Position numbers and translations under genes: made by a program
In this document: piece by piece, positions 1 through 64,000 of the stretch
Layout of the letters: every line of letters starts with the position of its first letter
How positions within the stretch are numbered: position 1 is the first letter of the stretch
Notes under the pieces: generated by a model
The model's input: only the letters and a program-made list of their open reading frames with translations
Told to the model about the DNA's origin: nothing
The model's database searches: none
Assembly (NCBI GenBank): GCA_016184315.1
Contig: JACPCU010000017.1
Coordinates: 1 to 64,000 of the forward strand
DNA: 64,000 bases
Direction of reading: 5' to 3'
From: Nitrososphaerota archaeon
Lineage (GTDB): Archaea > Thermoproteota > Nitrososphaeria > Nitrososphaerales > JACQRY01

Positions 1-3000
1 GAAGGCAAAAGCGGCTCAGAAGTACAAGTCCGCAACGTGCAATTCGGAATAATGCCGCCAACAGGCTTCTTCACCCAGTTCAACATAGCATCCATCATCC
101 TATCCCCCAACTTCGGCGCCAAAGGCTCAACAGTAACGGTCAAAGGCCAAGGCTTCCCCACAACAATCGGAACCGTGATAAACGGCTACAGATTCGGACC
201 AGTAGAGAAAACCTTCACAACACCAGTCTCCGTTGCCACAGACGGAACATTTACCGCCGTCATCACAGTCCCAACAGAAGCCTCCCTCACCCAAGGAGGC
301 AGATACCCCGTCGAATTCCGTTCAAGCCCCACAGAACGCTTCTCCATGTCCGAGTTCCAAGTAATCTCCACATCAGGCTCATTCATACTCGCCGCGTCAC
401 CAACGTTCCTGCCACCAGTAGAGCAAGGCGGCACCGCCACCCTATCAATATCAATCACATCACTAAACCAAGCGACACCAACAGTAACAGTCTCAGTCAG
501 AGGACTCCCACCCAAGATCACCTCATCCGTAAACGGCTCCTCAACAGCAGCAGTCACCCTATCCAAAGGAGACACCAAATCCCTCCCACTCACGATTACA
601 GTAGACCAGTTCGCCCCGCCAGGCCCCTACCCATTTGAAATCAGAGGCGTATCCGGCAGCGAAGAAGTCGTCATACCCATCATGTTCGGCATAATGCCCA
701 AGATCTCACTATTCGGATTAGCCAACATCCTCCTCTCACCAGACGTAGGCGGAAGAGGAACCACAGTAACCATATCAGGCCAAGGCTTCAGCACCGTCGC
801 AAACACCAAGATCAACAGCGTTCAACTCGGCCCCAGAACCATAACCTTCACCACCCCAGTAGACGTAACCAGCGGCGCCTTCACAGCAGTCATCAGCATC
901 CCGTCAGACATGCCCTTCGGCTTCCACCCACTAACCGTAGCAGACACACAAGGCCGACAAGACACCAAACCATTCAACGTCATACCCGGCAGCCTCAGCG
1001 AAGCAGGAACATCAGGCCTAGCATTCGCATTCACCCTAACAGCATCACCACCCTTCATAGGACCAGTCGTACAAGGAGGCACAGGCACCACCAAGATCTC
1101 CATCCAATCATTGAACAACCAGAACCCAACCGTACAACTCAGAGTGGACGGCGTCCCACCCGGAGTGACCGCCTCATTCGACGGCGCAGGCAGCACAGTC
1201 ACCGTCACCGTGCCACCAGGTCAAACGGTTAGCAAAGAACTAACCCTAACCGTGGGCAGCACAACACCACCAGGACCCTACGGACTCAGCATCACAGGCC
1301 AAAACGGAACCCAGATCTTCAACCTCCCACTCGGCTTCGGAATCATGCCCAACATAGGCGGAGGAATAGGATTCGCAAGCATAGTAGCTAACCCCGACTC
1401 CGGCCGCCCAGGCGACCAAGTCACCATATCCGGAGCAGGCTTCCAATCAGGCCAATCCGTAACCATCCTGGTAAAGCCACCAGGAGCCCCAATAGAAATC
1501 ACATTATCCTCAAGCCAAATCACAGTCCAATCAGACGGCACATGGTCCTTCACCGGCCAAATCCCGTCGAACACACAACCAGGATTCTACGAACTCATCG
1601 CCAGAGCAGGAGGAAGAGAGGCCAGATCACCCATGAACATCATACACGGCTCCACAGGAGGCTTCTTCGTCAAACTCTCACCAGACTTCCTCAGAGTAAA
1701 CCAAGGCTCCTCAGCAAACACAACCCTGACAGTAAAGTCCTCAAACTCCTTTACCACCAGCCTCTTCTTCGGCGTAGAAGGACTACCCCCAGGCATTACA
1801 GTCAAATTCATCAAAGAAGACCAAACCATAGTCAGCCAATTCACCGGAAGCGGCTTCGGAAACAATCTCATCACCACACCAACACCCGTAACACCTCCAT
1901 CAGGAGGAGTCCTCAAGATAACAGTAAACGTAGCCGCCTCATCCTTCACATTCGCAGGCGCATACCCCATCTTCATCAGAATAGACCGCATCGGAGCCCC
2001 CGGTGAAGGCAGACCCCTCGGAATAGCCGTCTTACCCACCGGAGGAAACAGCATAACCCTCACCCCGCCATCAGGCTCAACAGGAACCGGCGTCTCAGTC
2101 TCCGGAGTAGGATTCGGAGCAACAGAAACAATCAGCATCAAATTCGCGGGATCAACAGTAACAACTGTGCCAACAACAATCACAACAGGATCAGACGGAA
2201 CCTTCTCAGCGGCAGTAACGATCCCATCCGGGTTTATCCCAGGATTATACCCAATATCGGCGACCGGTGCAACAAGCGGAAAATCCTCTACCGCCCCATT
2301 CAGCCTGTTCCCCAGTCTGAGTACCTTCAACTTCTTCGTCTCACCACCCCAGATCGCCATCCCTAAGGGAGGCTCAGGAAACTTCACACTAACCATTCAA
2401 CCCTACGGAATCTTCAACTCCACCGTAACCCTCAGCGTAGCAGGTCTCTTGTCAGGCGCCTCCACAGCCTTCTCACCCTCATCATCAGTAGCACTTACCG
2501 TGGGAACCCCCACAACCGTAGCACTCAAAGTCACAATACCAAGTAACGCTCAGACTGGCGCATCCTTCTTCAGCATCACCGCCTCAGGAGGAGGAACAAC
2601 CCAACCCTTCCCCGCATCCATCCGGGTCACCCCGATAGCAAGTGAACAAGACTTTGACCTCATCCTGGGTCCACCGGGAGTCGTAATCCCTCAAGGCGGA
2701 AATGCCAATGTTTCAATCATCATAAGAAGCTTCAACGGCTTCTCATCAGCCGTTACGCTGTCAACCACCTCGACAACCGCAGGCCTGACTCGCACCCTAG
2801 GAGCCAGCAGCATCATACCAACAGCAACAGGCATCGCCTCAACAAGCGTTTTGGTAACAGCATCAGGAAGCCTACAGCTAGGAAGATACCAAGTCACAGT
2901 AACCGGAACATCCGGCGCTACAGTAAGACAAACGGTCCTACAAGTCGGCATCATGCCCTCAGGAATAACCATACAGCAGTTCAACCCGCCGCCTGTGCTG

Positions 3001-3693
3001 CCCCAGCAAATTACTCCACTAACCCCACTGCCCATCGAGCCTCCGTGGGGAGACAAAATAAACATCAACAGCATGATCACCGATGTTTCTCAATCAACCC
3101 AGATCATACCAAGGAACATACCCAGATCACCGTCAAACCTCAGCGCTCTACCTACAGGCTCAAGTGACGCACTTGGAAGGGTAACCAGCATCGAACCCTC
3201 CGTCAACGTCACGAAAGTTAACGCCCTCCTAAGCTTCCCCTACGACCTCACAAGGCTCGGCCAGCTAGGCCTAACCCCAAGCAACCTTAGAGTAGCCTTC
3301 CTGGCAGACAACGGCACATGGGTCAGAGTCACAACAACATTGAACACTTCTACTGGCACAGTTTCAGCCAACATTACCCACTTCTCAAGCTGGACAGTCC
3401 TCGGCTCCCCGCCGAGCTTCTCAGCATCAGCAAGCCCATCAACCCTCAGCATCACACAGGGAAAGTCAGACACCTCGACCATCACCCTGACCTCTCTTAA
3501 CACCTTCAACTCAGCCATAACCCTCACAGTAACCGGAGCCCCATCAGGAGTCACCACGTCATTCTCCCCAAGCTCCTCAACGTCCAAGCCGCAGCCGCTG
3601 CCCCAGGAGCACCCCCCGCAGCACCAGACTTCAGCATCACATCCAGCGAAACAACCCTATCCACAGTCAAGCCCACCACTGTCTTCACACTGA
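1..3693 (+). CDS. Giant modular surface protein, N-terminal and central part (5' end outside window)
   Basis: The frame is open from the first base, so the protein begins upstream. It is a tandem array of beta-sandwich modules that alternate between an IPT/TIG-like type (pattern S-P-x3-G-x3-T-V-x-V-x-G-x-G-F) and an Ig/NEW3-like type (V-x-Q-G-G, then G-x-P-P-G-V-x-A-x-F). Modules are punctuated by an F/V-G-I-M-P pentapeptide. Near residues 1060-1125 lies a domain ending in H-F-S-S-W-T-V, common in archaeal envelope proteins. No enzyme motif is seen; a cell-surface or extracellular structural or adhesive role is inferred. The sense strand is strikingly T-poor and C/A-rich. The last 35 or so codons read as low-complexity Pro/Gln/His because the frame is lost near 3580; the real protein continues in another frame. 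Confidence 0.8.
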   Translation, partial: EGKSGSEVQVRNVQFGIMPPTGFFTQFNIASIILSPNFGAKGSTVTVKGQGFPTTIGTVINGYRFGPVEKTFTTPVSVATDGTFTAVITVPTEASLTQGGRYPVEFRSSPTERFSMSEFQVISTSGSFILAASPTFLPPVEQGGTATLSISITSLNQATPTVTVSVRGLPPKITSSVNGSSTAAVTLSKGDTKSLPLTITVDQFAPPGPYPFEIRGVSGSEEVVIPIMFGIMPKISLFGLANILLSPDVGGRGTTVTISGQGFSTVANTKINSVQLGPRTITFTTPVDVTSGAFTAVISIPSDMPFGFHPLTVADTQGRQDTKPFNVIPGSLSEAGTSGLAFAFTLTASPPFIGPVVQGGTGTTKISIQSLNNQNPTVQLRVDGVPPGVTASFDGAGSTVTVTVPPGQTVSKELTLTVGSTTPPGPYGLSITGQNGTQIFNLPLGFGIMPNIGGGIGFASIVANPDSGRPGDQVTISGAGFQSGQSVTILVKPPGAPIEITLSSSQITVQSDGTWSFTGQIPSNTQPGFYELIARAGGREARSPMNIIHGSTGGFFVKLSPDFLRVNQGSSANTTLTVKSSNSFTTSLFFGVEGLPPGITVKFIKEDQTIVSQFTGSGFGNNLITTPTPVTPPSGGVLKITVNVAASSFTFAGAYPIFIRIDRIGAPGEGRPLGIAVLPTGGNSITLTPPSGSTGTGVSVSGVGFGATETISIKFAGSTVTTVPTTITTGSDGTFSAAVTIPSGFIPGLYPISATGATSGKSSTAPFSLFPSLSTFNFFVSPPQIAIPKGGSGNFTLTIQPYGIFNSTVTLSVAGLLSGASTAFSPSSSVALTVGTPTTVALKVTIPSNAQTGASFFSITASGGGTTQPFPASIRVTPIASEQDFDLILGPPGVVIPQGGNANVSIIIRSFNGFSSAVTLSTTSTTAGLTRTLGASSIIPTATGIASTSVLVTASGSLQLGRYQVTVTGTSGATVRQTVLQVGIMPSGITIQQFNPPPVLPQQITPLTPLPIEPPWGDKININSMITDVSQSTQIIPRNIPRSPSNLSALPTGSSDALGRVTSIEPSVNVTKVNALLSFPYDLTRLGQLGLTPSNLRVAFLADNGTWVRVTTTLNTSTGTVSANITHFSSWTVLGSPPSFSASASPSTLSITQGKSDTSTITLTSLNTFNSAITLTVTGAPSGVTTSFSPSSSTSKPQPLPQEHPPQHQTSASHPAKQPYPQSSPPLSSH
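43..2958 (+). repeat. FGIMP-punctuated module repeat in the surface protein gene
   Basis: A pentapeptide F/V-G-I-M-P recurs at nt 43-57, 685-699, 1336-1350 and 2944-2958. The first three are 642 and 651 nt apart, about 214-217 residues, each unit being one IPT/TIG-like plus one Ig-like domain. The last interval (1608 nt) covers more divergent modules. This is a protein-level repeat; the DNA itself is diverged. Confidence 0.65.
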
Positions 3694-5162
3694 GTAGCAT
3701 CAACAACTTCGCCGCCCAAGTCAGCCTCACCGTAACCGGTCTACCTTCAGGCGTAACAGCGAGCTTCACCTCCACAAGCCTCTCCCTCACAGCAGGAGGC
3801 ACAGCCGGCACATCCCTTACGCTCGTAATATCCTCAACCGCAACACCAGGAACCTACACACCAATAGTAACCGCGGTAAGCGGAAGCCTCACACACCAAG
3901 TCCAACTCACACTCACCATCCCCACAGGAGTAGCTAAATCCTCACCCAACAGCGTAACCGGAACCACAGCCACAGTAGACAACACCGCCACGACAGGCAT
4001 CAAAGTAGCCCTAACAGGACTAACCTACACCACAGGAACCCAAGGAACCATAACCACAGTAACCTACTCATCCACTCCGACCACAGCAGTAACACTGCAA
4101 ACAGCCACAGGAGGAACACCGATCAAATACCTGGACGTCGCAGCCACCAACATAGCAGGCGGAACAGCCACAGTCACGCTCACCTACAGCGAAAGCGACC
4201 TGGGAGGAGTATCCGAAAACACCCTCACACTCTACTACTACACAGGATCAACATGGTCAACCCTATCCAACATAAGCAGAGACACCACCGCAAACACAGT
4301 GACAGGAACCATCGACGTGACCAAGCTGACAGGAACCATCATCAGCCTAGCGGGAGCATCACTCCAGCTGGGCGCACTAACAATAACATCAGCAGGAGCC
4401 ATAACAACCATAGACGAAGGCCAAACAGTCACATACACCGTAACGGCAACCTACACAGACGGAAGCCCAGCCTCATCAGTAACAATCAAGATCCTCAGAG
4501 ACAACGCGCAAATCGCCACAGCCACCACAGGCATCGCCGGCACAGCAACCATCACACTGACCTTCGACCAGCCAGGCACCTACATCATATCCGCAACAGG
4601 CGACCTAACAGGAATACAGAAGAGCACCCTAACATCAACAGTCGTAGTAATATCCAAGAGAGTCACCGCCGCCCTAACCATCGAGAAGACCAAGCTCCAA
4701 CCAGGAAGCTCACTCAAAGTAACCCTCAACCTCAACTCCACAAAACTCCTCGAACAAGGCACCGTCACCATAACGCTACCACAGAGCTTCACCGCCAAGA
4801 ACGTCCAAACCACCGGCTTCCAAGGAACAGCCACCATCCAGAACAACATCCTAACCATACAGAAGACCACCGCAACCACATCCACAAGCCAAGCAACCAT
4901 AACCTTCACACTGTCATCACCCATCAAAGGCATCAAAATCGGCCAAGCAATCACAGTAACGGCAACCGTAGACGTCCTAGGCCTAAGAACAGTCTTCAGC
5001 ACAGACAGCACCTTCCAAATAACCATCGAGAAGCCAAGCGCGAACAGCGTATTCAGCGTCTTGGACAGCTACTTCGCCAAGACCGTTAGCGCCCTAACCG
5101 AAGACAGAGTGCCGACCGTGGCAGACATATTCGCCTTACTTGACCTATACTTCGGAGCGTGA
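3582..5162 (+). CDS. Giant modular surface protein, C-terminal part in shifted frame
   Basis: From about 3582 the repeat pattern resumes in the -1 (or +2) frame and is open to the TGA at 5160-5162. No ATG, GTG or TTG occurs in this frame before 4299, so it is not an independent gene but the tail of the preceding one. It holds an Ala/Pro linker, an Ig-like module, a domain with a S-x-W-S-x-L motif near 4250, another Ig-like module (about 4390-4650), a cohesin-like or Ig-like beta domain (about 4670-5030) and a helical tail with two L-D-x-Y-F motifs. There is no C-terminal membrane helix, so the protein may attach through a partner, perhaps the product of the next gene, which overlaps it by 4 nt. 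Confidence 0.7.
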   Translation, partial: VQAAAAAPGAPPAAPDFSITSSETTLSTVKPTTVFTLSSINNFAAQVSLTVTGLPSGVTASFTSTSLSLTAGGTAGTSLTLVISSTATPGTYTPIVTAVSGSLTHQVQLTLTIPTGVAKSSPNSVTGTTATVDNTATTGIKVALTGLTYTTGTQGTITTVTYSSTPTTAVTLQTATGGTPIKYLDVAATNIAGGTATVTLTYSESDLGGVSENTLTLYYYTGSTWSTLSNISRDTTANTVTGTIDVTKLTGTIISLAGASLQLGALTITSAGAITTIDEGQTVTYTVTATYTDGSPASSVTIKILRDNAQIATATTGIAGTATITLTFDQPGTYIISATGDLTGIQKSTLTSTVVVISKRVTAALTIEKTKLQPGSSLKVTLNLNSTKLLEQGTVTITLPQSFTAKNVQTTGFQGTATIQNNILTIQKTTATTSTSQATITFTLSSPIKGIKIGQAITVTATVDVLGLRTVFSTDSTFQITIEKPSANSVFSVLDSYFAKTVSALTEDRVPTVADIFALLDLYFGA

Positions 5163-5938
5163 AAATAGCGATGAATAACCAGATTCAAGCCCCACTATTC
5201 AGGATAGCAGCAGCCTCAGCAGGCATACTCATGCTTCTACTGGCTGCTGCACCACTTATCCACGGCCAGGCAGCCCAAGCCACCGTGGACTTCGCCCTCA
5301 AAGACAACGTCATAACAATCACCGTCCAGAGCCCAGTGTCAGTAGCAAAATTCCAAATCTCAATAACAACATCCACAACATACTCAGTTAACCCTTCCAC
5401 CGCCAAACTCTCAGGCTTCCTACAAGGAGCAACCCAGCTGACCAACACCGAAAGCGGAAGCAACGAACACAGATGGTTCAACCTGAACGCACAGCCAAGC
5501 CAGACCGGCACCCTAACCCTGCCAGCCTCACCACTCACAGGAGGAGCAAAACTCAGCCTCATCAAAGTAGACCTACAAGACGCCTCTGGTAACACAATCG
5601 CCGTCTCAGGCACCCTCCCAAGAGACCCAGTCATACTGACCACCACCGTTACGACTACAACAGCAACGACAACCGCCCTGTCAACAGTAACCGCAACAGT
5701 CACCTCGGTGGCAACAACCGCGACAGTCACTGCAACCCAAACCGCAACTACGACACTCCCAGTTACTGTCACTAACACAGTCACCGCGCCAGCAGGAACA
5801 GTCACCTCAACGGTAACACGGACAACCACGATTCAAGGAGCTGAAGGGATCTCCCAGACTGCCCTGATAGTAATCGCAATCCTAGCCATCATCGTCGTGG
5901 TCCTGCTCGTACTCGGAATGAGACGAAGACCAGCCTAG
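5159..5938 (+). CDS. Secreted, Thr-rich-stalk, C-terminally anchored protein
   Basis: The product has 259 residues. The GTG start overlaps the previous stop (GTGA); an ATG four codons on is an alternative. An N-terminal hydrophobic signal (about residues 15-37, ending A-x-A) is followed by a beta-rich domain of about 120 residues whose layout loosely resembles a cohesin fold. Then comes a Thr/Val stalk (about 160-220) and a single membrane helix ending in Arg-rich G-M-R-R-R. The hydrophobic helix plus basic tail is the arrangement of sortase/archaeosortase-type anchors, and an archaeosortase-like gene lies 8.5 kb away. The overlap argues for co-translation with the giant surface protein and a role in anchoring it. 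The cohesin reading is a hypothesis. Confidence 0.72.
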   Translation: MKIAMNNQIQAPLFRIAAASAGILMLLLAAAPLIHGQAAQATVDFALKDNVITITVQSPVSVAKFQISITTSTTYSVNPSTAKLSGFLQGATQLTNTESGSNEHRWFNLNAQPSQTGTLTLPASPLTGGAKLSLIKVDLQDASGNTIAVSGTLPRDPVILTTTVTTTTATTTALSTVTATVTSVATTATVTATQTATTTLPVTVTNTVTAPAGTVTSTVTRTTTIQGAEGISQTALIVIAILAIIVVVLLVLGMRRRPA

Positions 5939-6008
5939 AACACGCCGCTTAACGCAGAGCAGCAGACAGCATCCTTATCTATGATCGTCAAACCGAGCAT
6001 CGCCCTGA

Positions 6009-6884
6009 TTGAGTACAGGTGAACACTTCACGCCCAAACACAGACAAATCCTGCTCCTCCTGACCATTGCCGTATTCATAACACTGCCCAAAGCCTACGG
6101 CCAGACGCTGGAACTCTCACTAGACAGGAACGCGTATCTCCCAGGATCAAACGGGGAAATAACCATCACCCTAAGAGAAGCACCCAGTCAGAGGATCAGC
6201 CAAGCCAACGCCACCCTAGAGATCATCTACTACAACACAGAGGGTAGAATCAACGTTGACAGATACTCCTCCAACAGCACCCAAGCCAAACTCGGCGATC
6301 CCGTCGTTTTCCGAATCAGACTCATCATCAGCTCATCCGCCTCACCAGGCTACGCCAATATCAACTCACAAGTCTCATACGCTACCACCGGTCAACTCAA
6401 GATACTGTCCGGTGAACCCAAACAACTCTACATAGAAAGCCCCTACCGTAAGACCGCAGAACAGCTCGCACAAGAACTATCAGCACTCAAGTCAACCATC
6501 GCCAGTTCAAACAACAGCATCAAACAACTCTCAGACAACATCAAGAAGCTCACAGAGGAAAACCAGAAGCTCACTCAGTCAAACAACGAGCAGGCAAAGA
6601 AAACCTCCGATCTCGTCCTGACAACCACCAAGCTGCAAGACGAGATTAGATCTCTCAACGATAAACTCCGGGCTGAACAACGCAAATCATCGAGCCTCGA
6701 ACAACAACTAGCCCTCCTCGGCATCCAAAACTACTTTGTCGGCAGGGAAATCATAAACTACGTCACCATCGGAACAGTAATCATCGCCGCAGGTCTTGTC
6801 TTCGTCTGGCTCATAAGGAGCAAAAGACTCATAATAGAGATTCAGAAAGACACGAAAAGCCATGACGAGGACAATGCCACGTAG
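6009..6884 (+). CDS. Membrane-anchored secreted protein with Ig-like domain and coiled coil
   Basis: The product has 291 residues from a TTG start. Residues about 12-30 form a signal peptide. Residues about 32-140 form a beta-rich domain with the pattern of an archaeal macroglobulin/NEW3-like module (Y-L-P-G-x-N-G-E). Residues about 150-240 are a heptad-rich Lys/Glu/Gln coiled coil, and 250-272 a membrane helix followed by a short charged cytoplasmic tail. It follows the surface-protein genes at 70 nt and has the same C-rich codon use, so it probably belongs to the same envelope unit, for instance as a spacer or stalk. No enzymatic motif is visible. Confidence 0.75.
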   Translation: MSTGEHFTPKHRQILLLLTIAVFITLPKAYGQTLELSLDRNAYLPGSNGEITITLREAPSQRISQANATLEIIYYNTEGRINVDRYSSNSTQAKLGDPVVFRIRLIISSSASPGYANINSQVSYATTGQLKILSGEPKQLYIESPYRKTAEQLAQELSALKSTIASSNNSIKQLSDNIKKLTEENQKLTQSNNEQAKKTSDLVLTTTKLQDEIRSLNDKLRAEQRKSSSLEQQLALLGIQNYFVGREIINYVTIGTVIIAAGLVFVWLIRSKRLIIEIQKDTKSHDEDNAT

Positions 6885-6899
6885 CTCTTCGGAAACATC

Positions 6900-7622
6900 G
6901 TGAATAAGGAGTCTACCATGTTCCTACTAGGCCACGTCGCATACAGCTACATCGTCTCCAAGTCATCCGCCAAGCCGTTGGGCGCAAAGATACCAATCAG
7001 CCTCGCCATCATGCTGGGCATTCTGCCCGACCTTGACATATTGCTTCAGGGACTCGGGGTTCCGCATCACACGTTAACTCACTCATTCATCTTCTGGCTA
7101 CCCGTCGCCATCATATTCGCGGCAAAACTAGGATCCAAATCAATACCACTGATCTTAGGGATCTACTCACACCTTGCCGCCGACGCCATCGTAGGAACAG
7201 TCCCAGCTCTCCTCCCGATCTCAAGCATAGAAGTAGGACTAAGCCTACCTATCCCATCTCTCTACGACGCCGCCCTCGAAGTAGGTGGACTGACAGCTGC
7301 TCTACTCTACATGTACACCAACGGCGACCTCAGCATTCTCCTAAGGGGAAGCAGACAAAACCTCACCGTCAGCGTTCCCGTGATAGCGATAGTGGCCCTC
7401 AGCACCCTCTTTGCAAACCACAACGAAATATCAATAGTCACCTACGCCTTCTCAAGGTGGGCCATGACCGCAATAACAATCGGCCACATCATTCTCCTAG
7501 CCTTACTGTCTACTGGCGTATGCACCGGAGTACTAACTTACTGGACAACCCTTGGGGGTAACCTTGATTCCCTGCCCGCCTCGTCATCTCTTGAGTCCAA
7601 GCGCCGACAGAAGCGCTCCTAG
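6900..7622 (+). CDS. YdjM/DUF457-family membrane-bound metal-dependent hydrolase
   Basis: The product has 240 residues. Family signature motifs occur in order: G-H near the N-terminus, P-D-L-D (about 40), H-H-x2-T-H-S (about 55-61) and S-H-L-A-A-D (about 93-98). The His/Asp cluster is proposed to bind metal in this family, whose substrates are poorly known. Several hydrophobic helices place it in the membrane. The GTG start is 15 nt after the preceding gene; an ATG six codons later, just before F-L-L-G-H, is equally possible. It ends the envelope-gene run on this strand. Confidence 0.8.
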   Translation: MNKESTMFLLGHVAYSYIVSKSSAKPLGAKIPISLAIMLGILPDLDILLQGLGVPHHTLTHSFIFWLPVAIIFAAKLGSKSIPLILGIYSHLAADAIVGTVPALLPISSIEVGLSLPIPSLYDAALEVGGLTAALLYMYTNGDLSILLRGSRQNLTVSVPVIAIVALSTLFANHNEISIVTYAFSRWAMTAITIGHIILLALLSTGVCTGVLTYWTTLGGNLDSLPASSSLESKRRQKRS

Positions 7623-7655
7623 AGTGGTAGCTTATGGGCCACGCGAGTTGAGCCC

Positions 7656-7841
7656 TTATTGCCCTGCCTTGGTCATATATTTCAACGAGATTAGAGTCGA
7701 ATCCCTAACATCCTCATCCGCATCAATCAACGCGCTGCGAAGCTTCTCCACAGCTCCCTCATCACTGACAGAGCTCAACGCCACAGCAGCCTCATGTTTT
7801 CCGCTACAAGAAGGCTCTATGCCTTGTTTTCCATTTTCCAC
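7656..7841 (-). CDS. Short HEAT-repeat protein or fragment
   Basis: The product has 61 residues. Residues about 14-57 fit one to two HEAT/PBS-lyase repeats (H-E-A-A-x-A-L-S, then a D-x-D-x-V-R-D-S helix), similar to those of deoxyhypusine-hydroxylase-like and phycobilin-lyase-like proteins. It overlaps the end of the upstream isochorismatase-like gene by 25 nt in another frame. It may be a real small adaptor, or the surviving piece of a longer HEAT protein, since such proteins usually carry many repeats. Confidence 0.4.
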   Translation of the reverse strand: MENGKQGIEPSCSGKHEAAVALSSVSDEGAVEKLRSALIDADEDVRDSTLISLKYMTKAGQ

Positions 7842-8536
7842 TTGCGTAGATATTGAATAGCCTCGTCGAGTGACACGACGTCAGCGTACTTCTGATTCAT
7901 GTCGAACAGGTTTATGGCGTGGGCCGCCTCCGTACGATCGAACACGCATTCCTCAACCACTATCATGCGGAACCCATAGGTGCGACCATCAACCACCGAT
8001 GCCCGAACACAACCACTGGTACTCTCCCCGCACGTGACGATAGTGTCAACCCCAAGTGAGTGCAGGTGAGCTATGAGCGGAGTCCCCCAGAACGCACTCG
8101 GAGCGGACTTACGCAGGAAAGCTTCGCCAGGAAGAGGCTTCAACTCCTCCACAATCTCATATTTGTCCTGCCTGCTCCCATCAGACCTCGGATTCTTGTT
8201 CCCCCCTCGCCCTGTGCCTCGCCCGGACCATCCGTCGACACCGGACTCCTCAGGATAAAGTCCAGTCACATACGCTATGGGTATCTCTGCCTCCCTAGCT
8301 GCGCTCAGCAACTTCTGGATATGAGGAAGCGCATTCCAACCAGCCAGCCCACAGCTGCCCGGCCAAGTCTTCACAGACTCCAACACGGGTTGAGGCTTGT
8401 CTCCGAATACCCATCTGTAGATATCGACGAGGAGCAACGCTGGATGCTTACCGAACCCTACTCGTCGAGGAGGCTTGAAAGACGCAAGAGCACGGTCCTG
8501 TTCCGTGAGAAAACGGTCCCAAACTCGTTCGGTCAT
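7817..8536 (-). CDS. Isochorismatase-family cysteine hydrolase (N-carbamoylsarcosine amidase-like)
   Basis: The product has 239 residues and carries the family triad: Asp in L-L-V-D, Lys in F-L-R-K-S, and nucleophile Cys in T-S-G-C-V-R-A-S followed by the cis-peptide region. The family hydrolyses amides or enol ethers (N-carbamoylsarcosine, nicotinamide, isochorismate); the exact substrate cannot be told. A longer loop before the Lys, rich in Gly/Arg/Ser, is not typical of nicotinamidases. A paralogue lies at 22405-23088. It is monocistronic on the minus strand apart from the small overlapping HEAT reading frame. Confidence 0.85.
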   Translation of the reverse strand: MTERVWDRFLTEQDRALASFKPPRRVGFGKHPALLLVDIYRWVFGDKPQPVLESVKTWPGSCGLAGWNALPHIQKLLSAAREAEIPIAYVTGLYPEESGVDGWSGRGTGRGGNKNPRSDGSRQDKYEIVEELKPLPGEAFLRKSAPSAFWGTPLIAHLHSLGVDTIVTCGESTSGCVRASVVDGRTYGFRMIVVEECVFDRTEAAHAINLFDMNQKYADVVSLDEAIQYLRKWKMENKA

Positions 8537-8685
8537 ATCCGCTCATGCTTCCGAAAACTGAGTTAATTAACTTGAATGTTCCCGTGGAAAGCCCTAAACT
8601 TGAACGGAACAGCAGATGTATGACATCAAATAAGATCTGGCATAGGTCTCACCTGCTACTTGTCTTGCTACTGTTCACTCTTAGA

Positions 8686-10047
8686 TCAGGAGTGAGCCAT
8701 TCGTCGCATCAACTCGACTATGTATCTTGTCCCTCGATGGAGATCCTCCACCCGTATGTTCTCGTTAGGCGCGTGGATCTTAGAACCGAAGTGGCCGATG
8801 CCTATGGACGCTGTGGGTATCTTCAACCTATTCACAAACAAGTACATGGGGCCAGAGCCAGCCATGCTCGGATGCACTACCGGCTCAACGCCGTAGATAT
8901 CCTTGGCAGTCTCTCTCACGACTTTCACTATGGGGTCGGACATAGGCGTTCTAGCTGCCTCGTAACTGCTCTCAACCAAGAACTCGAAGTCGCCGTAGCC
9001 CTTGGCCCTCAAGTGGCTCCTAAACGCTTCCAGTATCTTGTCAGGCTTCTGCCTGGGAACCATCCTGAGATCAATTTTAGCGAAAGCGCTCTTCGGTAAG
9101 ACAGTCTTGCTCCCAATTCCCGTGTACCCTGAGTTGACGCCTGCAATGTTGCATGTAGGTCTGAAGAAGTGTTCAAGCTTTGCCTCCAATCCGGAAAGAT
9201 TCTTGGCGAACCGGCTCACACCGTAAGTCTTCTTAAGGATGGTCTCCTCGTCGAAAGGCATCTCTTTCAAATACTTAATCTCGTCGCTGCTGGGCTGCTC
9301 TACATCGCCGTAAAACCCGTCTACCAAGACTCTTCCATCCTTATCCCTGATGCTGCCCAAGGCTTCAACCAGTCTCCAACCAGGGTTCTCAATTAGAGTT
9401 GAGTAAGAAGAATGCATGTCGACATTGGGGCCCTTAGCCCTGAGCTCTATGTAGACCATGCCCTTAGCCCCAAGGGCTATTACGGGTCTCCCCTTTGCGT
9501 CGCTTGAAGCACCCTCCCAGAGACAGCCGTCTGCCTTCAACAACGCTGGGTTCTTCTCAACGAACCTGTAGAGATAGGGGCTACCGACTTCTTCCTCTCC
9601 CTCCGCTAGGAATTTCACGTTCAAAGGAAGCTTCCCATCCACTCCAATCAGCGTCTTCAAAGATTGTAGCCTAGCAATGATATTCCCCTTGTTGTCGGAA
9701 GCTCCCCTCGCATAGAGAAAACCGTCCCGTATCTGAGGGTCAAAGGGCCCGCTTTTCCACTCATCCAACGGCTCAGGAGGCTGAACATCATAATGGTTGT
9801 AGAACAGAACCGTCTTTCGAGCTCCCGGTTCCCATCTTTCCCCGTAAACAATAGGCTGACCGCCGTGCTCAGTAACGATACGCGTTTTGAGACCAGCTTC
9901 CTTCATCATAGACTCAAGTAGGCGGGAACATTCCTTGACGCCCAAGTCCTGCGCCGAGACACTGGGTTGTCGACACAGTTCCTGAAGACTTCGAAGAGTT
10001 TCCCTCTTGCTTGCTTCAACAGCAGCTTCGACTCTAGGATCCAACTG
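8686..10047 (-). CDS. M20-family metallopeptidase (dipeptidase/ArgE-like)
   Basis: The product has about 453 residues. Zinc-site motifs are visible: Y-N-H-Y-D-V-Q-P (first His and catalytic Asp), A-R-G-A-S-D-N-K-G (bridging Asp), E-G-E-E-E (catalytic Glu pair) and a C-terminal G-x-G-x-F-G-S-x-x-H. The family removes residues from di- or short peptides or acylated amino acids in the cytoplasm. An in-frame ATG lies seven codons upstream (10068), but a TATA-like stretch near 10073-10084 puts the transcript start around 10052. I therefore prefer the ATG at 10047, giving a short-leader mRNA. Confidence 0.88.
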   Translation of the reverse strand, partial: QLDPRVEAAVEASKRETLRSLQELCRQPSVSAQDLGVKECSRLLESMMKEAGLKTRIVTEHGGQPIVYGERWEPGARKTVLFYNHYDVQPPEPLDEWKSGPFDPQIRDGFLYARGASDNKGNIIARLQSLKTLIGVDGKLPLNVKFLAEGEEEVGSPYLYRFVEKNPALLKADGCLWEGASSDAKGRPVIALGAKGMVYIELRAKGPNVDMHSSYSTLIENPGWRLVEALGSIRDKDGRVLVDGFYGDVEQPSSDEIKYLKEMPFDEETILKKTYGVSRFAKNLSGLEAKLEHFFRPTCNIAGVNSGYTGIGSKTVLPKSAFAKIDLRMVPRQKPDKILEAFRSHLRAKGYGDFEFLVESSYEAARTPMSDPIVKVVRETAKDIYGVEPVVHPSMAGSGPMYLFVNRLKIPTASIGIGHFGSKIHAPNENIRVEDLHRGTRYIVELMRRMAHS

Positions 10048-10101
10048 CATAAGGCAATACGAGCACATATCCAGAATTAAAGTTAACCTAACGCTGTATC
10101 T

Positions 10102-11460
10102 CTAGACTGGTCGAGTAGGCGGTCTCTGAATTGCAGGGGCTGCCAAAGCAGGCATCTTGTGATCATACACTGCAGGCGTACGCTCCTTCAACAACGCTGC
10201 CACCAGAGCGGTCGGAATCGATGCGGCCAAACCCATAACGCCGAGCGCGTAGAACCCGTACAAGCTGGTTATGTAGCCGCCAGCAACTGGAAGGCTAACG
10301 CTCAAGATCCCTGAAGTCAACTCTACAATGCCGAGCACACGGCCACGAATCAAAGGAGGCGCCACGTCACCCACAACTGCAGTAGACGCCACAATGGCCG
10401 CGCTCCACCCCACGCCCACCAGGAATATGCCAATAGTGATCAGCTCATAGGTTTCAAACAGCGGCGTCATGAAGGCACCAACACCTGAAAGAACCGAACC
10501 CAAGATCAACACCCTCTTCCTGCCCCACCGATCCGCAAGTCTACCCAAGGGAATTGAAAGAGCATACATCCCCAAAATATGGGTGGCGACTGAAACAGAT
10601 ATCGCAGGCAAATCAAACCCATGGTGGTTCAATACAACTGAAACCATGGACATCATCATATTCATGTTTCCCCAAGCCAGAGACGTTACCACAAGAGCAA
10701 CAACGATGGGGTAATACGTGAAGTAAGGTCTCACACTCTCCTTGACCCCCAAGTTCCCACGATTCTCCTCAGACGGACCAACAGTAATACCCGGATAGTA
10801 TGCACCAAGATTCCTAGCAATGTCCCGAGGGTCTGGCCGAGCCAAGAACACCAGAACAGCTGACACAATAGCCATGGCGGGCATGAAGAGCCAGGGTGTC
10901 GCATAGGGGTCCAAGTTTGTGGACTTCGAGTAAGTGGTCGCATAAGCCACGATAATGGGTCCGCCCAGCGCCCCTATGGCGCTGCCGCTCATGATGTAAC
11001 TGATTCCCTCTGCCTTACGCTTTGGCGGATACATGTCTGCTGCAGCGATCCGCATCTGATGAATAGCTCCCTGACCCATGGTCACAAGGATAAGACCCAG
11101 AATGAAGAAGAGGAAGTTACTGTTAAGAACTGAGAAGTAGATCATCATCGCTCCTGCGCTCAAAATCAGAATTCCCATTAGGAGCGCAGCTCTTCTACCC
11201 AGAACATCAGCAACCTTGCCCGCTGGATAGGAGATCGCCATCCGGCTTAGCCCAAGCATTCCCTGACCTAGGCCGACCAGCGCAAGATTACCTGTCAGCC
11301 TCAAGATGATCAAGCCGGCTACGCTGGGCACCAACTGGAATGTGGAGCCAACAACTGCCTGCGCCGAGGCGAGATATGCGGTGTTCCTCTTGATCAACCG
11401 GGGAATCTGGCCTTTGCCGCTTTTCTCCTTTGCAGGAGACACCTGTTTGGCTTGAGCCAT
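10102..11460 (-). CDS. MFS transporter
   Basis: The product has 452 residues with about 12 hydrophobic helices. The MFS loop 2-3 motif is seen as G-K-V-A-D-V-L-G-R-R and repeated in the second half as G-R-L-A-D-R-W-G-R-K. The N-terminal 30 residues are Lys-rich and cytoplasmic. The substrate is unknown; the closest general type is a drug or metabolite antiporter. It lies between a peptidase and an enoyl-CoA hydratase gene on the same strand, with 33-60 nt gaps, so co-transcription is possible. Confidence 0.86.
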   Translation of the reverse strand: MAQAKQVSPAKEKSGKGQIPRLIKRNTAYLASAQAVVGSTFQLVPSVAGLIILRLTGNLALVGLGQGMLGLSRMAISYPAGKVADVLGRRAALLMGILILSAGAMMIYFSVLNSNFLFFILGLILVTMGQGAIHQMRIAAADMYPPKRKAEGISYIMSGSAIGALGGPIIVAYATTYSKSTNLDPYATPWLFMPAMAIVSAVLVFLARPDPRDIARNLGAYYPGITVGPSEENRGNLGVKESVRPYFTYYPIVVALVVTSLAWGNMNMMMSMVSVVLNHHGFDLPAISVSVATHILGMYALSIPLGRLADRWGRKRVLILGSVLSGVGAFMTPLFETYELITIGIFLVGVGWSAAIVASTAVVGDVAPPLIRGRVLGIVELTSGILSVSLPVAGGYITSLYGFYALGVMGLAASIPTALVAALLKERTPAVYDHKMPALAAPAIQRPPTRPV

Positions 11461-11520
11461 CTCTGTATGCGCCCTCTTGAATGTCGCTATAAGGATGTTG
11501 CTTTCTGTCTAGCAGAGGAA

Positions 11521-12309
11521 CTAATTACCGGTGAAGTGGGGCTTGCGCTTCTCAAGAAAGGCTTTCAACCCCTCTTTGAAATCCTCAGACCTGCCGAGTG
11601 ACTCGTTCACTTCGACCTCATGTTCAAGTTGTTCCTCCAGATCGTTCTCGAAGCTACCGTACACCAACGCCTTCGTTCCAGAAACCGCTTGAGGCGCACT
11701 CTGGGCCAAAAACGAAGCTAACTCATCAGTGGCAGCGTCAAGGCCGCCGTCAGGCACAACTCTGTTGACAAGTCCCATAGAATATGCTTCATCAGCACTC
11801 AGGCTTCTATTAGTCAAAAAGAGCTCCAAAGCTTTGGATTCGCCAATTATTCTAGGAAGGAAATATGTTGAGCCACTATCAGGAGCAAGCCCGATATTGG
11901 TGAAAGCAGACACAAACCTAGCGCTCTTCGTCGCCAATCGCAGATCACATGCCAACGCAATTCCCCAGCCACCTCCTGCGACCACCCCGTTAATCGCCGC
12001 CAGAATTGGCTTCGAAAGCATCCTCATGGACCTAATAGTCCCGTGCAGAACCCCCATCAGGTCAATAAGATGTTCGTAGTCTCCGGAATCAACCGATTTG
12101 AGCATCTCCCTCACATCACCACCCGCTGAAAAACTCCTCCCGCTACCCCTAACAACCACACAACTCACCTCTCCATCGCCGGAACACAGTTTGATCTTCT
12201 CCCCAAGATCCTTAGCCAACTCTCCGTTCACAGCATTCAAGGCCTCTGGCCGATTCAAAGTAAGATAGGCTACGGATCCTCGCTTTGACATAAGAACGAC
12301 GCCGCTCAT
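11521..12309 (-). CDS. Enoyl-CoA hydratase/isomerase family protein
   Basis: The product has about 262 residues of crotonase fold. Motifs: L-N-R-P-E-A-L-N-A near the N-terminus, oxyanion-hole S-A-G-G-D-V-R, and A-A-I-N-G-V-V-A-G-G-G. The usual catalytic Glu at the second site of hydratases is not evident (G-L-A-P-D-S-G instead), so it may be an isomerase or 1,4-dihydroxynaphthoyl-CoA-type member. An ATG 16 codons upstream exists, but a TATA box at 12328-12342 is 25 nt from the ATG at 12309, fitting a leaderless start there. Confidence 0.85.
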   Translation of the reverse strand: MSGVVLMSKRGSVAYLTLNRPEALNAVNGELAKDLGEKIKLCSGDGEVSCVVVRGSGRSFSAGGDVREMLKSVDSGDYEHLIDLMGVLHGTIRSMRMLSKPILAAINGVVAGGGWGIALACDLRLATKSARFVSAFTNIGLAPDSGSTYFLPRIIGESKALELFLTNRSLSADEAYSMGLVNRVVPDGGLDAATDELASFLAQSAPQAVSGTKALVYGSFENDLEEQLEHEVEVNESLGRSEDFKEGLKAFLEKRKPHFTGN

Positions 12310-12327
12310 GCCCATTGTTAAAAAATT

Positions 12328-12342
12328 GCATATATTTTTCCT
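12328..12342 (-). promoter_or_regulatory. TATA box for the enoyl-CoA hydratase gene
   Basis: On the minus strand the element reads GGAAAAATATATGC: a purine-rich BRE-like part followed by a TATA core. Its centre is 25 nt from the ATG at 12309, which selects that start and predicts a leaderless transcript. Confidence 0.6.
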
Positions 12343-12438
12343 TTGAACCAACGACACAAAATACGAAATCTACTGATCCGGCCAGGCCGAGGGTTCCAAT
12401 ATCTCCACCACAACTAATCAACGATCAAACAACTGCAT

Positions 12439-13632
12439 TCAACTCTTATTGGAACGACGAGCCTCCGACGCGGGATCCCGAGCCCTGCTCACAACTACCG
12501 CCATCACCAACAACACGACTACAACCACGTCAAAAGGCAAGGGCTCAATCCGATCTCCTCTCGTCACTCCAATCAACCCGCCTACCATAATCGGCCCAAG
12601 TGTTACAGCCACATCATTGAAGAAACGGTACATGCCCATTGCCCCTCCCCTCACCTCAGGCGGCGCCAAGTCGATGAACCAGGCAGCGGTAGGCCCCACA
12701 AGCCCGCTTGACACCCCAAACAGCAAAAGCAGCACCGTCATGGTGCCTGCATCAGGAGCTCTTGCCACGAAAGCAACAACCAAAGACAGCGACAAGAGCG
12801 CCGTGATCATGAACGGTTTCCGACCGAACCTGTCCGACAGATATCCAGCCGCATACAGCAAAGGGAAGGATGTCAAGCTTGCAGTCGCCAACATACCGCC
12901 AACGGCTCCCTCGGAAAGGCCCAAGTTATCATACGCTATCAGCGGAATGCCTGTATAGAGGATACCAAATCTCGCAAGAAAGAGCGCAAAAGTCGCGAGG
13001 TTGACTTTGAGCAAGTCCCTATTAAGAATCAGTCTCCTCAACGCCTTGAGGTCAAGACGTACTTGACCACCAGTCAAGCTGGGCTCACGGAAAGAGAAGA
13101 AGACGAAAGGTATGCAAAAGACCGCAAGTAAAACATACAGATAGAAAGTGTACACTAGGCCGTAGGCTTCCGCCACCAAGCCGCCTATCGCAGGGCCAAG
13201 CAGATTTCCCATCTCCACCATGCCCGTTGTTATGCTCATCAGCTTGCCCCTGCGGCCGGTTTTGGTGAGACCGGCAATTATTGTGAGCCCCGAGATGAGA
13301 AAAAGGCTGACCGATGCTCCCTCAATAAAACGCGCGACAAATAGAACTGAAAGCTCCTTTGCGGAAGAAGCCAACAGAGAAGCAACGATGACCAGTGCGA
13401 GACTGAAAAACATGATACGTCTAGCTGGATACCTCTGAGCCATGGCTCCGGTCGGAAGATCAAAGAACAATCTACCAAGGCCAAAGACACCTACCGCGAC
13501 TCCTATGAGCGCCTCACTTGCACCCATCCCCCTAGTGAACGGGGGAATAATCGGTATTATCAAAGACCTACCTGTAAACAAAAGCAGATAGACCACCGCA
13601 AGGGGAATTATCCACCTCGTCTCGCGGTCCAT
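12439..13632 (-). CDS. MFS transporter
   Basis: The product has 397 residues with about 12 membrane helices. The first-half signature is F-D-L-P-T-G-A-M-A-Q-R-Y and the second-half G-Y-L-S-D-R-F-G-R-K-P. It is shorter than and only distantly similar to the MFS protein at 10102-11460. It is likely an exporter of a small molecule, substrate unknown. Its start faces the start of the glutaredoxin-like reading frame, with only 12 nt between them. Confidence 0.85.
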   Translation of the reverse strand: MDRETRWIIPLAVVYLLLFTGRSLIIPIIPPFTRGMGASEALIGVAVGVFGLGRLFFDLPTGAMAQRYPARRIMFFSLALVIVASLLASSAKELSVLFVARFIEGASVSLFLISGLTIIAGLTKTGRRGKLMSITTGMVEMGNLLGPAIGGLVAEAYGLVYTFYLYVLLAVFCIPFVFFSFREPSLTGGQVRLDLKALRRLILNRDLLKVNLATFALFLARFGILYTGIPLIAYDNLGLSEGAVGGMLATASLTSFPLLYAAGYLSDRFGRKPFMITALLSLSLVVAFVARAPDAGTMTVLLLLFGVSSGLVGPTAAWFIDLAPPEVRGGAMGMYRFFNDVAVTLGPIMVGGLIGVTRGDRIEPLPFDVVVVVLLVMAVVVSRARDPASEARRSNKS

Positions 13633-13644
13633 GGCGCGAGTCTA

Positions 13645-14151
13645 ATGCACCAACAAAATAAACCTAGAGAACACACTGCAAACACTTTGAACACAAATGT
13701 CATCTATGAACGGAACAAACCAGTTAGCTTAGAAAGGTTCAGGCACAACAAGGTTTTCCTCAATGTCACGATACTTCGACGAGAGGTTTTCCGAGCAACC
13801 GAAGGGGATTTTAGGAAGGCAACCAATTCTACGGGTAACTTGGAGACTAAACTATTCACTGCTCAATGGTGCCAGAGATGCAGAGACATAGCCGAAATCG
13901 TCGAGAAAAGCGGCCTAAAACATGAGAGCATACGCCTAGATGACAGTCCTGCAAGCCTAGCGAGGCTGAAAGAAGCCATAGACTCGACCGAGGTTCCCTC
14001 TTTCAAGGCAGGAGCAAATCCGCTCATCGGATACTATCCGAAACAGCTATCCATTCTGCTAAAAATCAATCTTGAGGGCAGAGATCACCCAGCTCATCCG
14101 CTAAGCAGACAGAACAATTCTAAACAACAAGAGGGCAAGGTCCCTCATTAA
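13645..14151 (+). CDS. Glutaredoxin/thioredoxin-like protein, N-terminus uncertain
   Basis: The frame gives 168 residues, but only residues from about 66 on look like a real domain: a beta strand, T-A-Q-W-C-Q-R-C with the redox CxxC, a helix, and later T-E-V-P-S-F with the cis-Pro of the thioredoxin fold. The first 65 residues have no recognisable features and overlap the promoter region of the divergent MFS gene. The true start is more likely the TTG at 13840 (about 103 residues), though no clear ribosome site supports it. The role is probably thiol-disulfide exchange with unknown partners. Confidence 0.62.
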   Translation: MHQQNKPREHTANTLNTNVIYERNKPVSLERFRHNKVFLNVTILRREVFRATEGDFRKATNSTGNLETKLFTAQWCQRCRDIAEIVEKSGLKHESIRLDDSPASLARLKEAIDSTEVPSFKAGANPLIGYYPKQLSILLKINLEGRDHPAHPLSRQNNSKQQEGKVPH

Positions 14152-14273
14152 GAGATTAGCGCTCTGTGACCTCTGTTGCATTAAAGCCCACATAAGTTGG
14201 GTGGCTGAGGAAATTCACAAAGACACCTCAGCCCTTGGAATCGAAGCCTAGAGGCTCTCAGAAACGGTCTTCC

Positions 14274-14417
14274 TCATAGCTCCTGCCTACTTAGCTGGTG
14301 ACCCTTGTTGCTGTTGATATGCGCCACTGCACTAGAAACCTGAAGGGTTTCAAAACCGCAGGAGCATCTATACTTCCAGCCGTTGAGGCCGCCGCCGGCA
14401 CCCGCCTTCTTGCTCAT
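14274..14417 (-). CDS. 47-residue zinc-finger-like microprotein
   Basis: The ATG at 14417 is preceded by a strong ribosome binding site, AGGAGGT, about 6 nt upstream. The product begins M-S-K-K with a Gly/Ala-rich stretch, then carries C-S-C and, 14 residues later, H-x6-H, a plausible one-zinc site (C-x-C-x14-H-x6-H). It reads away from the archaeosortase-like gene (44 nt apart). I do not recognise the family; the function is unknown. The good SD and spaced metal ligands make it likely to be real despite its size. Confidence 0.6.
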   Translation of the reverse strand: MSKKAGAGGGLNGWKYRCSCGFETLQVSSAVAHINSNKGHQLSRQEL

Positions 14418-14460
14418 TGCGTAACCTCCTAGTGAAACGCTCCGACTTACAGAGACTTAT

Positions 14461-15510
14461 ATGTTTTTCCCAAAGCTTTACACGTTTTTACAAGAACCGC
14501 TTAACTACTGTCTTCATCATCTCCAAGCGGTATGGTGCGCGATCGTGTCAATGATCATCAGCTATGTAACTAGTCCGCCCAAGATATTTCTGATATCTGT
14601 CTTGGTGCTAGTTGCCTACGCCTCTGATCCTGGGAGCTTCGCGATGGCATGGAACCAAGGCAGGGCGGCTATGATTGCCGTGATCCCTCTTGCGATGTTG
14701 GAGATGGGGAGAGGCGCATTTAGTCGAGAGCCTTGGATGCGGGCACGGTACGGTTACATGGTTCTAGGTGTATCTGTTGCGTACTATCTGATCTGGACTC
14801 TGACGAGCGCTAGAGATCTGGTTACTCGTTTCGCCATAAGACAGGGTGTTTCGCCAAGCGTTGCGCCTTTCAGCCCGGTGCAGTCTGTTGACTATGGTGT
14901 TACCACGATCATGCTTGCATCGCTTACGTTGGTGGTGTTGCGTTCAAAGGCGGTGACACCTGTTCTTTATCTGGGCGGTATGACTGCTTTTCTCTTTGTT
15001 GACGCGGCTCTTCCATATGATTCTTTGGGGTTGTTGCAGTTTGTGGTTCCGTCTATACTCGTGTTCGTTGGGGCGATCGTCAATGCTTCTGGGCTGGGAG
15101 GAGCCTTTGCTCAAAACAATATTCTCACATTGACCCGTGGCGGAGGATTCATGAACTTGGCGGTCTTCTGGCCTTCAGCTGGCGTCCATAGTATTATCAT
15201 CACTCTTTTGGCCACAATAGGCCTCTCAGCCAAACTTCATACATCTGCCAACCGTACACTGGCATATCTTGGTCTAGGTATTCTGGGAAGCCTAATCGTT
15301 AACGTTTTCCGGATCTCTCTCCTATCCCTGTACGCCTTAGGCAACATTTCAGACCCAGAAGCCTTCGAACGATTCCACTCCGTAGCAGGTGAAATACTGT
15401 TTCTCCCATGGATCGCAGGCTACCTGCTATGGCTCGTAAGACGGGAAACCCACTTCAAACACGAGCCGACCCGCATCAAATCCCATGCGGTTGACGCAGA
15501 TCGTTCTTAA
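14461..15510 (+). CDS. Archaeosortase/exosortase-family transpeptidase-like membrane protein
   Basis: The product has 349 residues with about 9 hydrophobic helices. The C-terminal half has the exosortase/archaeosortase layout: P-S-A-G-V-H-S near residue 238 (where the nucleophile Cys normally sits), N-V-F-R with the conserved Arg near 282, and F-H-S-V-A-G-E with the conserved His near 304. Ser replaces Cys. My recollection is that a thaumarchaeal variant of this family has the same substitution. The family cleaves C-terminal signals of surface proteins on the outer face of the membrane and reattaches them, so possible substrates are the anchored proteins at 5159-6884. The start could also lie at a later ATG. 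Confidence 0.72.
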   Translation: MFFPKLYTFLQEPLNYCLHHLQAVWCAIVSMIISYVTSPPKIFLISVLVLVAYASDPGSFAMAWNQGRAAMIAVIPLAMLEMGRGAFSREPWMRARYGYMVLGVSVAYYLIWTLTSARDLVTRFAIRQGVSPSVAPFSPVQSVDYGVTTIMLASLTLVVLRSKAVTPVLYLGGMTAFLFVDAALPYDSLGLLQFVVPSILVFVGAIVNASGLGGAFAQNNILTLTRGGGFMNLAVFWPSAGVHSIIITLLATIGLSAKLHTSANRTLAYLGLGILGSLIVNVFRISLLSLYALGNISDPEAFERFHSVAGEILFLPWIAGYLLWLVRRETHFKHEPTRIKSHAVDADRS

Positions 15511-15538
15511 ATAAAGCGCTACCCCACCTGACGCAGGT

Positions 15539-16366
15539 TTGGCTAGACTCGTAGCTGCTATGGGGATGACCCATACTCCGCTGATCTACTGGTCTAAGAA
15601 GACCCCCCCTGAAGCTGACCGCGCCGCGGTTTTCGCGAGCTTTGGGCAGCTAAGAAAACGCATGGATGAAGCCTCTCCAGACGCAATAATCGTCATCGCG
15701 AACGACCATATAGACAACTTCTTCTACGACAACATGCCTCCCTTCTGCGTAGGTATCTCGAAGAAGGCTGAAGGACCCTTCTCCATGGAACACGAAATGG
15801 GGCTCCCAAAATACTCCTGCCCTGTCAAAGACGACTTGGCCACCCAGGTGTTTAAGACTGGCCTCAGCATGGATATGGACCTGGCTTCGACTCAAGAATT
15901 CGGTGTGGATCACGCTTTCGTCATGCCACTCCTCTTCGTAGCTCCCTCTATGAGTGTGCCAATAGTTCCGGTCTTCACTAATACTCTTGTGCCCCCGATT
16001 CCGCAGCCCAAGCGCTTCTACCATCTAGGGAAGATGATTTCTGCAGCTATAGAGAAACGTCCAAAGGACGAAAGAATAGCTGTTCTTGCCAGCTTTAACC
16101 TGAGCATAGAGGTCGGAGGACCGCGAATGAGGCAGATCGACCAAGACTTTAACCAGTCAGCTCTTGAACTCATGGGCGCAGGACGAGTAGACGATATCTT
16201 GTCCCAATTCACTCTGCGACGAATATTCAACGCAGGAAACGCAACGGGTGAATTCCTCAACTACTTGGGTCTGCTAGGCATAATGGGTTCAGAGAAACCT
16301 GCCTACATAGATCTCAGGAACCCACCGTTCTGGGGAAGCTGCCCCGCCATAGCGTGGGACACCTAG
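15539..16366 (+). CDS. Class III extradiol ring-cleavage dioxygenase, LigB-type catalytic subunit
   Basis: The product has 275 residues from a TTG start. Family features are an N-terminal G-M-T-H-T-P (iron-binding His), I-V-I-A-N-D-H near residue 55 (second His) and an F-G-V-D-H-A-F motif. The family cleaves catechol-type rings, or acts in related C-C bond chemistry, using non-heme Fe(II). The companion LigA-type small subunit lies head-to-tail opposite at 16363-16668, and the two genes share a CTAG stop palindrome. A ring-opening role for a plant- or lignin-derived aromatic is likely; the substrate is unknown. Confidence 0.85.
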   Translation: MARLVAAMGMTHTPLIYWSKKTPPEADRAAVFASFGQLRKRMDEASPDAIIVIANDHIDNFFYDNMPPFCVGISKKAEGPFSMEHEMGLPKYSCPVKDDLATQVFKTGLSMDMDLASTQEFGVDHAFVMPLLFVAPSMSVPIVPVFTNTLVPPIPQPKRFYHLGKMISAAIEKRPKDERIAVLASFNLSIEVGGPRMRQIDQDFNQSALELMGAGRVDDILSQFTLRRIFNAGNATGEFLNYLGLLGIMGSEKPAYIDLRNPPFWGSCPAIAWDT

Positions 16367-16668
16367 CTGGTCTCCTCTTCTTCTAAGTAGTAGTCTTGAT
16401 ATGGGTTTCTCAGATTCTTAAGCCTAGGAACATCCTCCTTCAGAAACTTTTCATAATCTCCATTGACACTCACTATGTGCGCGACTAGCATAGGGTGTAC
16501 ACCCATCCCGTATAGCGCCACGTAATCCTTCTCCAACAGGACTTTCTTCTCCTCTTCAGTAACATCAACTGTGTCTATGATTAACGCAGGGTCTTCTCTG
16601 AACCGCTTCCTAAGAACCTCATCAGCGTATAACCGATGTATGAGCTTACTCACTTGATAAACACTCAT
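16363..16668 (-). CDS. LigA-type small subunit of extradiol dioxygenase
   Basis: The product has 101 all-helical residues. Typical motifs are L-Y-A-D-E-V-L-R-K-R-F-R-E-D-P and, in the middle, L-L-E-K-D-Y-V-A-L-Y-G-M-G-V-H-P, as in the protocatechuate 4,5-dioxygenase alpha subunit. It would cap the active site of the LigB-type partner. Unusually it is encoded convergently rather than in tandem, with a 4-nt overlap of the two stop codons, so the subunits are transcribed from separate promoters. Confidence 0.82.
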   Translation of the reverse strand: MSVYQVSKLIHRLYADEVLRKRFREDPALIIDTVDVTEEEKKVLLEKDYVALYGMGVHPMLVAHIVSVNGDYEKFLKEDVPRLKNLRNPYQDYYLEEEETS

Positions 16669-16949
16669 GCCACTCGTTTTCTCCCTAGTAACCCCAACCT
16701 TAAAAACTGTGATGGCTACTGTAAGGAGTGTCCAGAGTAGCCATGCAGATTAGCGACCGTAGATATTTCTTCTAAAACCATGGAACTGGAAATGAATCTG
16801 CAGACCCATACGTTGAACATGACTGGCTTAGCAAAGGTAGGATAACGTTTCTTATGGTGAGGGAGCGGTCTGCCATCCTCCTAGATGCTTCTTTGGTTAC
16901 GGCATCTGAGGCTTTGTGCAGGCTTAGTTACTATGTGAAGACCGTGGTG

Positions 16950-17192
16950 TTAGGCCGTGTACACTTCTTTGCCGCTGAGGTCGCGGTCTATCCGTATCGC
17001 TCCTTTGTTTATCAGCTTCTCCACGTGTTTCCGTGCTTCCTCGGGGGCAATCTTGGTTTCCGCTGCGATTTCTTCAAGGGTTACTCTGGCTCTAACGTGA
17101 ACAAAGTCTGAGATGTGCTTCTCAACCTGTGAGTCTTTGCTCTTAAACAGGATCATGTCTTCCCGCGGGTAAGTTGATTGTTGTCGGGGCAA
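16950..17192 (-). CDS. Small winged-helix DNA-binding protein
   Basis: The product has 80 residues. Residues about 25-75 read as a winged helix: V-T-L-E-E-I-A-A-E-T (helix 2), the recognition helix around A-P-E-E-A-R-K-H-V-E-K-L, then a wing I-R-I-D-R-D. It has no effector domain, so it may act with a partner or bind DNA alone. It is flanked by 280 nt and 150 nt of non-coding sequence, consistent with a free-standing transcript. Confidence 0.7.
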   Translation of the reverse strand: MPRQQSTYPREDMILFKSKDSQVEKHISDFVHVRARVTLEEIAAETKIAPEEARKHVEKLINKGAIRIDRDLSGKEVYTA

Positions 17193-17346
17193 TAAATGTT
17201 TCCTGAAGCGGTTCTGATAACTCTTCAGGACGCGGCTGCTTCTCCCCGCTGGATCGCTGAACCTCGCCCTTCAACATGAATCACAAGTACTGCAAATAAC
17301 CTGCAGAGTTATCAGACACCTTGAAGCTACTCACCGAATGGTGGTT

Positions 17347-17754
17347 CTAGGACTTCTGAGGTTGTTGGACTGCTAGTTTGGCTACCTCGCCTCGACTGAT
17401 AGCCTCCAGCCTCTCAAGTCCCTTTGTGATCTTGCCAAGGGGGCTCATCGGTGTAGCAGTGTTGGCATCCTGTAGGAAGATGCAGATGGAGCCGTTCATG
17501 GGGAAGAAGGCGATTTCGCCCTTGGAAAAGCTTCTCTTACCTTTCTCGACGCCCACCTTTAGATCGGTTAGCATGGACACGTACTCTGTTTGTCTCAAGA
17601 GTCTTCCTTGTAGAGGGCTGCTTCTGACTAGTGCGCCTATTGTTGTAGGGGCTAGGTGTCTGAAGATTTCTCCTTGAGCGTCGCCCCTGCCTATCACGGT
17701 GATGGTGACTGGGATGCGTGATACTGAAGCTGCCAAGGCGTTGCGAAGTATCAT
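17347..17754 (-). CDS. Cyclophilin-like (TM1367-type) protein
   Basis: The product has 135 residues. The layout fits the small archaeal/bacterial cyclophilin-like barrel family: I-P-V-T-I-T-V-I-G-R-G-D-A-Q-G-E-I at the start, H-L-A-P-T-T-I-G-A-L, then G-E-I-A-F-F-P-M-N-G-S-I-C-I-F-L and S-P-L-G-K-I-T. Peptidyl-prolyl isomerase activity is not established for this subgroup. It stands alone, divergent from rpo6 across a 242-nt gap. Confidence 0.72.
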   Translation of the reverse strand: MILRNALAASVSRIPVTITVIGRGDAQGEIFRHLAPTTIGALVRSSPLQGRLLRQTEYVSMLTDLKVGVEKGKRSFSKGEIAFFPMNGSICIFLQDANTATPMSPLGKITKGLERLEAISRGEVAKLAVQQPQKS

Positions 17755-17996
17755 TGCTCGGGCTATAAGTGTTGGTGTGCTTCTTTAGGGAACTCATTGG
17801 GTTCCGATGTGTCTTGGAAACTTTTGGGTGCTGCTCTGTTTGCAGTTTCAGTCGGGGTAGAAAGGGGCAAAGGATGGTGGAGAGGTTCGTGTTGCCAGTT
17901 GTTCACGCGTCGTGGCGATGTACAGGTGCGAAATCATCGCAATACTTATGTGTGAGTTTTTTCACGGGTTGTCTTCTCCTGGGGGCCTAGGACGTA

Positions 17997-18356
17997 GTGG
18001 CTATGAGTGTTGAGGATGAAGACGTTAAAGATGCTTCTCGTCGAAGCGAATCAGAGAAGAAGCCTAGAGCGAAAGCCCCGAAGCCTGCTGGTAAGGCCAC
18101 TGGGTCTGAGGGTGAAGCATTCAGGGTAGAAATAGGCACCGCGAAGCTGACCAAGTATGAGAAGGCAAGGATAATCGGTGCAAGAGCGCTCCAGATTTCC
18201 TTGGGCGCGCCTCCGTTTGTGAACATTGATGGTGCCGATAGGGATCCTATCCCTATTGCGACGAAGGAGCTGAACATGGGGGTGCTTCCAATATCTATTC
18301 GCAGGACTCTGCCTGATGGTAGGAATCAAGATATTCCTTTGCAGGCGTTGCTGTAA
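17997..18356 (+). CDS. rpo6: DNA-directed RNA polymerase subunit Rpo6 (RpoK)
   Basis: The product has 119 residues. The C-terminal core is unmistakable: [18 protein letters not shown] followed by P-I-P-I-A-T-K-E-L and [10 protein letters not shown], the assembly segment equivalent to eukaryotic RPB6 and bacterial omega. The first 45 residues are a charged Lys/Ala/Pro tail, longer than in many archaea. GTG at 17997 or ATG at 18003 may start it. It leads a plus-strand run with the YggX-like and helicase genes. Confidence 0.95.
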
Positions 18357-18425
18357 GGGCAGGTTGCTTGTTTCGGAAAGAATTATCTAGCAGGAAACCG
18401 GTTTCTTTTCTGGTTAATCTAGCAA

Positions 18426-18653
18426 ATGATTGTGTGTCAGCGATGCGGTAAGCTTAGCGAACCTCTTCCAGAGCCTCCTCTCTTTGGGCCACTCGGAGAG
18501 AAGATTCAGGGAAATACGTGTAAGAGTTGTTGGGAAGAGTGGAAGAAGATGGAGATGGTAGTCATCAATGAGTATCGTCTGGACTTTTCTATGAAGGATC
18601 ATCGGCAGTTTCTGGTAAACCAGATGAAGCAGTTTCTGAACATAAGTTCCTAG
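18426..18653 (+). CDS. YggX-like Fe(II)-trafficking/oxidative-damage protection protein
   Basis: The product has 75 residues. From residue 24 on it matches the YggX pattern (L-G-E-K-I, then W-x2-W-K-K-M-E-M-V-V-I-N-E-Y, then H-R-Q-F-L-V-x-Q-M-x-x-F-L). The N-terminus adds C-Q-R-C and a later C-K-S-C, making a possible zinc or iron site; bacterial YggX has a single N-terminal Cys. The bacterial family protects Fe-S clusters from oxidation. It sits 69 nt after rpo6 and overlaps the helicase gene by one base (TAG/GTG), which suggests translational coupling. Confidence 0.8.
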   Translation: MIVCQRCGKLSEPLPEPPLFGPLGEKIQGNTCKSCWEEWKKMEMVVINEYRLDFSMKDHRQFLVNQMKQFLNISS

Positions 18654-21235
18654 TGACTGTGATTGTATGTGCCTTGTTGAGGTATCGCTGCCCCAAGTGC
18701 AGCTCTAAGGTTGAAGTAAGACGTCTGTTCGACGGCAGGCACCTTGCTTCCTGTGCGAAATGCAGGCTGATGGATGCCGTTTCTGCTGCTCCGAATATGG
18801 ATGAGGCTTACCTGAAGTTTCTGGAACACTATGATTCTGGTCTCTGCAAGTCTTCGGAAGACTTGGATGCTTTCCTAGCTCAGGAAGGAGTAATCAGAAG
18901 CAGCAGTAACGTAAGGGCTATGCTCAAAGAGGAGACAGGTGCAGTTGAAGACCTGCCCAAGATAGTTAGCGATGCCGCGTTCTCCAAGTCTGATTACCTT
19001 GTTTCCTACAGGGAGTTGAAGGCCGAGGAGCCTGAGGCTGATGGTGCTGTGCGGGGACTGGATGTTGATGAGGTGTTAGCCGAGGCTGCTGAAGCATCTG
19101 GAATAAGCCGTCTCTACCGTTTTCAGAGCGAGGCTGTTTCGCTGCTACTGGAGGGTGAGGATGTGGTTATCGTGGCTCCTACTGGAAGCGGGAAGACCGA
19201 GGCGTTTGCCATACCTGTGATTGAGCTGGTTAGGCGGCGAGTTAAGCCTCTTGGTCCTCTGAGCCATGTGAAGGAAGGTGTTCAAGCCCTCTTCATCTAC
19301 CCTACCAAGGCGTTGGCGAGAGACCAGTTCCCTAGGCTTAGGAAGCTCGCAGACCCCGTTGGCTTGGATGTCAAGGTCTTCGACGGGGATACTTCTACTA
19401 GGGAGAGACGTGAGTTCTTGGAGTCTCCTTCGCAGATAGTTGTCACGAACTTTGATGTGATCCATTACCATCTTCTGCACAGGACGCCTTTCTCTATGCT
19501 TCTCAAGGATGTCAAGCATATTGTGGTGGATGATGTTCATGTTTACACTGGGACCTTTGGCTCGAATGTTAACTGGATCTTGAAGAGGTTGGCGAGGGTT
19601 TGCGGGGGTTTCCAAGTCGCTGCTGCTTCAGCTACTATCAGTAACCCCAAGGAGTTCTGTGAAGAGTTGTTCTCGAAGACCTTCAGACTGGTTAGGGCGG
19701 AAGGAGGGAGAAGAGGAAAAAGCCATTTCCTGATGCTTTTTCCTTCTCTGCGTAGTCATCTCAGCCTTGCGATAGACTTGGTGAAGAAGGCTTCTTCATC
19801 GAACTATCGGACGCTGTGTTTCTCCAATTCGCATCTCGGGGCTGAGTTGACTGCTTTCTACGGTAGGAGGAATGGCGTTAACATTGAAGTGCATAGAGCA
19901 GGGCTCCTTCCAGCCCATAGGAAGAGGGTGGAGGATCTGTTCAAGAGAGGTCTGTTGCCAGCTATTGCTTGTACCACTACTTTGGAGCTTGGGGTGGATA
20001 TTGGTGCTACTGACGCGGTGGTTTCAGATTTGGTTAATGTGACTAGTCTGGTTCAGAGGACGGGTAGGGCGGGGAGGAGGGGTCAGGAGAGCGTGGTCTT
20101 CCTTGCTTTGAGAGATGATGATCCGATTAGCCAGTATTACCGTAATCATCCAAGAGATTATTTTCAGGATGTTGCTGCGGGGTATGTGTATCCGGGTAAT
20201 CCTGCTGTTGCTGAGCGGCATCTTTTGGCTGCTGCGATGGATATGCCTCTTGGTGTCAACGAGTTCCCTGAGTTCATGGATGTTGTTGAGGGCTTGGAGG
20301 AGAAGGGTTTGCTGAAGAGGAGAAGCGGCTTCTTTGTGCCTGAATATCAGGCAGCGAGGAGGTTTCTGCTGGGGTTCGATATTAGGGGCGGTGGAGAACC
20401 GGTTCACGTGTTCTTTAGCGGCAAAAAGATTGGAGAGCGAGGGTTGCCGATGGCTTTGGAGGAGCTGCATCCCAACGCAGTCTATTTTCTTGCAGGGTGG
20501 CGTTACCGTGTTCAGAGCCTTTCAGTGGGGCACCCGTGGGTGGCCAGAGTTGAGAGGCTTCCGCCGAGCTATCCGTATTATACGCGGGCTGTTATGGATG
20601 AGCATCCTAGTGTGTTGAAGGTGCATATGTCTAGACGCGTTTTCGGTGTAGAGGTTGCTTACTGTGATCTGTTGATCGAGAAGAAGGTAATAGGATATGT
20701 GAATCGAGTTGTGAGTCAGGATTCTGATAAGGGTGAAACCATTCCATTGGAAGCACCTGTTGAATACGAGTTTAAGACACGTGGCCTAGTGTTTTCAGCT
20801 CCTTTTCCTGATAATACTCTGAGCAGTGTTGTTGATGAGCGTAGAGATCATGTTGCTGCCAGCAGTTTCCATGGATCTGAGCATGTCACCATCGAAGGCA
20901 CCAACATGATTAGCGGTGGTGCTGCTAGGGATATGGGGGGCTTATCGATGGGTTCGTCAGGTTTGATCTTCATTTACGATGGTTCCTTTGGCGGGAATGG
21001 CGCTACGAGGTTGCTATTCGACCGGCTTGACTTGGCGTTCAAGAGAGCACATACAATTCTGAGCGAATGCAGCTGTGAGTCCGAGAGCGGGTGCCCCAGG
21101 TGCACCTACTCGTATCGCTGTGGCAACAACAATAACTACCTTCACCGCGGCGGAGCAAAAGAAGTTCTGGAACGTATCTTGGAGGGAGAACGGACTGATT
21201 TGCCCGCGGAACTGGGTGCAGATAGGAATCGATAG
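18653..21235 (+). CDS. DEAD/DEAH-type helicase with N-terminal zinc ribbon and C-terminal DUF1998 cysteine cluster
   Basis: The product has 860 residues from a GTG overlapping the previous stop. An N-terminal zinc ribbon (C-P-K-C and C-A-K-C, about residues 14-38) is followed by a linker, then the superfamily 2 core: P-T-G-S-G-K-T at about 173, D-D-V-H at about 290 in the Walker B place, S-A-T near 325 and Q-R-T-G-R-A-G-R-R-G at about 465. The C-terminus has the four-Cys DUF1998 cluster (C-S-C, C-P-R-C, then C-G-N, about 804-825), as in MrfA/Hrq1-type DNA repair helicases that act on crosslinks and aberrant bases. The fused ribbon is unusual, and co-transcription with rpo6 hints at transcription-linked repair. 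Confidence 0.9.
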   Translation: MTVIVCALLRYRCPKCSSKVEVRRLFDGRHLASCAKCRLMDAVSAAPNMDEAYLKFLEHYDSGLCKSSEDLDAFLAQEGVIRSSSNVRAMLKEETGAVEDLPKIVSDAAFSKSDYLVSYRELKAEEPEADGAVRGLDVDEVLAEAAEASGISRLYRFQSEAVSLLLEGEDVVIVAPTGSGKTEAFAIPVIELVRRRVKPLGPLSHVKEGVQALFIYPTKALARDQFPRLRKLADPVGLDVKVFDGDTSTRERREFLESPSQIVVTNFDVIHYHLLHRTPFSMLLKDVKHIVVDDVHVYTGTFGSNVNWILKRLARVCGGFQVAAASATISNPKEFCEELFSKTFRLVRAEGGRRGKSHFLMLFPSLRSHLSLAIDLVKKASSSNYRTLCFSNSHLGAELTAFYGRRNGVNIEVHRAGLLPAHRKRVEDLFKRGLLPAIACTTTLELGVDIGATDAVVSDLVNVTSLVQRTGRAGRRGQESVVFLALRDDDPISQYYRNHPRDYFQDVAAGYVYPGNPAVAERHLLAAAMDMPLGVNEFPEFMDVVEGLEEKGLLKRRSGFFVPEYQAARRFLLGFDIRGGGEPVHVFFSGKKIGERGLPMALEELHPNAVYFLAGWRYRVQSLSVGHPWVARVERLPPSYPYYTRAVMDEHPSVLKVHMSRRVFGVEVAYCDLLIEKKVIGYVNRVVSQDSDKGETIPLEAPVEYEFKTRGLVFSAPFPDNTLSSVVDERRDHVAASSFHGSEHVTIEGTNMISGGAARDMGGLSMGSSGLIFIYDGSFGGNGATRLLFDRLDLAFKRAHTILSECSCESESGCPRCTYSYRCGNNNNYLHRGGAKEVLERILEGERTDLPAELGADRNR

Positions 21236-21659
21236 ATTGGCGCTGTCAACTTCTACCCATACGCGTAAACTTAGGTGTACCCATCATGTTATACGATGCC
21301 TGACCCGTTGAACCTCCATCGCGGTTGTAGCTTGTTGGAAATCAATCCCCGTAGCTACCCCACTGGGTGTCCCACGGTCCTGGGATCTGGCTGAATCTGC
21401 CTCTATCCTCTTGTCGGCGAATATGATCTTAGCAGGCCTAGACATGGTCAATGCTCTAAGAATCTTTGAAAAGACGATTCTTTTCGAAACATCTGTTGTG
21501 GTTTTCAACACCATCTTCACGTCGATCAAGATAAACCTGCAGCACATCTGTTTGGTGCCGTATTTTGACGGTTCCTGCAGAGGTACATCTGATGCTTGTC
21601 GATGCCGTCAAATGACGGCTCCATGTTTATATTTCGAAGATGAGGTCTATTGTTCCTTG
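21236..21659. other. Intergenic region upstream of the HTH_10 regulator
   Basis: These 424 nt hold no convincing gene. A start codon for the downstream frame exists at 21411, but its translation resembles no family up to the ATG at 21660. A minus-strand frame of 87 residues is also unsupported. The right end carries the regulator's palindrome and TATA box. Confidence 0.5.
21566..21636 (+). promoter_or_regulatory. TGACGG half-site cluster, palindrome and TATA box of the HTH_10 gene
   Basis: TGACGG occurs at 21566-21571, inverted (CCGTCA) at 21605-21610 and again at 21613-21618. The last two form CCGTCA-AA-TGACGG, a 14-nt interrupted palindrome. Immediately downstream GTTTATATTT (about 21626-21635) is a TATA box about 30 nt before the ATG at 21660. 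The position suits an operator or activator site, possibly autoregulatory. Confidence 0.6.
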
Positions 21660-22379
21660 ATGCATGAGATACTGTTCAAGATAAAGCATAACGGGTGCCC
21701 TATGAATGAGCTTTCTGTTAGGCATCCTGATCTAACTATCTCCCAATGGTGCAGTCAAAGAGTAGATGTCTTCGAAGTTAGAGGCGAAGACTCTGAGATA
21801 AGAGCTGCGTTGGACGATTTGAAACAACTCGTCGAGCAGACACACGGCCGACTAAGGTGTGAGACTTTTGACGGAGTAAATGGCACAATCGTCGCGATGG
21901 CTTCTGGGCCAAAATGCCTATGCAGCAAGATCATGAAGCTTGCCGAGTGTCCTTCTGTAAGCGATGCGGTAGAGAAACACCGCTGCTTGGAGCTCCCTCC
22001 AATCATGTATAGTGGTGGAATGGAGCATCACCGGATAGTGGCCTTCGAGGAAGAAGATGCCAAACACCTGTTCAAGGAGTTGGATAAGCTTGGCTCAACG
22101 GAAATTGCCATGAAGAAGAGGGTGACTGGCAACATGGCAAGAGACATCTTCACTGTTTCGCTCTCACGCCTCTTTTCAGATCTAACCGACAAACAGACCA
22201 CGGCACTCATCGAGGCTCTGGACAACGGTTACTACAAGTTTCCCCGAACCATCACAGTAGGAAAGCTAGCCGCAGCTAAAGGTGTTCCACGAACAACCTA
22301 TGCAGACCATGTTCGTAAAGCTGAGCGTAAGGTTCTCCAGTCCTTGGCTCCATTCCTAAGGCTTCACTTCACGAGCTGA
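21660..22379 (+). CDS. HTH_10 (bacterioopsin-activator type) transcription regulator
   Basis: The product has 239 residues from the ATG at 21660. It opens with M-H-E-I-L-F-K-I-K-H and S-Q-W-C, the usual start of archaeal Bat-like regulators. The C-terminal 55 residues are the HTH_10 domain: L-T-D-K-Q-T-T-A-L-I-E-A-L, then F-P-R-T-I-T and a helix-turn-helix around G-V-P-R-T-T-Y-A-D-H. The middle region with several Cys may be the sensor. TATA-to-ATG spacing supports this start over earlier in-frame ones. Targets are unknown; the palindrome upstream suggests autoregulation. Confidence 0.85.
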   Translation: MHEILFKIKHNGCPMNELSVRHPDLTISQWCSQRVDVFEVRGEDSEIRAALDDLKQLVEQTHGRLRCETFDGVNGTIVAMASGPKCLCSKIMKLAECPSVSDAVEKHRCLELPPIMYSGGMEHHRIVAFEEEDAKHLFKELDKLGSTEIAMKKRVTGNMARDIFTVSLSRLFSDLTDKQTTALIEALDNGYYKFPRTITVGKLAAAKGVPRTTYADHVRKAERKVLQSLAPFLRLHFTS

Positions 22380-22404
22380 CAAGCCGAAGATAACATGGGT
22401 TCGG

Positions 22405-23088
22405 TTATGCTTGGATGCGTCTTGTTTCTCTCTCTGATACCATGTCAAGGTATTCGAGGACTTCGCCGAGTGTCACGACATCGGCTCCCCTGATATGTAG
22501 GTCGCATAGGTTTGCTTTATGGGGGTTCATTCCCTTTCTGTCTGCTACGCACTCTTCTGGTAGCACGGTGTGGAAGCCGTAGCTGAATGAATCGTTGGCA
22601 GTAGCTCTTATGCATCCTCCTGTGTGTATGCCTGTGACTAGGACTGTGTCTGTCCTGAGACGTGTCAGATGATATAGTATGTGCGTGGATACAAATGGCG
22701 AGTGAGTCTGCTTCTGTAATACTAGTTCATCGGGATTCGGCTTAACTTCATCCATAACTTCTGTTGCTCTTGTGCCGGCTATGCTTGAGGATAGCGACTT
22801 TAGCTTTGTAGGGTGGAGGTCCTTCAGATCCGCTCTGAAGGCGTTTACCGTGTAGATCACGGGAATCTCTCTATCTCTAGCTTCTTTGAGGAGTAGGGCT
22901 GTGTTGGAAACTGCTCTTGCAACCATGGGGTGAAGATTTTCGCTTTTCCCGCTCTTCTGAAGGTCGATGACTAGGATTACGGGTCTCTGTCCGTATCCAA
23001 GGGGCTCCGTTGACACTGATCCGCCTTCGTAGTAGCTGTTGATCCAGCTCCATATGAAGCCCGGTGTCTGGGGGTCAACAATCTCCAT
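22405..23088 (-). CDS. Isochorismatase-family cysteine hydrolase (second paralogue)
   Basis: The product has 227 residues. Triad residues are Asp in V-I-D-L-Q-K-S-G, Lys in V-L-Q-K-Q-T-H-S and Cys in H-T-G-G-C-I-R-A-T. It shares overall order with the protein at 7817-8536, including an N-terminal extension and the conserved E-E-C-V motif, but the two are clearly diverged. It is probably an amidase for a small carbamoyl or amide metabolite. It is convergent with the HTH_10 gene (25 nt gap). Confidence 0.85.
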   Translation of the reverse strand: MEIVDPQTPGFIWSWINSYYEGGSVSTEPLGYGQRPVILVIDLQKSGKSENLHPMVARAVSNTALLLKEARDREIPVIYTVNAFRADLKDLHPTKLKSLSSSIAGTRATEVMDEVKPNPDELVLQKQTHSPFVSTHILYHLTRLRTDTVLVTGIHTGGCIRATANDSFSYGFHTVLPEECVADRKGMNPHKANLCDLHIRGADVVTLGEVLEYLDMVSERETRRIQA

Positions 23089-23305
23089 GATGTTAGGTTT
23101 GGATGATGCGGCTTCCTTATATGGAGTCGCCCCTATGGTTCTGATGATTCTTCAGGGTAGGACTGTTTATCCTAGCTGGACGGTAGACCCTCCCCTTCCA
23201 ACATTAACTTCAACATGCTGGTGAATAGCCCGCGGAGTTAATCAGAAACGCCTCCATGCTTCTCTTTAACCACCGACAGTCATGGCAGCCGCGGGAAGAT
23301 TAGCC

Positions 23306-23461
23306 TTAAGCTAGCCCCCACTGCTTGAGACGCTCAGCGCCGACTATCTTGACCTGATCTTCAGACAGGAGGTCACCGCAGTCCTTGTGATAGGGCACAA
23401 AAGCGTGGCCAGAACCCCGGTAAGCAACATCCTCTATCCGAACAGTCTTACACTTGCACAC
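23306..23461 (-). CDS. Putative 51-residue Cys/His microprotein
   Basis: A GTG-started frame opens with M-C-K-C-K and later has Y-H-K-D-C-G-D-L, giving a CxC plus HxxC set that could bind one metal. The C-terminus is amphipathic. GTG is the only usable start after an in-frame TAA. No SD is seen; an AT-rich TATA-like stretch lies about 45 nt upstream. It fills an otherwise empty gap between the isochorismatase and molybdenum hydroxylase genes. No family is recognised. Confidence 0.42.
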   Translation of the reverse strand: MCKCKTVRIEDVAYRGSGHAFVPYHKDCGDLLSEDQVKIVGAERLKQWGLA

Positions 23462-23680
23462 AGCTGCGCAGCACCAATGGTCCGATTAACGCCCCGATGC
23501 GCCTAGATAAGTTTTGCAATCAAGGTTTTGATGACTCTTCGGGCCACGGAAAGCTTTCTTGATGGACTGTTTATGTTGCAAGGGGTGTTCCAGTGTTCTA
23601 CAGGGACGATACGTCAGTACCATCGAGAGTCATCCCAATTCAACCAAAGTTAAAGCAAATATGTCTGCTAACAGAGCGTC

Positions 23681-25993
23681 TTGAGCGCGAAGAAGACGAT
23701 GCTGGGCGCACCGATCAAGCGGAAAGAAGACATAAGATTCATCACCGGGCGAGGCAGATACGTAGACGACTTCAACCCTCCCAACACAGTCTACATGGGG
23801 GTCCTCAGAAGTCCCTACGCCCACGCCAAAATAAACAACATCCATTTCAACAAAGAGAAAATCAAACCACTATCCATCTTAACAGGAAACAACAGTCCTC
23901 TGAAACCTCTCCCTGTCTTCATAAACATCCCCGGAATGAAACCATACTCTCCTCAGGCGCTAGCGTCAGGAAAAGCCAGATATGTCGGCGAACCCGTCGC
24001 AGCGATCGTAGTCGATTCGCGCTCAGATGTTGAAGACGCCCTTGAAGGCATCCAATTAGAATATGAGCCCCTTGAAGCAGTGGTTGACGCCGAGACCGCC
24101 CTGCAGACAGGTTCACCTCTACTCTACGATGAGTGGGGAACAAACCTTATCGTTAAAAGAACCGCTTCCCGAGGAGACGTTGACCGAGCCTTCCGCGAAG
24201 CAGAAGCAACCGTGAAAGGCAGATTCAAGATTGGCAGACAGACAGCAATCCCCATTGAAAACCGAGCTGTCATAGCAAGCTTTGACCCCTATTCAGAACG
24301 GTTAACGATCTGGTGCACCAGCCAGCAGCCCCACCGTACACGGGACACGGTTGCAGAAGCCTTCAACCTCCCCTTGGAGAAGGTCAGGATCATTGCTCCT
24401 GATGTGGGCGGGGGATTCGGAGTGAAATTCGGCGTCTACCCCGAGTATTTGCTGGCTACCTACTTCACATTGCTGTTGAAGCGACCTGTGAAATGGGTTG
24501 AGGACCGTAGAGAGCATCTTATGAGCGCCATTCACGGGAGAGAACAGACCCACTACTTTGAAATGGCTGCTGGGAGAGACGGGAGGATCACCGGCTTCAA
24601 GGATCACGTAGTCGCTGACGTAGGTTCACCTTCGATAATCAGTATGAGCCCTCCTGCGAAAACTCTGCAGCTGATAACGGGCTGCTACAAGCTGGAGAAC
24701 TTCAAGGTGGATGTGGATTTCGTTGCCACGAATAAGGCTCCTTTCGGGCCTGTAAGGGGGAACGGCAGGCCCGAGGCTATTCTTGTGGTGGAGCATGCAT
24801 TGGACTTGGTGGCTCAGGAGTTGAAGATGGACCCTGTGGAGGTGCGGATGAGGAACTTTGTTTCTCCTAGGGATATGCCTTATGATTCTGGGACCGGTCT
24901 CAGGTACGATTCAGGGGATTTTGCCGCGGTGCTCAAGAAGGCCTGCGAGCTGATTGATTACAACGGGCTGAGAAAGCAGCAGGAGGCGCAACATGGGAAG
25001 GGGCGAAGCATCGGCATAGGTGCTGTATGCTACGTGGAGGACACAGGGTTCGGCCCTTCCAAGACCTCTGGCCGCCCAGGTTACGAGACTGCTTTTATCA
25101 GGGTTGAGCGTACAGGCGCAGTCAATCTGTACACCGGCGCTTCTCCTCACGGCCAGGGTCTTGAGACTACTCTGGCTCAGATCTGCGCCGAGGAGCTTAC
25201 CATCCATCCGGAGGACGTGAATGTGGTTTTCGGAGACACAGAACGAGTCCCCTACGGGATTGGAACTTTCGGAAGCAGGAGTGCTGTCGTTGCTGGGAGC
25301 GCGGCTCTACTTGCGGCGCGCAAGGCGAAGGAGAAGATGCTCGCAATTGCAAGCCATGTTCTAGATGCTTCCCCTGAAAGCATGATTCTTGGTGGCGGAG
25401 TATTCATGTCTGGTGGCGAAGGTCGCAGCATTTCGTTCAGAGATGTGGCGAAGGCGGCTTATGACGCTGCTGGGCTGCCTCCGAGACTAGAAGCCGGCCT
25501 TCAGGCTTCTTCTTATTTTGATCCGCCTGCCCTGACATTTTCCTGCGGTGCCCATGTGGCGGTTGTGGAAGTGGACTCTGAGACGGGGAACGTCAAGGTG
25601 CTGAAGTATGTTGTTGTGGATGATTGCGGCAAGGTGTTGAATCCTGTTGTGGTGCATGGGCAGATAGAAGGCGGGGTAGCTAAGGGCATTGGAGGTGCTC
25701 TTCTTGAGCAGCTCAAGTATGATGAGAATGACCAGCTGCTTACTTCTACTCTGATGGATTATCTGATTGCCTCTTCTATGGATGTGCCTGAGTTGGAGAT
25801 TGATCGTCTTGAAACACCGTCTGAGAGTAATCCTCTTGGGGTGAAGGGTGTAGGTGAGGGAGGCACCATCGGAGCAGTGGCGGCTGTGGTGAGTGCGGTG
25901 CAGGACGCTCTCCGCCCCTTTGGAGGGGGTGTAGATCAAGTTCCTCTCACGCCAGAAGTGGTGTGGAGACTCCTTTGGAAGCAGACTGGATAA
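23681..25993 (+). CDS. Molybdenum hydroxylase large subunit (CO dehydrogenase/xanthine dehydrogenase family, CoxL-like)
   Basis: The product has 770 residues from a TTG start; it begins with the family's G-A-P-I-K-R-K-E-D-I-R-F-I-T-G-R-G. Cofactor-binding G-G-G-F-G-V-K-F is near residue 245, and the catalytic Glu lies in G-V-G-E-G-G near 730. Where form I CO dehydrogenase has A-Y-x-C-S-F-R and form II has A-Y-R-G-A-G-R, this protein has P-V-R-G-N-G-R, so oxidation of CO cannot be assumed; an aldehyde or N-heterocycle is as likely. FAD and Fe-S subunits follow at 26898 and 27797 with tatC between. Codon use changes visibly about a third of the way through the gene. Confidence 0.88.
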   Translation: MSAKKTMLGAPIKRKEDIRFITGRGRYVDDFNPPNTVYMGVLRSPYAHAKINNIHFNKEKIKPLSILTGNNSPLKPLPVFINIPGMKPYSPQALASGKARYVGEPVAAIVVDSRSDVEDALEGIQLEYEPLEAVVDAETALQTGSPLLYDEWGTNLIVKRTASRGDVDRAFREAEATVKGRFKIGRQTAIPIENRAVIASFDPYSERLTIWCTSQQPHRTRDTVAEAFNLPLEKVRIIAPDVGGGFGVKFGVYPEYLLATYFTLLLKRPVKWVEDRREHLMSAIHGREQTHYFEMAAGRDGRITGFKDHVVADVGSPSIISMSPPAKTLQLITGCYKLENFKVDVDFVATNKAPFGPVRGNGRPEAILVVEHALDLVAQELKMDPVEVRMRNFVSPRDMPYDSGTGLRYDSGDFAAVLKKACELIDYNGLRKQQEAQHGKGRSIGIGAVCYVEDTGFGPSKTSGRPGYETAFIRVERTGAVNLYTGASPHGQGLETTLAQICAEELTIHPEDVNVVFGDTERVPYGIGTFGSRSAVVAGSAALLAARKAKEKMLAIASHVLDASPESMILGGGVFMSGGEGRSISFRDVAKAAYDAAGLPPRLEAGLQASSYFDPPALTFSCGAHVAVVEVDSETGNVKVLKYVVVDDCGKVLNPVVVHGQIEGGVAKGIGGALLEQLKYDENDQLLTSTLMDYLIASSMDVPELEIDRLETPSESNPLGVKGVGEGGTIGAVAAVVSAVQDALRPFGGGVDQVPLTPEVVWRLLWKQTG

Positions 25994-26072
25994 CCAGTTG
26001 TTGATCTACTTCGGTGTAAGTTAAAAGCAAGTCATCATCAAAGCTGGTGTCAAGAAGAGGATGGGGTAGTGT

Positions 26073-26852
26073 ATGAGTAGAGAGATGACTCTTCTGGATC
26101 ACATCGACGAGCTCCGCGCCCGCCTCGTCAGAATCATAGCTGCCATAACCATAGTAATAGCTGCAACTTTCACTCTCAGCCTGAAGGAATTCACCTTCGG
26201 TGACACGAAGCTGATTCTTCCCTATCCTGATCCCTCTCTGAACATCTCAAGCCAGCTTATCGCCAAGCTCCGCGACGACCTGCTTCCTCGAAACGTCGAG
26301 TTGATCGTGACTGCTCCGGGGCAAGCCCTTCTTTCACAGCTGCAGGTCTCCCTTTTTCTCGGCGTGATACTGAGTATGCCGGTGATCATCTGGGAGGTCA
26401 TTCGGTTCATTGGTCCAGCTCTTTACCCCAGTGAAAGAAAGCTTATCGCCAAGATCCTTCTGCCGGCCACTGCGCTTTTCGCTGCCGGCGTATTGTTCTC
26501 TTACTTCTATATGACGCCCTTCACCATTAGATTCCTGTATGATTATGCTGCCCCTATGGTCACCAGACAGTTCATCACTATTGATGAGTTGATAGGCTTC
26601 ACATTGCTGTTCCTTGTGGCCTTCGGATTGTCCTTCCAACTCCCGATAGTCATGTGGGCTGTCACTCGCGCAGGAATAGTGGACAAGGAGTTTTGGCGCA
26701 GAAACTTTAGCTACGCAGTTATAGCCTTCGTGGTCTACGGTGCAGTGGTTACTCCTGATGGGAGCGGATACACCATGTTTTTCGTGGCGATACCTATGAT
26801 TCTTCTCTACGGTGCTACATACCTCTTTCTCAGACGAGTCAAACCCCTGTGA
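26073..26852 (+). CDS. tatC: Sec-independent protein translocase subunit TatC
   Basis: The product has 259 residues with six membrane helices. The N-terminal signature H-I-D-E-L-R-A-R-L, which reads the twin-Arg signal, is intact. Helix 5-6 has V-T-P-D-G-S-G and A-I-P-M-I-L-L-Y. It would form the substrate-recognition core of the Tat export channel. It lies 80 nt after the molybdenum hydroxylase large subunit and 46 nt before the FAD subunit on the same strand. No tatA is seen in the window, and none of the three hydroxylase subunits shows a twin-Arg signal. Confidence 0.92.
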   Translation: MSREMTLLDHIDELRARLVRIIAAITIVIAATFTLSLKEFTFGDTKLILPYPDPSLNISSQLIAKLRDDLLPRNVELIVTAPGQALLSQLQVSLFLGVILSMPVIIWEVIRFIGPALYPSERKLIAKILLPATALFAAGVLFSYFYMTPFTIRFLYDYAAPMVTRQFITIDELIGFTLLFLVAFGLSFQLPIVMWAVTRAGIVDKEFWRRNFSYAVIAFVVYGAVVTPDGSGYTMFFVAIPMILLYGATYLFLRRVKPL

Positions 26853-26897
26853 CGCTATGCCACGCCTGCGGAGCGAAAGATATATCAATAGTTCCCA

Positions 26898-27782
26898 ATG
26901 TTCACACTGTTCAACATGATTCCTCGCGCCTTCGAGTATTATGCTCCCGCATCAGTTTCAGAAGCCCTATCTCTCCTCCAGAAGTACGGAGATGAGTCCA
27001 AAGTCTTGGCGGGCGGCCAGAGCTTGGTGCCACTCATGAAGCTCAGGCTGGTAAGTCCTGCTCACATCATAGACATTGGGAGGATCCCAGGGCTAAGCTA
27101 CATCAAGGAGGAAGACAACAAGATCCGCATAGGGGCATTAACTACTCACCATGAGGTTGAGACCTCGCCAGTGGTGAAGTCTAAGTGTATGGTGCTTTCC
27201 GAAGCGGAGAGCCACGTAGGCGACCAGCAGGTGAGAAACCGTGGAACAATCGGTGGAAGCGCGTGCCACGCAGACCCTGCTGCTGACGTCCCATCTGTGC
27301 TAGTAGCGTTGGATGCTGAGTTCAAGATGACAGGATCTTCAGGCGACAGAGTTGTAGACGCAAGAAACTTCTTCCAAGACATCTTCACAACAGATCTCCG
27401 TCAAAACGAAATCTTAGCGGAGATCACTGTTCCCGCGTTGCCTCCTCGCAGCGGAAGCACATACTTGAAGTTCGAGAGAGGCGCAGGAGACTTCGCCATA
27501 GTTGCGGTCGCAGCAGCGGTCACCCTTGATCAAGCAGGCGTATGCCAAGATGTTCGCCTAGGGCTTGCCGGCGTTGAGTCGATTCCTCTTCGAGCCTTGA
27601 AGGCTGAAGAAGCCCTGAAGGGCAAGAAGCCTGATGACAACGCTATTCTTGAAGCAGCAGCTAGAGCGTCAGAGCAGTCTAAGCCCAGCTCCGATATCAG
27701 GGGAAGCGCCGAATACAAGAAGGAAATGGTCAAAGTTTTCGTGAAAAGAGCGTTGAAGACGGCCCTTAGCAGGGTATCCTAG
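26898..27782 (+). CDS. Molybdenum hydroxylase FAD-binding medium subunit (CoxM-like)
   Basis: The product has 294 residues. FAD-binding motifs of the vanillyl-alcohol-oxidase-type fold are present: A-G-G-Q-S-L-V-P near residue 40 and N-R-G-T-I-G-G-S near 113. The C-terminal CO dehydrogenase flavoprotein domain follows. An ATG six codons later (M-I-P-R-A-F-E-Y) matches the family start better. It transfers electrons from the 2Fe-2S subunit to an acceptor. The operon order is large, tatC, medium, small. Confidence 0.92.
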   Translation: MFTLFNMIPRAFEYYAPASVSEALSLLQKYGDESKVLAGGQSLVPLMKLRLVSPAHIIDIGRIPGLSYIKEEDNKIRIGALTTHHEVETSPVVKSKCMVLSEAESHVGDQQVRNRGTIGGSACHADPAADVPSVLVALDAEFKMTGSSGDRVVDARNFFQDIFTTDLRQNEILAEITVPALPPRSGSTYLKFERGAGDFAIVAVAAAVTLDQAGVCQDVRLGLAGVESIPLRALKAEEALKGKKPDDNAILEAAARASEQSKPSSDIRGSAEYKKEMVKVFVKRALKTALSRVS

Positions 27783-27796
27783 ACAGAGGGTTAGAG

Positions 27797-28282
27797 ATGA
27801 AACAGGTCTCTACCACCATCAACGGTCAGAAATACGTGGGTAATGCTGAGCCTAGGACACTATTAGTATACTTCCTGCGTGACGAGCTCGGACTGACTGG
27901 CACGCACATAGGGTGCGTGGTGGGGAAGTGCGGCGCATGCTCCATAATCGTTGACGGGAAAGTGGTAAAGTCATGCATGATGTTCGCGAATCAAGCAGAA
28001 GGAGCAGATATACTAACAGTTGAAGGATTAGCTCAGGGCTCGAAGCTGCACCCGATACAAGAAGCTTTCTGGGAGAACCACGGGTTGCAGTGCGGCTACT
28101 GCACTCCAGGGATGCTCATGGCGTCATATTACCTCCTCAAAGAAAATCCCAAGCCCACTGAGGAAGAGATCAGGAGAGGTATAGCAGGGAACCTATGTAT
28201 GTGTACAGGCTACGTAAACATAGTCAAAGCCATCAAAGCCGCTTCTGAGAAGATGCAGGCTGGCGGTCAAAGCCAGAAATAA
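27797..28282 (+). CDS. Molybdenum hydroxylase 2Fe-2S small subunit (CoxS-like)
   Basis: The product has 161 residues. The plant-type ferredoxin cluster ligands occur in G-C-V-V-G-K-C-G-A-C with a fourth Cys about 20 residues later. The second cluster occurs in Q-C-G-Y-C-T-P-G-M and G-N-L-C-M-C-T-G-Y (Met where most homologues have Arg). It shuttles electrons between the Mo centre and FAD. It follows the FAD subunit at 14 nt and closes the operon. It is 95 nt upstream of cofE. Confidence 0.94.
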   Translation: MKQVSTTINGQKYVGNAEPRTLLVYFLRDELGLTGTHIGCVVGKCGACSIIVDGKVVKSCMMFANQAEGADILTVEGLAQGSKLHPIQEAFWENHGLQCGYCTPGMLMASYYLLKENPKPTEEEIRRGIAGNLCMCTGYVNIVKAIKAASEKMQAGGQSQK

Positions 28283-28377
28283 CATCCTTCAGGTTCCATT
28301 TACGCTATTCTGTTTCTTAGCACAAGCAGGGGGCAGGGTTAAAGACTCGCATCCCGCTAACCTTTGGACGGCTCCAA

Positions 28378-29127
28378 ATGAGCGAGCTTAGGATCATAAG
28401 TGCAGCAGGAATCCCTGAGATAAAGACCGGAGACGACTTGGGTGACATCATAATCAGAGCCTGCAGGAAACAGGGCTTAGATCTGAGGTCTGGGGACGTG
28501 GTGGTGGTCAAATCTAAGATAGTTTCTAAAGCCGAGGGAAGGGTCGTCAAGATAGATGATGTTGTTCCATCGACGTTGGCTAAGAATGTGTCCCAGCTTC
28601 TGAAGAAGGATTCCAAGTCTGTTGAAATCGTTTTCTCTGAATCGAAGAGGATTGTTAGGATGGTCAGGGGGCTTTGCATCGCTGAGACTAGGCACGGCTT
28701 TGTGTGCGCTAATGCCGGCGTGGATCAATCTAACTTTCCTGCCGGCTACGCTGGTCTCCTTCCACTGGACCCAGATGCTTCGGCGCGCCGAATCAGGGAC
28801 AAGATACAGCAGAAACTGGGGGTTGACACGGCAGTAATCATAACTGATACTTTCGGTAGACCATGGCGCGAAGGACAGGTAGATGTCGCAATAGGTGTAT
28901 CAGGGATCAAGGCGACTAGGGATTACCGCGGTCTCAAAGACCCCTACGGATACGAGTTGAGGGTCACCGAAATCGCTGTGGCTGATGAGATTGCTTCAGC
29001 AGCTGACTTGGTAATGGAGAAGACTAGGCGTACGCCTGTGGCAGTAGTAAGAGGCTACTCATATCAGAAGGCAGACGGCTCCGCACGAGACTTGATCAGG
29101 CGCCCTTCAAGAGACTTGTTCCGCTGA
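28378..29127 (+). CDS. cofE: Coenzyme F420-0:L-glutamate ligase (CofE)
   Basis: The product has 249 residues. CofE features include D-V-V-V-V-K-S-K-I-V-S-K-A-E-G-R near residue 45, C-A-N-A-G-V-D-Q-S-N and D-T-F-G-R-P-W-R-E-G-Q, the metal/GTP-site regions. It adds glutamates to F420-0 with GTP. It has no C-terminal FMN-reductase fusion (FbiB type), as is usual in archaea. A TATA-like GGTTAAAGAC lies about 36 nt upstream. It starts a run with an F420-type oxidoreductase and cofD. Confidence 0.93.
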   Translation: MSELRIISAAGIPEIKTGDDLGDIIIRACRKQGLDLRSGDVVVVKSKIVSKAEGRVVKIDDVVPSTLAKNVSQLLKKDSKSVEIVFSESKRIVRMVRGLCIAETRHGFVCANAGVDQSNFPAGYAGLLPLDPDASARRIRDKIQQKLGVDTAVIITDTFGRPWREGQVDVAIGVSGIKATRDYRGLKDPYGYELRVTEIAVADEIASAADLVMEKTRRTPVAVVRGYSYQKADGSARDLIRRPSRDLFR

Positions 29128-29202
29128 TCTTCGGAGAGCAAATGGTTCATATAATCTGTCTGTATTTGGGTGGTAACAAGTTTGGAATGATAGAGGTTTT
29201 GC

Positions 29203-30156
29203 GTGTTGACTAGAGGAGTGAAATTCGGTGTCAAGCTTCAGCAGATAAACATAAGCTTCGAGGATTTGGCGTCGAAATCGAGGAGCTGCGAAGAGCTCGG
29301 ATACGACTCGGTTTGGCTGGTAGATCACCTGTTACCGATCGGGGATAACCCCCTCACTTTCCCCATATTGGAGTGCTGGACAACTCTTTCTGCCCTGTCA
29401 GTCCGCACCAGCAGGATCAGGCTTGGAACTCTTGTTACGTGCAACACCTTCAGGTATCCTTCTCTGTTGGCAAAAATGGCGTCCACTATGGATGTGATCA
29501 GCAAGGGCAGGCTTGAATTCGGAATAGGCGCAGGATGGTTCAAGCCTGAGCACGACGCTTACGGCATAAGTCTCCCCAATATGTCTGAGAGAGCAGCGCG
29601 ACTCAGGGAAGCAGTCAGGATCATCAAACTGATGTGGACACAGGAGAAAGCATCCTTCCAAGGACAATACTACTCCGTGAAAGAAGCTATCAACAACCCG
29701 AAGCCTCTCCAGAAGCCGCATCCCACTGTATGGATAGGAGGCCAAGGAGAGAAGATCATGTTGCCCCTCATAGCTGAGGTAGGAGACGGAGTCAACATGA
29801 CTTGGATAAGCCAAGAACAGTGCGCAGCGAAGATCAGGGTCTTAGACTCCCTACTCGAAAAGTACGGGAGAAAACCTCAGGATCTGAAGAAGTCCATCCA
29901 GAACTACCTGTTCATAGCTGAGACCGAGGATAAGCTCAACGCGTGGATGAAGAGAATCGCCGACAAAAGAAGTATCTCCGTCGAAGAGTTGATCCAGAAG
30001 AACAAGCCTATCTACGGCACCCCTGACACGGTCATAGAGCAATTGAACCGCTATGTTGACTTGGGCGTATCACACTTCATATTCGTCTTTCCCGGTGCAA
30101 CAGACCTTTCTCCAATGGAGCTTTTCAGCGACAAGGTCGCCCCTTCACTGCGCTAA
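29203..30156 (+). CDS. F420-dependent luciferase-like (LLM) oxidoreductase
   Basis: The product has 317 residues from GTG. It is a TIM-barrel LLM protein: G-Y-D-S-V-W-L-V-D-H-L near residue 33, G-R-L-E-F-G-I-G-A-G-W-F-K-P-E near 110 and P-T-V-W-I-G-G-Q-G near 180. These proteins transfer hydride between F420 (or FMN) and small substrates. Its location between cofE and cofD supports F420 as the cofactor. The substrate is unknown; it is not a clear Mer, and closer to the alkanal-monooxygenase-like group. Confidence 0.88.
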   Translation: MLTRGVKFGVKLQQINISFEDLASKSRSCEELGYDSVWLVDHLLPIGDNPLTFPILECWTTLSALSVRTSRIRLGTLVTCNTFRYPSLLAKMASTMDVISKGRLEFGIGAGWFKPEHDAYGISLPNMSERAARLREAVRIIKLMWTQEKASFQGQYYSVKEAINNPKPLQKPHPTVWIGGQGEKIMLPLIAEVGDGVNMTWISQEQCAAKIRVLDSLLEKYGRKPQDLKKSIQNYLFIAETEDKLNAWMKRIADKRSISVEELIQKNKPIYGTPDTVIEQLNRYVDLGVSHFIFVFPGATDLSPMELFSDKVAPSLR

Positions 30157-30197
30157 TTAGCCCCTAGCAATCATCGTGGGCAGCGAGCAGCAACCCC

Positions 30198-31142
30198 ATG
30201 CTTACAGTTTTAGCGGGCGGCACAGGCTCCGTCAAACTGATCCGTGGACTATTAGGCGCCACGCATGAAGACCTAACTATCATCTCTAACGTCGGAGACA
30301 ATTTTTGGCTCCACGGACTCTACATCTGCCCAGACGTGGACATAGTCACCTATGCATTAGCATCCATGCTGGACAGGGAGAGAGGCTGGGGTGTCGAAGG
30401 AGACAAATTCAACACTCTTTCTCAAATTGAGAAGCTGGGAGGAGAGACATGGTTCAAGCTGGGAGACAGGGACCTCGCAACCCACATACTCCGAACACAA
30501 CTGATGAAGCAGGGTAGAAAACTATCGGAAGTTACCCGCGAGATCTGTAATAGACTAGGCGTCAAACAAAGAGTCATACCTGCAACCGATGACTCTGTAG
30601 AAACATGGATCAACACGCCCCGTGGAAAGGTGCATCTGCAGGAATACTGGGTGAAGAGAAAAGCCCAAGACGAGGTTCTCGGCGTGACCTATGTCGGCGC
30701 AGAGTCAGCTAAAGCATCGCCCGAAGTCACAGACGCTATCATGAGTGCCAACGCGATACTACTGTGCCCAGCAAACCCTGTTACTAGCATAGGGCCGATC
30801 CTAGCGGTCAAACAAATACGGTTAGCAATCTCAGACACCAATGCGGAACGCATAGCCGTTAGCCCCATCATAGGTAAAGCACCGATAAGCGGCCCGGCAG
30901 CCAAAATGATGAGCGGCTTGGGAATAGAAGTATCTCCAATAGGAGTGGCACGGCTCTACTCTGGGCTGGTTGACATCTTTGTGGCAGACAAGTCAGACGA
31001 CGGTCTTGGCGAGGCTTTGAGAAGGATCAACGTCAAACCAGTTTTCACTGACATCATGATGCCTACCGCGGCCCGTGAACTTGAGCTGGCGAGATTTGTC
31101 TTACGGCAGCTGAATCTGATTGGCCAAGTGGGCGGGCACTAG
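30198..31142 (+). CDS. cofD: 2-phospho-L-lactate transferase (CofD)
   Basis: The product has 314 residues. It begins with L-A-G-G-T-G-S-V-K-L-I-R-G-L, the glycine-rich nucleotide-loop signature. S-N-V-G-D-N follows near residue 33 and L-C-P-A-N-P-V-T-S-I-G-P-I near 195, all typical of CofD. It joins Fo to the phospholactyl (or phosphoenolpyruvyl) group to give F420-0. It lies 41 nt after the LLM gene and its TAG stop is shared, through a CTAG palindrome, with the convergent nitrilase gene. Confidence 0.94.
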   Translation: MLTVLAGGTGSVKLIRGLLGATHEDLTIISNVGDNFWLHGLYICPDVDIVTYALASMLDRERGWGVEGDKFNTLSQIEKLGGETWFKLGDRDLATHILRTQLMKQGRKLSEVTREICNRLGVKQRVIPATDDSVETWINTPRGKVHLQEYWVKRKAQDEVLGVTYVGAESAKASPEVTDAIMSANAILLCPANPVTSIGPILAVKQIRLAISDTNAERIAVSPIIGKAPISGPAAKMMSGLGIEVSPIGVARLYSGLVDIFVADKSDDGLGEALRRINVKPVFTDIMMPTAARELELARFVLRQLNLIGQVGGH

Positions 31143-32164
31143 TGCTCCTGTAGGGCCTCGGAACTCTTCAAAGGAGGGACTTCTGTTTCTCCATTTACTT
31201 CTGTTCTTTTTGTTGACTCTTCAGTGGTCTCACTCAATGTTCTGATGGGATAATGCGTCTGTTCGCTGACATTGAACTTGAAGACATCAAACCGGTTATA
31301 GTGGCCCACAATATCCTGAGTCATCTTTGCCCTAACAATCTCTTCCATATCCGCATCAGCATACAGGATCTCTTCTCTGTCGATCTTTGCTTTGGCCAGT
31401 ATTCTGCCTCGCGGCCCGTATATGCCTGAGGAGCCTCCTCCTATTTCGAAGGCTTCGCCTTCTTTGCCCAGTTCCTCTTTCATCTCCTTGCTGAAGTAGT
31501 CTGATGAACTGATGATGAATATCCTTCCTTCATACGCGAATTGTTGGAGGATGAAGTCGCCTCCCCAGTTGCACATGTATGCCGGCCAGCTCGCCACATG
31601 AACACTCTCTCCCCGAGCTAGGAGCGTGTACTTTGCAAGAAGATTGCTGTGTTCTCCACAAATGAGGCCTCCTATTCGCCCGTAATCGGTTTTAAAAGTT
31701 GTCAAAGTGGAGCCGTCGCCACCTGTGTGGACAAGTCTCTCGCCTAGGGTGGGCACCAGTTTTCGATGTTTGCCTTGAATTCTACCTTTTCGGTCGATGA
31801 ATAGCTGAGAGTTGTAAAGTGTTCCCATGGTCTCCGCGTTCTTTTCATTGAGCCCCATGACTACGTAGCAGTCGTTTTGCCTAGCTGTTTCGCACAGATC
31901 GTCGGTGGCTCGGCTGGGTATTTCAACGGCGTTCGAGAATAAGCGGATGTACAGTCTCTCAAGGCGTTCTTTGGAGAGTTGGAATCGGGTAACCCAGTGG
32001 GGGAACCCTGCCAGAAAACATTCGCTGAAGCCTACAATCTTAGCACCGTTCTTAGCAGCCTCCTCTATCAGATGGCACGCTTTTTCGGTAGTTACTTCAC
32101 GATTCAAGAAGACGGGTGCGGCTTGCACTGCTGCGAGTTTGACCTTAGGGTAGATGTCTCCCAT
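31139..32164 (-). CDS. Nitrilase/carbon-nitrogen hydrolase
   Basis: The product has 341 residues. The catalytic triad is visible: Glu in F-S-E-C-F-L (about 46), Lys in G-K-H-R-K-L (about 133) and Cys in G-L-I-C-G-E-H (about 168). The C-G-E-H context and length place it near true nitrilases and cyanide hydratases rather than amidases. The last 45 residues are a Glu/Thr-rich tail. A TATA-like TTCATATACG near 32191-32200 is about 30 nt upstream of the ATG. It would turn a nitrile into an acid plus ammonia. Confidence 0.88.
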   Translation of the reverse strand: MGDIYPKVKLAAVQAAPVFLNREVTTEKACHLIEEAAKNGAKIVGFSECFLAGFPHWVTRFQLSKERLERLYIRLFSNAVEIPSRATDDLCETARQNDCYVVMGLNEKNAETMGTLYNSQLFIDRKGRIQGKHRKLVPTLGERLVHTGGDGSTLTTFKTDYGRIGGLICGEHSNLLAKYTLLARGESVHVASWPAYMCNWGGDFILQQFAYEGRIFIISSSDYFSKEMKEELGKEGEAFEIGGGSSGIYGPRGRILAKAKIDREEILYADADMEEIVRAKMTQDIVGHYNRFDVFKFNVSEQTHYPIRTLSETTEESTKRTEVNGETEVPPLKSSEALQEH

Positions 32165-32189
32165 TTTCTCAAGGAATACGTGTTTTCCG

Positions 32190-32221
32190 CGTATATGAAA
32201 CTTTGCGAATGATTAAATTCA
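32190..32221. promoter_or_regulatory. Divergent promoter pair, nitrilase and toroid gene
   Basis: Two TATA-like elements face away from each other: one (32191-32200, minus strand) about 30 nt before the nitrilase ATG, the other GATTAAATTC (32211-32220, plus strand) about 30 nt before the ATG at 32246. The second shows that the interrupted toroid gene originally started at 32246. Confidence 0.5.
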
Positions 32222-32245
32222 CATCGGCGTTTACAGTGGATTGCA

Positions 32246-33295
32246 ATGGGCAGAGGTTGGCTAAAACAATTAAGATTCGACCCTATTCCTAATCTTTGCC
32301 GTTCAGGTAGTCGAGCACTCCGCTATTGGGTTAGCAGTGACTTGCTTGATACTAGAGAGGATCTGGGCGCAGAAAGTCTATGGCGGTTGCGGGAAGTACA
32401 GGCAATCTTGTGAAGACAGCTCGATAGCGGGTCCTGGAAGTATCAAGGTGGACGAGCAGACTTGCGTTCATCTGAAGATTATGATCAGCTAGAAACTTAT
32501 AGGATATTGGGCGAACTGGTTGAGAAATACGGTCTAAATAGGGATCATCCTGCTATACAAAGTGCTGCGGATTATCTTTTCTCGCATCAATCGGAGGAAG
32601 GCGACTTCAGAGGCATCTATGGCAATCAGTACACTCCTAACTATTCTGCTGCCATCATGGAACTCTTGATCAAAGCTGGATATGGTAGTGATTCTCGTAT
32701 TGAGAAAGGTTTTCACTGGCTGCGTTCAAATCGTCAACAAGACGGGGGTTGGGCGATTCCTCTCCGCACGGTTGGCAGGAAGTTTGATCCAAAGACTCTT
32801 CATGTTGAACCTATTCATCAAGACAGATCCAAGCCTTTTTCTCACCTAGTGACTGGTGTAGTCCTACGGGCTTTTGCGGCTCACCCTGACCATAGGACAT
32901 CAAGCGAGGCGCGAGCATCCGGTAGACTCTTGGCACCACGTTTCTTTGAAGCGGATAAGTATCCTGACCGCCGGGCGCCCAGCTTCTGGACGACCTTTTC
33001 GTATCCTTTCTGGTTCACAGATCTCCTATCATCGCTGGATTCGCTTTCTTTGATAGGAGCGGACAAAAACGATGTTCAGATCAGAAGGGCACTGGGCTGG
33101 TTTCTTGCTCGGCAGCAACAGAGCGGACTATGGAAATTGCCATTGCTAAGAATGACAAGGGAAGAAGATCGGGACTCATGGATCAGCTTAGTCACATGCA
33201 GGGTTTTCAAGAGGCTCTATGGTGAAGACAACTCACCGAAAATTGGAAGATTTGTATTTACTTTCAAAGACCAGAATTTGGTTGTTAAACGATGA
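32246..33295 (+). pseudogene. Alpha/alpha-toroid (prenyltransferase/squalene-cyclase-like) protein with in-frame TGA
   Basis: Reading from the ATG at 32246 gives 55 codons, then a TGA at 32411-32413, then an uninterrupted frame to 33295 (about 350 codons in all). Sequence on both sides is one domain: repeated helix pairs with Q-x3-G-x-W-like motifs (Q-L-D-S-G-S-W-K-Y directly after the TGA, Q-Q-D-G-G-W-A-I, Q-Q-S-G-L-W-K-L), as in terpene cyclase and prenyltransferase beta toroids. The D-x-D-D-T-A cyclase motif is not seen, so enzymatic cyclase activity is doubtful. CGA to TGA would explain the stop. The intact part could still be made from an internal start at 32462. Confidence 0.7.
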
Positions 33296-34467
33296 GCAGA
33301 ATAGGCTTTGACATAGTCAATAGGTTTCTTCTCCAAAAACAGCATCTAGCTGACGTATCACGATCTGACGATATTATCCAAATAGTCAAGGACATCTATG
33401 GTCTACATGCGACAAGCCCAGCGACACCCTACCTCTCTCTATTCTCAAGGTGCAGAAGCTTTGCAAAAGAAAGATTGGATAAAGAACTCTATGTTAAGAG
33501 GACTCTAGGCAAGATCAGGTGCGTACGGAAGACAATCTACATTATCCCAAGCGAGACGATTCCTATAGCATTTGCAGCTACGCGAAAGATGGTGGAGCTG
33601 AATTCAGAAAACTACGCGATGTTCCTAGGTGTTACTCAAAAACAGTATGAAGAGATTTCGAAGAGAATTCTAAGTATTCTTAAGCGCGGCGGAATGTCGG
33701 CGGAAGAAATCAAGAAACACTTGAAAACGAAGACCAATGTCTCTCCAATTGTCAACCTTATGTGCGACCAAGGGTTGTTGATACGCGGACCTCCGAAGGC
33801 AGGGTGGAAAAGTAACATCCACATCTACTGTCTTTTCCATGACTATTATCCGGACATAGATTTGAACGCAGTGGATGAGTCAGAAGCAAGGAAGTTAACA
33901 GTAAGACAATACGTTTCTTCTTTTGGACCGGCAACGGAAAATGACGTTGCGTGGTGGACTGTCCTCCCAAGAGGCATAGTAAGACAGATTCTCAGGGAAC
34001 TTCAAGAAACAACAACCTCCATCGAAATCAAGGATATGAACGACGGTTATTTCGTTCTGTCTTCAGACAAAGCACCACTGGCATCTTTACGGGTTCCCAA
34101 AGAGCATACGGTGAATCTGTTGCCAAGCCTTGACCCTTATCTTATGGGATACAAGGATCGTGAACGTTATCTTGACCTAAAGTACTACACTTTCGTATTT
34201 GACCGAGGCGGCAACGCGACATCATCCATTCTCCTCGATGGGCGAGTAATCGGGGTCTGGGACTTCGAGGAACCATTTGTCAAAATATTCCTATTCAACA
34301 ACGATGGCGGCGCAGAAGTGTTAAGAGAAATCCGTTCCTCAGCGAAAAAGGTCGGAAGCTTCATCTCGGGAGAGGAAGTGACCATAAAAACGTGTGACTC
34401 CATGTTGCCATTAACGCAACGAACCATGGGCGGCGCGATGTCACCCCTAAAGGAAAACATTGACTAA
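33292..34467 (+). CDS. Winged-helix protein of the YcaQ/HTH_42 family
   Basis: The product has 391 residues; the start overlaps the toroid gene by 4 nt (ATGA). The N-terminus D-I-V-N-R-F-L-L-Q-K-Q-H and I-Y-G-L-H-A-T-S-P-A-T-P-Y-L-S-L match the family. The centre has the winged-helix set with L-K-R-G-G-M-S-A-E-E-I. Further on, F-G-P-A-T-E-N-D-V-A-W-W and later D-P-Y-L-M-G-Y and D-G-R-V-I-G-V-W are typical. Bacterial YcaQ is a DNA glycosylase that unhooks crosslinks; the archaeal function is not shown. This gene is intact although its upstream partner is interrupted. Confidence 0.82.
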   Translation: MSRIGFDIVNRFLLQKQHLADVSRSDDIIQIVKDIYGLHATSPATPYLSLFSRCRSFAKERLDKELYVKRTLGKIRCVRKTIYIIPSETIPIAFAATRKMVELNSENYAMFLGVTQKQYEEISKRILSILKRGGMSAEEIKKHLKTKTNVSPIVNLMCDQGLLIRGPPKAGWKSNIHIYCLFHDYYPDIDLNAVDESEARKLTVRQYVSSFGPATENDVAWWTVLPRGIVRQILRELQETTTSIEIKDMNDGYFVLSSDKAPLASLRVPKEHTVNLLPSLDPYLMGYKDRERYLDLKYYTFVFDRGGNATSSILLDGRVIGVWDFEEPFVKIFLFNNDGGAEVLREIRSSAKKVGSFISGEEVTIKTCDSMLPLTQRTMGGAMSPLKENID

Positions 34468-34523
34468 TCACAAGCGATTTATCTCCACTTTCTCGACCCG
34501 TGCTGCGAGCTGATGCATACACT

Positions 34524-35234
34524 ATGCCCAAAGGGCTATATGTGATCATCCCAGTCAAATCCCTAACCAAGACCAAGACACGGCTATCGAGCATCATCAA
34601 GCCAACCCAGAGGAGAACCCTCAACCTCCTCACACTGAAACACGTAATGCAAACCATAGTAGATTCAGAACAAGTCGAAGGTACAATAGTCGTCTCCCCA
34701 GACCCAGCAGTCAAACTCATCTGCCGACAACACGGCGCCATCTTCCTCCAAGAAAAGAGTAACCGAGGAGTTAACGCGGCCGTAGCCAAGGGAGTGGATT
34801 ACTGCAAAGCTCAAGGAGCCGCAGCATCCTTGGTAATCCCCTCAGACCTCCCTTCAATCACCACCGAAGACATAGCTGCTCTCGCTAAGATCGCGGAAGA
34901 ACCCAGAGTAGTGGTCATCACGCCCTCCATGAGGCTGGACGGAACCAACATATTATTGAGAAAACCGGCGGACATTATCAAAACCTTTTACGACCAGAAC
35001 AGCTTCCCCGCCCACCTGCAAGAAGCCAAGAAGACAGGCGCGAAACTACTCCTCTATCTCTCCAAAACAGTCATGCTCGACCTAGACACAGGAGGCGACA
35101 TCGCCCTCTTCCTAGAAGAGCAATCACAAACAGAGGCACACACATATCTATCCTCGGTGATGAAGAACGCCACCCAGAAAAATCCCAGCGTATCCCACAT
35201 AAAAAATCAAGCAATCATCCTACAAGTACAATAA
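34524..35234 (+). CDS. cofC: 2-phospho-L-lactate guanylyltransferase (CofC)
   Basis: The product has 236 residues from the ATG at 34524; a GTG eight codons earlier is less family-like. It opens M-P-K-G-L-Y-V-I-I-P-V-K-S-L with K-T-R-L-S following, the nucleotidyltransferase signature of CofC. P-S-D-L-P-S-I (metal-binding Asp) and D-G-T-N-I-L-L-R-K-P come later. It activates 2-phospholactate or PEP with GTP for CofD. It is separated from cofD by three unrelated genes, so the F420 pathway is only loosely clustered. Confidence 0.9.
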   Translation: MPKGLYVIIPVKSLTKTKTRLSSIIKPTQRRTLNLLTLKHVMQTIVDSEQVEGTIVVSPDPAVKLICRQHGAIFLQEKSNRGVNAAVAKGVDYCKAQGAAASLVIPSDLPSITTEDIAALAKIAEEPRVVVITPSMRLDGTNILLRKPADIIKTFYDQNSFPAHLQEAKKTGAKLLLYLSKTVMLDLDTGGDIALFLEEQSQTEAHTYLSSVMKNATQKNPSVSHIKNQAIILQVQ

Positions 35235-35427
35235 GAATTCGAGCGCACCCTCGGGCACTGACGTACTCTCAATCTTTCTGTCCTATTCAACAAGGGTTTT
35301 GCAGAGCTCTAACAGCGGATGGAATACGGTCAATCCATATGCTTCATGATTTCTTCTAGGAGCATCATAGAGGTTGCTGTAAACTACAGTAAGGGAGTAA
35401 AACGGTCCTTGTTTATTATCATACGGG

Positions 35428-36460
35428 CTATGCGGTTACGACGAGCGCGCCTTTGGCGATCATGTCGGGGTGGCCGTAGCCGCAAGAGTTGGCACAGGTG
35501 ATGTCGAAGCTGCCCGCTCTGTTAGCCCTAAACGTGACCTTATCGACATTCTTCTCCATTTCTATGAATTGTTTGACGCTGTCAGCCTTTCCACTATATT
35601 TGTTATGATCAACGTCTATATTGAGACGATATCCCCTGATGTTGGCACTATGGTCTAGCCCCTCAGCCTTCTCCATCTCTTCCATGATCTCAGGGTCATT
35701 TGGCAAGAATCTTCCGATGCCGGTTTTCATGGTCCTCTCTTCAAACTGTTTGTGGAATTCTTTGAAGCCCTTCGGCGGGAATGGCGTAGAGAGTTACAAT
35801 TCCTCCTTGTTTAGCTTGAATACGGTTTACCTCATGGAAGTTCTCGTCGTAGAACGCATACCCCCAGTGATAAGTTACAACATAGAATATGCTTCCAGCT
35901 TCCTGAGACAAATCTTCGGTTCCAAGCTGTGAACCAGAAAGGTAGATACCTGCAAGGATGGGCGAAGCAACAGCGATGATAAAGATGATATGAAACAATC
36001 TCTTGGAAGCCGAAGAGAAACGATTTTCCGCTTTTAGTGCCCCATCATCGATAACACCTGCTCTTCTAAGAACAAAGGCACCGTAAGATGAAAGTGTTTG
36101 AATGAAAGAAAAGGCGGTGAAAGTAACTAGGTAAGCTAGTTCTGGAATTGTCGACAATGGTTCTTCGAAGGCAGCCTCAAAGTCAGGATCACCTATGGAG
36201 CGGAGTAGCAGAATGATACCTAAGAAAAGAGAGCCGCCAAGAGCCCATCTACTTCTCTTTAGGCTAAGTGGAATCAACATTATGGAGAATCCGAGGAAAA
36301 CAGCGTCTGCAATGACTACTTCACTAGGAGTTGAACCGTCCCCAGAGACCAGACCATATGTCAGCAAGAAGGCATTGATGACAAGAGCACTTGTGAGCCA
36401 TCTGAACGAATTTCTGTAGATCTTCCTTGCTCGGTAGGTAACGTTACTCAAGTCTTTCAC
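35428..36460 (-). pseudogene. Multi-helix CuA protein resembling cytochrome c oxidase subunit II, frameshifted
   Basis: Reading from 36460 gives about six membrane helices, then the subunit II pattern V-T-Y-H-W-G-Y-A-F-Y-D-E-N and a beta domain. The frame hits a stop at 35741, but removing one G in a GGG run (plus strand CCC, 35768-35770) restores E-G-F-K-E-F-H-K-Q-F, continuing into the frame that ends at 35428. The restored tail has D-H-S-A-N-I and C-A-N-S-C-G-Y-G-H-P-D-M: the full CuA ligand set (His, C-x3-C, His, Met). About six helices instead of the usual two is unusual. No subunit I gene is in the window. It overlaps the end of the MMPL gene by 17 nt. The indel could be a sequencing error. 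Confidence 0.72.
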
Positions 36461-38798
36461 CCTCTTTGCTTAACCTCACTATTCCTCCTAGGCTCCGAGG
36501 TCGGAGTAATGATGGCATCCACCAATTCCAGTTTCCTAGCAAGCGCATAGAAGCTGGCACCAGTAGCACTCGAATGAGAGTAGCGTCAAGAAGAACTGCT
36601 ACTGACATTCCTAATCCCAACTCCTTCATCAAAACAAAACTTGACAAGACAAAGGAGCCGAAGATGGTAACCATGACCAGTGCAGCGCTGGTTACGATGC
36701 GACCAGTATGCTCTAATCCAATAACTACACTTTGCTGATTATCCCTAGTTTCCTCATATGCTTCCCGCATCCTAGACAGCAAGAATATTTCGTAGTCCAT
36801 GCTTAGCCCGAAGAGGATACAGAAGAGGGTGACTGGAATCATTGAGCTTATGGCGCCCGGCGGAGTGAAGCCCAGCCAACTTGCACCGTAGCCATCTTGG
36901 AATACCAATACAAGTACGCCGTAGCTAGCCAGCACCGAAAGTCCGTTCATCAGTATCGCTTTCACTGGTAACACCACTGAACGAAGCAACACGGTCATGA
37001 CGATGAAGGTCATCGCTAGCACCAAGCCAATGACCAATGGGAAACGTCCATACAGTTCTTGCTCCATATCTAAGCTGCTTGCGGTAGCACCGCCGATCAT
37101 CAAAGTGGTACCTGTCGGTCAGTTGATAGTAGTGATGATCTCTTTCCGAATGGTTTCTACCAGCTCTCGTGCCTCAAGTGAATCTGGATCCACTGATGGG
37201 ACGACCTGCAGCAACGTGGTTTTACCCGCCTTAGCAATTAGTGGTAATACTGCTGGCGCGACCTGAGGAGCGCGAGAAGGGTCAAAGCCGCCTCTATAGA
37301 GCGACTGGTAGTTCTCCAAATTTGCACGAGGGTCAAAGCTGACCAAGCTTTCCACACGCGCTACACGCGAATCCCTCTGCAATGTTTGTGTTAGCGTATA
37401 GAGATCAGCTATGATCTTGTCGTTCCACAGACCGCTTGTCCTCCCTGTATCTACGATGACGTTGATTGGCGACATTTCGCCGGGACTGAAACTCTGTGTC
37501 AAAGCTTCAAACGCCTCTCGCGATTCAGCCTCGCTCGGCAACAATGTAGCTCCGGGAGCGAGAGTATTCATCCGCAGCGAGGGAGTTGCAAGTAGACCCA
37601 GAATCACGACCACAGCCACTAGAAAAGTCACTGGGTGCCGCATGACGTTTTCCGCCCAGCGTTGCCAAAAGCCGGTTGTTCTTGCACGCTTTCTGTTCAT
37701 TCTCAAGGAGAGGAAGCGGGGCGCGTTGACTCTTTCACCTAATAAGACGAGCAGCGCTGGGAGAAGAGTGAGAGCAGAGACGACAGATACGGTCACGACA
37801 AGTATGCCTCCTAATCCGACAGAGCGAAGTATCATCAAGTTAGGTACAAGCAGAGCTGAGAGCCCGATGGCTACAGTACCGCCGGAGAAAGCTATTGCTC
37901 GCCCTGCTCTAGCTACCGTGCGTACCACTGCCTCCTCCTTACTTCGCCCCGAGGCTAGCTCCTCGCGGAAACGACTAACCATGAATAGGCAGTAATCAAT
38001 ACCTACTCCAAGACCCAGCATAGGCACTATGTTTTGGATAAAGCTGGAGAGCTCCATGTTCTGTCCCAAGATAAAAGCAATGCCCATGACGACTACAATG
38101 GAACTGACCCCAACAAGCAAAGGTAAACCTGCAGCCACCAAGGCACCAAAGACGAAGATGAGTGTCAGCAGAGTGATCGGCAATCCGATTTGTTCAGCCT
38201 TGGGTAAGTCTTCGGCTGCGACTCTAGCCAAATCATAAGCCACCGCCGGTCCACCGGTGACCTGAATCGTCAATTGGCTCGACAGTTCTGCCCTACGCCC
38301 GATCTCACGTACCTTAGGCACCAAGTCTCGAGCTTTATCGGCATCCGAAGTCGCGAGCGGTACGACTGCGAAACTGGTGTGTTTGTCACGGCTTGTAAAG
38401 AGTGGGTTGCCAGTATTATAGGCAGTTAGGACACGGGAAGTAATATCGGATTGAATGATAAGTTCTCTGGCCAAGACTTCAACGGCCGTTCGGTACTCGG
38501 GCTGGTCTACGGTCAGATCAGCGCTTTTGAATACAAGGAGTATGGTGTGGGCTGGTTGCCCGGTGAACTCGTTGCGGATCGATTCGGCTGCTCGGGCTGA
38601 CTCACTATCTGGGACCTCAAACCCACCACTCTTGAGGACAGCAGGAAGACCGGTAGCAGCAATGCTGGCAAGAATTAGCACGACCAACCAAAGGCTTAGA
38701 ACACTTTTGGGATGGCGAACTATCCATCGAGCAAGCCAACCAAATATGTGTCCTGTGTCATTGTCTCCTTTTGAATCTGGTGCATTCAATGGCTTCAC
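36444..38798 (-). pseudogene. MMPL/RND-superfamily exporter with in-frame TGA
   Basis: One reading frame runs from the ATG at 38798 to 36444, about 785 codons, broken only by a TGA at 37119-37121. Before it are the first helix, a periplasmic-type loop, six helices with G-V-G-I-D-Y-C-L-F and a second loop. After it come the remaining five or six helices with G-L-S-M-D-Y-E-I-F-L-L-S-R, the two D-Y motifs being the proton-relay signature of MMPL proteins. Context around the stop (I-N-stop-P-T-G-T) fits a lost Arg or Trp codon. A TrmB regulator is divergent. It probably exported a lipid or toxic compound. Confidence 0.78.
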
Positions 38799-38950
38799 AC
38801 GCCCATAGCGCGAGCTGTTTGCGATCTGTTCTTGAGCTGAATCATTCTCGTCTTACTTCTGAACCGCCGTTGTAGCATGACGTGCTTAAAGATATTTTGT
38901 TACTGGAGCGAGTAACATTTATCTACATACCACTTCAATCAACGACAGTC

Positions 38951-39709
38951 TTGAGCCAAATAGACGAACGGCTTCTAGAACTATTGCAGAAACTCGGAAT
39001 GAGAGAGTATGATGCTAAGGTCTACCTAACTCTGGTTCGAAGCGGCAAGACCACTGTTTCTGACATATACAGCGTGACGGGGATGCCGAGAAACAGGATC
39101 TACGATACGCTAGAAGACCTTCAGAGAAGAGGCTTCATAGAAACGCGACAAGGCCGTCCGATGATATATCAGGCAGTTCCCCCTGAAATCGTCATCAAAA
39201 GGATCAAAGAAGAATGGATACAGGCCATCGACGGTGCAGCTTCTGAGTCCCTGCAACGCTTCAAGAAACTCTACGTTGAGAAAAGCGAGGAAAAGTTTTC
39301 CGAATTCGAGTTCTGGTCCATCAAGAGCATAAGCGGACTGCTCGACAGAGCATCTGAGGTCATAAGGCGCGCAAGAACCTTTGTCTTAGTCGAAGGACAT
39401 TCAGAGAGTTTTCTTGGGAGTCTTACATCGCCATTGGACATCGCCCATCGGAGAGGCATAGACATCTACGTGGTCGCATCGCAACCAATCCAAGATGAGC
39501 ACCTATTAGACAGCCTAAAACACGTGGGCACCGTCAAGCTAGTCAAAGAATCTCTTTTCAATCATGTCATCAGTGATGATGAGGCTGTCTTCTTACTATC
39601 GCAGGAGTCAGACGCGATCCGCGAAGGAGTATATGCACGAGCACCTTTCTTGATTCAAGCGTTCGCGACGATGTTGATGGAAAAGTTTGGCTTGGTGGCT
39701 AAACGCTAG
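38951..39709 (+). CDS. TrmB-family transcription regulator
   Basis: The product has about 252 residues if started at the TTG at 38951; a GTG at 38882 adds 23 unconserved residues. The N-terminal winged helix has L-G-M-R-E-Y-D-A-K-V-Y-L-T-L, D-I-Y-S-V-T-G-M-P-R-N-R-I-Y-D-T-L and a wing R-Q-G-R-P-M-I-Y-Q-A. The C-terminal domain (K-S-I-S-G-L and later) is the TrmB ligand- or dimer-type region. A TATA-like CATTTATCTACA near 38918-38929 is about 28 nt before the TTG. Divergent placement suggests it controls the MMPL gene. Confidence 0.85.
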   Translation: MSQIDERLLELLQKLGMREYDAKVYLTLVRSGKTTVSDIYSVTGMPRNRIYDTLEDLQRRGFIETRQGRPMIYQAVPPEIVIKRIKEEWIQAIDGAASESLQRFKKLYVEKSEEKFSEFEFWSIKSISGLLDRASEVIRRARTFVLVEGHSESFLGSLTSPLDIAHRRGIDIYVVASQPIQDEHLLDSLKHVGTVKLVKESLFNHVISDDEAVFLLSQESDAIREGVYARAPFLIQAFATMLMEKFGLVAKR

Positions 39710-40184
39710 ATTAGAATTGAGGCTAGCAATATTTCTTCGAAGCAAGACTACATCAAGTCCCATAAATATGATACTCCACTTTTGAGACCGAGCCCAGCAC
39801 CGGAAGTGGTTTTCCACATGAAGCTTTGCTTAGTCGTCTAAGGATAGGATTATTATGTCGTGGCACAAATAGGATTACTAGTCTGGCACATTCGCAATCG
39901 CAAAAAGGATCTTGAAATTCATATTTGAAGGGAGTCTCGGCACCGCTCAACTAAGTTTTCACAGAATGCATAGCTGAATAAACCACCGGAACAATTCCAA
40001 ACAAAACCCAAGGCGTTTAAAAATCAAACACAGAGTCCAACTTGGCATCCAAACCCACAGTAGTACCACCCCCGTCAATTAATAATCTGCAAAAATCTAT
40101 CAAATTTTTTCTTCAAAACACAAGCAGGAAAAACGACAGATTGCAACCTTAAATAGCAACCCACGCCGATAAAACAACCACCAA
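39710..40184. other. Gene-free AT-rich region
   Basis: There are 475 nt with no credible frame on either strand. Its right end carries a TATA box (CCTTAAATAG, 40147-40156) about 33 nt before the ATG at 40185. A poly-T/A tract lies near 40093-40115. No repeat or RNA structure was recognised. Confidence 0.5.
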
Positions 40185-40478
40185 ATGGCATCATGGTACA
40201 CAAGCGACGAGGAGATGAAAGCCAAAGTTGGCCAACTTCTCTACAACTTGTACCTGACCGACAGACTCAAAGCTGAAGTATTGGAGAAACTATACTCCAA
40301 AAACCAGATCAGCCTAAGAATAGACTTGGGCAAAGACCGAGACGGAAAAGACATCATCATGGACATCCTTATCAGCAGAATCACACCCCAAGTCAAAGCC
40401 ATGAAAGAAGACGAAGGCGTCCCTGAGCCCGCGCAGAGCGACAAGGCAAGCGAAGGCTCAGTCCAACCCACAAGCTAA
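40185..40478 (+). CDS. Conserved-looking hypothetical protein, 97 residues
   Basis: A mixed helix/strand protein (residues 1-75) with a disordered Glu/Pro/Ser tail. I recognise no family. The centre alternates charged and hydrophobic residues (I-S-L-R-I-D-L-G-K-D-R-D-G-K-D) like a small beta hairpin. A good TATA box lies about 33 nt upstream, so a short leader is expected. It precedes the EVE-like gene by 33 nt and may be co-transcribed with it. Confidence 0.65.
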   Translation: MASWYTSDEEMKAKVGQLLYNLYLTDRLKAEVLEKLYSKNQISLRIDLGKDRDGKDIIMDILISRITPQVKAMKEDEGVPEPAQSDKASEGSVQPTS

Positions 40479-40511
40479 CATACCAGTGTCACCTGAGACA
40501 CCAGTGAGTCT

Positions 40512-41021
40512 TTGACCGAACCCCAGCTCTGGAAGATAACCCCCGGCTATCCCAGCGGCCAATATTGGTCCGAATTTCAAGTCCAGAAAGCAGTCGCCAT
40601 GCCTCACGGCGAAGTCGGGGACCTCAGAGAAATGTCGTCAATAGCAGATCTGGAGAAGAAATGCGCCAAGGCACTGCTCTCCATAGGACCTGGGAGAACC
40701 ATTTCAACTCAGCTCTGGGAGTTTGCTAAGCAAGTGAAACTAGAAGACATCATGATTGCTTCAAAAGCGGGGTTAATCCTCGGAGCGGGCAGAGTCATAC
40801 GTGAATATTACTTTGATTCTTCACTTGCAAATATCTTCCAAGACAGTAGCATCATGCCTCACCGCTTGGGTGTAGACTGGACCAAGATCTTCGGAGCGGG
40901 TGTAAACACAAGAAGCATCGACCAAAGAGCCTTCAGAAGCCTCTTCTTCCCACAAGACATTATTCATGAAATAACAGATCAGGAAGCGAAAAGAAAGATC
41001 GCCGAGCTGGTCTCGCTGTAG
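40512..41021 (+). CDS. Putative EVE/PUA-like-domain protein
   Basis: The product has 169 residues from TTG. It is not confidently assigned. The pattern D-I-M-I-A-S-K-A-G-L-I-L-G-A-G-R-V-I-R-E-Y-Y-F-D, then P-H-R-L-G-V-D-W, resembles the EVE-like/McrB N-terminal fold (G-x-G-x-V-x-x-x-Y-Y-x-D, then H-R-x-x-V-x-W) used to read modified bases in restriction proteins. No nuclease or GTPase domain accompanies it here. The N-terminus P-Q-L-W-K-I-T-P-G is also EVE-like. Confidence 0.6.
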   Translation: MTEPQLWKITPGYPSGQYWSEFQVQKAVAMPHGEVGDLREMSSIADLEKKCAKALLSIGPGRTISTQLWEFAKQVKLEDIMIASKAGLILGAGRVIREYYFDSSLANIFQDSSIMPHRLGVDWTKIFGAGVNTRSIDQRAFRSLFFPQDIIHEITDQEAKRKIAELVSL

Positions 41022-41087
41022 CAAGCATTTGCGCTCAGCAAACTCAAATAGATCAAGCCATGCAAGCACAGAGAGAGCGATCCTGCT

Positions 41088-41756
41088 ATGCGTATCACTT
41101 GGTATGGACATGCATGCTTCCTCTACCAGATAGGCGGTAAGCGGATACTGGTCGACCCCTTCCTGAAGGACAATCCTTCTGCTCCTATAGGTCCTCAGGA
41201 GATTAGGAGCGCGAACATAGTTTTGGTGACTCACGACCACTTTGACCATCTCGGAGACGCAGTGGACATACTGAAGAGGACGGGCGCATCATCTGTGGCG
41301 GTCTATGAGCTTGCCAGCTGGTTCGAGAAACAGGGTGTCAAAACAGTAATAGGCGCAAATGTGGGCGGCACAGTAAGGTTAGGCGAAATCTCTGTTTCAT
41401 TAGTACCCGCAATCCACTCCTGTGAAAACGGGGTTCCCGTGGGTTACGTGATCACAGACGGCAAGGAAAACGTCTACCATGCAGGTGACACATCGTACTT
41501 CGCTGAAATGGAGTTCATTGGCAGACACTACAAGCCCAAGGTCGCCTGCATGCCTATCGGAGGACTCTTCACCATGGATGTAGGCCAAGCCATCGAAGCC
41601 GCATCGGCAATCAAACCCAGGTACTTCATCCCCATGCACTACAATACATGGGACCCCATCAGGGTTCAAGGTAAAGATCTTCAGAGATTAGTCCGAGCCG
41701 TCAAGAAGCCGTGTAAAGTCAGAGTCATGAAGCCCGGTGAAACAGCAGAACTATAG
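41088..41756 (+). CDS. Metal-dependent hydrolase of the UlaG/UPF0173 metallo-beta-lactamase family
   Basis: The product has 222 residues. It starts M-R-I-T-W-Y-G-H-A-C-F and has the zinc motif T-H-D-H-F-D-H (about 46-52). H-S-C-E-N-G-V-P-V-G-Y follows near 110, H-A-G-D-T near 130, and a late P-M-H-Y-N-T-W. The family hydrolyses phosphodiesters or lactones, with substrates mostly unknown. Its length matches UPF0173 proteins. Stand-alone gene. Confidence 0.9.
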   Translation: MRITWYGHACFLYQIGGKRILVDPFLKDNPSAPIGPQEIRSANIVLVTHDHFDHLGDAVDILKRTGASSVAVYELASWFEKQGVKTVIGANVGGTVRLGEISVSLVPAIHSCENGVPVGYVITDGKENVYHAGDTSYFAEMEFIGRHYKPKVACMPIGGLFTMDVGQAIEAASAIKPRYFIPMHYNTWDPIRVQGKDLQRLVRAVKKPCKVRVMKPGETAEL

Positions 41757-41789
41757 CAATCATGTTTTACACCAGATCTGTCTGGGCAT

Positions 41790-41963
41790 CTAGTCGTCCG
41801 GAAAATAGTATTGTAGCACGATGACAGGCTTACCGTCGTGCCAGTGATGTTCATGGTTCAGATAGCATGCTTCGCAGAAGATTATGAATGGCACTTCTTT
41901 CTCCGTTTCTGAAAGGGTCTTCTTCAAACGGCTCCCGCATTTGCATGCCAAGGTTACTTCCAA
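41790..41963 (-). CDS. Putative small zinc-ribbon-like protein
   Basis: The frame gives 57 residues from a TTG at 41963; no ATG or GTG is in frame upstream. It carries C-K-C, then C-E-A-C about 25 residues later, followed by a His-rich N-H-E-H-H-W-H and a hydrophobic C-terminal strand. A CxC/CxxC pair with nearby His suggests one zinc ion. A purine-rich GAGGGTAGGG upstream may serve as ribosome site. No family is recognised. Confidence 0.4.
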   Translation of the reverse strand: MEVTLACKCGSRLKKTLSETEKEVPFIIFCEACYLNHEHHWHDGKPVIVLQYYFPDD

Positions 41964-42021
41964 TGTCTGCCCTACCCTCGCTATGATCTTTGATTGCGGA
42001 AAAGATATTTGTCTTGCGTAT

Positions 42022-42330
42022 CTAGTAGATCGATGCCCTTAGCGGCGTAGCAAACCTGTCTTCCACCATGCTCCATACCTCTTCAGCCTTCGCCGTATAA
42101 TGGAACTCTTCCTTTCCGCCTGGCACGTATGCCCCCAAATCCTTGTCCCTGACACGGTCGCAAAAGTTGACACAATACTTCCCCCGGCTCTTGGTGATGA
42201 ATATGAATCCGCCACCCTTGAAGTTTGGATTGTTACCTAGGAGCCGTATCCCCTCATCCAGCTCAAGTGCGCCTATGAGCTTCTTGAGCTCTCCTACGCT
42301 TCGAATCTTCTGCTCGCGGTAGCGCCGCAC
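42022..42330 (-). CDS. Hypothetical protein, 102 residues
   Basis: The GTG start lies about 28 nt from a TATA-like element that is read on this strand as GATTTTATAGGG, so a leaderless transcript is plausible. The protein has an N-terminal helix (S-V-G-E-L-K-K-L-I-G-A-L), then beta strands (G-G-G-F-I-F-I-T and K-Y-C-V-N-F-C-D-R-V-R-D) and a last helix. Its family and function are not recognised. It is divergent from cysS. Confidence 0.6.
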   Translation of the reverse strand: MRRYREQKIRSVGELKKLIGALELDEGIRLLGNNPNFKGGGFIFITKSRGKYCVNFCDRVRDKDLGAYVPGGKEEFHYTAKAEEVWSMVEDRFATPLRASIY

Positions 42331-42352
42331 AAGCCGATGATGCTTCTTCGCT

Positions 42353-42366
42353 CCCTATAAAATCTG
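42353..42366. promoter_or_regulatory. TATA-like element between cysS and the 102-residue gene
   Basis: CCCTATAAAATC reads as a TATA box on the plus strand and, as GATTTTATAGGG, on the minus strand. On the minus strand it is about 28 nt from the GTG at 42330. On the plus strand it would start transcription near 42386, just past a G5/C5 inverted repeat (about 42369-42388). Confidence 0.45.
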
Positions 42367-42463
42367 ACGGGGGTTCATTAGAGCCCCCTGAGAGGAACGC
42401 CGAGCATAGATGAAAAGACTCTTATCTTCGCAGGATAACTCCTCGTCAAGGTTTGATGTAATG

Positions 42464-43723
42464 GCGTTGAAGGTCTTCGACAGCCTCTTCAACAAGAAGC
42501 GGAGGTTGGAGCCTCTTGTTCCCAAGCAGATAAAGATGTTCGTCTGCGGTCCCACAGTCTACGATCATCTCCACCTAGGACACGCCAGGACCCTCATCTC
42601 CTATGACATCATGGCGCGGTATCTCACAGCGAGAGGCTATAATGTAGTCTTCATCGTCAACATAACCGACATAGACGACAAGATCTTTGAGAGAGCAAAA
42701 GAAGAAGGCATGCACCACCTAGAACTCGTCGAAAAATATGTGAATGAATGTAAGTCGGATCTCAGCGCGCTAGGAATAAACACGGTTACAGCTTTTCCAC
42801 GGGCCTCTGAATACATGGAGGAGTTGATCAGACAGGTTCAGGGCCTATTGGATAAGAGGTACGCCTATGTTTCTGAAGGCAACATTTACTATGATACTTC
42901 ACGTTTCGCCGACTTCGGCAAACTCTCGCATCAAACCCGCCTTGAATTGAAGCTGAAGAGGCTTGACAGCGACCCCGCGAAGAAGAATCAGGCGGACTTT
43001 GTGCTCTGGAGGTCCAGGGACATTGAGGAGCCTACATGGCTGAGTCCCTTCGGCAGGGGCAGACCAGGCTGGCACATAGAGGATACTGCCATCACAATCA
43101 GCAACTTCGGGTCCCAGTACGATATTCACGGCGGCGCAGAGGAGCTCATCTATCCCCACCATGAGGCGGAGATAGCTCAAGCAGAGGCTCTGACAGGGGT
43201 AAGCCCTTTCGTCAAGTACTGGCTTCACACAGGTCTCCTGTATGTGGATGGGAGGAAGATGTCGAAGTCTCTCGGCAACTATGTGACAGTCAAAGAGGCG
43301 CTGAAGCGTTATGGATCCGATACCATACGTCTATATGTTGCTTCCCATCACTACCGGAGGCCTGTGAACTTCCATGAAGAAGGGTTGAAGAAGGCGAAGC
43401 TAGGTCTTCAGATCCTTGAAGAAGCGTTCCAGAGGCTTGAAGACGTGTCGGGGGAAGGCGTTGGGAGAGGAAAACCGCTGGTTCCTAAGTTCGTAGACAA
43501 GTATTCAAGGGCTTTTTGCAGAGCCATGGACGACGACTTTAACACTCCGGCTGCGTTGAAGGCACTCACGTCTATGGCGAAGACAGTTGGGAAGATGAGC
43601 GACTATTCTTTGAGGAATTCTGATCCGTCTTCGGTAATGGAAGCCTTCAGGGTCTTGGCTTCAATCCTCGGGGTTCCTACGCAACGTAGCTTGAGGATTC
43701 CGTTGAAGGTTGCATGCAAGTAG
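42464..43723 (+). CDS. cysS: Cysteinyl-tRNA synthetase
   Basis: The product has 419 residues from the ATG at 42464, which gives the family start M-A-L-K-V-F-D-S-L; an ATG 18 codons earlier adds a Ser-rich extension. Zinc/ATP-site motifs: F-V-C-G-P-T-V-Y-D, H-L-G-H (HIGH class I signature), G-R-P-G-W-H-I-E-D and K-M-S-K-S. It charges tRNA-Cys in the cytoplasm. Shorter than the 450-480 residues of many homologues because of a compact C-terminal anticodon region. Confidence 0.96.
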   Translation, partial: ALKVFDSLFNKKRRLEPLVPKQIKMFVCGPTVYDHLHLGHARTLISYDIMARYLTARGYNVVFIVNITDIDDKIFERAKEEGMHHLELVEKYVNECKSDLSALGINTVTAFPRASEYMEELIRQVQGLLDKRYAYVSEGNIYYDTSRFADFGKLSHQTRLELKLKRLDSDPAKKNQADFVLWRSRDIEEPTWLSPFGRGRPGWHIEDTAITISNFGSQYDIHGGAEELIYPHHEAEIAQAEALTGVSPFVKYWLHTGLLYVDGRKMSKSLGNYVTVKEALKRYGSDTIRLYVASHHYRRPVNFHEEGLKKAKLGLQILEEAFQRLEDVSGEGVGRGKPLVPKFVDKYSRAFCRAMDDDFNTPAALKALTSMAKTVGKMSDYSLRNSDPSSVMEAFRVLASILGVPTQRSLRIPLKVACK

Positions 43724-43746
43724 AGTGTCTTCTGGTGTAGCGTAGC

Positions 43747-44520
43747 GTGGATTCATCGGGGGGAGATGAGCATTGGAGGAGGATGGAGAGAAATGAGGAG
43801 GAATTCTTCTCTCTCTGGTGCAGCGTTGAAGAACAAGAAAATGTGTTGATCCTTTGGAATAATAGTTTCCAAGGGGATCCGGTCTTTAATCATGCAACTA
43901 GGATAGTGTGTGGTCTAGACGAAGCTGAGAAGCTGGTCAAGGCCGTTTCGACCAAGTTTAGGTCAGTGGGTGTGCAGCCGTGTTTCTATGTGTCTCCTCT
44001 CACGCGGCCGGCTGAACTCGGCGGTCTTCTGGTTGACAAAGGGTTACACCTGTTTGACGAAATGCAGATCATGAGTTTCGAGGGCAAAGCAGAGGATGTG
44101 AACCCAGAGATTACGGTGAGAAAGGTTGGTGCATCCTCTGTTTCCACTTGGGCGAAGATCTACATTGAATCCTTCGAGATACCTGCGAGCTGGGAAACGG
44201 AGGTGAGGGCTCGTTGCGCCGTGTTGGCGGTCAATCCTCTTGTCAATCTCTATGTTGCTAGGCTTGGCGGTCAGGATGTGGGTTGCCTAGCGCTTTATTC
44301 GCATGACCGGGTCGGAGGCGTTTACTGTGCCGGTACTCTTCCAGCGTGGCGTAGAGGGGGTGTCGGCTCGACTCTTCTGAGGAAGGCGGTTGCAGATTCT
44401 GAGGCTCTGGGGAACGAGATCCTGTGTCTTCAGACTCTTGGTCAAGACAGGTTGGAGGGCTTCTATGGGTTGAACGGTTTCCGAACCGTCTTCATGCGCA
44501 GCATCTACCTGCAAGGCTAA
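43747..44520 (+). CDS. GNAT-family N-acetyltransferase
   Basis: The product has 257 residues from GTG, 23 nt after cysS. The GNAT core is in the C-terminal half: V-G-C-L-A-L-Y-S-H, then the acetyl-CoA loop R-R-G-G-V-G-S-T-L-L and F-Y-G-L-N-G-F near the end. The N-terminal half looks like a decayed second GNAT fold, as in other tandem GNAT proteins. The acceptor is unknown. Possible read-through from cysS. Confidence 0.85.
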   Translation: MDSSGGDEHWRRMERNEEEFFSLWCSVEEQENVLILWNNSFQGDPVFNHATRIVCGLDEAEKLVKAVSTKFRSVGVQPCFYVSPLTRPAELGGLLVDKGLHLFDEMQIMSFEGKAEDVNPEITVRKVGASSVSTWAKIYIESFEIPASWETEVRARCAVLAVNPLVNLYVARLGGQDVGCLALYSHDRVGGVYCAGTLPAWRRGGVGSTLLRKAVADSEALGNEILCLQTLGQDRLEGFYGLNGFRTVFMRSIYLQG

Positions 44521-44581
44521 GCGTTTACGAAGTCTTACGCTTATATGGTGACGGTTTGCCAGCGTGTATGGCGTTGCATTA

Positions 44582-44947
44582 ATGGTAAAACTGTCGTATG
44601 AGCCCTACAAGGAGATTATTGTGAAGGAGTACATCTATTATCCCAAGCCTGAGACTCTTGCCTCCGTTCTCGCGGCATATGTTTCTACTGGTCACCCGGG
44701 TATTCTCCTTTGGGCTGAGGGTGTGGTATTTCTCCCGGTCCCTCTTCCTCCCGAAACTGAGGAGTTGATGAAGCATTTTCTCGAAGGCAGACTCTACTGG
44801 TCTTCTGTTGCCTTCACATCTATGCCGGTGTATCAGTCTTCTATCAGAGTTTACGGTGTGGAGATACCTGTGATCGACATAGGCTTCAACTCCAACATGA
44901 AGGAGGCTGCGCAGTGGCTGAAGAGTAAGGTTCCTGAACATAGCTGA
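44582..44947 (+). CDS. Hypothetical protein, about 121 residues
   Basis: An earlier GTG (44564) is possible, but the ATG before V-K-L-S-Y-E-P fits better. The protein is a mixed alpha/beta domain with S-T-G-H-P-G-I-L-L-W-A-E-G-V-V-F and two aromatic stretches (R-L-Y-W-S-S-V). No recognised family and no membrane helix. It lies 61 nt after the GNAT gene on the same strand. Confidence 0.6.
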   Translation: MVKLSYEPYKEIIVKEYIYYPKPETLASVLAAYVSTGHPGILLWAEGVVFLPVPLPPETEELMKHFLEGRLYWSSVAFTSMPVYQSSIRVYGVEIPVIDIGFNSNMKEAAQWLKSKVPEHS

Positions 44948-45080
44948 GCAGCATTTGCTCAGAAATAGGCTACGCTAGACTGTTTGTTCGGATAAAAATA
45001 GGGATAGGCGACGTGACGTCGAGTCAGCGCGCCTCTTCCTTTGGTGCGCTTAGAAGACTTCTAATGGTCTTCTAGGAAGC

Positions 45081-45395
45081 CTATTCGGTGCTGGTAGCAC
45101 CTTGTTCGCTTGAGGCTGATTCGACTATTTCGCCACTGGCAAACCGGTTGCCAACTTGAGTGATCTTGATTCTTGCCTTCTGACCTGTCTTTCCGTTTGC
45201 GACGAATATGACAAATCCATCTACTTTGGCTACGCCATCTCCGCGTCGGCTTGTTTCAGTGATCGTGACGTCGTACTCTTTGCCTACTTCGACGGGCTTG
45301 GGTTTGAAGGACCTGTAGCCGCCGAAACCGCCTCCTTGTCCGTAAGTCGTATTTTCATCTCCTAGCGTACGGTTACGCCGCCTTTGGCGTTTCAT
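45081..45395 (-). CDS. TRAM-domain protein
   Basis: The product has 104 residues starting at M-K-R-Q-R-R-R; the frame is open further upstream but without family resemblance. Residues about 35-88 form a TRAM domain (V-E-V-G-K-E-Y-D-V-T-I-T, then G-D-G-V-A-K-V-D-G-F-V-I-F-V and G-Q-K-A-R-I-K-I-T). It has a basic N-terminus and an acidic tail. Small archaeal TRAM proteins act as RNA chaperones, with a role comparable to bacterial cold-shock proteins. Probably an independent transcript. Confidence 0.88.
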   Translation of the reverse strand: MKRQRRRNRTLGDENTTYGQGGGFGGYRSFKPKPVEVGKEYDVTITETSRRGDGVAKVDGFVIFVANGKTGQKARIKITQVGNRFASGEIVESASSEQGATSTE

Positions 45396-45593
45396 ATCTA
45401 AGATATAAACAGAGACCTTGCCGCAACCGTTTTGGGAAGGGTCAATTGGGTTTCCGTGGAAATAGGCTTTGTTTTTAATGATTAGCTCGTAATACGGCGT
45501 CCAGTTGCAAATATTTCTAATTCTTATGTTTGGGAATAATAGGGGATTATATAAAGGCGCAGGATATGTAATTCTTTGATAGGAGGTGCCTTG

Positions 45594-45707
45594 TTGATCA
45601 GGTGCGATAACTGTGGGAAAGTATCCGCGGAAAGGTTCTGCAGCAAGAAATGCGAAGAAGAATATCTCCGCAAACAAAAAATGGTCGCCGCGCTAGCCGT
45701 CGGTTAA
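45594..45707 (+). CDS. 37-residue zinc-finger microprotein (DUF2116-like)
   Basis: The TTG start is preceded by AGGAGGTG (45581-45588) at about 5 nt and by a TATA box (ATTATATAAAGG, about 45546-45557) 40 nt upstream. Both signals favour a real gene. The product reads M-I-R-C-D-N-C-G-K, then R-F-C-S-K-K-C-E-E-E-Y, i.e. CxxC-x11-CxxxC, the pattern of very small archaeal zinc ribbons of the DUF2116 type. Function unknown; such proteins are often missed because of length and the non-ATG start. Confidence 0.6.
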   Translation: MIRCDNCGKVSAERFCSKKCEEEYLRKQKMVAALAVG

Positions 45708-45834
45708 AAGCAGCTCCACGGCTAGGCGACGGTATTCTGACTTGACACTGAATATTCAATGATGAGCCATGTGCGGGTCTTCAGTGCAACAAGGGTTGGT
45801 AAAGGTTAACTGCTTGACCCAGTGCGCCTAGGCT

Positions 45835-46194
45835 ATGCCACGAATCGTGAAGGTAGGAGAAGTCAAACCTGTAGATTTGGAGGGCGGAGGAGGCTTCAGA
45901 CGTATAGCCATAGAAAAAGCTACTGGGGCTGAGAAGTTGCAGCTGATGTTCATAGATCTTGAGCCTAATAGGCGGGGGCCCTACCACTATCATTCAAGCG
46001 CGGAGCAGATCACGTTCGTCGTGGATGGCAGCGGCGAGCTGGTTGTTGAAGGGAAGAGATACACTGTTGAACGGGATCACGTGGTGTTCTTTCAGCCAAA
46101 GGAGAAACATTCTGTGAATGCAGGCAAGAAAGGAATGAAGCTAATCGAAATCTACTCTCCACCAGACCCGGACTTCGTCAGAGTCCAAGAGTAG
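45835..46194 (+). CDS. Cupin-domain protein
   Basis: The product has 119 residues. The cupin 1 motif is P-Y-H-Y-H-S-S-A-E-Q (H-x-H-x4-E) with the second motif P-K-E-K-H-S-V-N, so three His and one Glu are available for a metal. Overall a single-domain mononuclear cupin; enzymatic or sugar-binding role not determinable. It converges on the MEDS-domain gene with a 5-nt gap. Confidence 0.88.
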   Translation: MPRIVKVGEVKPVDLEGGGGFRRIAIEKATGAEKLQLMFIDLEPNRRGPYHYHSSAEQITFVVDGSGELVVEGKRYTVERDHVVFFQPKEKHSVNAGKKGMKLIEIYSPPDPDFVRVQE

Positions 46195-46199
46195 AGTCT

Positions 46200-47018
46200 T
46201 CAGAGATTTTCAACTGTCAGCTCGGCTAGCTTCTTCTTGATCTGCTCGCAGATGGTTTCTGCTGGCCACCCGAAGATGTGCTCAAGGTTTCTTCGTAGAA
46301 GCGTAGGCTCCTCCAGAATCTTGTCTAGAGACGCTTCTTCGCCATACGATAATCTTAGATTTGAAAGATGCGCCAAGACTGTTTGGGCGCCTCCGTCCCC
46401 GAAGATCTCTGAGAGCGTTCTCTTAACTGCGACGGGTATTAGCTTCCCAGGTTCTTCCAGAGGCATGTTCTTGACTCCGACTACGGACGAATGGCAGAGG
46501 AGCAGCTTGGCGAAAACCTCGAAATCATATGCCTGAGGCAACTCATACATGCACAGTGTGGTGGCCCCTATAGATAGGTCATCGTAGGCTTTGTCGCACT
46601 CCACCAGTTTCCTAACATAGCTGGGTTCATGACCGTGAAAAGTGACGTCGACCGCTCTAAGTCCTGTGAATCCCTTGTCCAACGCCTTCTTGAAAGCCTC
46701 ATCAAACGAGGAGAGTACTTCCCGGACTTGGAAATCAGGCGGATAGACGCTATTCGATGGAAGTATACGCAGTGAACCTTTCTCTTCAAGTTCCTTGACG
46801 GAGACATCTAGCACTTCTTGCAGCTCAGCTTTGACTTCGTTAGGGGGATCGTTGGTGATTAGGATATTTGCTTCTCCCTTTTCTAGACCGTCTTTGATGA
46901 ATCCGAATATCAAGCCGTGATCGGTTACAAACCCCGGCCTAAAGACACCCATTACATGCGAGCCCTGGGGAAGATTTCTCCAGTAAGAATTGGTTGTCGC
47001 CATGTCTTCAGCGCTCAT
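46200..47018 (-). CDS. MEDS-domain (DcmR-type sensory) protein
   Basis: The product has 272 residues. The first 190 residues match the MEDS sensory fold: G-S-H-V-M-G-V-F, L-I-F-G-F-I-K-D-G-L-E-K-G-E-A-N-I-L-I-T, and later T-T-L-C-M-Y-E-L-P-Q-A. The C-terminal 70 residues (L-S-E-I-F-G-D-G-G-A to the end) are helical and may bind a partner; no HTH is evident. MEDS domains are thought to sense hydrocarbon derivatives or act within archaeal signalling. A lone regulator or sensor here. Confidence 0.82.
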   Translation of the reverse strand: MSAEDMATTNSYWRNLPQGSHVMGVFRPGFVTDHGLIFGFIKDGLEKGEANILITNDPPNEVKAELQEVLDVSVKELEEKGSLRILPSNSVYPPDFQVREVLSSFDEAFKKALDKGFTGLRAVDVTFHGHEPSYVRKLVECDKAYDDLSIGATTLCMYELPQAYDFEVFAKLLLCHSSVVGVKNMPLEEPGKLIPVAVKRTLSEIFGDGGAQTVLAHLSNLRLSYGEEASLDKILEEPTLLRRNLEHIFGWPAETICEQIKKKLAELTVENL

Positions 47019-47364
47019 TCCGTGTGCAACGGTATTGTGGGCTTCTTTGGAGTGTTTCGCAAGCCCCGCGTCTGGACGCCACTGACAGTCGACTCTGATA
47101 GTGTTCTGTTAATAAAAGAATTGCTGCAGCAATATCCCAACTAAAGTTTAGTAGGTAAGGCGCAGATACTGCTGATGTAAAGCAACATTGCGACTCCAAG
47201 AAAATGGGGGCGTAGAATCCGAGATTTGAAGAGCAAGGATTCTTGGAATAGGTACGCGTAACGGACAAAGCGTGATGCACCCGTCTAAGCTCGATTTGTC
47301 AGGTGTTGTTGCGGTTCGTGGAGTGATGCAAAGGTTTTTCTGTGTAGGCTGCGTGAGATGATCT
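47019..47364. other. Intergenic region, no clear gene
   Basis: These 346 nt separate the divergent MEDS and V4R-like genes. A 28-codon frame at about 47275-47361 has no supporting signals. A TTAATAAAAG stretch near 47107-47117 could be the MEDS promoter. Confidence 0.45.
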
Positions 47365-47919
47365 TTGCGGGAGTTATTGGACTCAGAGAGTCATTTTATG
47401 GATGTGGGGCCGAGGAGGCGTCTGGTCTATGATGAGGTGAGGGGGAGGCTTGTGTTTGAAGGAATGTTTGGCAGACATGATGTCATAGCTATGCCGAAAA
47501 ACGGTTTTCTTAGTATTATTCACGAGCTTCACACGGTGTTTTCTAGCGGTGCGGCGCTCATATTGGTCAAGGCGGGAAAAGGGGTGGGGGAGAATATGGG
47601 TTCTATGCTTGCCAAGGCTGACGACCCGGTGAGCGTATTGAAGAATGTGTTAGGATCGCCTTCCAGATGGGGGCTTGGAAGACATGATCTAGTTGATTTT
47701 GATGCGGAGAGTTTGGTCATACGGTTCCGAATACTTGGTTGTCCTCTGGTTGAGCAGGTCTGCCCAGAGTGTCAGCCTTCCTTCTACGTCAAAGGCCTTT
47801 ACCAAGGCTTTCTATCCGCGGCCTTAAGACGCAACATGGATTGCGAGGTGACTGTGAGCGATTCGCCTAGAGGAGGCAAGAACTGTGAGGTTCGGGCCAA
47901 ACCTGTTGAGCAACACTAG
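47365..47919 (+). CDS. V4R-like (4-vinyl reductase domain) protein
   Basis: The product has 184 residues from TTG; an ATG at 47398 would remove 11 residues. The fold order suggests a V4R/heme-NO-binding-like domain: F-G-R-H-D-V-I-A-M-P near residue 39, a helical segment with G-A-A-L-I-L-V-K-A-G-K-G, and the C-terminal C-P-L-V-E-Q-V-C plus R-N-M-D-C-E-V-T with a last Cys near the end. V4R domains bind small hydrocarbons or metal. Function here unknown. Confidence 0.6.
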   Translation: MRELLDSESHFMDVGPRRRLVYDEVRGRLVFEGMFGRHDVIAMPKNGFLSIIHELHTVFSSGAALILVKAGKGVGENMGSMLAKADDPVSVLKNVLGSPSRWGLGRHDLVDFDAESLVIRFRILGCPLVEQVCPECQPSFYVKGLYQGFLSAALRRNMDCEVTVSDSPRGGKNCEVRAKPVEQH

Positions 47920-48007
47920 GTTTTCACATACAGCTTATGCTTTATGTTCTCTCTAGATCTCCACATTTCTCCCAGAGATCTGCAATCTCTCTGAGTAGGA
48001 AGTACAC

Positions 48008-48085
48008 CTATTCCTTCTTGTCTTCTGGCTTCGGTTTTTCGCCTTCTGTCTTTTTCTTCTTCTTCAGGAAGTTCAAGATTCCCAT
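48008..48085 (-). CDS. 25-residue lysine-rich microprotein, leaderless
   Basis: The ATG at 48085 lies 25-26 nt from a clean TATA box (48106-48117, read CCTTATATAACA on this strand), the exact spacing of a leaderless archaeal mRNA. The product starts M-G-I-L-N-F-L followed by five Lys and a Glu/Pro/Lys tail: an amphipathic or membrane-touching head and charged tail. A second ATG at 48092 opens another frame of 58 residues but fits the spacing less well. Confidence 0.42.
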   Translation of the reverse strand: MGILNFLKKKKKTEGEKPKPEDKKE

Positions 48086-48105
48086 ATGCCATGATGCTAG
48101 GAATG

Positions 48106-48117
48106 TGTTATATAAGG
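48106..48117 (-). promoter_or_regulatory. TATA box for the lysine-rich microprotein
   Basis: CCTTATATAACA on the minus strand with its centre about 26 nt upstream of the ATG at 48085. It is the main support for that microprotein. Confidence 0.5.
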
Positions 48118-48386
48118 TAGTCATATGCTAAACCGGGAACTGTAGCCTTAGTTTCGCAACAGATTTCTGCGGTTACGGTATCATGGCCACCCTATATACT
48201 TCAGATAGCTGTTGCTAAGACATCAGTGGCGGCAAGAAACATTCTGTCTAGATATGAAGAAGTGCTCCTATATGGGATGATCCCTATCTTTCTTCGAGCA
48301 TCGGATTGAAGCGTCTATGGGTGAATGAGCGGAGATATTCAGGTCTGCGGTCAGAGAATTGAAGTTCAGCTAGCTTCACCGATTCG

Positions 48387-49115
48387 ATGCTGAAGAAAAC
48401 GACCCAGTACGGCGTCATATACGGCAAAGAAATTATTGGAGAGTCTTCTAAGACGCGACTCATGGGATATTCTGATGAATTGCGCCCTATGATCGGACGC
48501 TTATCTTCATGCCTAGTAGTATGCGGACTTTCATTGCTATCCATCCACTGGATGATCATAGCTGTTTCTCCCTTCATTTACTTTTCTCTGACCTTGAGTA
48601 TGTGGTTAGTGTGGGAGCTATGGCTTGCAACTGGGGATCTAAGAAGACGCATGGCGTTATACAGCACCGTCTTTCTAGTGGTTACTCTCAGAGCATTTAC
48701 GCTCATCTTACAGAAACCTGCGGGGATATTCTTTGATCTAGAACCCTTGCTTAACATGGTTCATATGGCATATGCTGTATTTCTAGTGTCCCTTCTCTTG
48801 ATGGCGCATGACTTGATGAGGCATCTAAGGCTCAAGGAAGCCGGCCTGCGCTTTGTCGCCTTCTCTTCCAGTGTCCTCTGGATTGCACCATTCGTCGCCG
48901 AGATAACCGTTGTGGCGCAGTGGCTTATTGAAGGAACCATCGCAACCAAGACGAAGGACATGGCTCTTGGTGGTGCTGGGCTGTCCGATGTGCTCTGGGA
49001 TTATGGATTTCGTAGTTTTTTGGTATCCGGTTGCATAGTGATAGCGATTTGGCTTCTGATGAGATATCGGCGTGTCCGAAGGAAAACTGACTTAGGGCTT
49101 CCAAAGCCAGAATAA
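48387..49115 (+). CDS. Multi-pass membrane protein of unknown function
   Basis: The product has 242 residues; the ATG 26 codons in (M-G-Y-S-D-E-L) may be the real start. About six hydrophobic helices are seen, with a short Arg-rich loop (D-L-R-R-R-M) and an Arg/Lys-rich C-terminus (R-Y-R-R-V-R-R-K) that would be cytoplasmic. No transporter or enzyme signature is recognised. It is flanked by non-coding sequence on the left (about 300 nt, with a TATA-like CCTATATAC at 48193). Confidence 0.62.
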   Translation: MLKKTTQYGVIYGKEIIGESSKTRLMGYSDELRPMIGRLSSCLVVCGLSLLSIHWMIIAVSPFIYFSLTLSMWLVWELWLATGDLRRRMALYSTVFLVVTLRAFTLILQKPAGIFFDLEPLLNMVHMAYAVFLVSLLLMAHDLMRHLRLKEAGLRFVAFSSSVLWIAPFVAEITVVAQWLIEGTIATKTKDMALGGAGLSDVLWDYGFRSFLVSGCIVIAIWLLMRYRRVRRKTDLGLPKPE

Positions 49116-49168
49116 CTCAACCACCGAGCCCGAAATGTTTCCTCTACAAAACCCCCCAATTCTCCGTG

Positions 49169-49339
49169 TTATCGTCCTTTGAATGAATTGTTCTCCAGCA
49201 GCTTGAAGAGCCTGTGGTTTACCTCTTCACCCCTGCTCAGTCTGTAGCCGCAAAACCTGCATATGACATTGCCATCATTTTCCTCAAATAAGGAATAGCG
49301 GCCGCATTTGGGACACCTCATCCTTGAACCACTAACCAT
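49169..49339 (-). CDS. 56-residue zinc-ribbon protein
   Basis: The ATG at 49339 opens a frame with M-R-C-P-K-C-G-R-Y-S and I-C-R-F-C-G-Y-R-L, a CxxC-x14-CxxC zinc ribbon of the transcription-factor type. A helical C-terminus (V-N-H-R-L-F-K-L-L-E-N-N) follows. It could touch nucleic acid or another protein. The spacing and conserved Gly after each CxxC are textbook, so I consider it real though unnamed. Confidence 0.6.
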   Translation of the reverse strand: MVSGSRMRCPKCGRYSLFEENDGNVICRFCGYRLSRGEEVNHRLFKLLENNSFKGR

Positions 49340-49384
49340 GACCACAATAATTGGATAACCACTAAGATTTGAATACGCCTAGCT

Positions 49385-49468
49385 TCATCTTGCTTGTCGG
49401 GCGACACGCTTACACAATTCGTTCTTCTTGGCTCGCGGCATCTTCTTGATTTCCGCTTCCATTTGCAT
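49385..49468 (-). CDS. Possible 27-residue basic microprotein
   Basis: The frame M-Q-M-E-A-E-I-K-K with a later L-C-K-R-V-A-R-Q-A-R follows the tRNA gene. A TATA-like CGATATATCAGG (49497-49507) lies about 35 nt upstream, giving a leader of roughly 9 nt. The frame is open upstream through the tRNA, so coincidence is possible. Low confidence. Confidence 0.3.
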   Translation of the reverse strand: MQMEAEIKKMPRAKKNELCKRVARQAR

Positions 49469-49515
49469 GGCGTGTGCAAGGCTCTTGCATCGCTCCTGAT
49501 ATATCGGGACAGAAA

Positions 49516-49603
49516 TGGGCCGAGCCGGATTTGAACCGGCGACCTTTCGGTTTCCGCCGAAGGCTATCAGCCGAACGCTCTGACCATGCTGAGCTATCGG
49601 CCC
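49516..49603 (-). tRNA. tRNA-Ile (GAU) with a probable 13-nt intron
   Basis: The acceptor stem GGGCCGA pairs perfectly with TCGGCCC, followed by an encoded A discriminator; no CCA is encoded. The D arm GCTC/GAGC and T arm GCCGG-TTCAAAT-CCGGC are complete. The anticodon stem is TTCGG/CCGAA with loop C-T-GAT-A, but 13 extra bases (GCCTTCGGCGGAA) lie between position 37 and position 38. They form a small GCC-TTC-GGC hairpin. Without them the tRNA is 75 nt with a standard 7-base loop, so this is best read as a short archaeal intron at the canonical 37/38 site. Confidence 0.9.
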
Positions 49604-49625
49604 ATAGCTGGCGGTTCGAGTAAAA

Positions 49626-49637
49626 CTATTTTTATCT
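49626..49637 (-). promoter_or_regulatory. TATA box of tRNA-Ile
   Basis: On the minus strand AGATAAAAATAG lies with its centre about 29 nt upstream of the tRNA 5' end, the usual archaeal distance. Confidence 0.6.
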
Positions 49638-50126
49638 TTGTCCTTCCAACCCAAGAGCTTTGAGGATAGGCCCCTAGTTTCAGGCTAGGACTAGCCCCTC
49701 AAGAGCCTTGTTTATCTGCTCATCGCCGATACCTATGTTCTTGAAACGGTCTCGAGTCTGTCTTCGGTACGTTCAGCTAACTCGTCTATGATGAACGTTT
49801 CCCACCCCCTGCTTTGTAATTGTTGGCCATTGGTACATGACAAAGGAGTTAATACTTGATATATTTTATAATTACCACGCATAATTATGCTTAAATTTAC
49901 AAGTGATAACATGGCATGAAATTTTGTCAATAAAATCTTACAGCTTTAGAAGAAAGTTAACCGCTATAGCAAAACCAAGAGTTAACAAAACCCTGACCGC
50001 CACTGTTGCGATAAGCTATATAGCTCTGCCAAGAACCTACAGTCGTCAGCATGGTAGGGGACACCATCGAGAGCTGGCGCATATTTTCCTACGTTAACAG
50101 CAAGTGACGTTTTCGGCACCATTTCT
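49638..50126. other. Gene-poor region with a strong TATA box and possible gene remnant
   Basis: No intact gene. On the minus strand AATTATAAAATATATC (about 49855-49872) is a strong TATA box, and downstream short pieces such as F-I-I-D-E-L-A-E-R and I-G-I-G-D-E-Q-I-N-K-A-L-E-G-L occur in different frames, as in a small gene broken by indels. This is suggestive only. Confidence 0.35.
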
Positions 50127-50249
50127 TTATCTTCTCAATAGTTTCCTTGAAGCTCTTCTTAATTCCGCTAACTCCTCTTCAATCGCTTTCTTCGCTTTTC
50201 TTCCTTGGGGAGTAATGTTGCCGAGATGGAAGAGCCCCGAATCTTTCAT
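50127..50249 (-). CDS. Possible 40-residue basic helical protein
   Basis: The ATG at 50249 opens M-K-D-S-G-L-F-H-L-G-N-I-T-P-Q-G, followed by a Lys/Arg/Glu helix that ends R-K-L-L-R-R. The first part looks like the end of a winged helix (T-P-Q-G-R-K-A). It could be a small gene or the C-terminus of a lost regulator. No promoter or SD is obvious. Confidence 0.3.
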   Translation of the reverse strand: MKDSGLFHLGNITPQGRKAKKAIEEELAELRRASRKLLRR

Positions 50250-50911
50250 CTTGCTAAGGTCTGCGCCTGTATCAAGTCTGGTGGAACACTCTTACTGCGA
50301 ACCTACAGTTGAACATCAATACGTCAAGGCGATATAGAGACCAAAGCAAAGACTCAGGGAGATACGCCCGCAGACAAGTTTGCATACGAGTGGAGCAATC
50401 TACTGGTTCTAGCGTAACAGGAAAAGGCAACACCAGTTCTACTTTAGTTCTGCAGACATAGGTTACTCGATGGAGAGCGTCAGGCAAGCTCGGACAGAAT
50501 TTGTGAAAAAGATGCAGAAAGAGATGAACGTTGTTTGGGTTTAGCGGCGGAGACTGACTCTTTTCTAATACGAAACATAATATCTTAAAGATTAAGTCTT
50601 GGAACGCCAAGGATTGAGATTCTACAATGGTATCAAAGTGCCTAACTTCATAGAAAAAGGATGGTCGCTTGTTTCTAGGGTGGTTAGTGGAATTGGTCAT
50701 CGTTTCGGGAACAGGGTCGTTTCGCCTTTCCATCAGATTTGTGTTTGCGCATCTTCTACACCTCACACGGGACATGGGTTATTGAACCCGTTCTTGCATG
50801 TAACGTTCTACGGGGAGGCAACATGGGCTGGAGTGGAGGCAGAATCCGAACCGAAGATGGCTTAATACTTCAGGGTAGACTCTATTAGTTCAGCTTTGAA
50901 GAGGATGGCCT
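50250..50911. other. Non-coding or decayed region
   Basis: In 660 nt two overlapping frames occur (minus 50272-50775, plus 50599-50865), but neither shows a recognisable domain, signal or start. Their overlap on opposite strands argues that at most one is real. I call neither. Confidence 0.4.
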
Positions 50912-52057
50912 TTAGGGCTTCTTCTGTGGCCGTAGCGCTTCTAGCTCCTTTGCCAGTTCTTCAGGAACAGGATTTTCTCCACGTATGTGACCATCGTATT
51001 CCTTTGCCAGTTCTCTTGCCTGTTCCTCTTGGTAAGTCTGGAGTCTCGGGTAGCCACTCGGTGGCAGGAACTTTAGCCCTGTTCCCTTAATGTCGGTAAT
51101 CTTGTCTAGGGCCTGTCTGACCATGTAGTCCTCGAGTTCTCGACATAGTCTTTCTGCGATATTGATATCACGATATATCGCTGTGCATAGACCGACTGCG
51201 CTTGCACCCAACATCAAGGACTTGATTACGTCTTCCCATGTATGGATCCCCCCTGAGACCTCGATGTCTTTTCCGGTGTTAAGACGAGCCATGTCCGCCA
51301 ATACTCTGAAGGAAAGAATTGACATTGCTCGCCCCGAAGTCTTACTGTAGACTCGCTTTCCAGTGTAGACATTGATGTCAAGGGTTTGAGCGTTGCCGCC
51401 AACGCAAAAACAGTCCAGGTATTGACCATACTTAAAGATCAGATCTGGCTGTCCGAAGTATCTTTGGACGACTGTCTTCGGCATTATCGGTATGTCTACA
51501 GCGTCTTTGATAGCCTTCAGTACTTCAGCCAATCTGTCTGCTTCTTCAGACCACCAGCCGCCGAGCCTATCATATCCTCTGCCTGGATAAATGATTTCTC
51601 GAAAGACTCTAGCGCTGGCGCACCCAAAGTCACAGTGGATAGCGGCCGCCCCAGCTTTTTCAAATTCTCTTGCGATCATGGCAGCCTCGTTGGCAGTGCG
51701 AGGAGAGAGGCTTCCGAATATGTACGCGTTCAGGTTGTCTGCCAAAGGCTTACTCGACTTGATGAATTCAGCCATCTTCTTGTAGCCAGGATTCATGAGA
51801 GATTCTGTACCCTCGAGCGTATGATGATCATCGTCTCCCACCCAATAGCAACGAGGTTGGGGGGTTGCTTCCCAGCGTCTGGGGTATCCAGCCATTGGAT
51901 CCCATGTTGTCGATTTTGTACAAATAGCTGCTAGACCAGACTTTAGTAGTCTTCTGATGCTCCATTCATTTATGGCGTACCCTGCCGCTTCAGCTATCAG
52001 CGGATTTTTCAGTTCCAGGCCGCATAGATTGACGCTTAGGTCGGCTTCTAGTTCCAT
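50912..52057 (-). CDS. Dihydroorotate dehydrogenase/PreA-like FMN oxidoreductase
   Basis: The product has 381 residues. Typical TIM-barrel FMN motifs: L-K-N-P-L-I-A-E-A-A-G near residue 16, I-P-I-M-P-K-T-V near 192, V-S-G-G-I-H-T-W-E-D-V near 272 and G-A-S-A-V-G-L-C-T near 288. It resembles the PreA subunit of dihydropyrimidine dehydrogenase more than PyrD in its tail region. No PreT partner is present. It opens the presumed catabolic island; a dihydropyrimidinase-like gene lies 8.6 kb away. Ring reduction of a pyrimidine-like compound is the natural guess. Confidence 0.82.
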   Translation of the reverse strand: MELEADLSVNLCGLELKNPLIAEAAGYAINEWSIRRLLKSGLAAICTKSTTWDPMAGYPRRWEATPQPRCYWVGDDDHHTLEGTESLMNPGYKKMAEFIKSSKPLADNLNAYIFGSLSPRTANEAAMIAREFEKAGAAAIHCDFGCASARVFREIIYPGRGYDRLGGWWSEEADRLAEVLKAIKDAVDIPIMPKTVVQRYFGQPDLIFKYGQYLDCFCVGGNAQTLDINVYTGKRVYSKTSGRAMSILSFRVLADMARLNTGKDIEVSGGIHTWEDVIKSLMLGASAVGLCTAIYRDINIAERLCRELEDYMVRQALDKITDIKGTGLKFLPPSGYPRLQTYQEEQARELAKEYDGHIRGENPVPEELAKELEALRPQKKP

Positions 52058-52286
52058 GAAACAGAAGTCATCACGGCGCTATAAATTAGTTCTCCTGTAC
52101 AGTTCTGTTACATTTGTTCGAGATTGGGTTGATGATCACGCTCGCTTTGGTCAGCATCCCAAATCAATGCAACAGAATCTCCTGTAAGCAGTTATCAGAG
52201 TCATAACTGGCTATCTCGTTGACCCTCTAGAATAGTGCGTCTAAATAGCGGTGTAGGGTGGCAGGTTTTTCCACGTTCGCATGGAC

Positions 52287-53075
52287 TCAATACTTATGAA
52301 CGATTTTTGAGCCCATAATCGTATAACCCATGGAGAAGTAGCATCCTCCTTCGACTTTTCTTGGTTGTAGCCGTGTTAGCTCTTCGTTCTCAGATTCGCC
52401 AAACGATAATGTGGCGTCACCAACCCATATGTTGGCTACTTTCTGATTTGCAAGATCCAGCTTTACAAGCTCGTTTACTGAGGGACGTTCGCCTGGCTGC
52501 AGATTAGGGAAATGCCTTATGTTGTAAGATGTGCCGAGCTTCGGAACGTCTTGAAGAGTGCCTTGCTTTTTTATCTTGATAGTTGCTTTGAGTACCCTGT
52601 CGCCTAATCTCTCCACTATGCCGGTTAGACCCGTTCCGACGCCGAATGGTTTCAAGGCGGGGTTGAGTGGGTGGAGTTTCGTAAGGTAGATTCTTGCAAT
52701 CTTCTTGGGCAGCCCTTGAAACCAGCCTCTCATCATGGACCAGTCTTGATTCACCCACATAGCTGTCACGAAGATTGCAGGCTCATCTTTGTATCTACAT
52801 TCTAGGACTACGCCACCTTCCATGTATAGTGTTCCAGCTGGATTGGTGTACACCATGTCACGGTTCTTATCTCCGACTGAGACTATTTCGGTGACGTATG
52901 CGTAGCCAATGGGTTCTGGGGCGGGGGTTAGAGGCTCTGGCAACCTCTCTCTTATTGCCTCTTCATCTGATCTAAACTTAACAAATATTGAGTCAGAACC
53001 ATAATGCCAAGGAAGCTCATCAATAAGCGACGCTTTACCTTGAGGAGAAAGCGGCAGACAATAACCCTTTAACAT
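52287..53075 (-). CDS. Acetoacetate decarboxylase-family protein (copy 1)
   Basis: The product has 262 residues. The family motif around the Schiff-base lysine is present as G-L-P-K-K-I-A (about 137-143). The preceding Glu of the true decarboxylase (R-E-x-x-G-F-P-K-K) is not conserved: the protein has R-G-W-F-Q-G. The end has G-Y-T-I-M-G-S-K-I-V. It could be a decarboxylase, or one of the many family members that do aldol, dehydratase or cyclase chemistry. It is adjacent (21 nt) to a second copy. Confidence 0.82.
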   Translation of the reverse strand: MLKGYCLPLSPQGKASLIDELPWHYGSDSIFVKFRSDEEAIRERLPEPLTPAPEPIGYAYVTEIVSVGDKNRDMVYTNPAGTLYMEGGVVLECRYKDEPAIFVTAMWVNQDWSMMRGWFQGLPKKIARIYLTKLHPLNPALKPFGVGTGLTGIVERLGDRVLKATIKIKKQGTLQDVPKLGTSYNIRHFPNLQPGERPSVNELVKLDLANQKVANIWVGDATLSFGESENEELTRLQPRKVEGGCYFSMGYTIMGSKIVHKY

Positions 53076-53096
53076 GTTCCTGTCATCCCCATTTCT

Positions 53097-53891
53097 CTAG
53101 TATACATGAACGACTTTTCCGCCTACAACCGAATATCCCATGCTAAGAAACGCTCCATCCTCAACCTTTTTCGGTTGCAGAGGCAAGAGCTCCTCATTTT
53201 CGGACTTACCAAAGGAAAGAGCCCCCTTACCAACCCATATGTCTCCAACCCTCTGGTTAGCTAACATTGAGTATACCAGATCATGAATTGCGGGTGGCCC
53301 GGAGAAGTCAATATTTGGAAAATGTCTAAGAGCGAAGAAGTTGCCCAATTTCGGTAGGTCAGAAGGAGAGCCTTTCTTTTTGATCTCAAGCCCGAGCGTT
53401 AGTAGCCTGTCGCCCTGTCTCTCAACAATACCTCCAAGTTTCGTACCTATTCCAAGCGGCTTCAGCTTCGGATTCAGTGGATGAATCCATGTCATATATA
53501 TCTTGGCGATCTTCTTTGCCAGCCCTTGTATCCACCCCCTTATCATAGCCCAGTCTTGATCTACCCAGATAGCTGGGACGAATAGGGAAGGTTCGTCTTT
53601 GTATTGGCAGGTTAAGATAACTCCGCATTCCATGTAATGTGTCATTGCGGGATTAGCGAAGACCGCGTCAACATCTTTGTCCCCCACTGACATGATGTTT
53701 GCTACATAGGCCATTGCTAAGTCTGGCTCGCGGCCCGGCTCAAGAGGTGGTGGCAACCATTCTCTTATGACTTTCTCATCAGCTCTGAATTTGATGAAAA
53801 GCCAATCTGAGCCATAGTGATATGGTGGATCAGGAAGAATAGCAGCTTTGCCGCTTGGGGATAAAGGGTGGCAGTAGCCCTTGAGATTCAA
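53097..53891 (-). CDS. Acetoacetate decarboxylase-family protein (copy 2)
   Basis: The product has 264 residues, paralogous along its whole length to copy 1 (same start M-x-L-K-G-Y-C, same end pattern G-G-K-V-V-H-V-Y). The Lys site reads G-L-A-K-K-I-A, Ala replacing Pro. Two diverged copies in tandem suggest a heteromer or two sequential steps. Upstream is the ABC transporter, divergent by about 170 nt. Confidence 0.82.
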   Translation of the reverse strand: MNLKGYCHPLSPSGKAAILPDPPYHYGSDWLFIKFRADEKVIREWLPPPLEPGREPDLAMAYVANIMSVGDKDVDAVFANPAMTHYMECGVILTCQYKDEPSLFVPAIWVDQDWAMIRGWIQGLAKKIAKIYMTWIHPLNPKLKPLGIGTKLGGIVERQGDRLLTLGLEIKKKGSPSDLPKLGNFFALRHFPNIDFSGPPAIHDLVYSMLANQRVGDIWVGKGALSFGKSENEELLPLQPKKVEDGAFLSMGYSVVGGKVVHVY

Positions 53892-54059
53892 GCTGAATTT
53901 TTGTCCCTGCTGACCGCTTAGATAAGGTTGCTGGGGTCCTCTAGAATAGCTTTTATTTTGTATACCCTTGACAAGTGTTTATAGTAGTCTGGAGTTTGCA
54001 TGTTCTTGGGCTCGGATGACTAACGCAGGTTGTTCTAGCGTGAGAATGAGGAGATCAAA

Positions 54060-55663
54060 CTGAATCTCCGTTTCGTTGCCATTCTTCTTCTAATCGCTGT
54101 CGTGGCCTTTCTAACTGTTTGGCCGGCGCTTTACCTTGTCTTTTCGAGCTTTAACAAGGTCACCATTCCGGGCAGCATGGAGTTTGAGTTCACGCTGGAT
54201 CATTATTTTGATATCTTCCGAATCCAAGGCCAAAGCGAAAGATTCACTAAGAGTCTGGTTAATACAACAACTTACACCGTACTCAAGACTTTACTCTCCT
54301 TGCTGATAGGTGGTTCACTGGCTTGGCTAGTTGCTAGAACAAACATACAATTCAAGAGATTCATCATGTTCTCTGTACTAGTCCCAAATCTACTGCCAGG
54401 TACAATGACTGCGATGGGATGGGTGTTCCTCTTGAGTCCGAGGTCTGGCTTAGTCAACGAAGTCGCAAAAAACTGGCTAGGTGCTCCAGTGTTCGATGTT
54501 TACACCATTTGGGGTGTGATTTCTCTGGGCGTACTTTGGACCTTTCCTCTAGACTTCCTAATCTTATATCCAGCTTTCAAATCGATGAATCCAGAGCTGG
54601 AGGAATCGTCCCGTATGATGGGTGACAGTACTGTCGGAACTCTCAGACGGATAACTCTACCAATGATGACTACGACATATATGACATGGTTGCGCGCACC
54701 TATCCTCCGAACTATGCATACGGATTCGTCCTCTCAACAATCATATTATCATTCTCGATCATCTTGATCATCCTTTACAGAAGAGCAACAAAACTAACCT
54801 CCAAATATGTTACAGTCACAGGCAAAGCCCCTAGACCCAAGACGATAGACTTGGGACGATGGAAATATGTGGTAACAGTTATCGTTCTTGTTTTCTTAGC
54901 TTTCATGTCGTATTCACCTGCAGTTTTAGCAGTCATAGAGTCTCTGACGCCTTTCGCATCAGCATATGGACCTGAAACGTTGACAAGACTTACGTTGAAG
55001 AATTACGCGACAGTCATCAGTGATGCTAGATTTGCAGGAATAGTCTCGAACACTGTATTCATGGCGATTATTGCAGCTGTCGCATGTCTTCTACTTGCCC
55101 TTGTAGTGGGATACCTCGCTGTTAGAACCAAGGGGAAGAGCGGAGCCGTCCTTCACGTGGCCTCCACCTTCCCGTTGGCCTTACCGGGAGCAGTAATTGG
55201 TACATCTTTGTTGTGGACCTTTGCAACAACTCCGATTTATGGCACCATGTGGATATTGATCTTCGGTTTGATCATCAAGAACCTCCCATTTGGGATCGCC
55301 TTGAGTGTTCAGGGGATGTATCAAGTTGGCTACGAGCTGGAGGAGTGTTCAAGGATGTGTGGAGCCTCTTGGGTGGGTACATTTAGACGAATTATGGTCC
55401 CATTGCTGCGAGCGTCGATATTCTCCAGTCTTTTCTATCTTCTCATAAGATCCCTTGGAGAGCTCGAAGTAGTTCTCCTGCTTCGGGGAACGGAAAGTGA
55501 AGTCCTGTCGACATGGCTATACACGGAATGGGCTACTGGTTCTGCGAGGCTGGCCAGTGCCATGGCTGTGATCATCATGATAGTCAATGTTGCACTCTAC
55601 CTAGCCACCAGAGGAGCTGAGCATCGAGGAAAGGGAGCTACCGCGGAGGCAATGAAGCCTTGA
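54060..55663 (+). pseudogene. ABC transporter permease (two-half, iron/thiamine type), internally deleted and frameshifted
   Basis: The first half (frame to 54767) has a permease domain with its cytoplasmic loop L-E-E-S-S-R-M-M-G-D near 54595. Straight after L-P-M-M-T-T the frame ends in nonsense. A second frame begins Y-D-M-V-A-R-T-Y-P-P-N-Y near 54675-54715 and gives the complete second half, with its loop L-E-E-C-S-R-M-C-G-A near 55340. In family members about 50-60 residues, including a membrane helix, separate these two points, so this looks like a deletion plus frame loss rather than a single-base error. The start is unclear: GTG 54102 lies within helix 1. No ATPase gene is in the window. 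Confidence 0.72.
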
Positions 55664-55741
55664 CACACCTGTTTATGATTCGACTCTAATTGTCTCTAAT
55701 TGTTTATCTAATGGTCAACTATTATTATTAGTTCGAAGAGT

Positions 55742-56905
55742 TTGCCAAGCCTTAACAAGCAAGCGGCCATTTTTCTGATTCTTTTCATAGCGGCTGCGGG
55801 TGTAGCAGCATACTCCTTTGCCTCTCCATCGTTAGTTTCCCCCTCGAGCTTGACTGTGACGAAAACGGTATCTGGTGTCGGACAGACTGTAACTGTTACT
55901 TCCACGAGTGTCACCACTGTTTCGGAGGTCGCTCCGGCACAAAGCTTGGAAGTGGCTGCGAAGAAAGAGGGTAAGGTTGTAGTGATGAGCCAATTCGGAA
56001 AATCCACCTACTCTGAACTCATTAACGCTTTTCAGCAAAAGTACGGAGTCGCGGTCGAATACCAAGAATTCAATACAATGGATATCCTTCCAAGGTTGAC
56101 TGCAGAATACTCTGCTGGCAAATACAACTGGGATGTGGCTCAAATGAGTGTTCCTTTTCCTCTCGACATGATCAAGGACCAGGGTTTGCTACTTCAGTAT
56201 CGCCCTGAAGCTGCCAAGGGATATGGCAAGGAACAGACGAACCCACTCGGCATGTATACGGCCAACATCTTCAGCACGTTCGGATTTGCCTATAACACAA
56301 AGAAAATTTCGCGTGAAGAAATCCAGAAGCTCGATTTGGATACTCTTGCCACTGACCTGAAGTGGAAGGGCAGACTGGCTGCGAGAGACCTAAGTGGCAG
56401 CGGAGTTGGAATACTTATCGGGCTGTACAAAGAATGGGGGGAGGAGAAGCTGACCAAGTGGCTGAAGAACCTAGCCAAGCAGAACATATTCATCCATTCC
56501 GACGACGGCGTCTTAGCCGAATCTCTTGCTAAGGGCGAATACGACGGCATACTTAACATCAACACGGCAAAGGTGGTAACCATGAAGAATGAAGGATCGC
56601 CTGTAGACTACTCGTTCGAGCTAAGAGGTCACCAGTTCGCGAGCTTCTTCGGGGTCGGTATCTTTGAAAAGGCTCCGCACCCCAATACTGCGAAGCTCTT
56701 CACTGAATACATTCTCTCGAATGAAGGAGCAACAATCCTTGGGAAGGTGCAACCTGTAGCTACGCCAGGAGTCAAAGGTGCTATTCCAGAGCTTGGCGGG
56801 GAAAAGAGAGGAAACGTCGTTATCTTGGACTCAAATCTGATCCTAACAAAGATGGGCTACATCCAAGATCTTTGGAAGAAAGCCAAGGCTGAAGCGGGGT
56901 CGTAG
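55742..56905 (+). CDS. ABC transporter substrate-binding protein (iron-type family 1)
   Basis: The product has 387 residues from a TTG start. The N-terminal hydrophobic segment (about 7-27) is a membrane anchor or signal, followed by a Ser/Thr/Val linker (L-T-V-T-K-T-V) like an archaeal S-layer-tethered binding protein. From residue about 75 it is a periplasmic-binding fold (K-V-V-V-M-S-Q-F-G-K, then Y-N-W-D-V-A-Q-M). Its class commonly binds ferric ion, sulfate, polyamine or small anions. It follows the damaged permease by 78 nt. The cognate ligand is unknown. Confidence 0.85.
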   Translation: MPSLNKQAAIFLILFIAAAGVAAYSFASPSLVSPSSLTVTKTVSGVGQTVTVTSTSVTTVSEVAPAQSLEVAAKKEGKVVVMSQFGKSTYSELINAFQQKYGVAVEYQEFNTMDILPRLTAEYSAGKYNWDVAQMSVPFPLDMIKDQGLLLQYRPEAAKGYGKEQTNPLGMYTANIFSTFGFAYNTKKISREEIQKLDLDTLATDLKWKGRLAARDLSGSGVGILIGLYKEWGEEKLTKWLKNLAKQNIFIHSDDGVLAESLAKGEYDGILNINTAKVVTMKNEGSPVDYSFELRGHQFASFFGVGIFEKAPHPNTAKLFTEYILSNEGATILGKVQPVATPGVKGAIPELGGEKRGNVVILDSNLILTKMGYIQDLWKKAKAEAGS

Positions 56906-57052
56906 GCCGGTACTAAGCTGACTGCCAACAAATGTTTACGCAAATAGGTATCAATGTGGCTCAGAATTTAGTCCGCGCCGAATAATTTTGAATTCCGTGG
57001 AACCTCATGAAACAAGATTGTGCACTGGGATCAGAGAACAGGGCACTATTAT

Positions 57053-59476
57053 CTAGTTTTCACCCTTTGCTTTCTTTACCAAGAGCAATATTCTTTCCGC
57101 GGTTATCGGGATATCCCTGATTTGAATATCGAATGGTGACAGAGCGTCCTCCACTGCATTAGCTATGGTGGCCAAGGGGCATGTTGCTGGGCCTTCGCCC
57201 AAGGGCTTCGTGCCTAGCACAGTGTATGGCGAAGGATACTCTAGGTGCACGGACTCGATGTCATTACTATCAACTGCGGTGGGCGGCAGGTAGTCCATGA
57301 AGGTCCTAGTCAGTAGTTGGCCATTCGCGTTGTATCTATGTCCCTCGCCTAAAGCAACGGATATCATGTGATTTACATTGCCATGCACTTGCCCCTCGAC
57401 TATGGCTGGGTTCACTGTGACACCAACATCATGGGCAATTACATACTTGAGGACCTTTACTTTCCCGGTTTCAATGTCAACCTCCACCGCCGCGACATGG
57501 GCCTGACCTCCGTATGTTAAGTGAGCTTTTACTCTATGCTTTTCATCTGGAAAGTCGGCGTGAGGCAATCTGTAGAAATACGTCTCATGGAGTCCTAGCT
57601 CTACATCGTTGGGCAACAGGACTTGTTTGTGATATGCAATCCACGCGATCTTTTTCAGTGACACTGACCTTTGGGTTGCGCTCTTTACGTAGGCATTGCC
57701 ATCAGCTAGTTCTATTTCTTCAGGTTTTGCGTCGAGAAAATGTGCCGCTATCTTCACAATTTTTTGCCTTACCTTTCTGGCAGCTCCGACAATTGCTCCA
57801 ATGTCAACGGCAGAATATACGTTGGCCCCGCTTCCAGAGTGGAATGTCCAAGGGCTGAAAAGCGTGTCGACTTGCTCTGTGGTATCGACGTCATCTGGGG
57901 AAACGCCCAGCTCATCTGCAACAATTTGAGAAGCAGTTGTCTCGTGACTTTGACCAGCGTTGTCCGATGCTAGCAGTACAGAAACCCTTCCTAACGGGTT
58001 CATCATGACAGTAGCTCCAGACGTCTTATCCGCTATTGCCATTGCATTCCAGTTCTTGGCTAAAAGTGCCTCTCGACCGGGGTTGGCCGCTCCTGCGTCC
58101 ACGCTACAGCCTATACCAATTCCTAGATACTTCCCTTGCCGTCTTGCTTCTTGCTGTTCCTTTCTCAAAAGCGGATACTCGAATTTTTCCAGGGCCTTTC
58201 TGAACACCTCAGGGAAATCACCGCTTTCGTATAAGTTTCCGCTTGGAGTCATGTAAGGCATTTCATTAGGCTGGATTAGGTTCTTCAGACGGATAGTATC
58301 TTGATCGATCCCTAACTTCTTAGCCGCTATATCCACCATTCTTTCAAGTACGAAAGCCATGTGTGGCTTGCCAGGTCCTCTGTCAGACCCAGTTGGAGTT
58401 GTATTGGTAGCAATCGAATAGCCCTCGAGCTCTATATTCTTGATACTATACATCCCGACAATGTTTGTAAGCTTAGCCGCAATCCAGTATCCTGCTCGTC
58501 CTGCAGCAGCTCCCTCGTCACAAATATCCCGGACCTTGAAGCCTAGTATAGTTCCGTCCTTCTTCAGGGCCATCTCAGCGTAATAGACGCCGCTGTGAGA
58601 CTGGCCTCCGCTCACCATCATGTCAGTTCTGTCTTCAATGTACTTTACTGGGCGTGCAGTCTTGATTGAGAGTAGAGCTGTAATGAACATGTCCTCACGT
58701 ATGCTATATATCGTGCCGAAGGCACCTCCTCTGTCCCCGATCCTAACTCTAATCATGTCCCCTGGAACAGGACCGATGCCTGTCTTGCCTATGCCCTCCA
58801 TGAACCTGGGGCTCCCTCCCCAGATCGTCAGAATCCCTGTCGTTGGATTATGGTAGGAGAGGATGCCGGTCAGCTCAAGCGGAGTCGAGCTGTGTCGGTG
58901 GATGCTGAACCTTTTCTTGATGACTAGGTCAGCCTGCTTAAACGCCCCTTCTAGATCCCCATACCTATAGGTCCCGCTGAGAAGAATATTGCTTCCTACT
59001 TGCTCAAACACGACTGGTGCTGATGAGCCCATAGCAACCTCAGGATCTATGACTTCAGGAAGAGGCTCATACTCTACCTGAATCAAGTCCAACGCATCCT
59101 CTGCAACTGCTTTTGTCTCTGCAGCAACAGCTGCGACAGGTTGACCTACATAGCGAACCTTGTTTGTAGCCATAACCGATTCAATCGCCTTTGTTTCTCC
59201 GGTCATGAAACCGGGCAAAGTGGCCTTGCCAGACATCTCTCGGCCAGTGAGGATCGCTACAACGCCAGTAAGCTCGGATGCACGCGTAGTATCAATCTTA
59301 CCTATTTTTGCGTGAGCATAAGGGCTCCGCAAAACTGCCACACGCAGCATCCCGTCTAGCTTCATATCATCGAGGAACATTCCACGACCGAGAAGAAATC
59401 GCCTGTCTTCCTTTCTTTTTACTCGTGCACCAATCCATTTCCTCCGAGGTAGGGATGAGTTTTCGATTGACTGCAT
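57053..59476 (-). CDS. Molybdenum hydroxylase large subunit (second copy, divergent)
   Basis: The product has 807 residues. It has the family start W-I-G-A-R-V-K-R-K-E-D-R-R-F, a cofactor loop R-G-G-A-F-G-T-I (Ala in place of the third Gly) and the Glu-containing P-L-G-E-G-P near 770. The CO dehydrogenase active-site motif is replaced by S-D-R-G-P-G-K-P. FAD and Fe-S subunits are not next to it; the ones at 26898-28282 might be shared, or others lie outside. A TATA-like stretch near 59503 gives a leaderless start. It is divergent from the ParB-like gene. Confidence 0.85.
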   Translation of the reverse strand: MQSIENSSLPRRKWIGARVKRKEDRRFLLGRGMFLDDMKLDGMLRVAVLRSPYAHAKIGKIDTTRASELTGVVAILTGREMSGKATLPGFMTGETKAIESVMATNKVRYVGQPVAAVAAETKAVAEDALDLIQVEYEPLPEVIDPEVAMGSSAPVVFEQVGSNILLSGTYRYGDLEGAFKQADLVIKKRFSIHRHSSTPLELTGILSYHNPTTGILTIWGGSPRFMEGIGKTGIGPVPGDMIRVRIGDRGGAFGTIYSIREDMFITALLSIKTARPVKYIEDRTDMMVSGGQSHSGVYYAEMALKKDGTILGFKVRDICDEGAAAGRAGYWIAAKLTNIVGMYSIKNIELEGYSIATNTTPTGSDRGPGKPHMAFVLERMVDIAAKKLGIDQDTIRLKNLIQPNEMPYMTPSGNLYESGDFPEVFRKALEKFEYPLLRKEQQEARRQGKYLGIGIGCSVDAGAANPGREALLAKNWNAMAIADKTSGATVMMNPLGRVSVLLASDNAGQSHETTASQIVADELGVSPDDVDTTEQVDTLFSPWTFHSGSGANVYSAVDIGAIVGAARKVRQKIVKIAAHFLDAKPEEIELADGNAYVKSATQRSVSLKKIAWIAYHKQVLLPNDVELGLHETYFYRLPHADFPDEKHRVKAHLTYGGQAHVAAVEVDIETGKVKVLKYVIAHDVGVTVNPAIVEGQVHGNVNHMISVALGEGHRYNANGQLLTRTFMDYLPPTAVDSNDIESVHLEYPSPYTVLGTKPLGEGPATCPLATIANAVEDALSPFDIQIRDIPITAERILLLVKKAKGEN

Positions 59477-59524
59477 TGAGTGATTCTCCCTGCCTTAAGA
59501 TATCAAACAAATTATTAAGCTACC

Positions 59525-60541
59525 TTGTTAACACTCTTGCCAATCGAAGCTTCCGAACGCTTGGTTTTGCTTTGGTCAAAGGGTTACTTTTCAGATGAGC
59601 TTATAGGGTTCCCCGAAAAAATATGGCGAAGAGGTCAGGAGATTTTGTATCGTGTGGCAAGTGTTTATGACAAAGTTGATATCGGGCTAATAAGGCCGTC
59701 GCCTCGCCAACTAAGGAAAAAGTTTCAAGCAATAGATGAGCTGGCGCAATCTATTGAAACGCATGGCTTGCTTCAACCGATTGTCGTCCGCATAATTCCA
59801 GACGGATTTGAAATTGTTGCGGGCCACAGGAGGTTTGAGGCTTGCAAGCTCCTCCACTGGCGAAAAATCCCATGCTATGTGTCAGAACTTACTGAGAAGG
59901 AGGCTTTTGAGGCATCACTGGTTGAAAATATTCAAAGAGGAGCACTAAACCCTCTTGAGGAAGCTGAGGCATACAGGAAGTTCGTCGATGATTACGGTTG
60001 GGGAGGAGTTAGCGACCTCGCAAAGCGAATCGGCAAAAGCGAAGAGTACGTGTCTCACCGAATCCTCCTGTTAAGTCTGCCTGAGGAGGTCAAAGAGCGG
60101 CTAATCAGGAATGAAATTTCTCCTAGTGTGACGCGTGAACTATTATCACTAGATAAGGAAACTGACCAAATTTACTTTGCCGAAATGGCGGCAAGCAGCC
60201 ATCTGTCCTCCAGAATGGTTCGTCAATTTGTAAAAATCGTAAGAGAAGGGTCCTCAACTGAGGAGGCTCTTAGTGGACCGGGGGAAAAAGACCCCTTTGC
60301 AATGTGGGATCAGCGCGATCTCTATTTGGAAAGACGACAGGCTACCACTCTGCGGATTCTAAAGCAAATGATCGTATCGCTACGATTGACCTTAATGAGG
60401 ATTGACGCACTGCTTGATGAAATCGATGATAACCGTTGGATCCTTAGAGATATACTTATGCATGAGAGAGTTGAATTACACCGACAGATAGATACATTTG
60501 TCCGGATGAAGTGTCGTGTAGAAGGGAGAATCAAGCGGTAA
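59525..60541 (+). CDS. ParB/Spo0J-like DNA-binding protein
   Basis: The product has 338 residues; the N-terminal 50 residues vary and a later start is possible. The ParB nuclease-like/CTPase domain shows G-L-L-Q-P-I-V-V-R, G-H-R-R-F-E-A (the arginine motif) and E-N-I-Q-R-G-A-L-N-P-L-E-E-A. A KorB-like HTH follows (S-D-L-A-K-R-I-G-K-S-E-E-Y-V-S-H-R). Residues about 245-338 are a helical tail. No ParA is nearby and no parS-like palindrome was picked out, so it may regulate the adjacent catabolic genes (noc-like or transcriptional use) rather than segregate a replicon. Confidence 0.85.
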   Translation: MLTLLPIEASERLVLLWSKGYFSDELIGFPEKIWRRGQEILYRVASVYDKVDIGLIRPSPRQLRKKFQAIDELAQSIETHGLLQPIVVRIIPDGFEIVAGHRRFEACKLLHWRKIPCYVSELTEKEAFEASLVENIQRGALNPLEEAEAYRKFVDDYGWGGVSDLAKRIGKSEEYVSHRILLLSLPEEVKERLIRNEISPSVTRELLSLDKETDQIYFAEMAASSHLSSRMVRQFVKIVREGSSTEEALSGPGEKDPFAMWDQRDLYLERRQATTLRILKQMIVSLRLTLMRIDALLDEIDDNRWILRDILMHERVELHRQIDTFVRMKCRVEGRIKR

Positions 60542-60683
60542 AGACTTTTGGCTCTCTAAAATCTCTTGGTGCAACTTTCTGGTTTTTTGCGTTCTTAATC
60601 TATTACTAGGAATTTATTGTAATCAGAACTCGAATTAACTTAAATATGTCGAAAACGCCACTTCTGCAATGCAGTGACAATGA

Positions 60684-62084
60684 ATGGCTACTGTCGATCT
60701 TGTTATACGAAACAGCACGATATGCACTTCAAAAGGCTTCATCCAAGCGGGTCTGGCTGTGAACCAAGGCAAGATCGTTGCGATAGCTAGCGATGGAAAT
60801 CTTCCCAGAGCTGACCGAAATATCGATGCCAACGGCAAGATAGTGGTTCCTGGCGCCATCGATATTCATGCCCACTTCAGAGACCCAGGCTTGACCCACA
60901 AAGAGGACTTTGAACACGGAACAAAGGCAGCCGCGGCTGGCGGAGTCACCTTTGTTCTTGACATGCCTAATACAAAACCGCCGACCAGCACCGTAGAAAG
61001 GTTCTTGGCAAAAAAAGAGGATGCTGCCAGTAAGTGCGTGGTTGACTTTTCACATCTTCCGAGCGCAAGTATTGTTAGTGAAATCCCCAAACTAGCCGAA
61101 GCAGGAGCCATAGGTTTCAAGACGTTCATGATCATCGACACTACAACTAAGTATCCGCATATGCCTGAGATAGGCATTACAGATCTGGGGCATCTGTTGG
61201 ACATATTCAAAGCGGTAGCCAAGACAGGTCTTTCTGTTACAGTGCACCCACATAACCAGGAACTCTTTTCATATGTAGCAGAGGAGATTAGGCGAGAGGG
61301 TCGAACCGATCCAGTCGCCTTCTTCGAACTAGGCTCAAGATACGATTTCTTGGCATTCACAGTCGGGACTTCCAACATCATACATATGGCGGAAGTTACA
61401 GGAGTAAGGCTGAACGAGACTCATATGTACAAGGCTAAGCAATGCGAATTGATAAAGCAAGCAAAGGACGTTTTGCCCAATCTTACCTGCGACATGCAGC
61501 CGAGTGCTCTTCTAACGACAAAGGACTTAGTAGCGAAGAAGGGGCCATACGCACTATGCCGAGGAAAAGGTCTCAACGCAGGAGATACCGAATCTCTGTG
61601 GCAATGCCTCCTTGATGGGACCATTGACATAATTTCTTCTGGTCATTCGCCACACACCAGAGCAGAGAAGGAACCTGGGTGGAAAGATGCGTGGAAGGCA
61701 CCCGGAGGTGTAGGATCAGAAATCCAGCAATACATCCCATATATGCTCACATTCGTCAATCAAGGTAAGATCTCTCTCCCTAAGCTTGTCAGTCTGATCT
61801 CTGAGAATCCTGCTAAGCTCATGAACGTATATCCAAAGAAAGGAGCCTTGCTACCAGGTTCCGACGCTGACATAGTCCTAATAGACATGCACAAGAGAAC
61901 GGTATTAAGAGATGAAGAGTGCTATTCAAAATGCGGATGGACAATATACGATGGCACTGAGGTCCAAGGCGTGCCTGTCACAACTATTGTTAGGGGAACA
62001 GTTGTAATGGAGGATGGCCAAGTGGTAGGAAAGCCGGGCTACGGCAAGTTCATCGGTCCCCTGAAGAAAGGTTCCGCCTCTTGA
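60684..62084 (+). CDS. Dihydropyrimidinase/allantoinase/dihydroorotase-like amidohydrolase
   Basis: The product has 466 residues. Metal sites: G-A-I-D-I-H-A-H-F-R-D-P-G near residue 58, carboxylated-Lys candidate G-F-K-T-F near 150, H-P-H near 190, and a late S-G-H-S-P-H with Asp-rich context. It hydrolyses a cyclic amide (hydantoin, dihydropyrimidine, allantoin or dihydroorotate). H-F-R-D-P-G resembles allantoinase and dihydroorotase; the length is nearer allantoinase or hydantoinase. A TATA-like ACTTAAATATG (60638) lies about 40 nt upstream. Convergent with the cyclase gene. Confidence 0.88.
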   Translation: MATVDLVIRNSTICTSKGFIQAGLAVNQGKIVAIASDGNLPRADRNIDANGKIVVPGAIDIHAHFRDPGLTHKEDFEHGTKAAAAGGVTFVLDMPNTKPPTSTVERFLAKKEDAASKCVVDFSHLPSASIVSEIPKLAEAGAIGFKTFMIIDTTTKYPHMPEIGITDLGHLLDIFKAVAKTGLSVTVHPHNQELFSYVAEEIRREGRTDPVAFFELGSRYDFLAFTVGTSNIIHMAEVTGVRLNETHMYKAKQCELIKQAKDVLPNLTCDMQPSALLTTKDLVAKKGPYALCRGKGLNAGDTESLWQCLLDGTIDIISSGHSPHTRAEKEPGWKDAWKAPGGVGSEIQQYIPYMLTFVNQGKISLPKLVSLISENPAKLMNVYPKKGALLPGSDADIVLIDMHKRTVLRDEECYSKCGWTIYDGTEVQGVPVTTIVRGTVVMEDGQVVGKPGYGKFIGPLKKGSAS

Positions 62085-62098
62085 GACAACTCGTAGAG

Positions 62099-62794
62099 CT
62101 AATGCTCGATGACTATCGCGCGAGTCAAAGTCGCCTCAACATCGAAAATCTTCAGAGGTAAAGCGACAAGCGTAACCTTCTTCTTCGTTATCTGATCCAG
62201 ATTGCCTACGTTCTCAATATAAAGAATATCCTTACTCATTAGATGTACAAAGAGTTCTCCCGGTAGAGGCCAAGGGAGAAAATCCGTGGTGAGAATCCTC
62301 ACCTTCTTCTCAGCCATCCAGTCTATGGCGTCCTTCGTCAACTTCGGTGAATCAATCCAGTGTTTTTGAGTTGTTCCAGCCACACCTTTGGTCCCGATCC
62401 TCTTGGTAAAATCTGTGCGAATTATAATGGAATCATTTTCGTCTACCCCCTCTTTGTCCAACTCAGAGGCTGAGATTGTCGAATGGTCCGCCTTGTAAGT
62501 CATGTTGATTACAGTCGCAGGACTGACAAATCTGTCAAGTGGATATTCGTGTATCATCTTGCCTTGCTCCAGCATGTGAGCCGGGGCCTCCACATGCGTA
62601 CCTGCATGCAGTGGAGTATGGAGCTTGCTCACCCGACGACCATTTGGCAAGGGCTGGTCCCATTTTGGAACCCATATTGGATAGATCTCGACCTTCTGCA
62701 GTATGGGTGGAAAGGCTTGATGATGAACAGAGAGTTTTCTCTCATAATCAGGCGGGCTTGGTTCAATCGGAAGACTGATATCAATTATTCTCAT
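62099..62794 (-). CDS. Cyclase-family (kynurenine formamidase-like) hydrolase
   Basis: The product has 231 residues. The zinc signature is H-A-G-T-H-V-E-A-P-A-H (HxGTHxxxPxH), with an Asp-rich start M-R-I-I-D-I-S-L-P. The family opens N-formyl amides or cyclic esters (kynurenine formamidase, isatin hydrolase). Next to a dihydropyrimidinase and a fumarylacetoacetase-family protein, it fits a ring-opening or deformylation step. Gap to the FAH gene is 11 nt, so likely one transcript. Confidence 0.86.
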   Translation of the reverse strand: MRIIDISLPIEPSPPDYERKLSVHHQAFPPILQKVEIYPIWVPKWDQPLPNGRRVSKLHTPLHAGTHVEAPAHMLEQGKMIHEYPLDRFVSPATVINMTYKADHSTISASELDKEGVDENDSIIIRTDFTKRIGTKGVAGTTQKHWIDSPKLTKDAIDWMAEKKVRILTTDFLPWPLPGELFVHLMSKDILYIENVGNLDQITKKKVTLVALPLKIFDVEATLTRAIVIEH

Positions 62795-62805
62795 ATTACT
62801 ATCTC

Positions 62806-63816
62806 CTATTTTGGAGCAACCACATAGTTTCTCAGGACTCCTATCTTCTCTATCTCTGCTTCAACAGTGTCACCAGGCTTCAGGAACCAAGTAGTATCAG
62901 GTTTGCCTGATGCGTCCCTATGTCCCAACCCCACTCCTTCACACGTTCCTCCCGTAAATATGTCGCCTGGGTAGAGGGTAATATCACGTGAGAAGTACTC
63001 TATGAACTCCGGAAACTTTCGGATCATATCGCGTGAATTACCGTTCTGTCGGATCTCGCCGTTTACTCTTGTCATCATTGTAAGATTATAGGGGTCACCG
63101 ATCTCGTCCTTGGTCGTTATGCAGGGACCCACAGGTGAGGATGTGTCAAAGTTCTTCTGCAGATAGAAGAAATTCCAGTCTTCTCTGTCGGGTTGATCCC
63201 TCGCGCTTACATCATTGAACACAGTGTATCCTACTATATACTCTTCAGCTTTGTCGGCGGGGATGTCCTTTCCCTTCTTCCCGATTATCGCTGCCAGCTC
63301 TACCTCGTAATCTAGCTCCTTCGTCTTCTTGGGATAGATAATTTCGTCATCTGGTCCGATAACTGAGGAAGCCAGCTTCAGGAAGCCCGCGGGGCGGATC
63401 ATCTGTTGAGCATGGGCCACATACTTTTCGAAACGTGTTCCTATGCCCTCCAGCATGTGAAGTGGAAAGTTTCTGCCTATGCTAATCGTCTTGTTCTTCA
63501 AGCTAGCGTAAGGCGTTCTCAGCCTAACACCGTTTTTTTGATACACTAGCTTTTCTCCTCTAGGACCCTTCAACTCCTTTGTAGAACATTCCTCCACCAC
63601 ATATCTGACTGCCTCACTTGCCGCTTGAAGTGATTCCCAGCCTCCTTCAAGAAAGCTAAGCATGTCAGCAGGCACCTTAAGACTGGCTAAAGCGTAAGGC
63701 CTTTTTTCCCCGCCCGTATTCGCCAGGTAGGCGGAATACGCAAAATTCAGATCAACGATCTGTTCATTAATTATTGCTCCTACTCTGTCAAAATCTCCAA
63801 ATTTCACAAGTTTCAT
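62806..63816 (-). CDS. Fumarylacetoacetate hydrolase-family protein
   Basis: The product has about 336 residues from the ATG at 63816, chosen because M-K-L-V-K-F-G is the family start and a TATA-like TTTTTTAATG (about 63838-63848) lies about 27 nt upstream; a longer frame to 63915 exists. Core motifs: L-D-Y-E-V-E-L-A-A-I-I-G-K-K-G, N-D-V-S-A-R-D, and G-D-I-F-T-G-G-T-C-E-G-V-G. Members hydrolyse acylpyruvates or isomerise/decarboxylate hydroxy-muconate-type acids with Mg2+. It is the likely late step of the same catabolic route. Confidence 0.9.
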   Translation of the reverse strand: MKLVKFGDFDRVGAIINEQIVDLNFAYSAYLANTGGEKRPYALASLKVPADMLSFLEGGWESLQAASEAVRYVVEECSTKELKGPRGEKLVYQKNGVRLRTPYASLKNKTISIGRNFPLHMLEGIGTRFEKYVAHAQQMIRPAGFLKLASSVIGPDDEIIYPKKTKELDYEVELAAIIGKKGKDIPADKAEEYIVGYTVFNDVSARDQPDREDWNFFYLQKNFDTSSPVGPCITTKDEIGDPYNLTMMTRVNGEIRQNGNSRDMIRKFPEFIEYFSRDITLYPGDIFTGGTCEGVGLGHRDASGKPDTTWFLKPGDTVEAEIEKIGVLRNYVVAPK

Positions 63817-63913
63817 AATCCCGTGCTGAGCGTTCACATTAAAAAACCTATTCGAGCCCCCCACTATGTCTGCGCTCAGAATCCTAATATCCTCCCGAAA
63901 TTCCTTCCTCGTC

Positions 63914-64000
63914 ATGTTCAGCGGCTATGCAGGTAGAGTTCTGCACGTAGATCTCACCAATAGCGAATCTTGGGATACGCCATTACCTTCCGATTACGCA
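63914..64000 (+). CDS. Aldehyde ferredoxin oxidoreductase, N-terminal fragment (cut by window edge)
   Basis: The first 29 codons are in the window. G-Y-A-G-R-V-L-H-V-D-L-T-N with a following P-L-P-S-D matches the start of tungsten-dependent AOR-family enzymes (G-x-x-G-x-x-L-x-V-D-L-T). It would oxidise aldehydes to acids with ferredoxin. It is divergent from the FAH gene by 97 nt. The call rests on a short segment. Confidence 0.6.
   Translation, partial: MFSGYAGRVLHVDLTNSESWDTPLPSDYA

Follow-up and report, generated by a model that had tools for sequence, protein, structure and literature searches.

The gene and its active-site residues

The window, meaning the whole stretch of 64,000 nucleotides analysed here, carries the one archaeosortase homologue found in its genome (2.0 Mb assembly, 35 contigs, 91.9% complete). 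The gene and the codons of its three putative active-site residues are as follows.

14461-15510, forward strand: gene of the Ser-type archaeosortase homologue, 349 amino acids, ATG start, frame open throughout
15175-15177, forward strand: TCA codon of Ser239 (in WPSAGVHS), at the catalytic Cys position of the family according to the alignments
15310-15312, forward strand: codon of Arg284 (in NVFRIS), the invariant Arg of the family, present in 54 of 54 rows of one alignment and in every row of another with 34 proteins of the Ser type and 27 of the Cys type
15376-15378, forward strand: codon of His306 (in ERFHSVAGE), the invariant His of the family, present in the same 54 of 54 rows and the same 34 Ser-type and 27 Cys-type rows

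In a search of curated profiles, the encoded protein matched the exosortase/archaeosortase signature TIGR04178 with 44.2 bits, above the cut-off of 23, which bears out the earlier sequence-only reading of the gene as archaeosortase-like. The top match was thaumarchaeosortase (TIGR04297; 1.1e-39, 136.8 bits, profile positions 4-292 of 307), yet this score lies below the family cut-off of 250. The second-best archaeosortase profile, archaeosortase C (TIGR03762), gave 35.1 bits against a cut-off of 100, and the protein is thus assigned to neither family. Nearly all of its named relatives are thaumarchaeal, at 32-38% identity, which on our reading of their names puts the genome in the GTDB order Nitrososphaerales. 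The Pfam profile search returned no match, and sequence relatives in the PDB were found neither by a single-protein search (four weak, unrelated matches) nor by a profile. The AlphaFold2 model, based on an alignment of 54 relatives, reached a mean pLDDT of 91.9 and a pTM of 0.82. Its 12 helices of at least four residues, mostly 15-35 residues long, fit a polytopic membrane protein, and a fold search of the PDB with the model gave no match at E values up to 0.001. In the model, three short strands directly precede Ser239, which is placed just ahead of a helix starting at residue 242.

The TIGR04178 signature comprises a catalytic Cys, an invariant Arg and a later Arg, His or Asn. The last two are present as Arg284 and His306 (61 of 61 rows), and the place of the Cys is taken by Ser239, within PSAGVHS (residues 238-244). 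This agrees with the earlier proposal of a Ser at the nucleophile position with the Arg and His of the family in place. No nearby Cys aligns with the catalytic position either, as the only two cysteines of the protein, C17 and C26, lie near the N terminus, in a segment where the remaining Ser-type rows have gaps. Given the missing catalytic Cys, we class the protein within a Ser-type branch of the superfamily and not as a Cys archaeosortase. The chemistry would be altered by a Ser, as had also been suggested, because a thioester mechanism has been proposed for the family (PMC7157517, available in part).

Genes for LigB-like (15539-16366) and LigA-like (16363-16668) dioxygenase subunits adjoin the sortase gene, on opposite strands. 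At the start of the window, 37-3693 encodes a large surface protein with Ig-like/TIG repeats and a low-complexity end at 3693, and like sequence continues in another frame at about 3500-5162. The two look like a single gene split by a frameshift, either real or from assembly.

Distribution and origin of the serine

An alignment of 71 proteins, covering 41 of the 68 Nitrososphaerales genomes with TIGR04297 matches over the cut-off and 29 of 51 places outside the order, separated the two residues completely: Ser occurred in all 42 rows from the order (the window protein and 41 others) and Cys in all 29 rows from outside it. A second draw from deep lineages of the order added 27 proteins, 25 with Ser and 2 with Cys. 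Overall, Ser was found in 67 of 67 Ser-type proteins examined in the Nitrososphaerales, compared with 31 Cys-type proteins (the 29 from outside the order and two paralogues). Families f5, f71, f74 and f77 all have Ser, though they are only 28-42% identical to the window protein. Further, proteins above the TIGR04297 cut-off have Ser at the Cys position in 41 of 41 cases examined, as in the window protein; this feature comes from the present alignments and not from the family text, and the curators of TIGR04297 may already be aware of it. The Ser codon was TCN, one base away from TGY, in all 122 codons counted, a figure that includes 80 named loci found partly through a Ser-bearing pattern. Among these named loci, WPSAGVHS appeared in 80 of 80, which is biased by the search pattern itself (FWPSAGVH), and they were excluded from the 67. 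One Ser-type locus (L035) reads WPSAAVHS. On these alignments, Ser at the nucleophile position is a fixed clade trait of the Nitrososphaerales and not a peculiarity of 14461-15510, and the clade retains the Arg, the His and the polytopic build of the family.

The two Cys-type paralogues (L212 1159-2055 and L213 1438-2334) are distant second copies with GPCTGIKG, found in genomes G454 and G446 of family f77, each of which also holds a Ser-type copy. Judging from their gene content, both chemistries may coexist within one cell. In the deep-lineage draw, a Cys-type enzyme alongside a Ser-type one was found in no genome other than these two.

Apart from Ser239 itself, only Leu288 and Pro316 were near-fixed in the Ser type (at least 33 of 34 rows) and different in the Cys type. 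Leu288 is four residues past Arg284 and Pro316 ten past His306. The His at +4 of the nucleophile (WPSAGVHS) was considered as a general base for the Ser and dropped: it is kept in the first 42 Ser rows and replaced by Gln or Asp in five deep-lineage loci (L197, L207, L208, L210 and L211).

In a maximum-likelihood tree of 61 proteins, inferred with the nucleophile column removed, the Ser/Cys character requires one change. The branch separating the Ser type from the rest was recovered in 68% of bootstraps with an SH-aLRT of 80, a modest support under which a single origin is favoured and unproved. Together with family f5, the window protein occupies a divergent branch (100/100 support; 37-42% identity). 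Locus L070 is absent from both of the trees built, and L069, L212 and L213 from the second. The Ser-type clade largely overlaps the curated TIGR04297; within the clade, the window protein is divergent and scores under the TIGR04297 threshold.

PEFG and PEFP tails as sorting signals

The PEFG-CTERM profile TIGR04296, partner of TIGR04297, was present in 68 of 68 genomes of the order with TIGR04297 over the cut-off in a draw across the phylum, at 2 to at least 19 copies each, and in none of the 5 genomes of the order without the enzyme. Two genomes from outside the order with Cys-type enzymes had a PEFG-CTERM match too. Across 300 genomes of the order, 163 held both enzyme and PEFG tag, 17 the enzyme only, 8 the tag only, and 112 neither (Fisher p = 5e-53, a figure that is inflated by related genomes and is not a probability of function). 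The 17 of 180 enzyme-bearing genomes without a PEFG match at E 0.001 are mostly deep lineages and, in the examined ones, PEFP tails occur instead of PEFG tails. For example, genome G402 has IGSTVIPEFPYP and LGTTVIPEFPGL, G408 has IGTQVVPEFPPG, and G475 has TAPEFPAAS, plus GVPEFPTVS in a gene divergent from the Ser-type enzyme. One such PEFP tail belongs to L210 2739-3638, which in a close relative lies next to, and is divergent from, the Ser-type gene (1462-2514). PEFP tails were also detected in Cys-type genomes, one in 140 kb of G328 and two in 120 kb of G073, with all scrambled motifs at zero; none was found within 140 kb of a third, G043. The same signal type therefore accompanies both nucleophile types. 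Taken together, motif and profile searches identify PEFG/PEFP-CTERM as the sorting signal of the Nitrososphaerales, and genomes with the enzyme encode secreted proteins in which PEF[PG] precedes a C-terminal helix and a short basic end.

In the window's genome, TIGR04296 gave nothing over the cut-off (best 10.5 bits against 25), so the TIGR04297 partner is missing there. A motif search of 41% of this genome nevertheless yielded two proteins with tails of the form VTGTxxVPEFP, both on other contigs, in line with the earlier expectation that sorting-signal proteins would exist in the genome.

L183 14395-15705: signal peptide (by eye), tail VTGTNVVPEFPSY, helix and basic tail
L232 1-201: tail VTGTVAVPEFPQR, helix and basic residues, truncated by the contig end

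The body of the first has a weak glycoside-hydrolase-like match under the cut-off, and the second scored 19.4 bits on PEF-CTERM (TIGR03024), below the cut-off of 23. In the 41% sample, the two PEF[PG] tails compare with one each for the scrambled orders PFE and FEP and none for the three other orders. As the three-letter motif is barely above these controls, it is the longer VTGTxxVPEF match that carries the tag claim; VTGTSVVPEFGAF of a Nitrosopumilaceae gene (L032) closely resembles both tails. The substrates in the window's genome are likely to be these two VPEFP-tailed proteins, to judge from their tails. The window protein resembles thaumarchaeosortase (TIGR04297) in its Ser, Arg and His, and differs in scoring under the cut-off, in its position on the f5 branch, and in a genome with PEFP rather than PEFG tails.

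The substrates originally suggested for the enzyme were two proteins of the window itself, both thought to end in a helix and a basic tail.

5159-5938 (5144-5935), forward strand: Thr/Val-rich stalk, GAEGIS, helix and MRRRPA, a tail-anchored form
6009-6884, forward strand: secreted coiled-coil protein with a membrane helix and a long acidic tail, IRSKRLIIEIQKDTKSHDEDNAT (ending SHDEDNAT)

Neither could be retained, as PEF[PG] is absent from all window open reading frames of at least 90 amino acids. The described ending is seen in 5159-5938, which is unsupported as a substrate: besides lacking PEF[PG], its AEG could not be linked to any sortase signal, and no convincing further copy of its tail turned up in the genome (next best E 0.105). 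The description fails for 6009-6884, which was rejected on account of its acidic tail and whose sequence features suggest an ordinary membrane anchor. An EG before the helix is common to 5159-5938 (5144-5935) and two further proteins of the genome (L181 710-1483 and L170 18312-19277). As a sorting signal this shared EG was weak and was given up once the VPEFP tails emerged; it could represent a second anchoring signal, or chance. In L181 710-1483, a plastocyanin-like copper protein, a Thr-rich stalk is followed by LAAEGTL, a helix and RRRR.

A proposed Ser-based reaction and its alternatives

Considering residue conservation, the tree and the accompanying tags, we think it probable that 14461-15510 encodes a working Ser-type archaeosortase, from a clade with a single origin close to the base of the Nitrososphaerales. 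The enzyme would form a Ser acyl-enzyme in cleaving PEF[PG]-CTERM proteins. In such a reaction, a PEF[PG] protein would be exported and retained by its C-terminal helix. At the outer membrane face, Ser239, aided by His306 and Arg284, would attack the backbone at or near PEF[PG]. The helix would then depart, and an oxygen ester, not the thioester proposed for ArtA, would link the protein to the enzyme until an acceptor (an amine, a lipid or water) frees it.

A comparison for these steps is ArtA of Haloferax volcanii, which belongs to the same superfamily, is a multi-pass membrane protein and acts on substrates with a C-terminal helix and basic residues; its Cys173, Arg214 and Arg253 are critical (PMC9263693, available in part). 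In the scheme proposed for it, which its authors call speculative, the Cys attacks, the C-terminal peptide leaves, a thioester forms, and archaetidylethanolamine then attacks in turn (PMC7157517, as far as that text is accessible). ArtA differs from the window protein in its nucleophile (Cys173 against Ser239), its third residue (Arg253 against His306) and its signal (PGF against PEF[PG]). It differs in the proposed acceptor as well: the decarboxylase PF02666, needed for the suggested amine-lipid route, turned up in a single genome among 81 of the order. PF02666 was also absent from all 37 Cys-type genomes, and its loss was dropped as a partner of the Ser switch. Its absence from 80 of 81 and 37 of 37 genomes suggests that the acceptor in the phylum is probably different from that of the ArtA route for both nucleophile types.

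We would put about equal weight for and against a fuller scenario, in which a single change, close to the root of the Nitrososphaerales, turned the nucleophile of an intramembrane transpeptidase from Cys to Ser while the PEF[PG]-CTERM signal was kept. Surface proteins would then be anchored through an oxygen-ester acyl-enzyme onto an acceptor other than archaetidylethanolamine, and the co-fixed Leu288 and Pro316 may make the Ser reactive. Ser is apparently not a free swap in ArtA itself, given that the C173S mutant is reportedly non-functional (Abdul Halim 2018).

Amines attack oxygen esters less readily than thioesters, and on this general chemistry the enzyme might be a Ser hydrolase and not a transpeptidase, cutting PEF[PG]-CTERM tails and passing the ester to water, thereby trimming and shedding proteins or leaving them unanchored. 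The near-absence of PF02666 from the order would fit such a reaction, but its equal absence from the 37 Cys-type genomes makes it uninformative on Ser. Moreover, PEFG proteins of a freshwater ammonia-oxidising archaeon are described as membrane-anchored, by annotation (PMC9122916, available in part). We regard hydrolysis without anchoring as unlikely.

Cys to Ser is also the classic inactivating change, as the reported behaviour of C173S in ArtA illustrates, and the protein could be a pseudoenzyme that lost catalysis with its Cys and now serves to chaperone C-terminal helices or to act as their receptor. Dead sites otherwise drift, whereas here the Ser is strict (all 67 proteins, with no Ala, Gly or Thr) and the Arg and His are invariant across deep divergence, even as the residue at +4 within the same span varies between His, Gln and Asp. 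In addition, enzyme and tag are gained and lost jointly across the 300 genomes, and in the deep-lineage draw a Cys-type enzyme was found beside the Ser-type one in two genomes only. A pseudoenzyme thus appears very improbable. Finally, an error of sequencing or assembly, or a misreading of 14461-15510 through a frameshift, is conceivable in a fragmented assembly (35 contigs, 91.9% complete) with another window gene frame-broken. It is refuted by 66 further proteins of independent genomes that have the same motif, and carries practically no weight.

Sorting-type enzymes with Cys and those with Ser are usually members of different families. In the present case, a single family seems to have exchanged its nucleophile once, with the exchange fixed across an order that includes ammonia-oxidising archaea. 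In the open-access literature searched, partly as incomplete texts, we found no statement of a Ser nucleophile in the exosortase/archaeosortase family. The Cys-type sister genes with the same tag type allow a direct comparison of what a transpeptidase requires to run on Ser, and the proposed reaction points to the probable anchoring mode of the cell-surface proteins of these archaea, copper proteins included. Archaeosortase C (TIGR03762), which we take to be Cys-type and to pair with PEF-CTERM (TIGR03024), is a related case by its 35.1 bits on the window protein and 19.4 bits for one tail on TIGR03024, both below the cut-offs. Rhombosortase, of the rhomboid family, is a Ser enzyme acting on a C-terminal tripartite signal; it belongs to an unrelated family, has GlyGly-CTERM as its signal, and serves as an analogy for the Ser chemistry alone (PMC11980579, available in part).

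In families f5 and f77, a gene for a membrane glycosyltransferase of family 2 sits beside the Ser-type one, with Pfam matches at L198, L207, L208 and L210 only; similar ends of open reading frames were seen at L200 and L211. No neighbour of this kind was found near the window copy.

Follow-up and report, generated by a model that had tools for sequence, protein, structure and literature searches.

Little is known of what the non-ammonia-oxidizing relatives of ammonia-oxidizing archaea use as sources of energy and nitrogen, and a dense run of catabolic genes in such an archaeon raises the question of whether it encodes a single pathway, in this case the breakdown of a cyclic amide or N-heterocycle by one catabolic island, as originally predicted. 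The run lies toward the end of the window, the whole 64-kb stretch of DNA that was analyzed, with which a 96.9-kb contig begins, in a genome of 2.02 Mb (35 contigs, 92% complete). The host order contains many 1.6-Mb genomes that, from their size and kinship, appear to be of the ammonia-oxidizer type, and the source organism is a gene-duplicating, non-ammonia-oxidizing Nitrososphaerales archaeon. Its family, JACQRY01, and UBA141 are non-AOA families of the Nitrososphaeria (PMC10833072), and the closest informative relative for comparison was a UBA141 metagenome-assembled genome (MAG; G283). A congener genome was also available but is only 70% complete, and gene absence there is therefore weak evidence.

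Units of the gene run and their conservation

The nine gene identifications in the original prediction were borne out at the family level (Pfam/NCBIfam). The genes fall into units, with boundaries inferred from strand and spacing, in the order ADC2-ADC1-flavoprotein (− strand), permease-permease-binding protein (+), Mo-hydroxylase large subunit (−), ParB-like gene (+), amidohydrolase (+), FAH-cyclase (−) and AOR-ThDP (+), and the GC profile per kilobase showed no obvious shift in composition where the island lies. The two predicted acetoacetate-decarboxylase (ADC)-fold enzymes are both present: protein 1 (52287..53075, − strand, PF06314 E 7.9e-48), which has a PKK (Schiff-base Lys) motif and 5UPB, 4ZBO and MppR as its nearest solved relatives, and its tandem duplicate, protein 2 (53097..53891, − strand, PF06314 E 2.1e-44; 60% identity between the copies). 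They share fold family and Lys motif with the acetoacetate-decarboxylase-like superfamily (MppR and bacterial relatives), but differ in forming a tandem pair of putative enzymes. Within the class sample the pair is at best 45% identical to one other archaeal homolog, and no relatives at E < 1e-15 were found in UBA141 (class sample) or in the congener.

The predicted transport genes comprise an extracellular solute-binding protein of the 2-aminoethylphosphonate/iron/thiamine type (55742..56905, + strand; PF13416, NCBIfam) and a PhnU2-type ABC permease, but no ABC ATPase gene is adjacent to them and the permease is split between two frames. Its first half (54102..54767, + strand; PF00528) matches PhnU2 profile positions 48-188 and its second half (54686..55663, + strand) positions 234-530, with about 45 profile positions unmatched between the halves, and by three-frame translation the frame breaks near 54675-54725. 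The break within 54102-55663 is either an assembly error or a pseudogene, and the transporter is probably impaired as assembled.

Of the Mo hydroxylase, only an orphan large subunit is present in the run (57053..59476, − strand; PF02738/PF20256), related to the solved CoxL and quinoline 2-oxidoreductase, and no Fe-S small or FAD medium subunit genes are adjacent to it. An assignment as the large subunit of aerobic CO dehydrogenase was rejected on its score (456 bits against an equivalog cut-off of 991), and form I CoxL by the alignment of the active-site Cys position, the motif of which we take to be the mark of that form, with a stretch devoid of Cys. Orphan large subunits without adjacent small subunits also occur on source-genome contigs C35, C7, C19, C32 and C2 and on G283:C9, while a complete Mo hydroxylase (large, medium and small subunits) lies elsewhere in the window (22405-28282), adjoining isochorismatase-like and F420-biosynthesis-like genes. 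The source genome has 11 large-subunit loci versus 4 small-subunit genes, and hence several large subunits must either have partners in common, rely on partners that escaped detection, or be without any; the corresponding numbers in UBA141 are 20 and 8. The UBA141 ortholog of the window subunit (49-50% identity) is located beside GNAT and CysRS genes, arranged and oriented as they are in the window, on an 8.7-kb contig on which no flavoprotein, ADC-fold, amidohydrolase or FAH gene was found, and from this synteny without the other island genes the window subunit is probably an older resident. Between it and the amidohydrolase, a ParB/Noc-domain protein (59525..60541, + strand; TIGR00180 139 bits, above cut-off) interrupts the catabolic genes. 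A PADLOC scan of this protein gave no strong match, just a weak one to a type II methyltransferase (17.7 bits, E 0.0003), and a MEDS-domain protein elsewhere in the window (46200-47018) had no PADLOC match.

The predicted cyclase-family and FAH-type hydrolases are both encoded at the end of the run and likely form one unit. The cyclase-family metal hydrolase (62099..62794, − strand; PF04199 E 1.6e-23) belongs to the KynB/isatin-hydrolase superfamily but matches both KynB and isatin hydrolase weakly, with 63 bits against the isatin hydrolase/kynurenine formamidase equivalog cut-off of 223 and a motif HAGTHVEAPAH in which Glu replaces the Asp of HxGTHxDxPxH. The FAH-type hydrolase (PF01557 E 2e-65, − strand) extends over 62806..63816, or from a start at 63915; its relatives align from residue 34, and the start MKLVKF at 63816 is more likely. 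The predicted tungsten-type aldehyde:ferredoxin oxidoreductase (AOR; PF01314/PF02730, + strand) is correct as to family, but nearly all of it lies beyond the window, which contains only its first ∼85 bp (63914..64000; the gene ends at contig position 65767). It is overlapped by a gene for a ThDP-dependent enzyme outside the window (contig 65721-67565; PF02775/PF02776). A route by way of isatin hydrolase and a ThDP-dependent 'isatinate decarboxylase', a presumed function of such cyclase and ThDP genes, was dropped in view of the weak isatin-hydrolase match and a literature search that gave no support. The FAH-cyclase and AOR-ThDP genes, whose link to a heterocycle is hypothetical, are probably separate carbonyl/2-oxo-acid units, with the FAH, ThDP and AOR enzymes fitting a 2-oxo-acid or acylpyruvate route equally well. 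A cyclase-family gene is also found in UBA141 (G283:C93), beside genes recognized by eye as isochorismatase-like, Asp/Glu/hydantoin-racemase-like and LLM-type.

In UBA141 and the congener no close homologs of the cyclase or ThDP enzyme were found, only distant ones, and the UBA141 FAH homolog (45% identity) is on another contig among what appear by eye to be housekeeping genes, one of them proteasome-like. With the Mo subunit syntenic on its own, the ADC pair absent, the cyclase and ThDP enzymes distant and FAH elsewhere, the set is therefore not co-conserved in the relatives examined. The gene run is best explained as a patchwork of catabolic units that are transcribed separately, and not as one pathway.

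The flavoprotein and its cyclic amidohydrolase partners

What does recur from this set is a flavoprotein together with a cyclic amidohydrolase. The flavoprotein (50912..52057, − strand, 381 aa; PF01180 E 3.8e-15), likely the last gene of the ADC2-ADC1-flavoprotein unit, was described as PreA-like, and this holds for the catalytic domain of the dihydroorotate dehydrogenase (DHOD) superfamily, which is all that it contains: no 4Fe-4S domain was found by Fe-S Pfam matching, all seven family members analyzed lack CxxC, and it scores 70 bits against the PreA model (cut-off 335). DHOD-B and dihydropyrimidine dehydrogenase (DPD) are nearest by profile comparison. Cys146 is conserved and corresponds in the alignment to Cys671, the catalytic residue of DPD, a position that reads Ala in the 1h7x sequence in the same output, while Asn609 and Asn668 of DPD correspond to an invariant Gly83 and Asp143 and the Asn736 position is variable. 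These three Asn residues (DPD numbering) we take to be those that bind the pyrimidine, and since the Fe-S domains are also missing, uracil is probably not the substrate. The lack of CxxC means that electron delivery must differ from that in PydA, PreAT and ferredoxin-type PydAc (PMC7332683). An AlphaFold model based on six sequences had a mean pLDDT of 52 and was therefore not taken into a fold search.

Four copies of the flavoprotein are found in the source genome (window, C23, C14 and C19) and two in UBA141, with no match in the other genomes among 300 sampled in the class. A GTDB-wide scan, which depends on exact seed patterns and so gives counts that are lower bounds, added at least one further MAG, and the lineages found were UBA141 and JACQRY01. 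The criteria used previously for PydA/PreA are a 4Fe-4S ferredoxin domain and a PF01979 amidohydrolase within 10 ORFs (PMC7332683). A PF01979 amidohydrolase lies within 10 ORFs of the flavoprotein at four of the six loci inspected, namely the window, C19 and both UBA141 loci, and at the latter two the genes are directly adjacent, with gaps of 66 bp (G283:C32, pair at 8190-10774) and 129 bp (G283:C18). The distances are larger on C19 (∼4.8 and 6.7 kb) and in the window, where the two genes are 8.6 kb apart on opposite strands, which counts against a module. Also against a module, no amidohydrolase is in view at C23 or C14, although C23 is near a contig end and C14 is a 12-kb contig. A rough estimate of the probability of such pairing by chance, which depends on assumed gene counts, is ∼7e-6. 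The pairing spans two families, but few genomes carry the flavoprotein, and no β-ureidopropionase-type partner is seen in the window region, both of which count against a module. The flavoprotein and cyclic amidohydrolase are nevertheless a recurrent module in a few non-ammonia-oxidizing archaea, and are the only members of the set found together repeatedly.

The window amidohydrolase (60684..62084, + strand; PF01979) is L-hydantoinase/dihydroorotase-like. The di-metal site of hydantoinases, dihydroorotases and allantoinases consists of four His, a carboxylated Lys and an Asp (PMC9863593). The family proposed by the original prediction is correct, but the enzyme does not have the full ligand set: the His and Lys positions are retained and Gly320 (codon GGT, 61641-61643) is found in place of the Asp. 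In the alignment this Asp is kept in four of four genomic paralogs and in both UBA141 partners. We infer that the window enzyme is probably impaired as assembled, which could be an assembly error, and that the window copy of the flavoprotein-amidohydrolase module may be non-functional as assembled; intact paralogs of the amidohydrolase are present elsewhere in the genome.

Dihydroorotase binds its substrate through Arg, Asn and His (PMC8659124). The corresponding motifs of the amidohydrolase are HFRDPG, MPN and GHSPH, and its score is below the dihydroorotase equivalog cut-offs. The five amidohydrolase paralogs of the source genome have 43-48% identity; the amidohydrolases score below every equivalog cut-off shown, with some exceeding that of the broad TIGR00857 subfamily. 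Given the retained dihydroorotase-type Arg and Asn, a ring that bears a carboxylate and derives from orotate, hydantoin or nicotinate would be a better guess for the substrate than uracil. The best solved match is the L-selective hydantoinase of Arthrobacter (1GKR; full length, 277 bits), from which the window copy differs by Gly at the metal-ligand Asp and by the HxHxRxPG Arg, which 1GKR lacks in that alignment. A literature search found no account of hydantoinase in heterotrophic Thaumarchaeota. Elsewhere in the source genome, on C7 (L063 16770-19930), another catabolic region has genes that, judged by eye, seem to be of the hydantoinase/oxoprolinase A and B families.

Relation to known ring-cleaving systems

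The module resembles PydA-PydB (PreA/DPD and dihydropyrimidinase) in linking a DHOD-superfamily reductase with a catalytic Cys to a PF01979 amidohydrolase. The window flavoprotein, however, is without the 4Fe-4S and NAD(P)H/FAD domains and the pyrimidine-binding Asn, and the amidohydrolase has the dihydroorotase-type Arg and Asn. The pair is most likely a lineage-specific counterpart of this reduce-then-hydrolyze module. In such a scheme an unsaturated cyclic amide or imide would be reduced at a C=C bond by the reductase and its ring amide then hydrolyzed by the amidohydrolase, in parallel with the action of PydA and PydB on uracil, and the ring, reduced before it is hydrolyzed, would be a carboxylated cyclic amide.

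The island on C19 makes a stronger case for N-heterocycle breakdown than the window does; it contains a flavoprotein paralog, two amidohydrolase paralogs, a Mo hydroxylase, RidA-family proteins, an NMT1-type transporter and an enamidase homolog (C19:53342-54526, L059 17342-18526; 2VUN, 294 bits, E 2.5e-86) that adjoins the Mo hydroxylase and the flavoprotein paralog. Enamidase is the ring-opening enzyme of nicotinate fermentation, and nicotinate-like ring cleavage is possible in the source archaeon. The anaerobic nicotinate pathway involves a Mo nicotinate dehydrogenase, 6-hydroxynicotinate reductase and enamidase, and the C19 island shares with it the enamidase homolog; the window, in contrast, has no enamidase, and its reductase is a DHOD-family protein.

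Weighing the explanations

A patchwork of units that includes a flavoprotein-amidohydrolase module, with the window amidohydrolase and the transporter impaired, is as a whole slightly more probable than its negation. It draws on observed gene families, pairing, residue changes and the lack of conservation of the set, and the order of reactions, the substrate and the impairment would follow from these. That the genes instead serve a single N-heterocycle, with Mo hydroxylation, reduction and ring opening by amidohydrolase and cyclase followed by chain degradation by the FAH, ADC-fold, ThDP and AOR enzymes, is quite unlikely: although all of the enzyme types and a transporter are found within ∼17 kb and a similar mix occurs on C19 (flavoprotein, amidohydrolases, Mo hydroxylase, transporter and enamidase), the relatives do not carry the set together, the Mo subunit keeps its synteny in the absence of the rest and lacks its other subunits locally, the amidohydrolase and permease look broken, and the ParB gene and opposite strands intervene. 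Broken genes, mixed strands, orphan subunits and poor co-conservation are also what a chance neighborhood of decaying or unrelated genes would look like, with the flavoprotein and amidohydrolase associated by coincidence in an amidohydrolase-rich genome, but such a coincidence is unlikely given the association at four of six loci in two families, twice within 130 bp.

If the pair were relatives of PyrD and PyrC in pyrimidine biosynthesis rather than catabolic enzymes, their superfamilies, their top NCBIfam scores (dihydroorotase and PyrD subfamily models) and the dihydroorotase-site Arg and Asn would be accounted for. The scores, however, are far below the PyrD and below the dihydroorotase equivalog cut-offs, the orotate/uracil-binding Asn residues are not conserved in the flavoprotein, the source genome has four flavoprotein and five amidohydrolase copies, and the window amidohydrolase is without its metal-ligand Asp, which together make this role very unlikely. 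The idea of cyclic amide or N-heterocycle breakdown thus survives for the recurrent pair and the enamidase homolog, but not for the whole set as one pathway, and the smaller, recurrent module is real and probably new in detail. A more specific proposal, which we offer tentatively and with the balance somewhat against it, is that of a new archaeal ring-cleavage module in a few non-ammonia-oxidizing Nitrososphaerales families, in which an Fe-S-free DHOD-family flavoprotein would reduce a carboxylated cyclic amide and a paired dihydroorotase/L-hydantoinase-like enzyme would open the ring, the module having been duplicated with different partners for several N-heterocycles.

The locus also serves as a warning that consecutive catabolic genes in a metagenome-assembled genome need not make up one pathway. 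Whether non-ammonia-oxidizing archaea break down N-heterocycles can be examined with specific, inexpensive enzyme assays of the lineage-restricted pair and the enamidase homolog.
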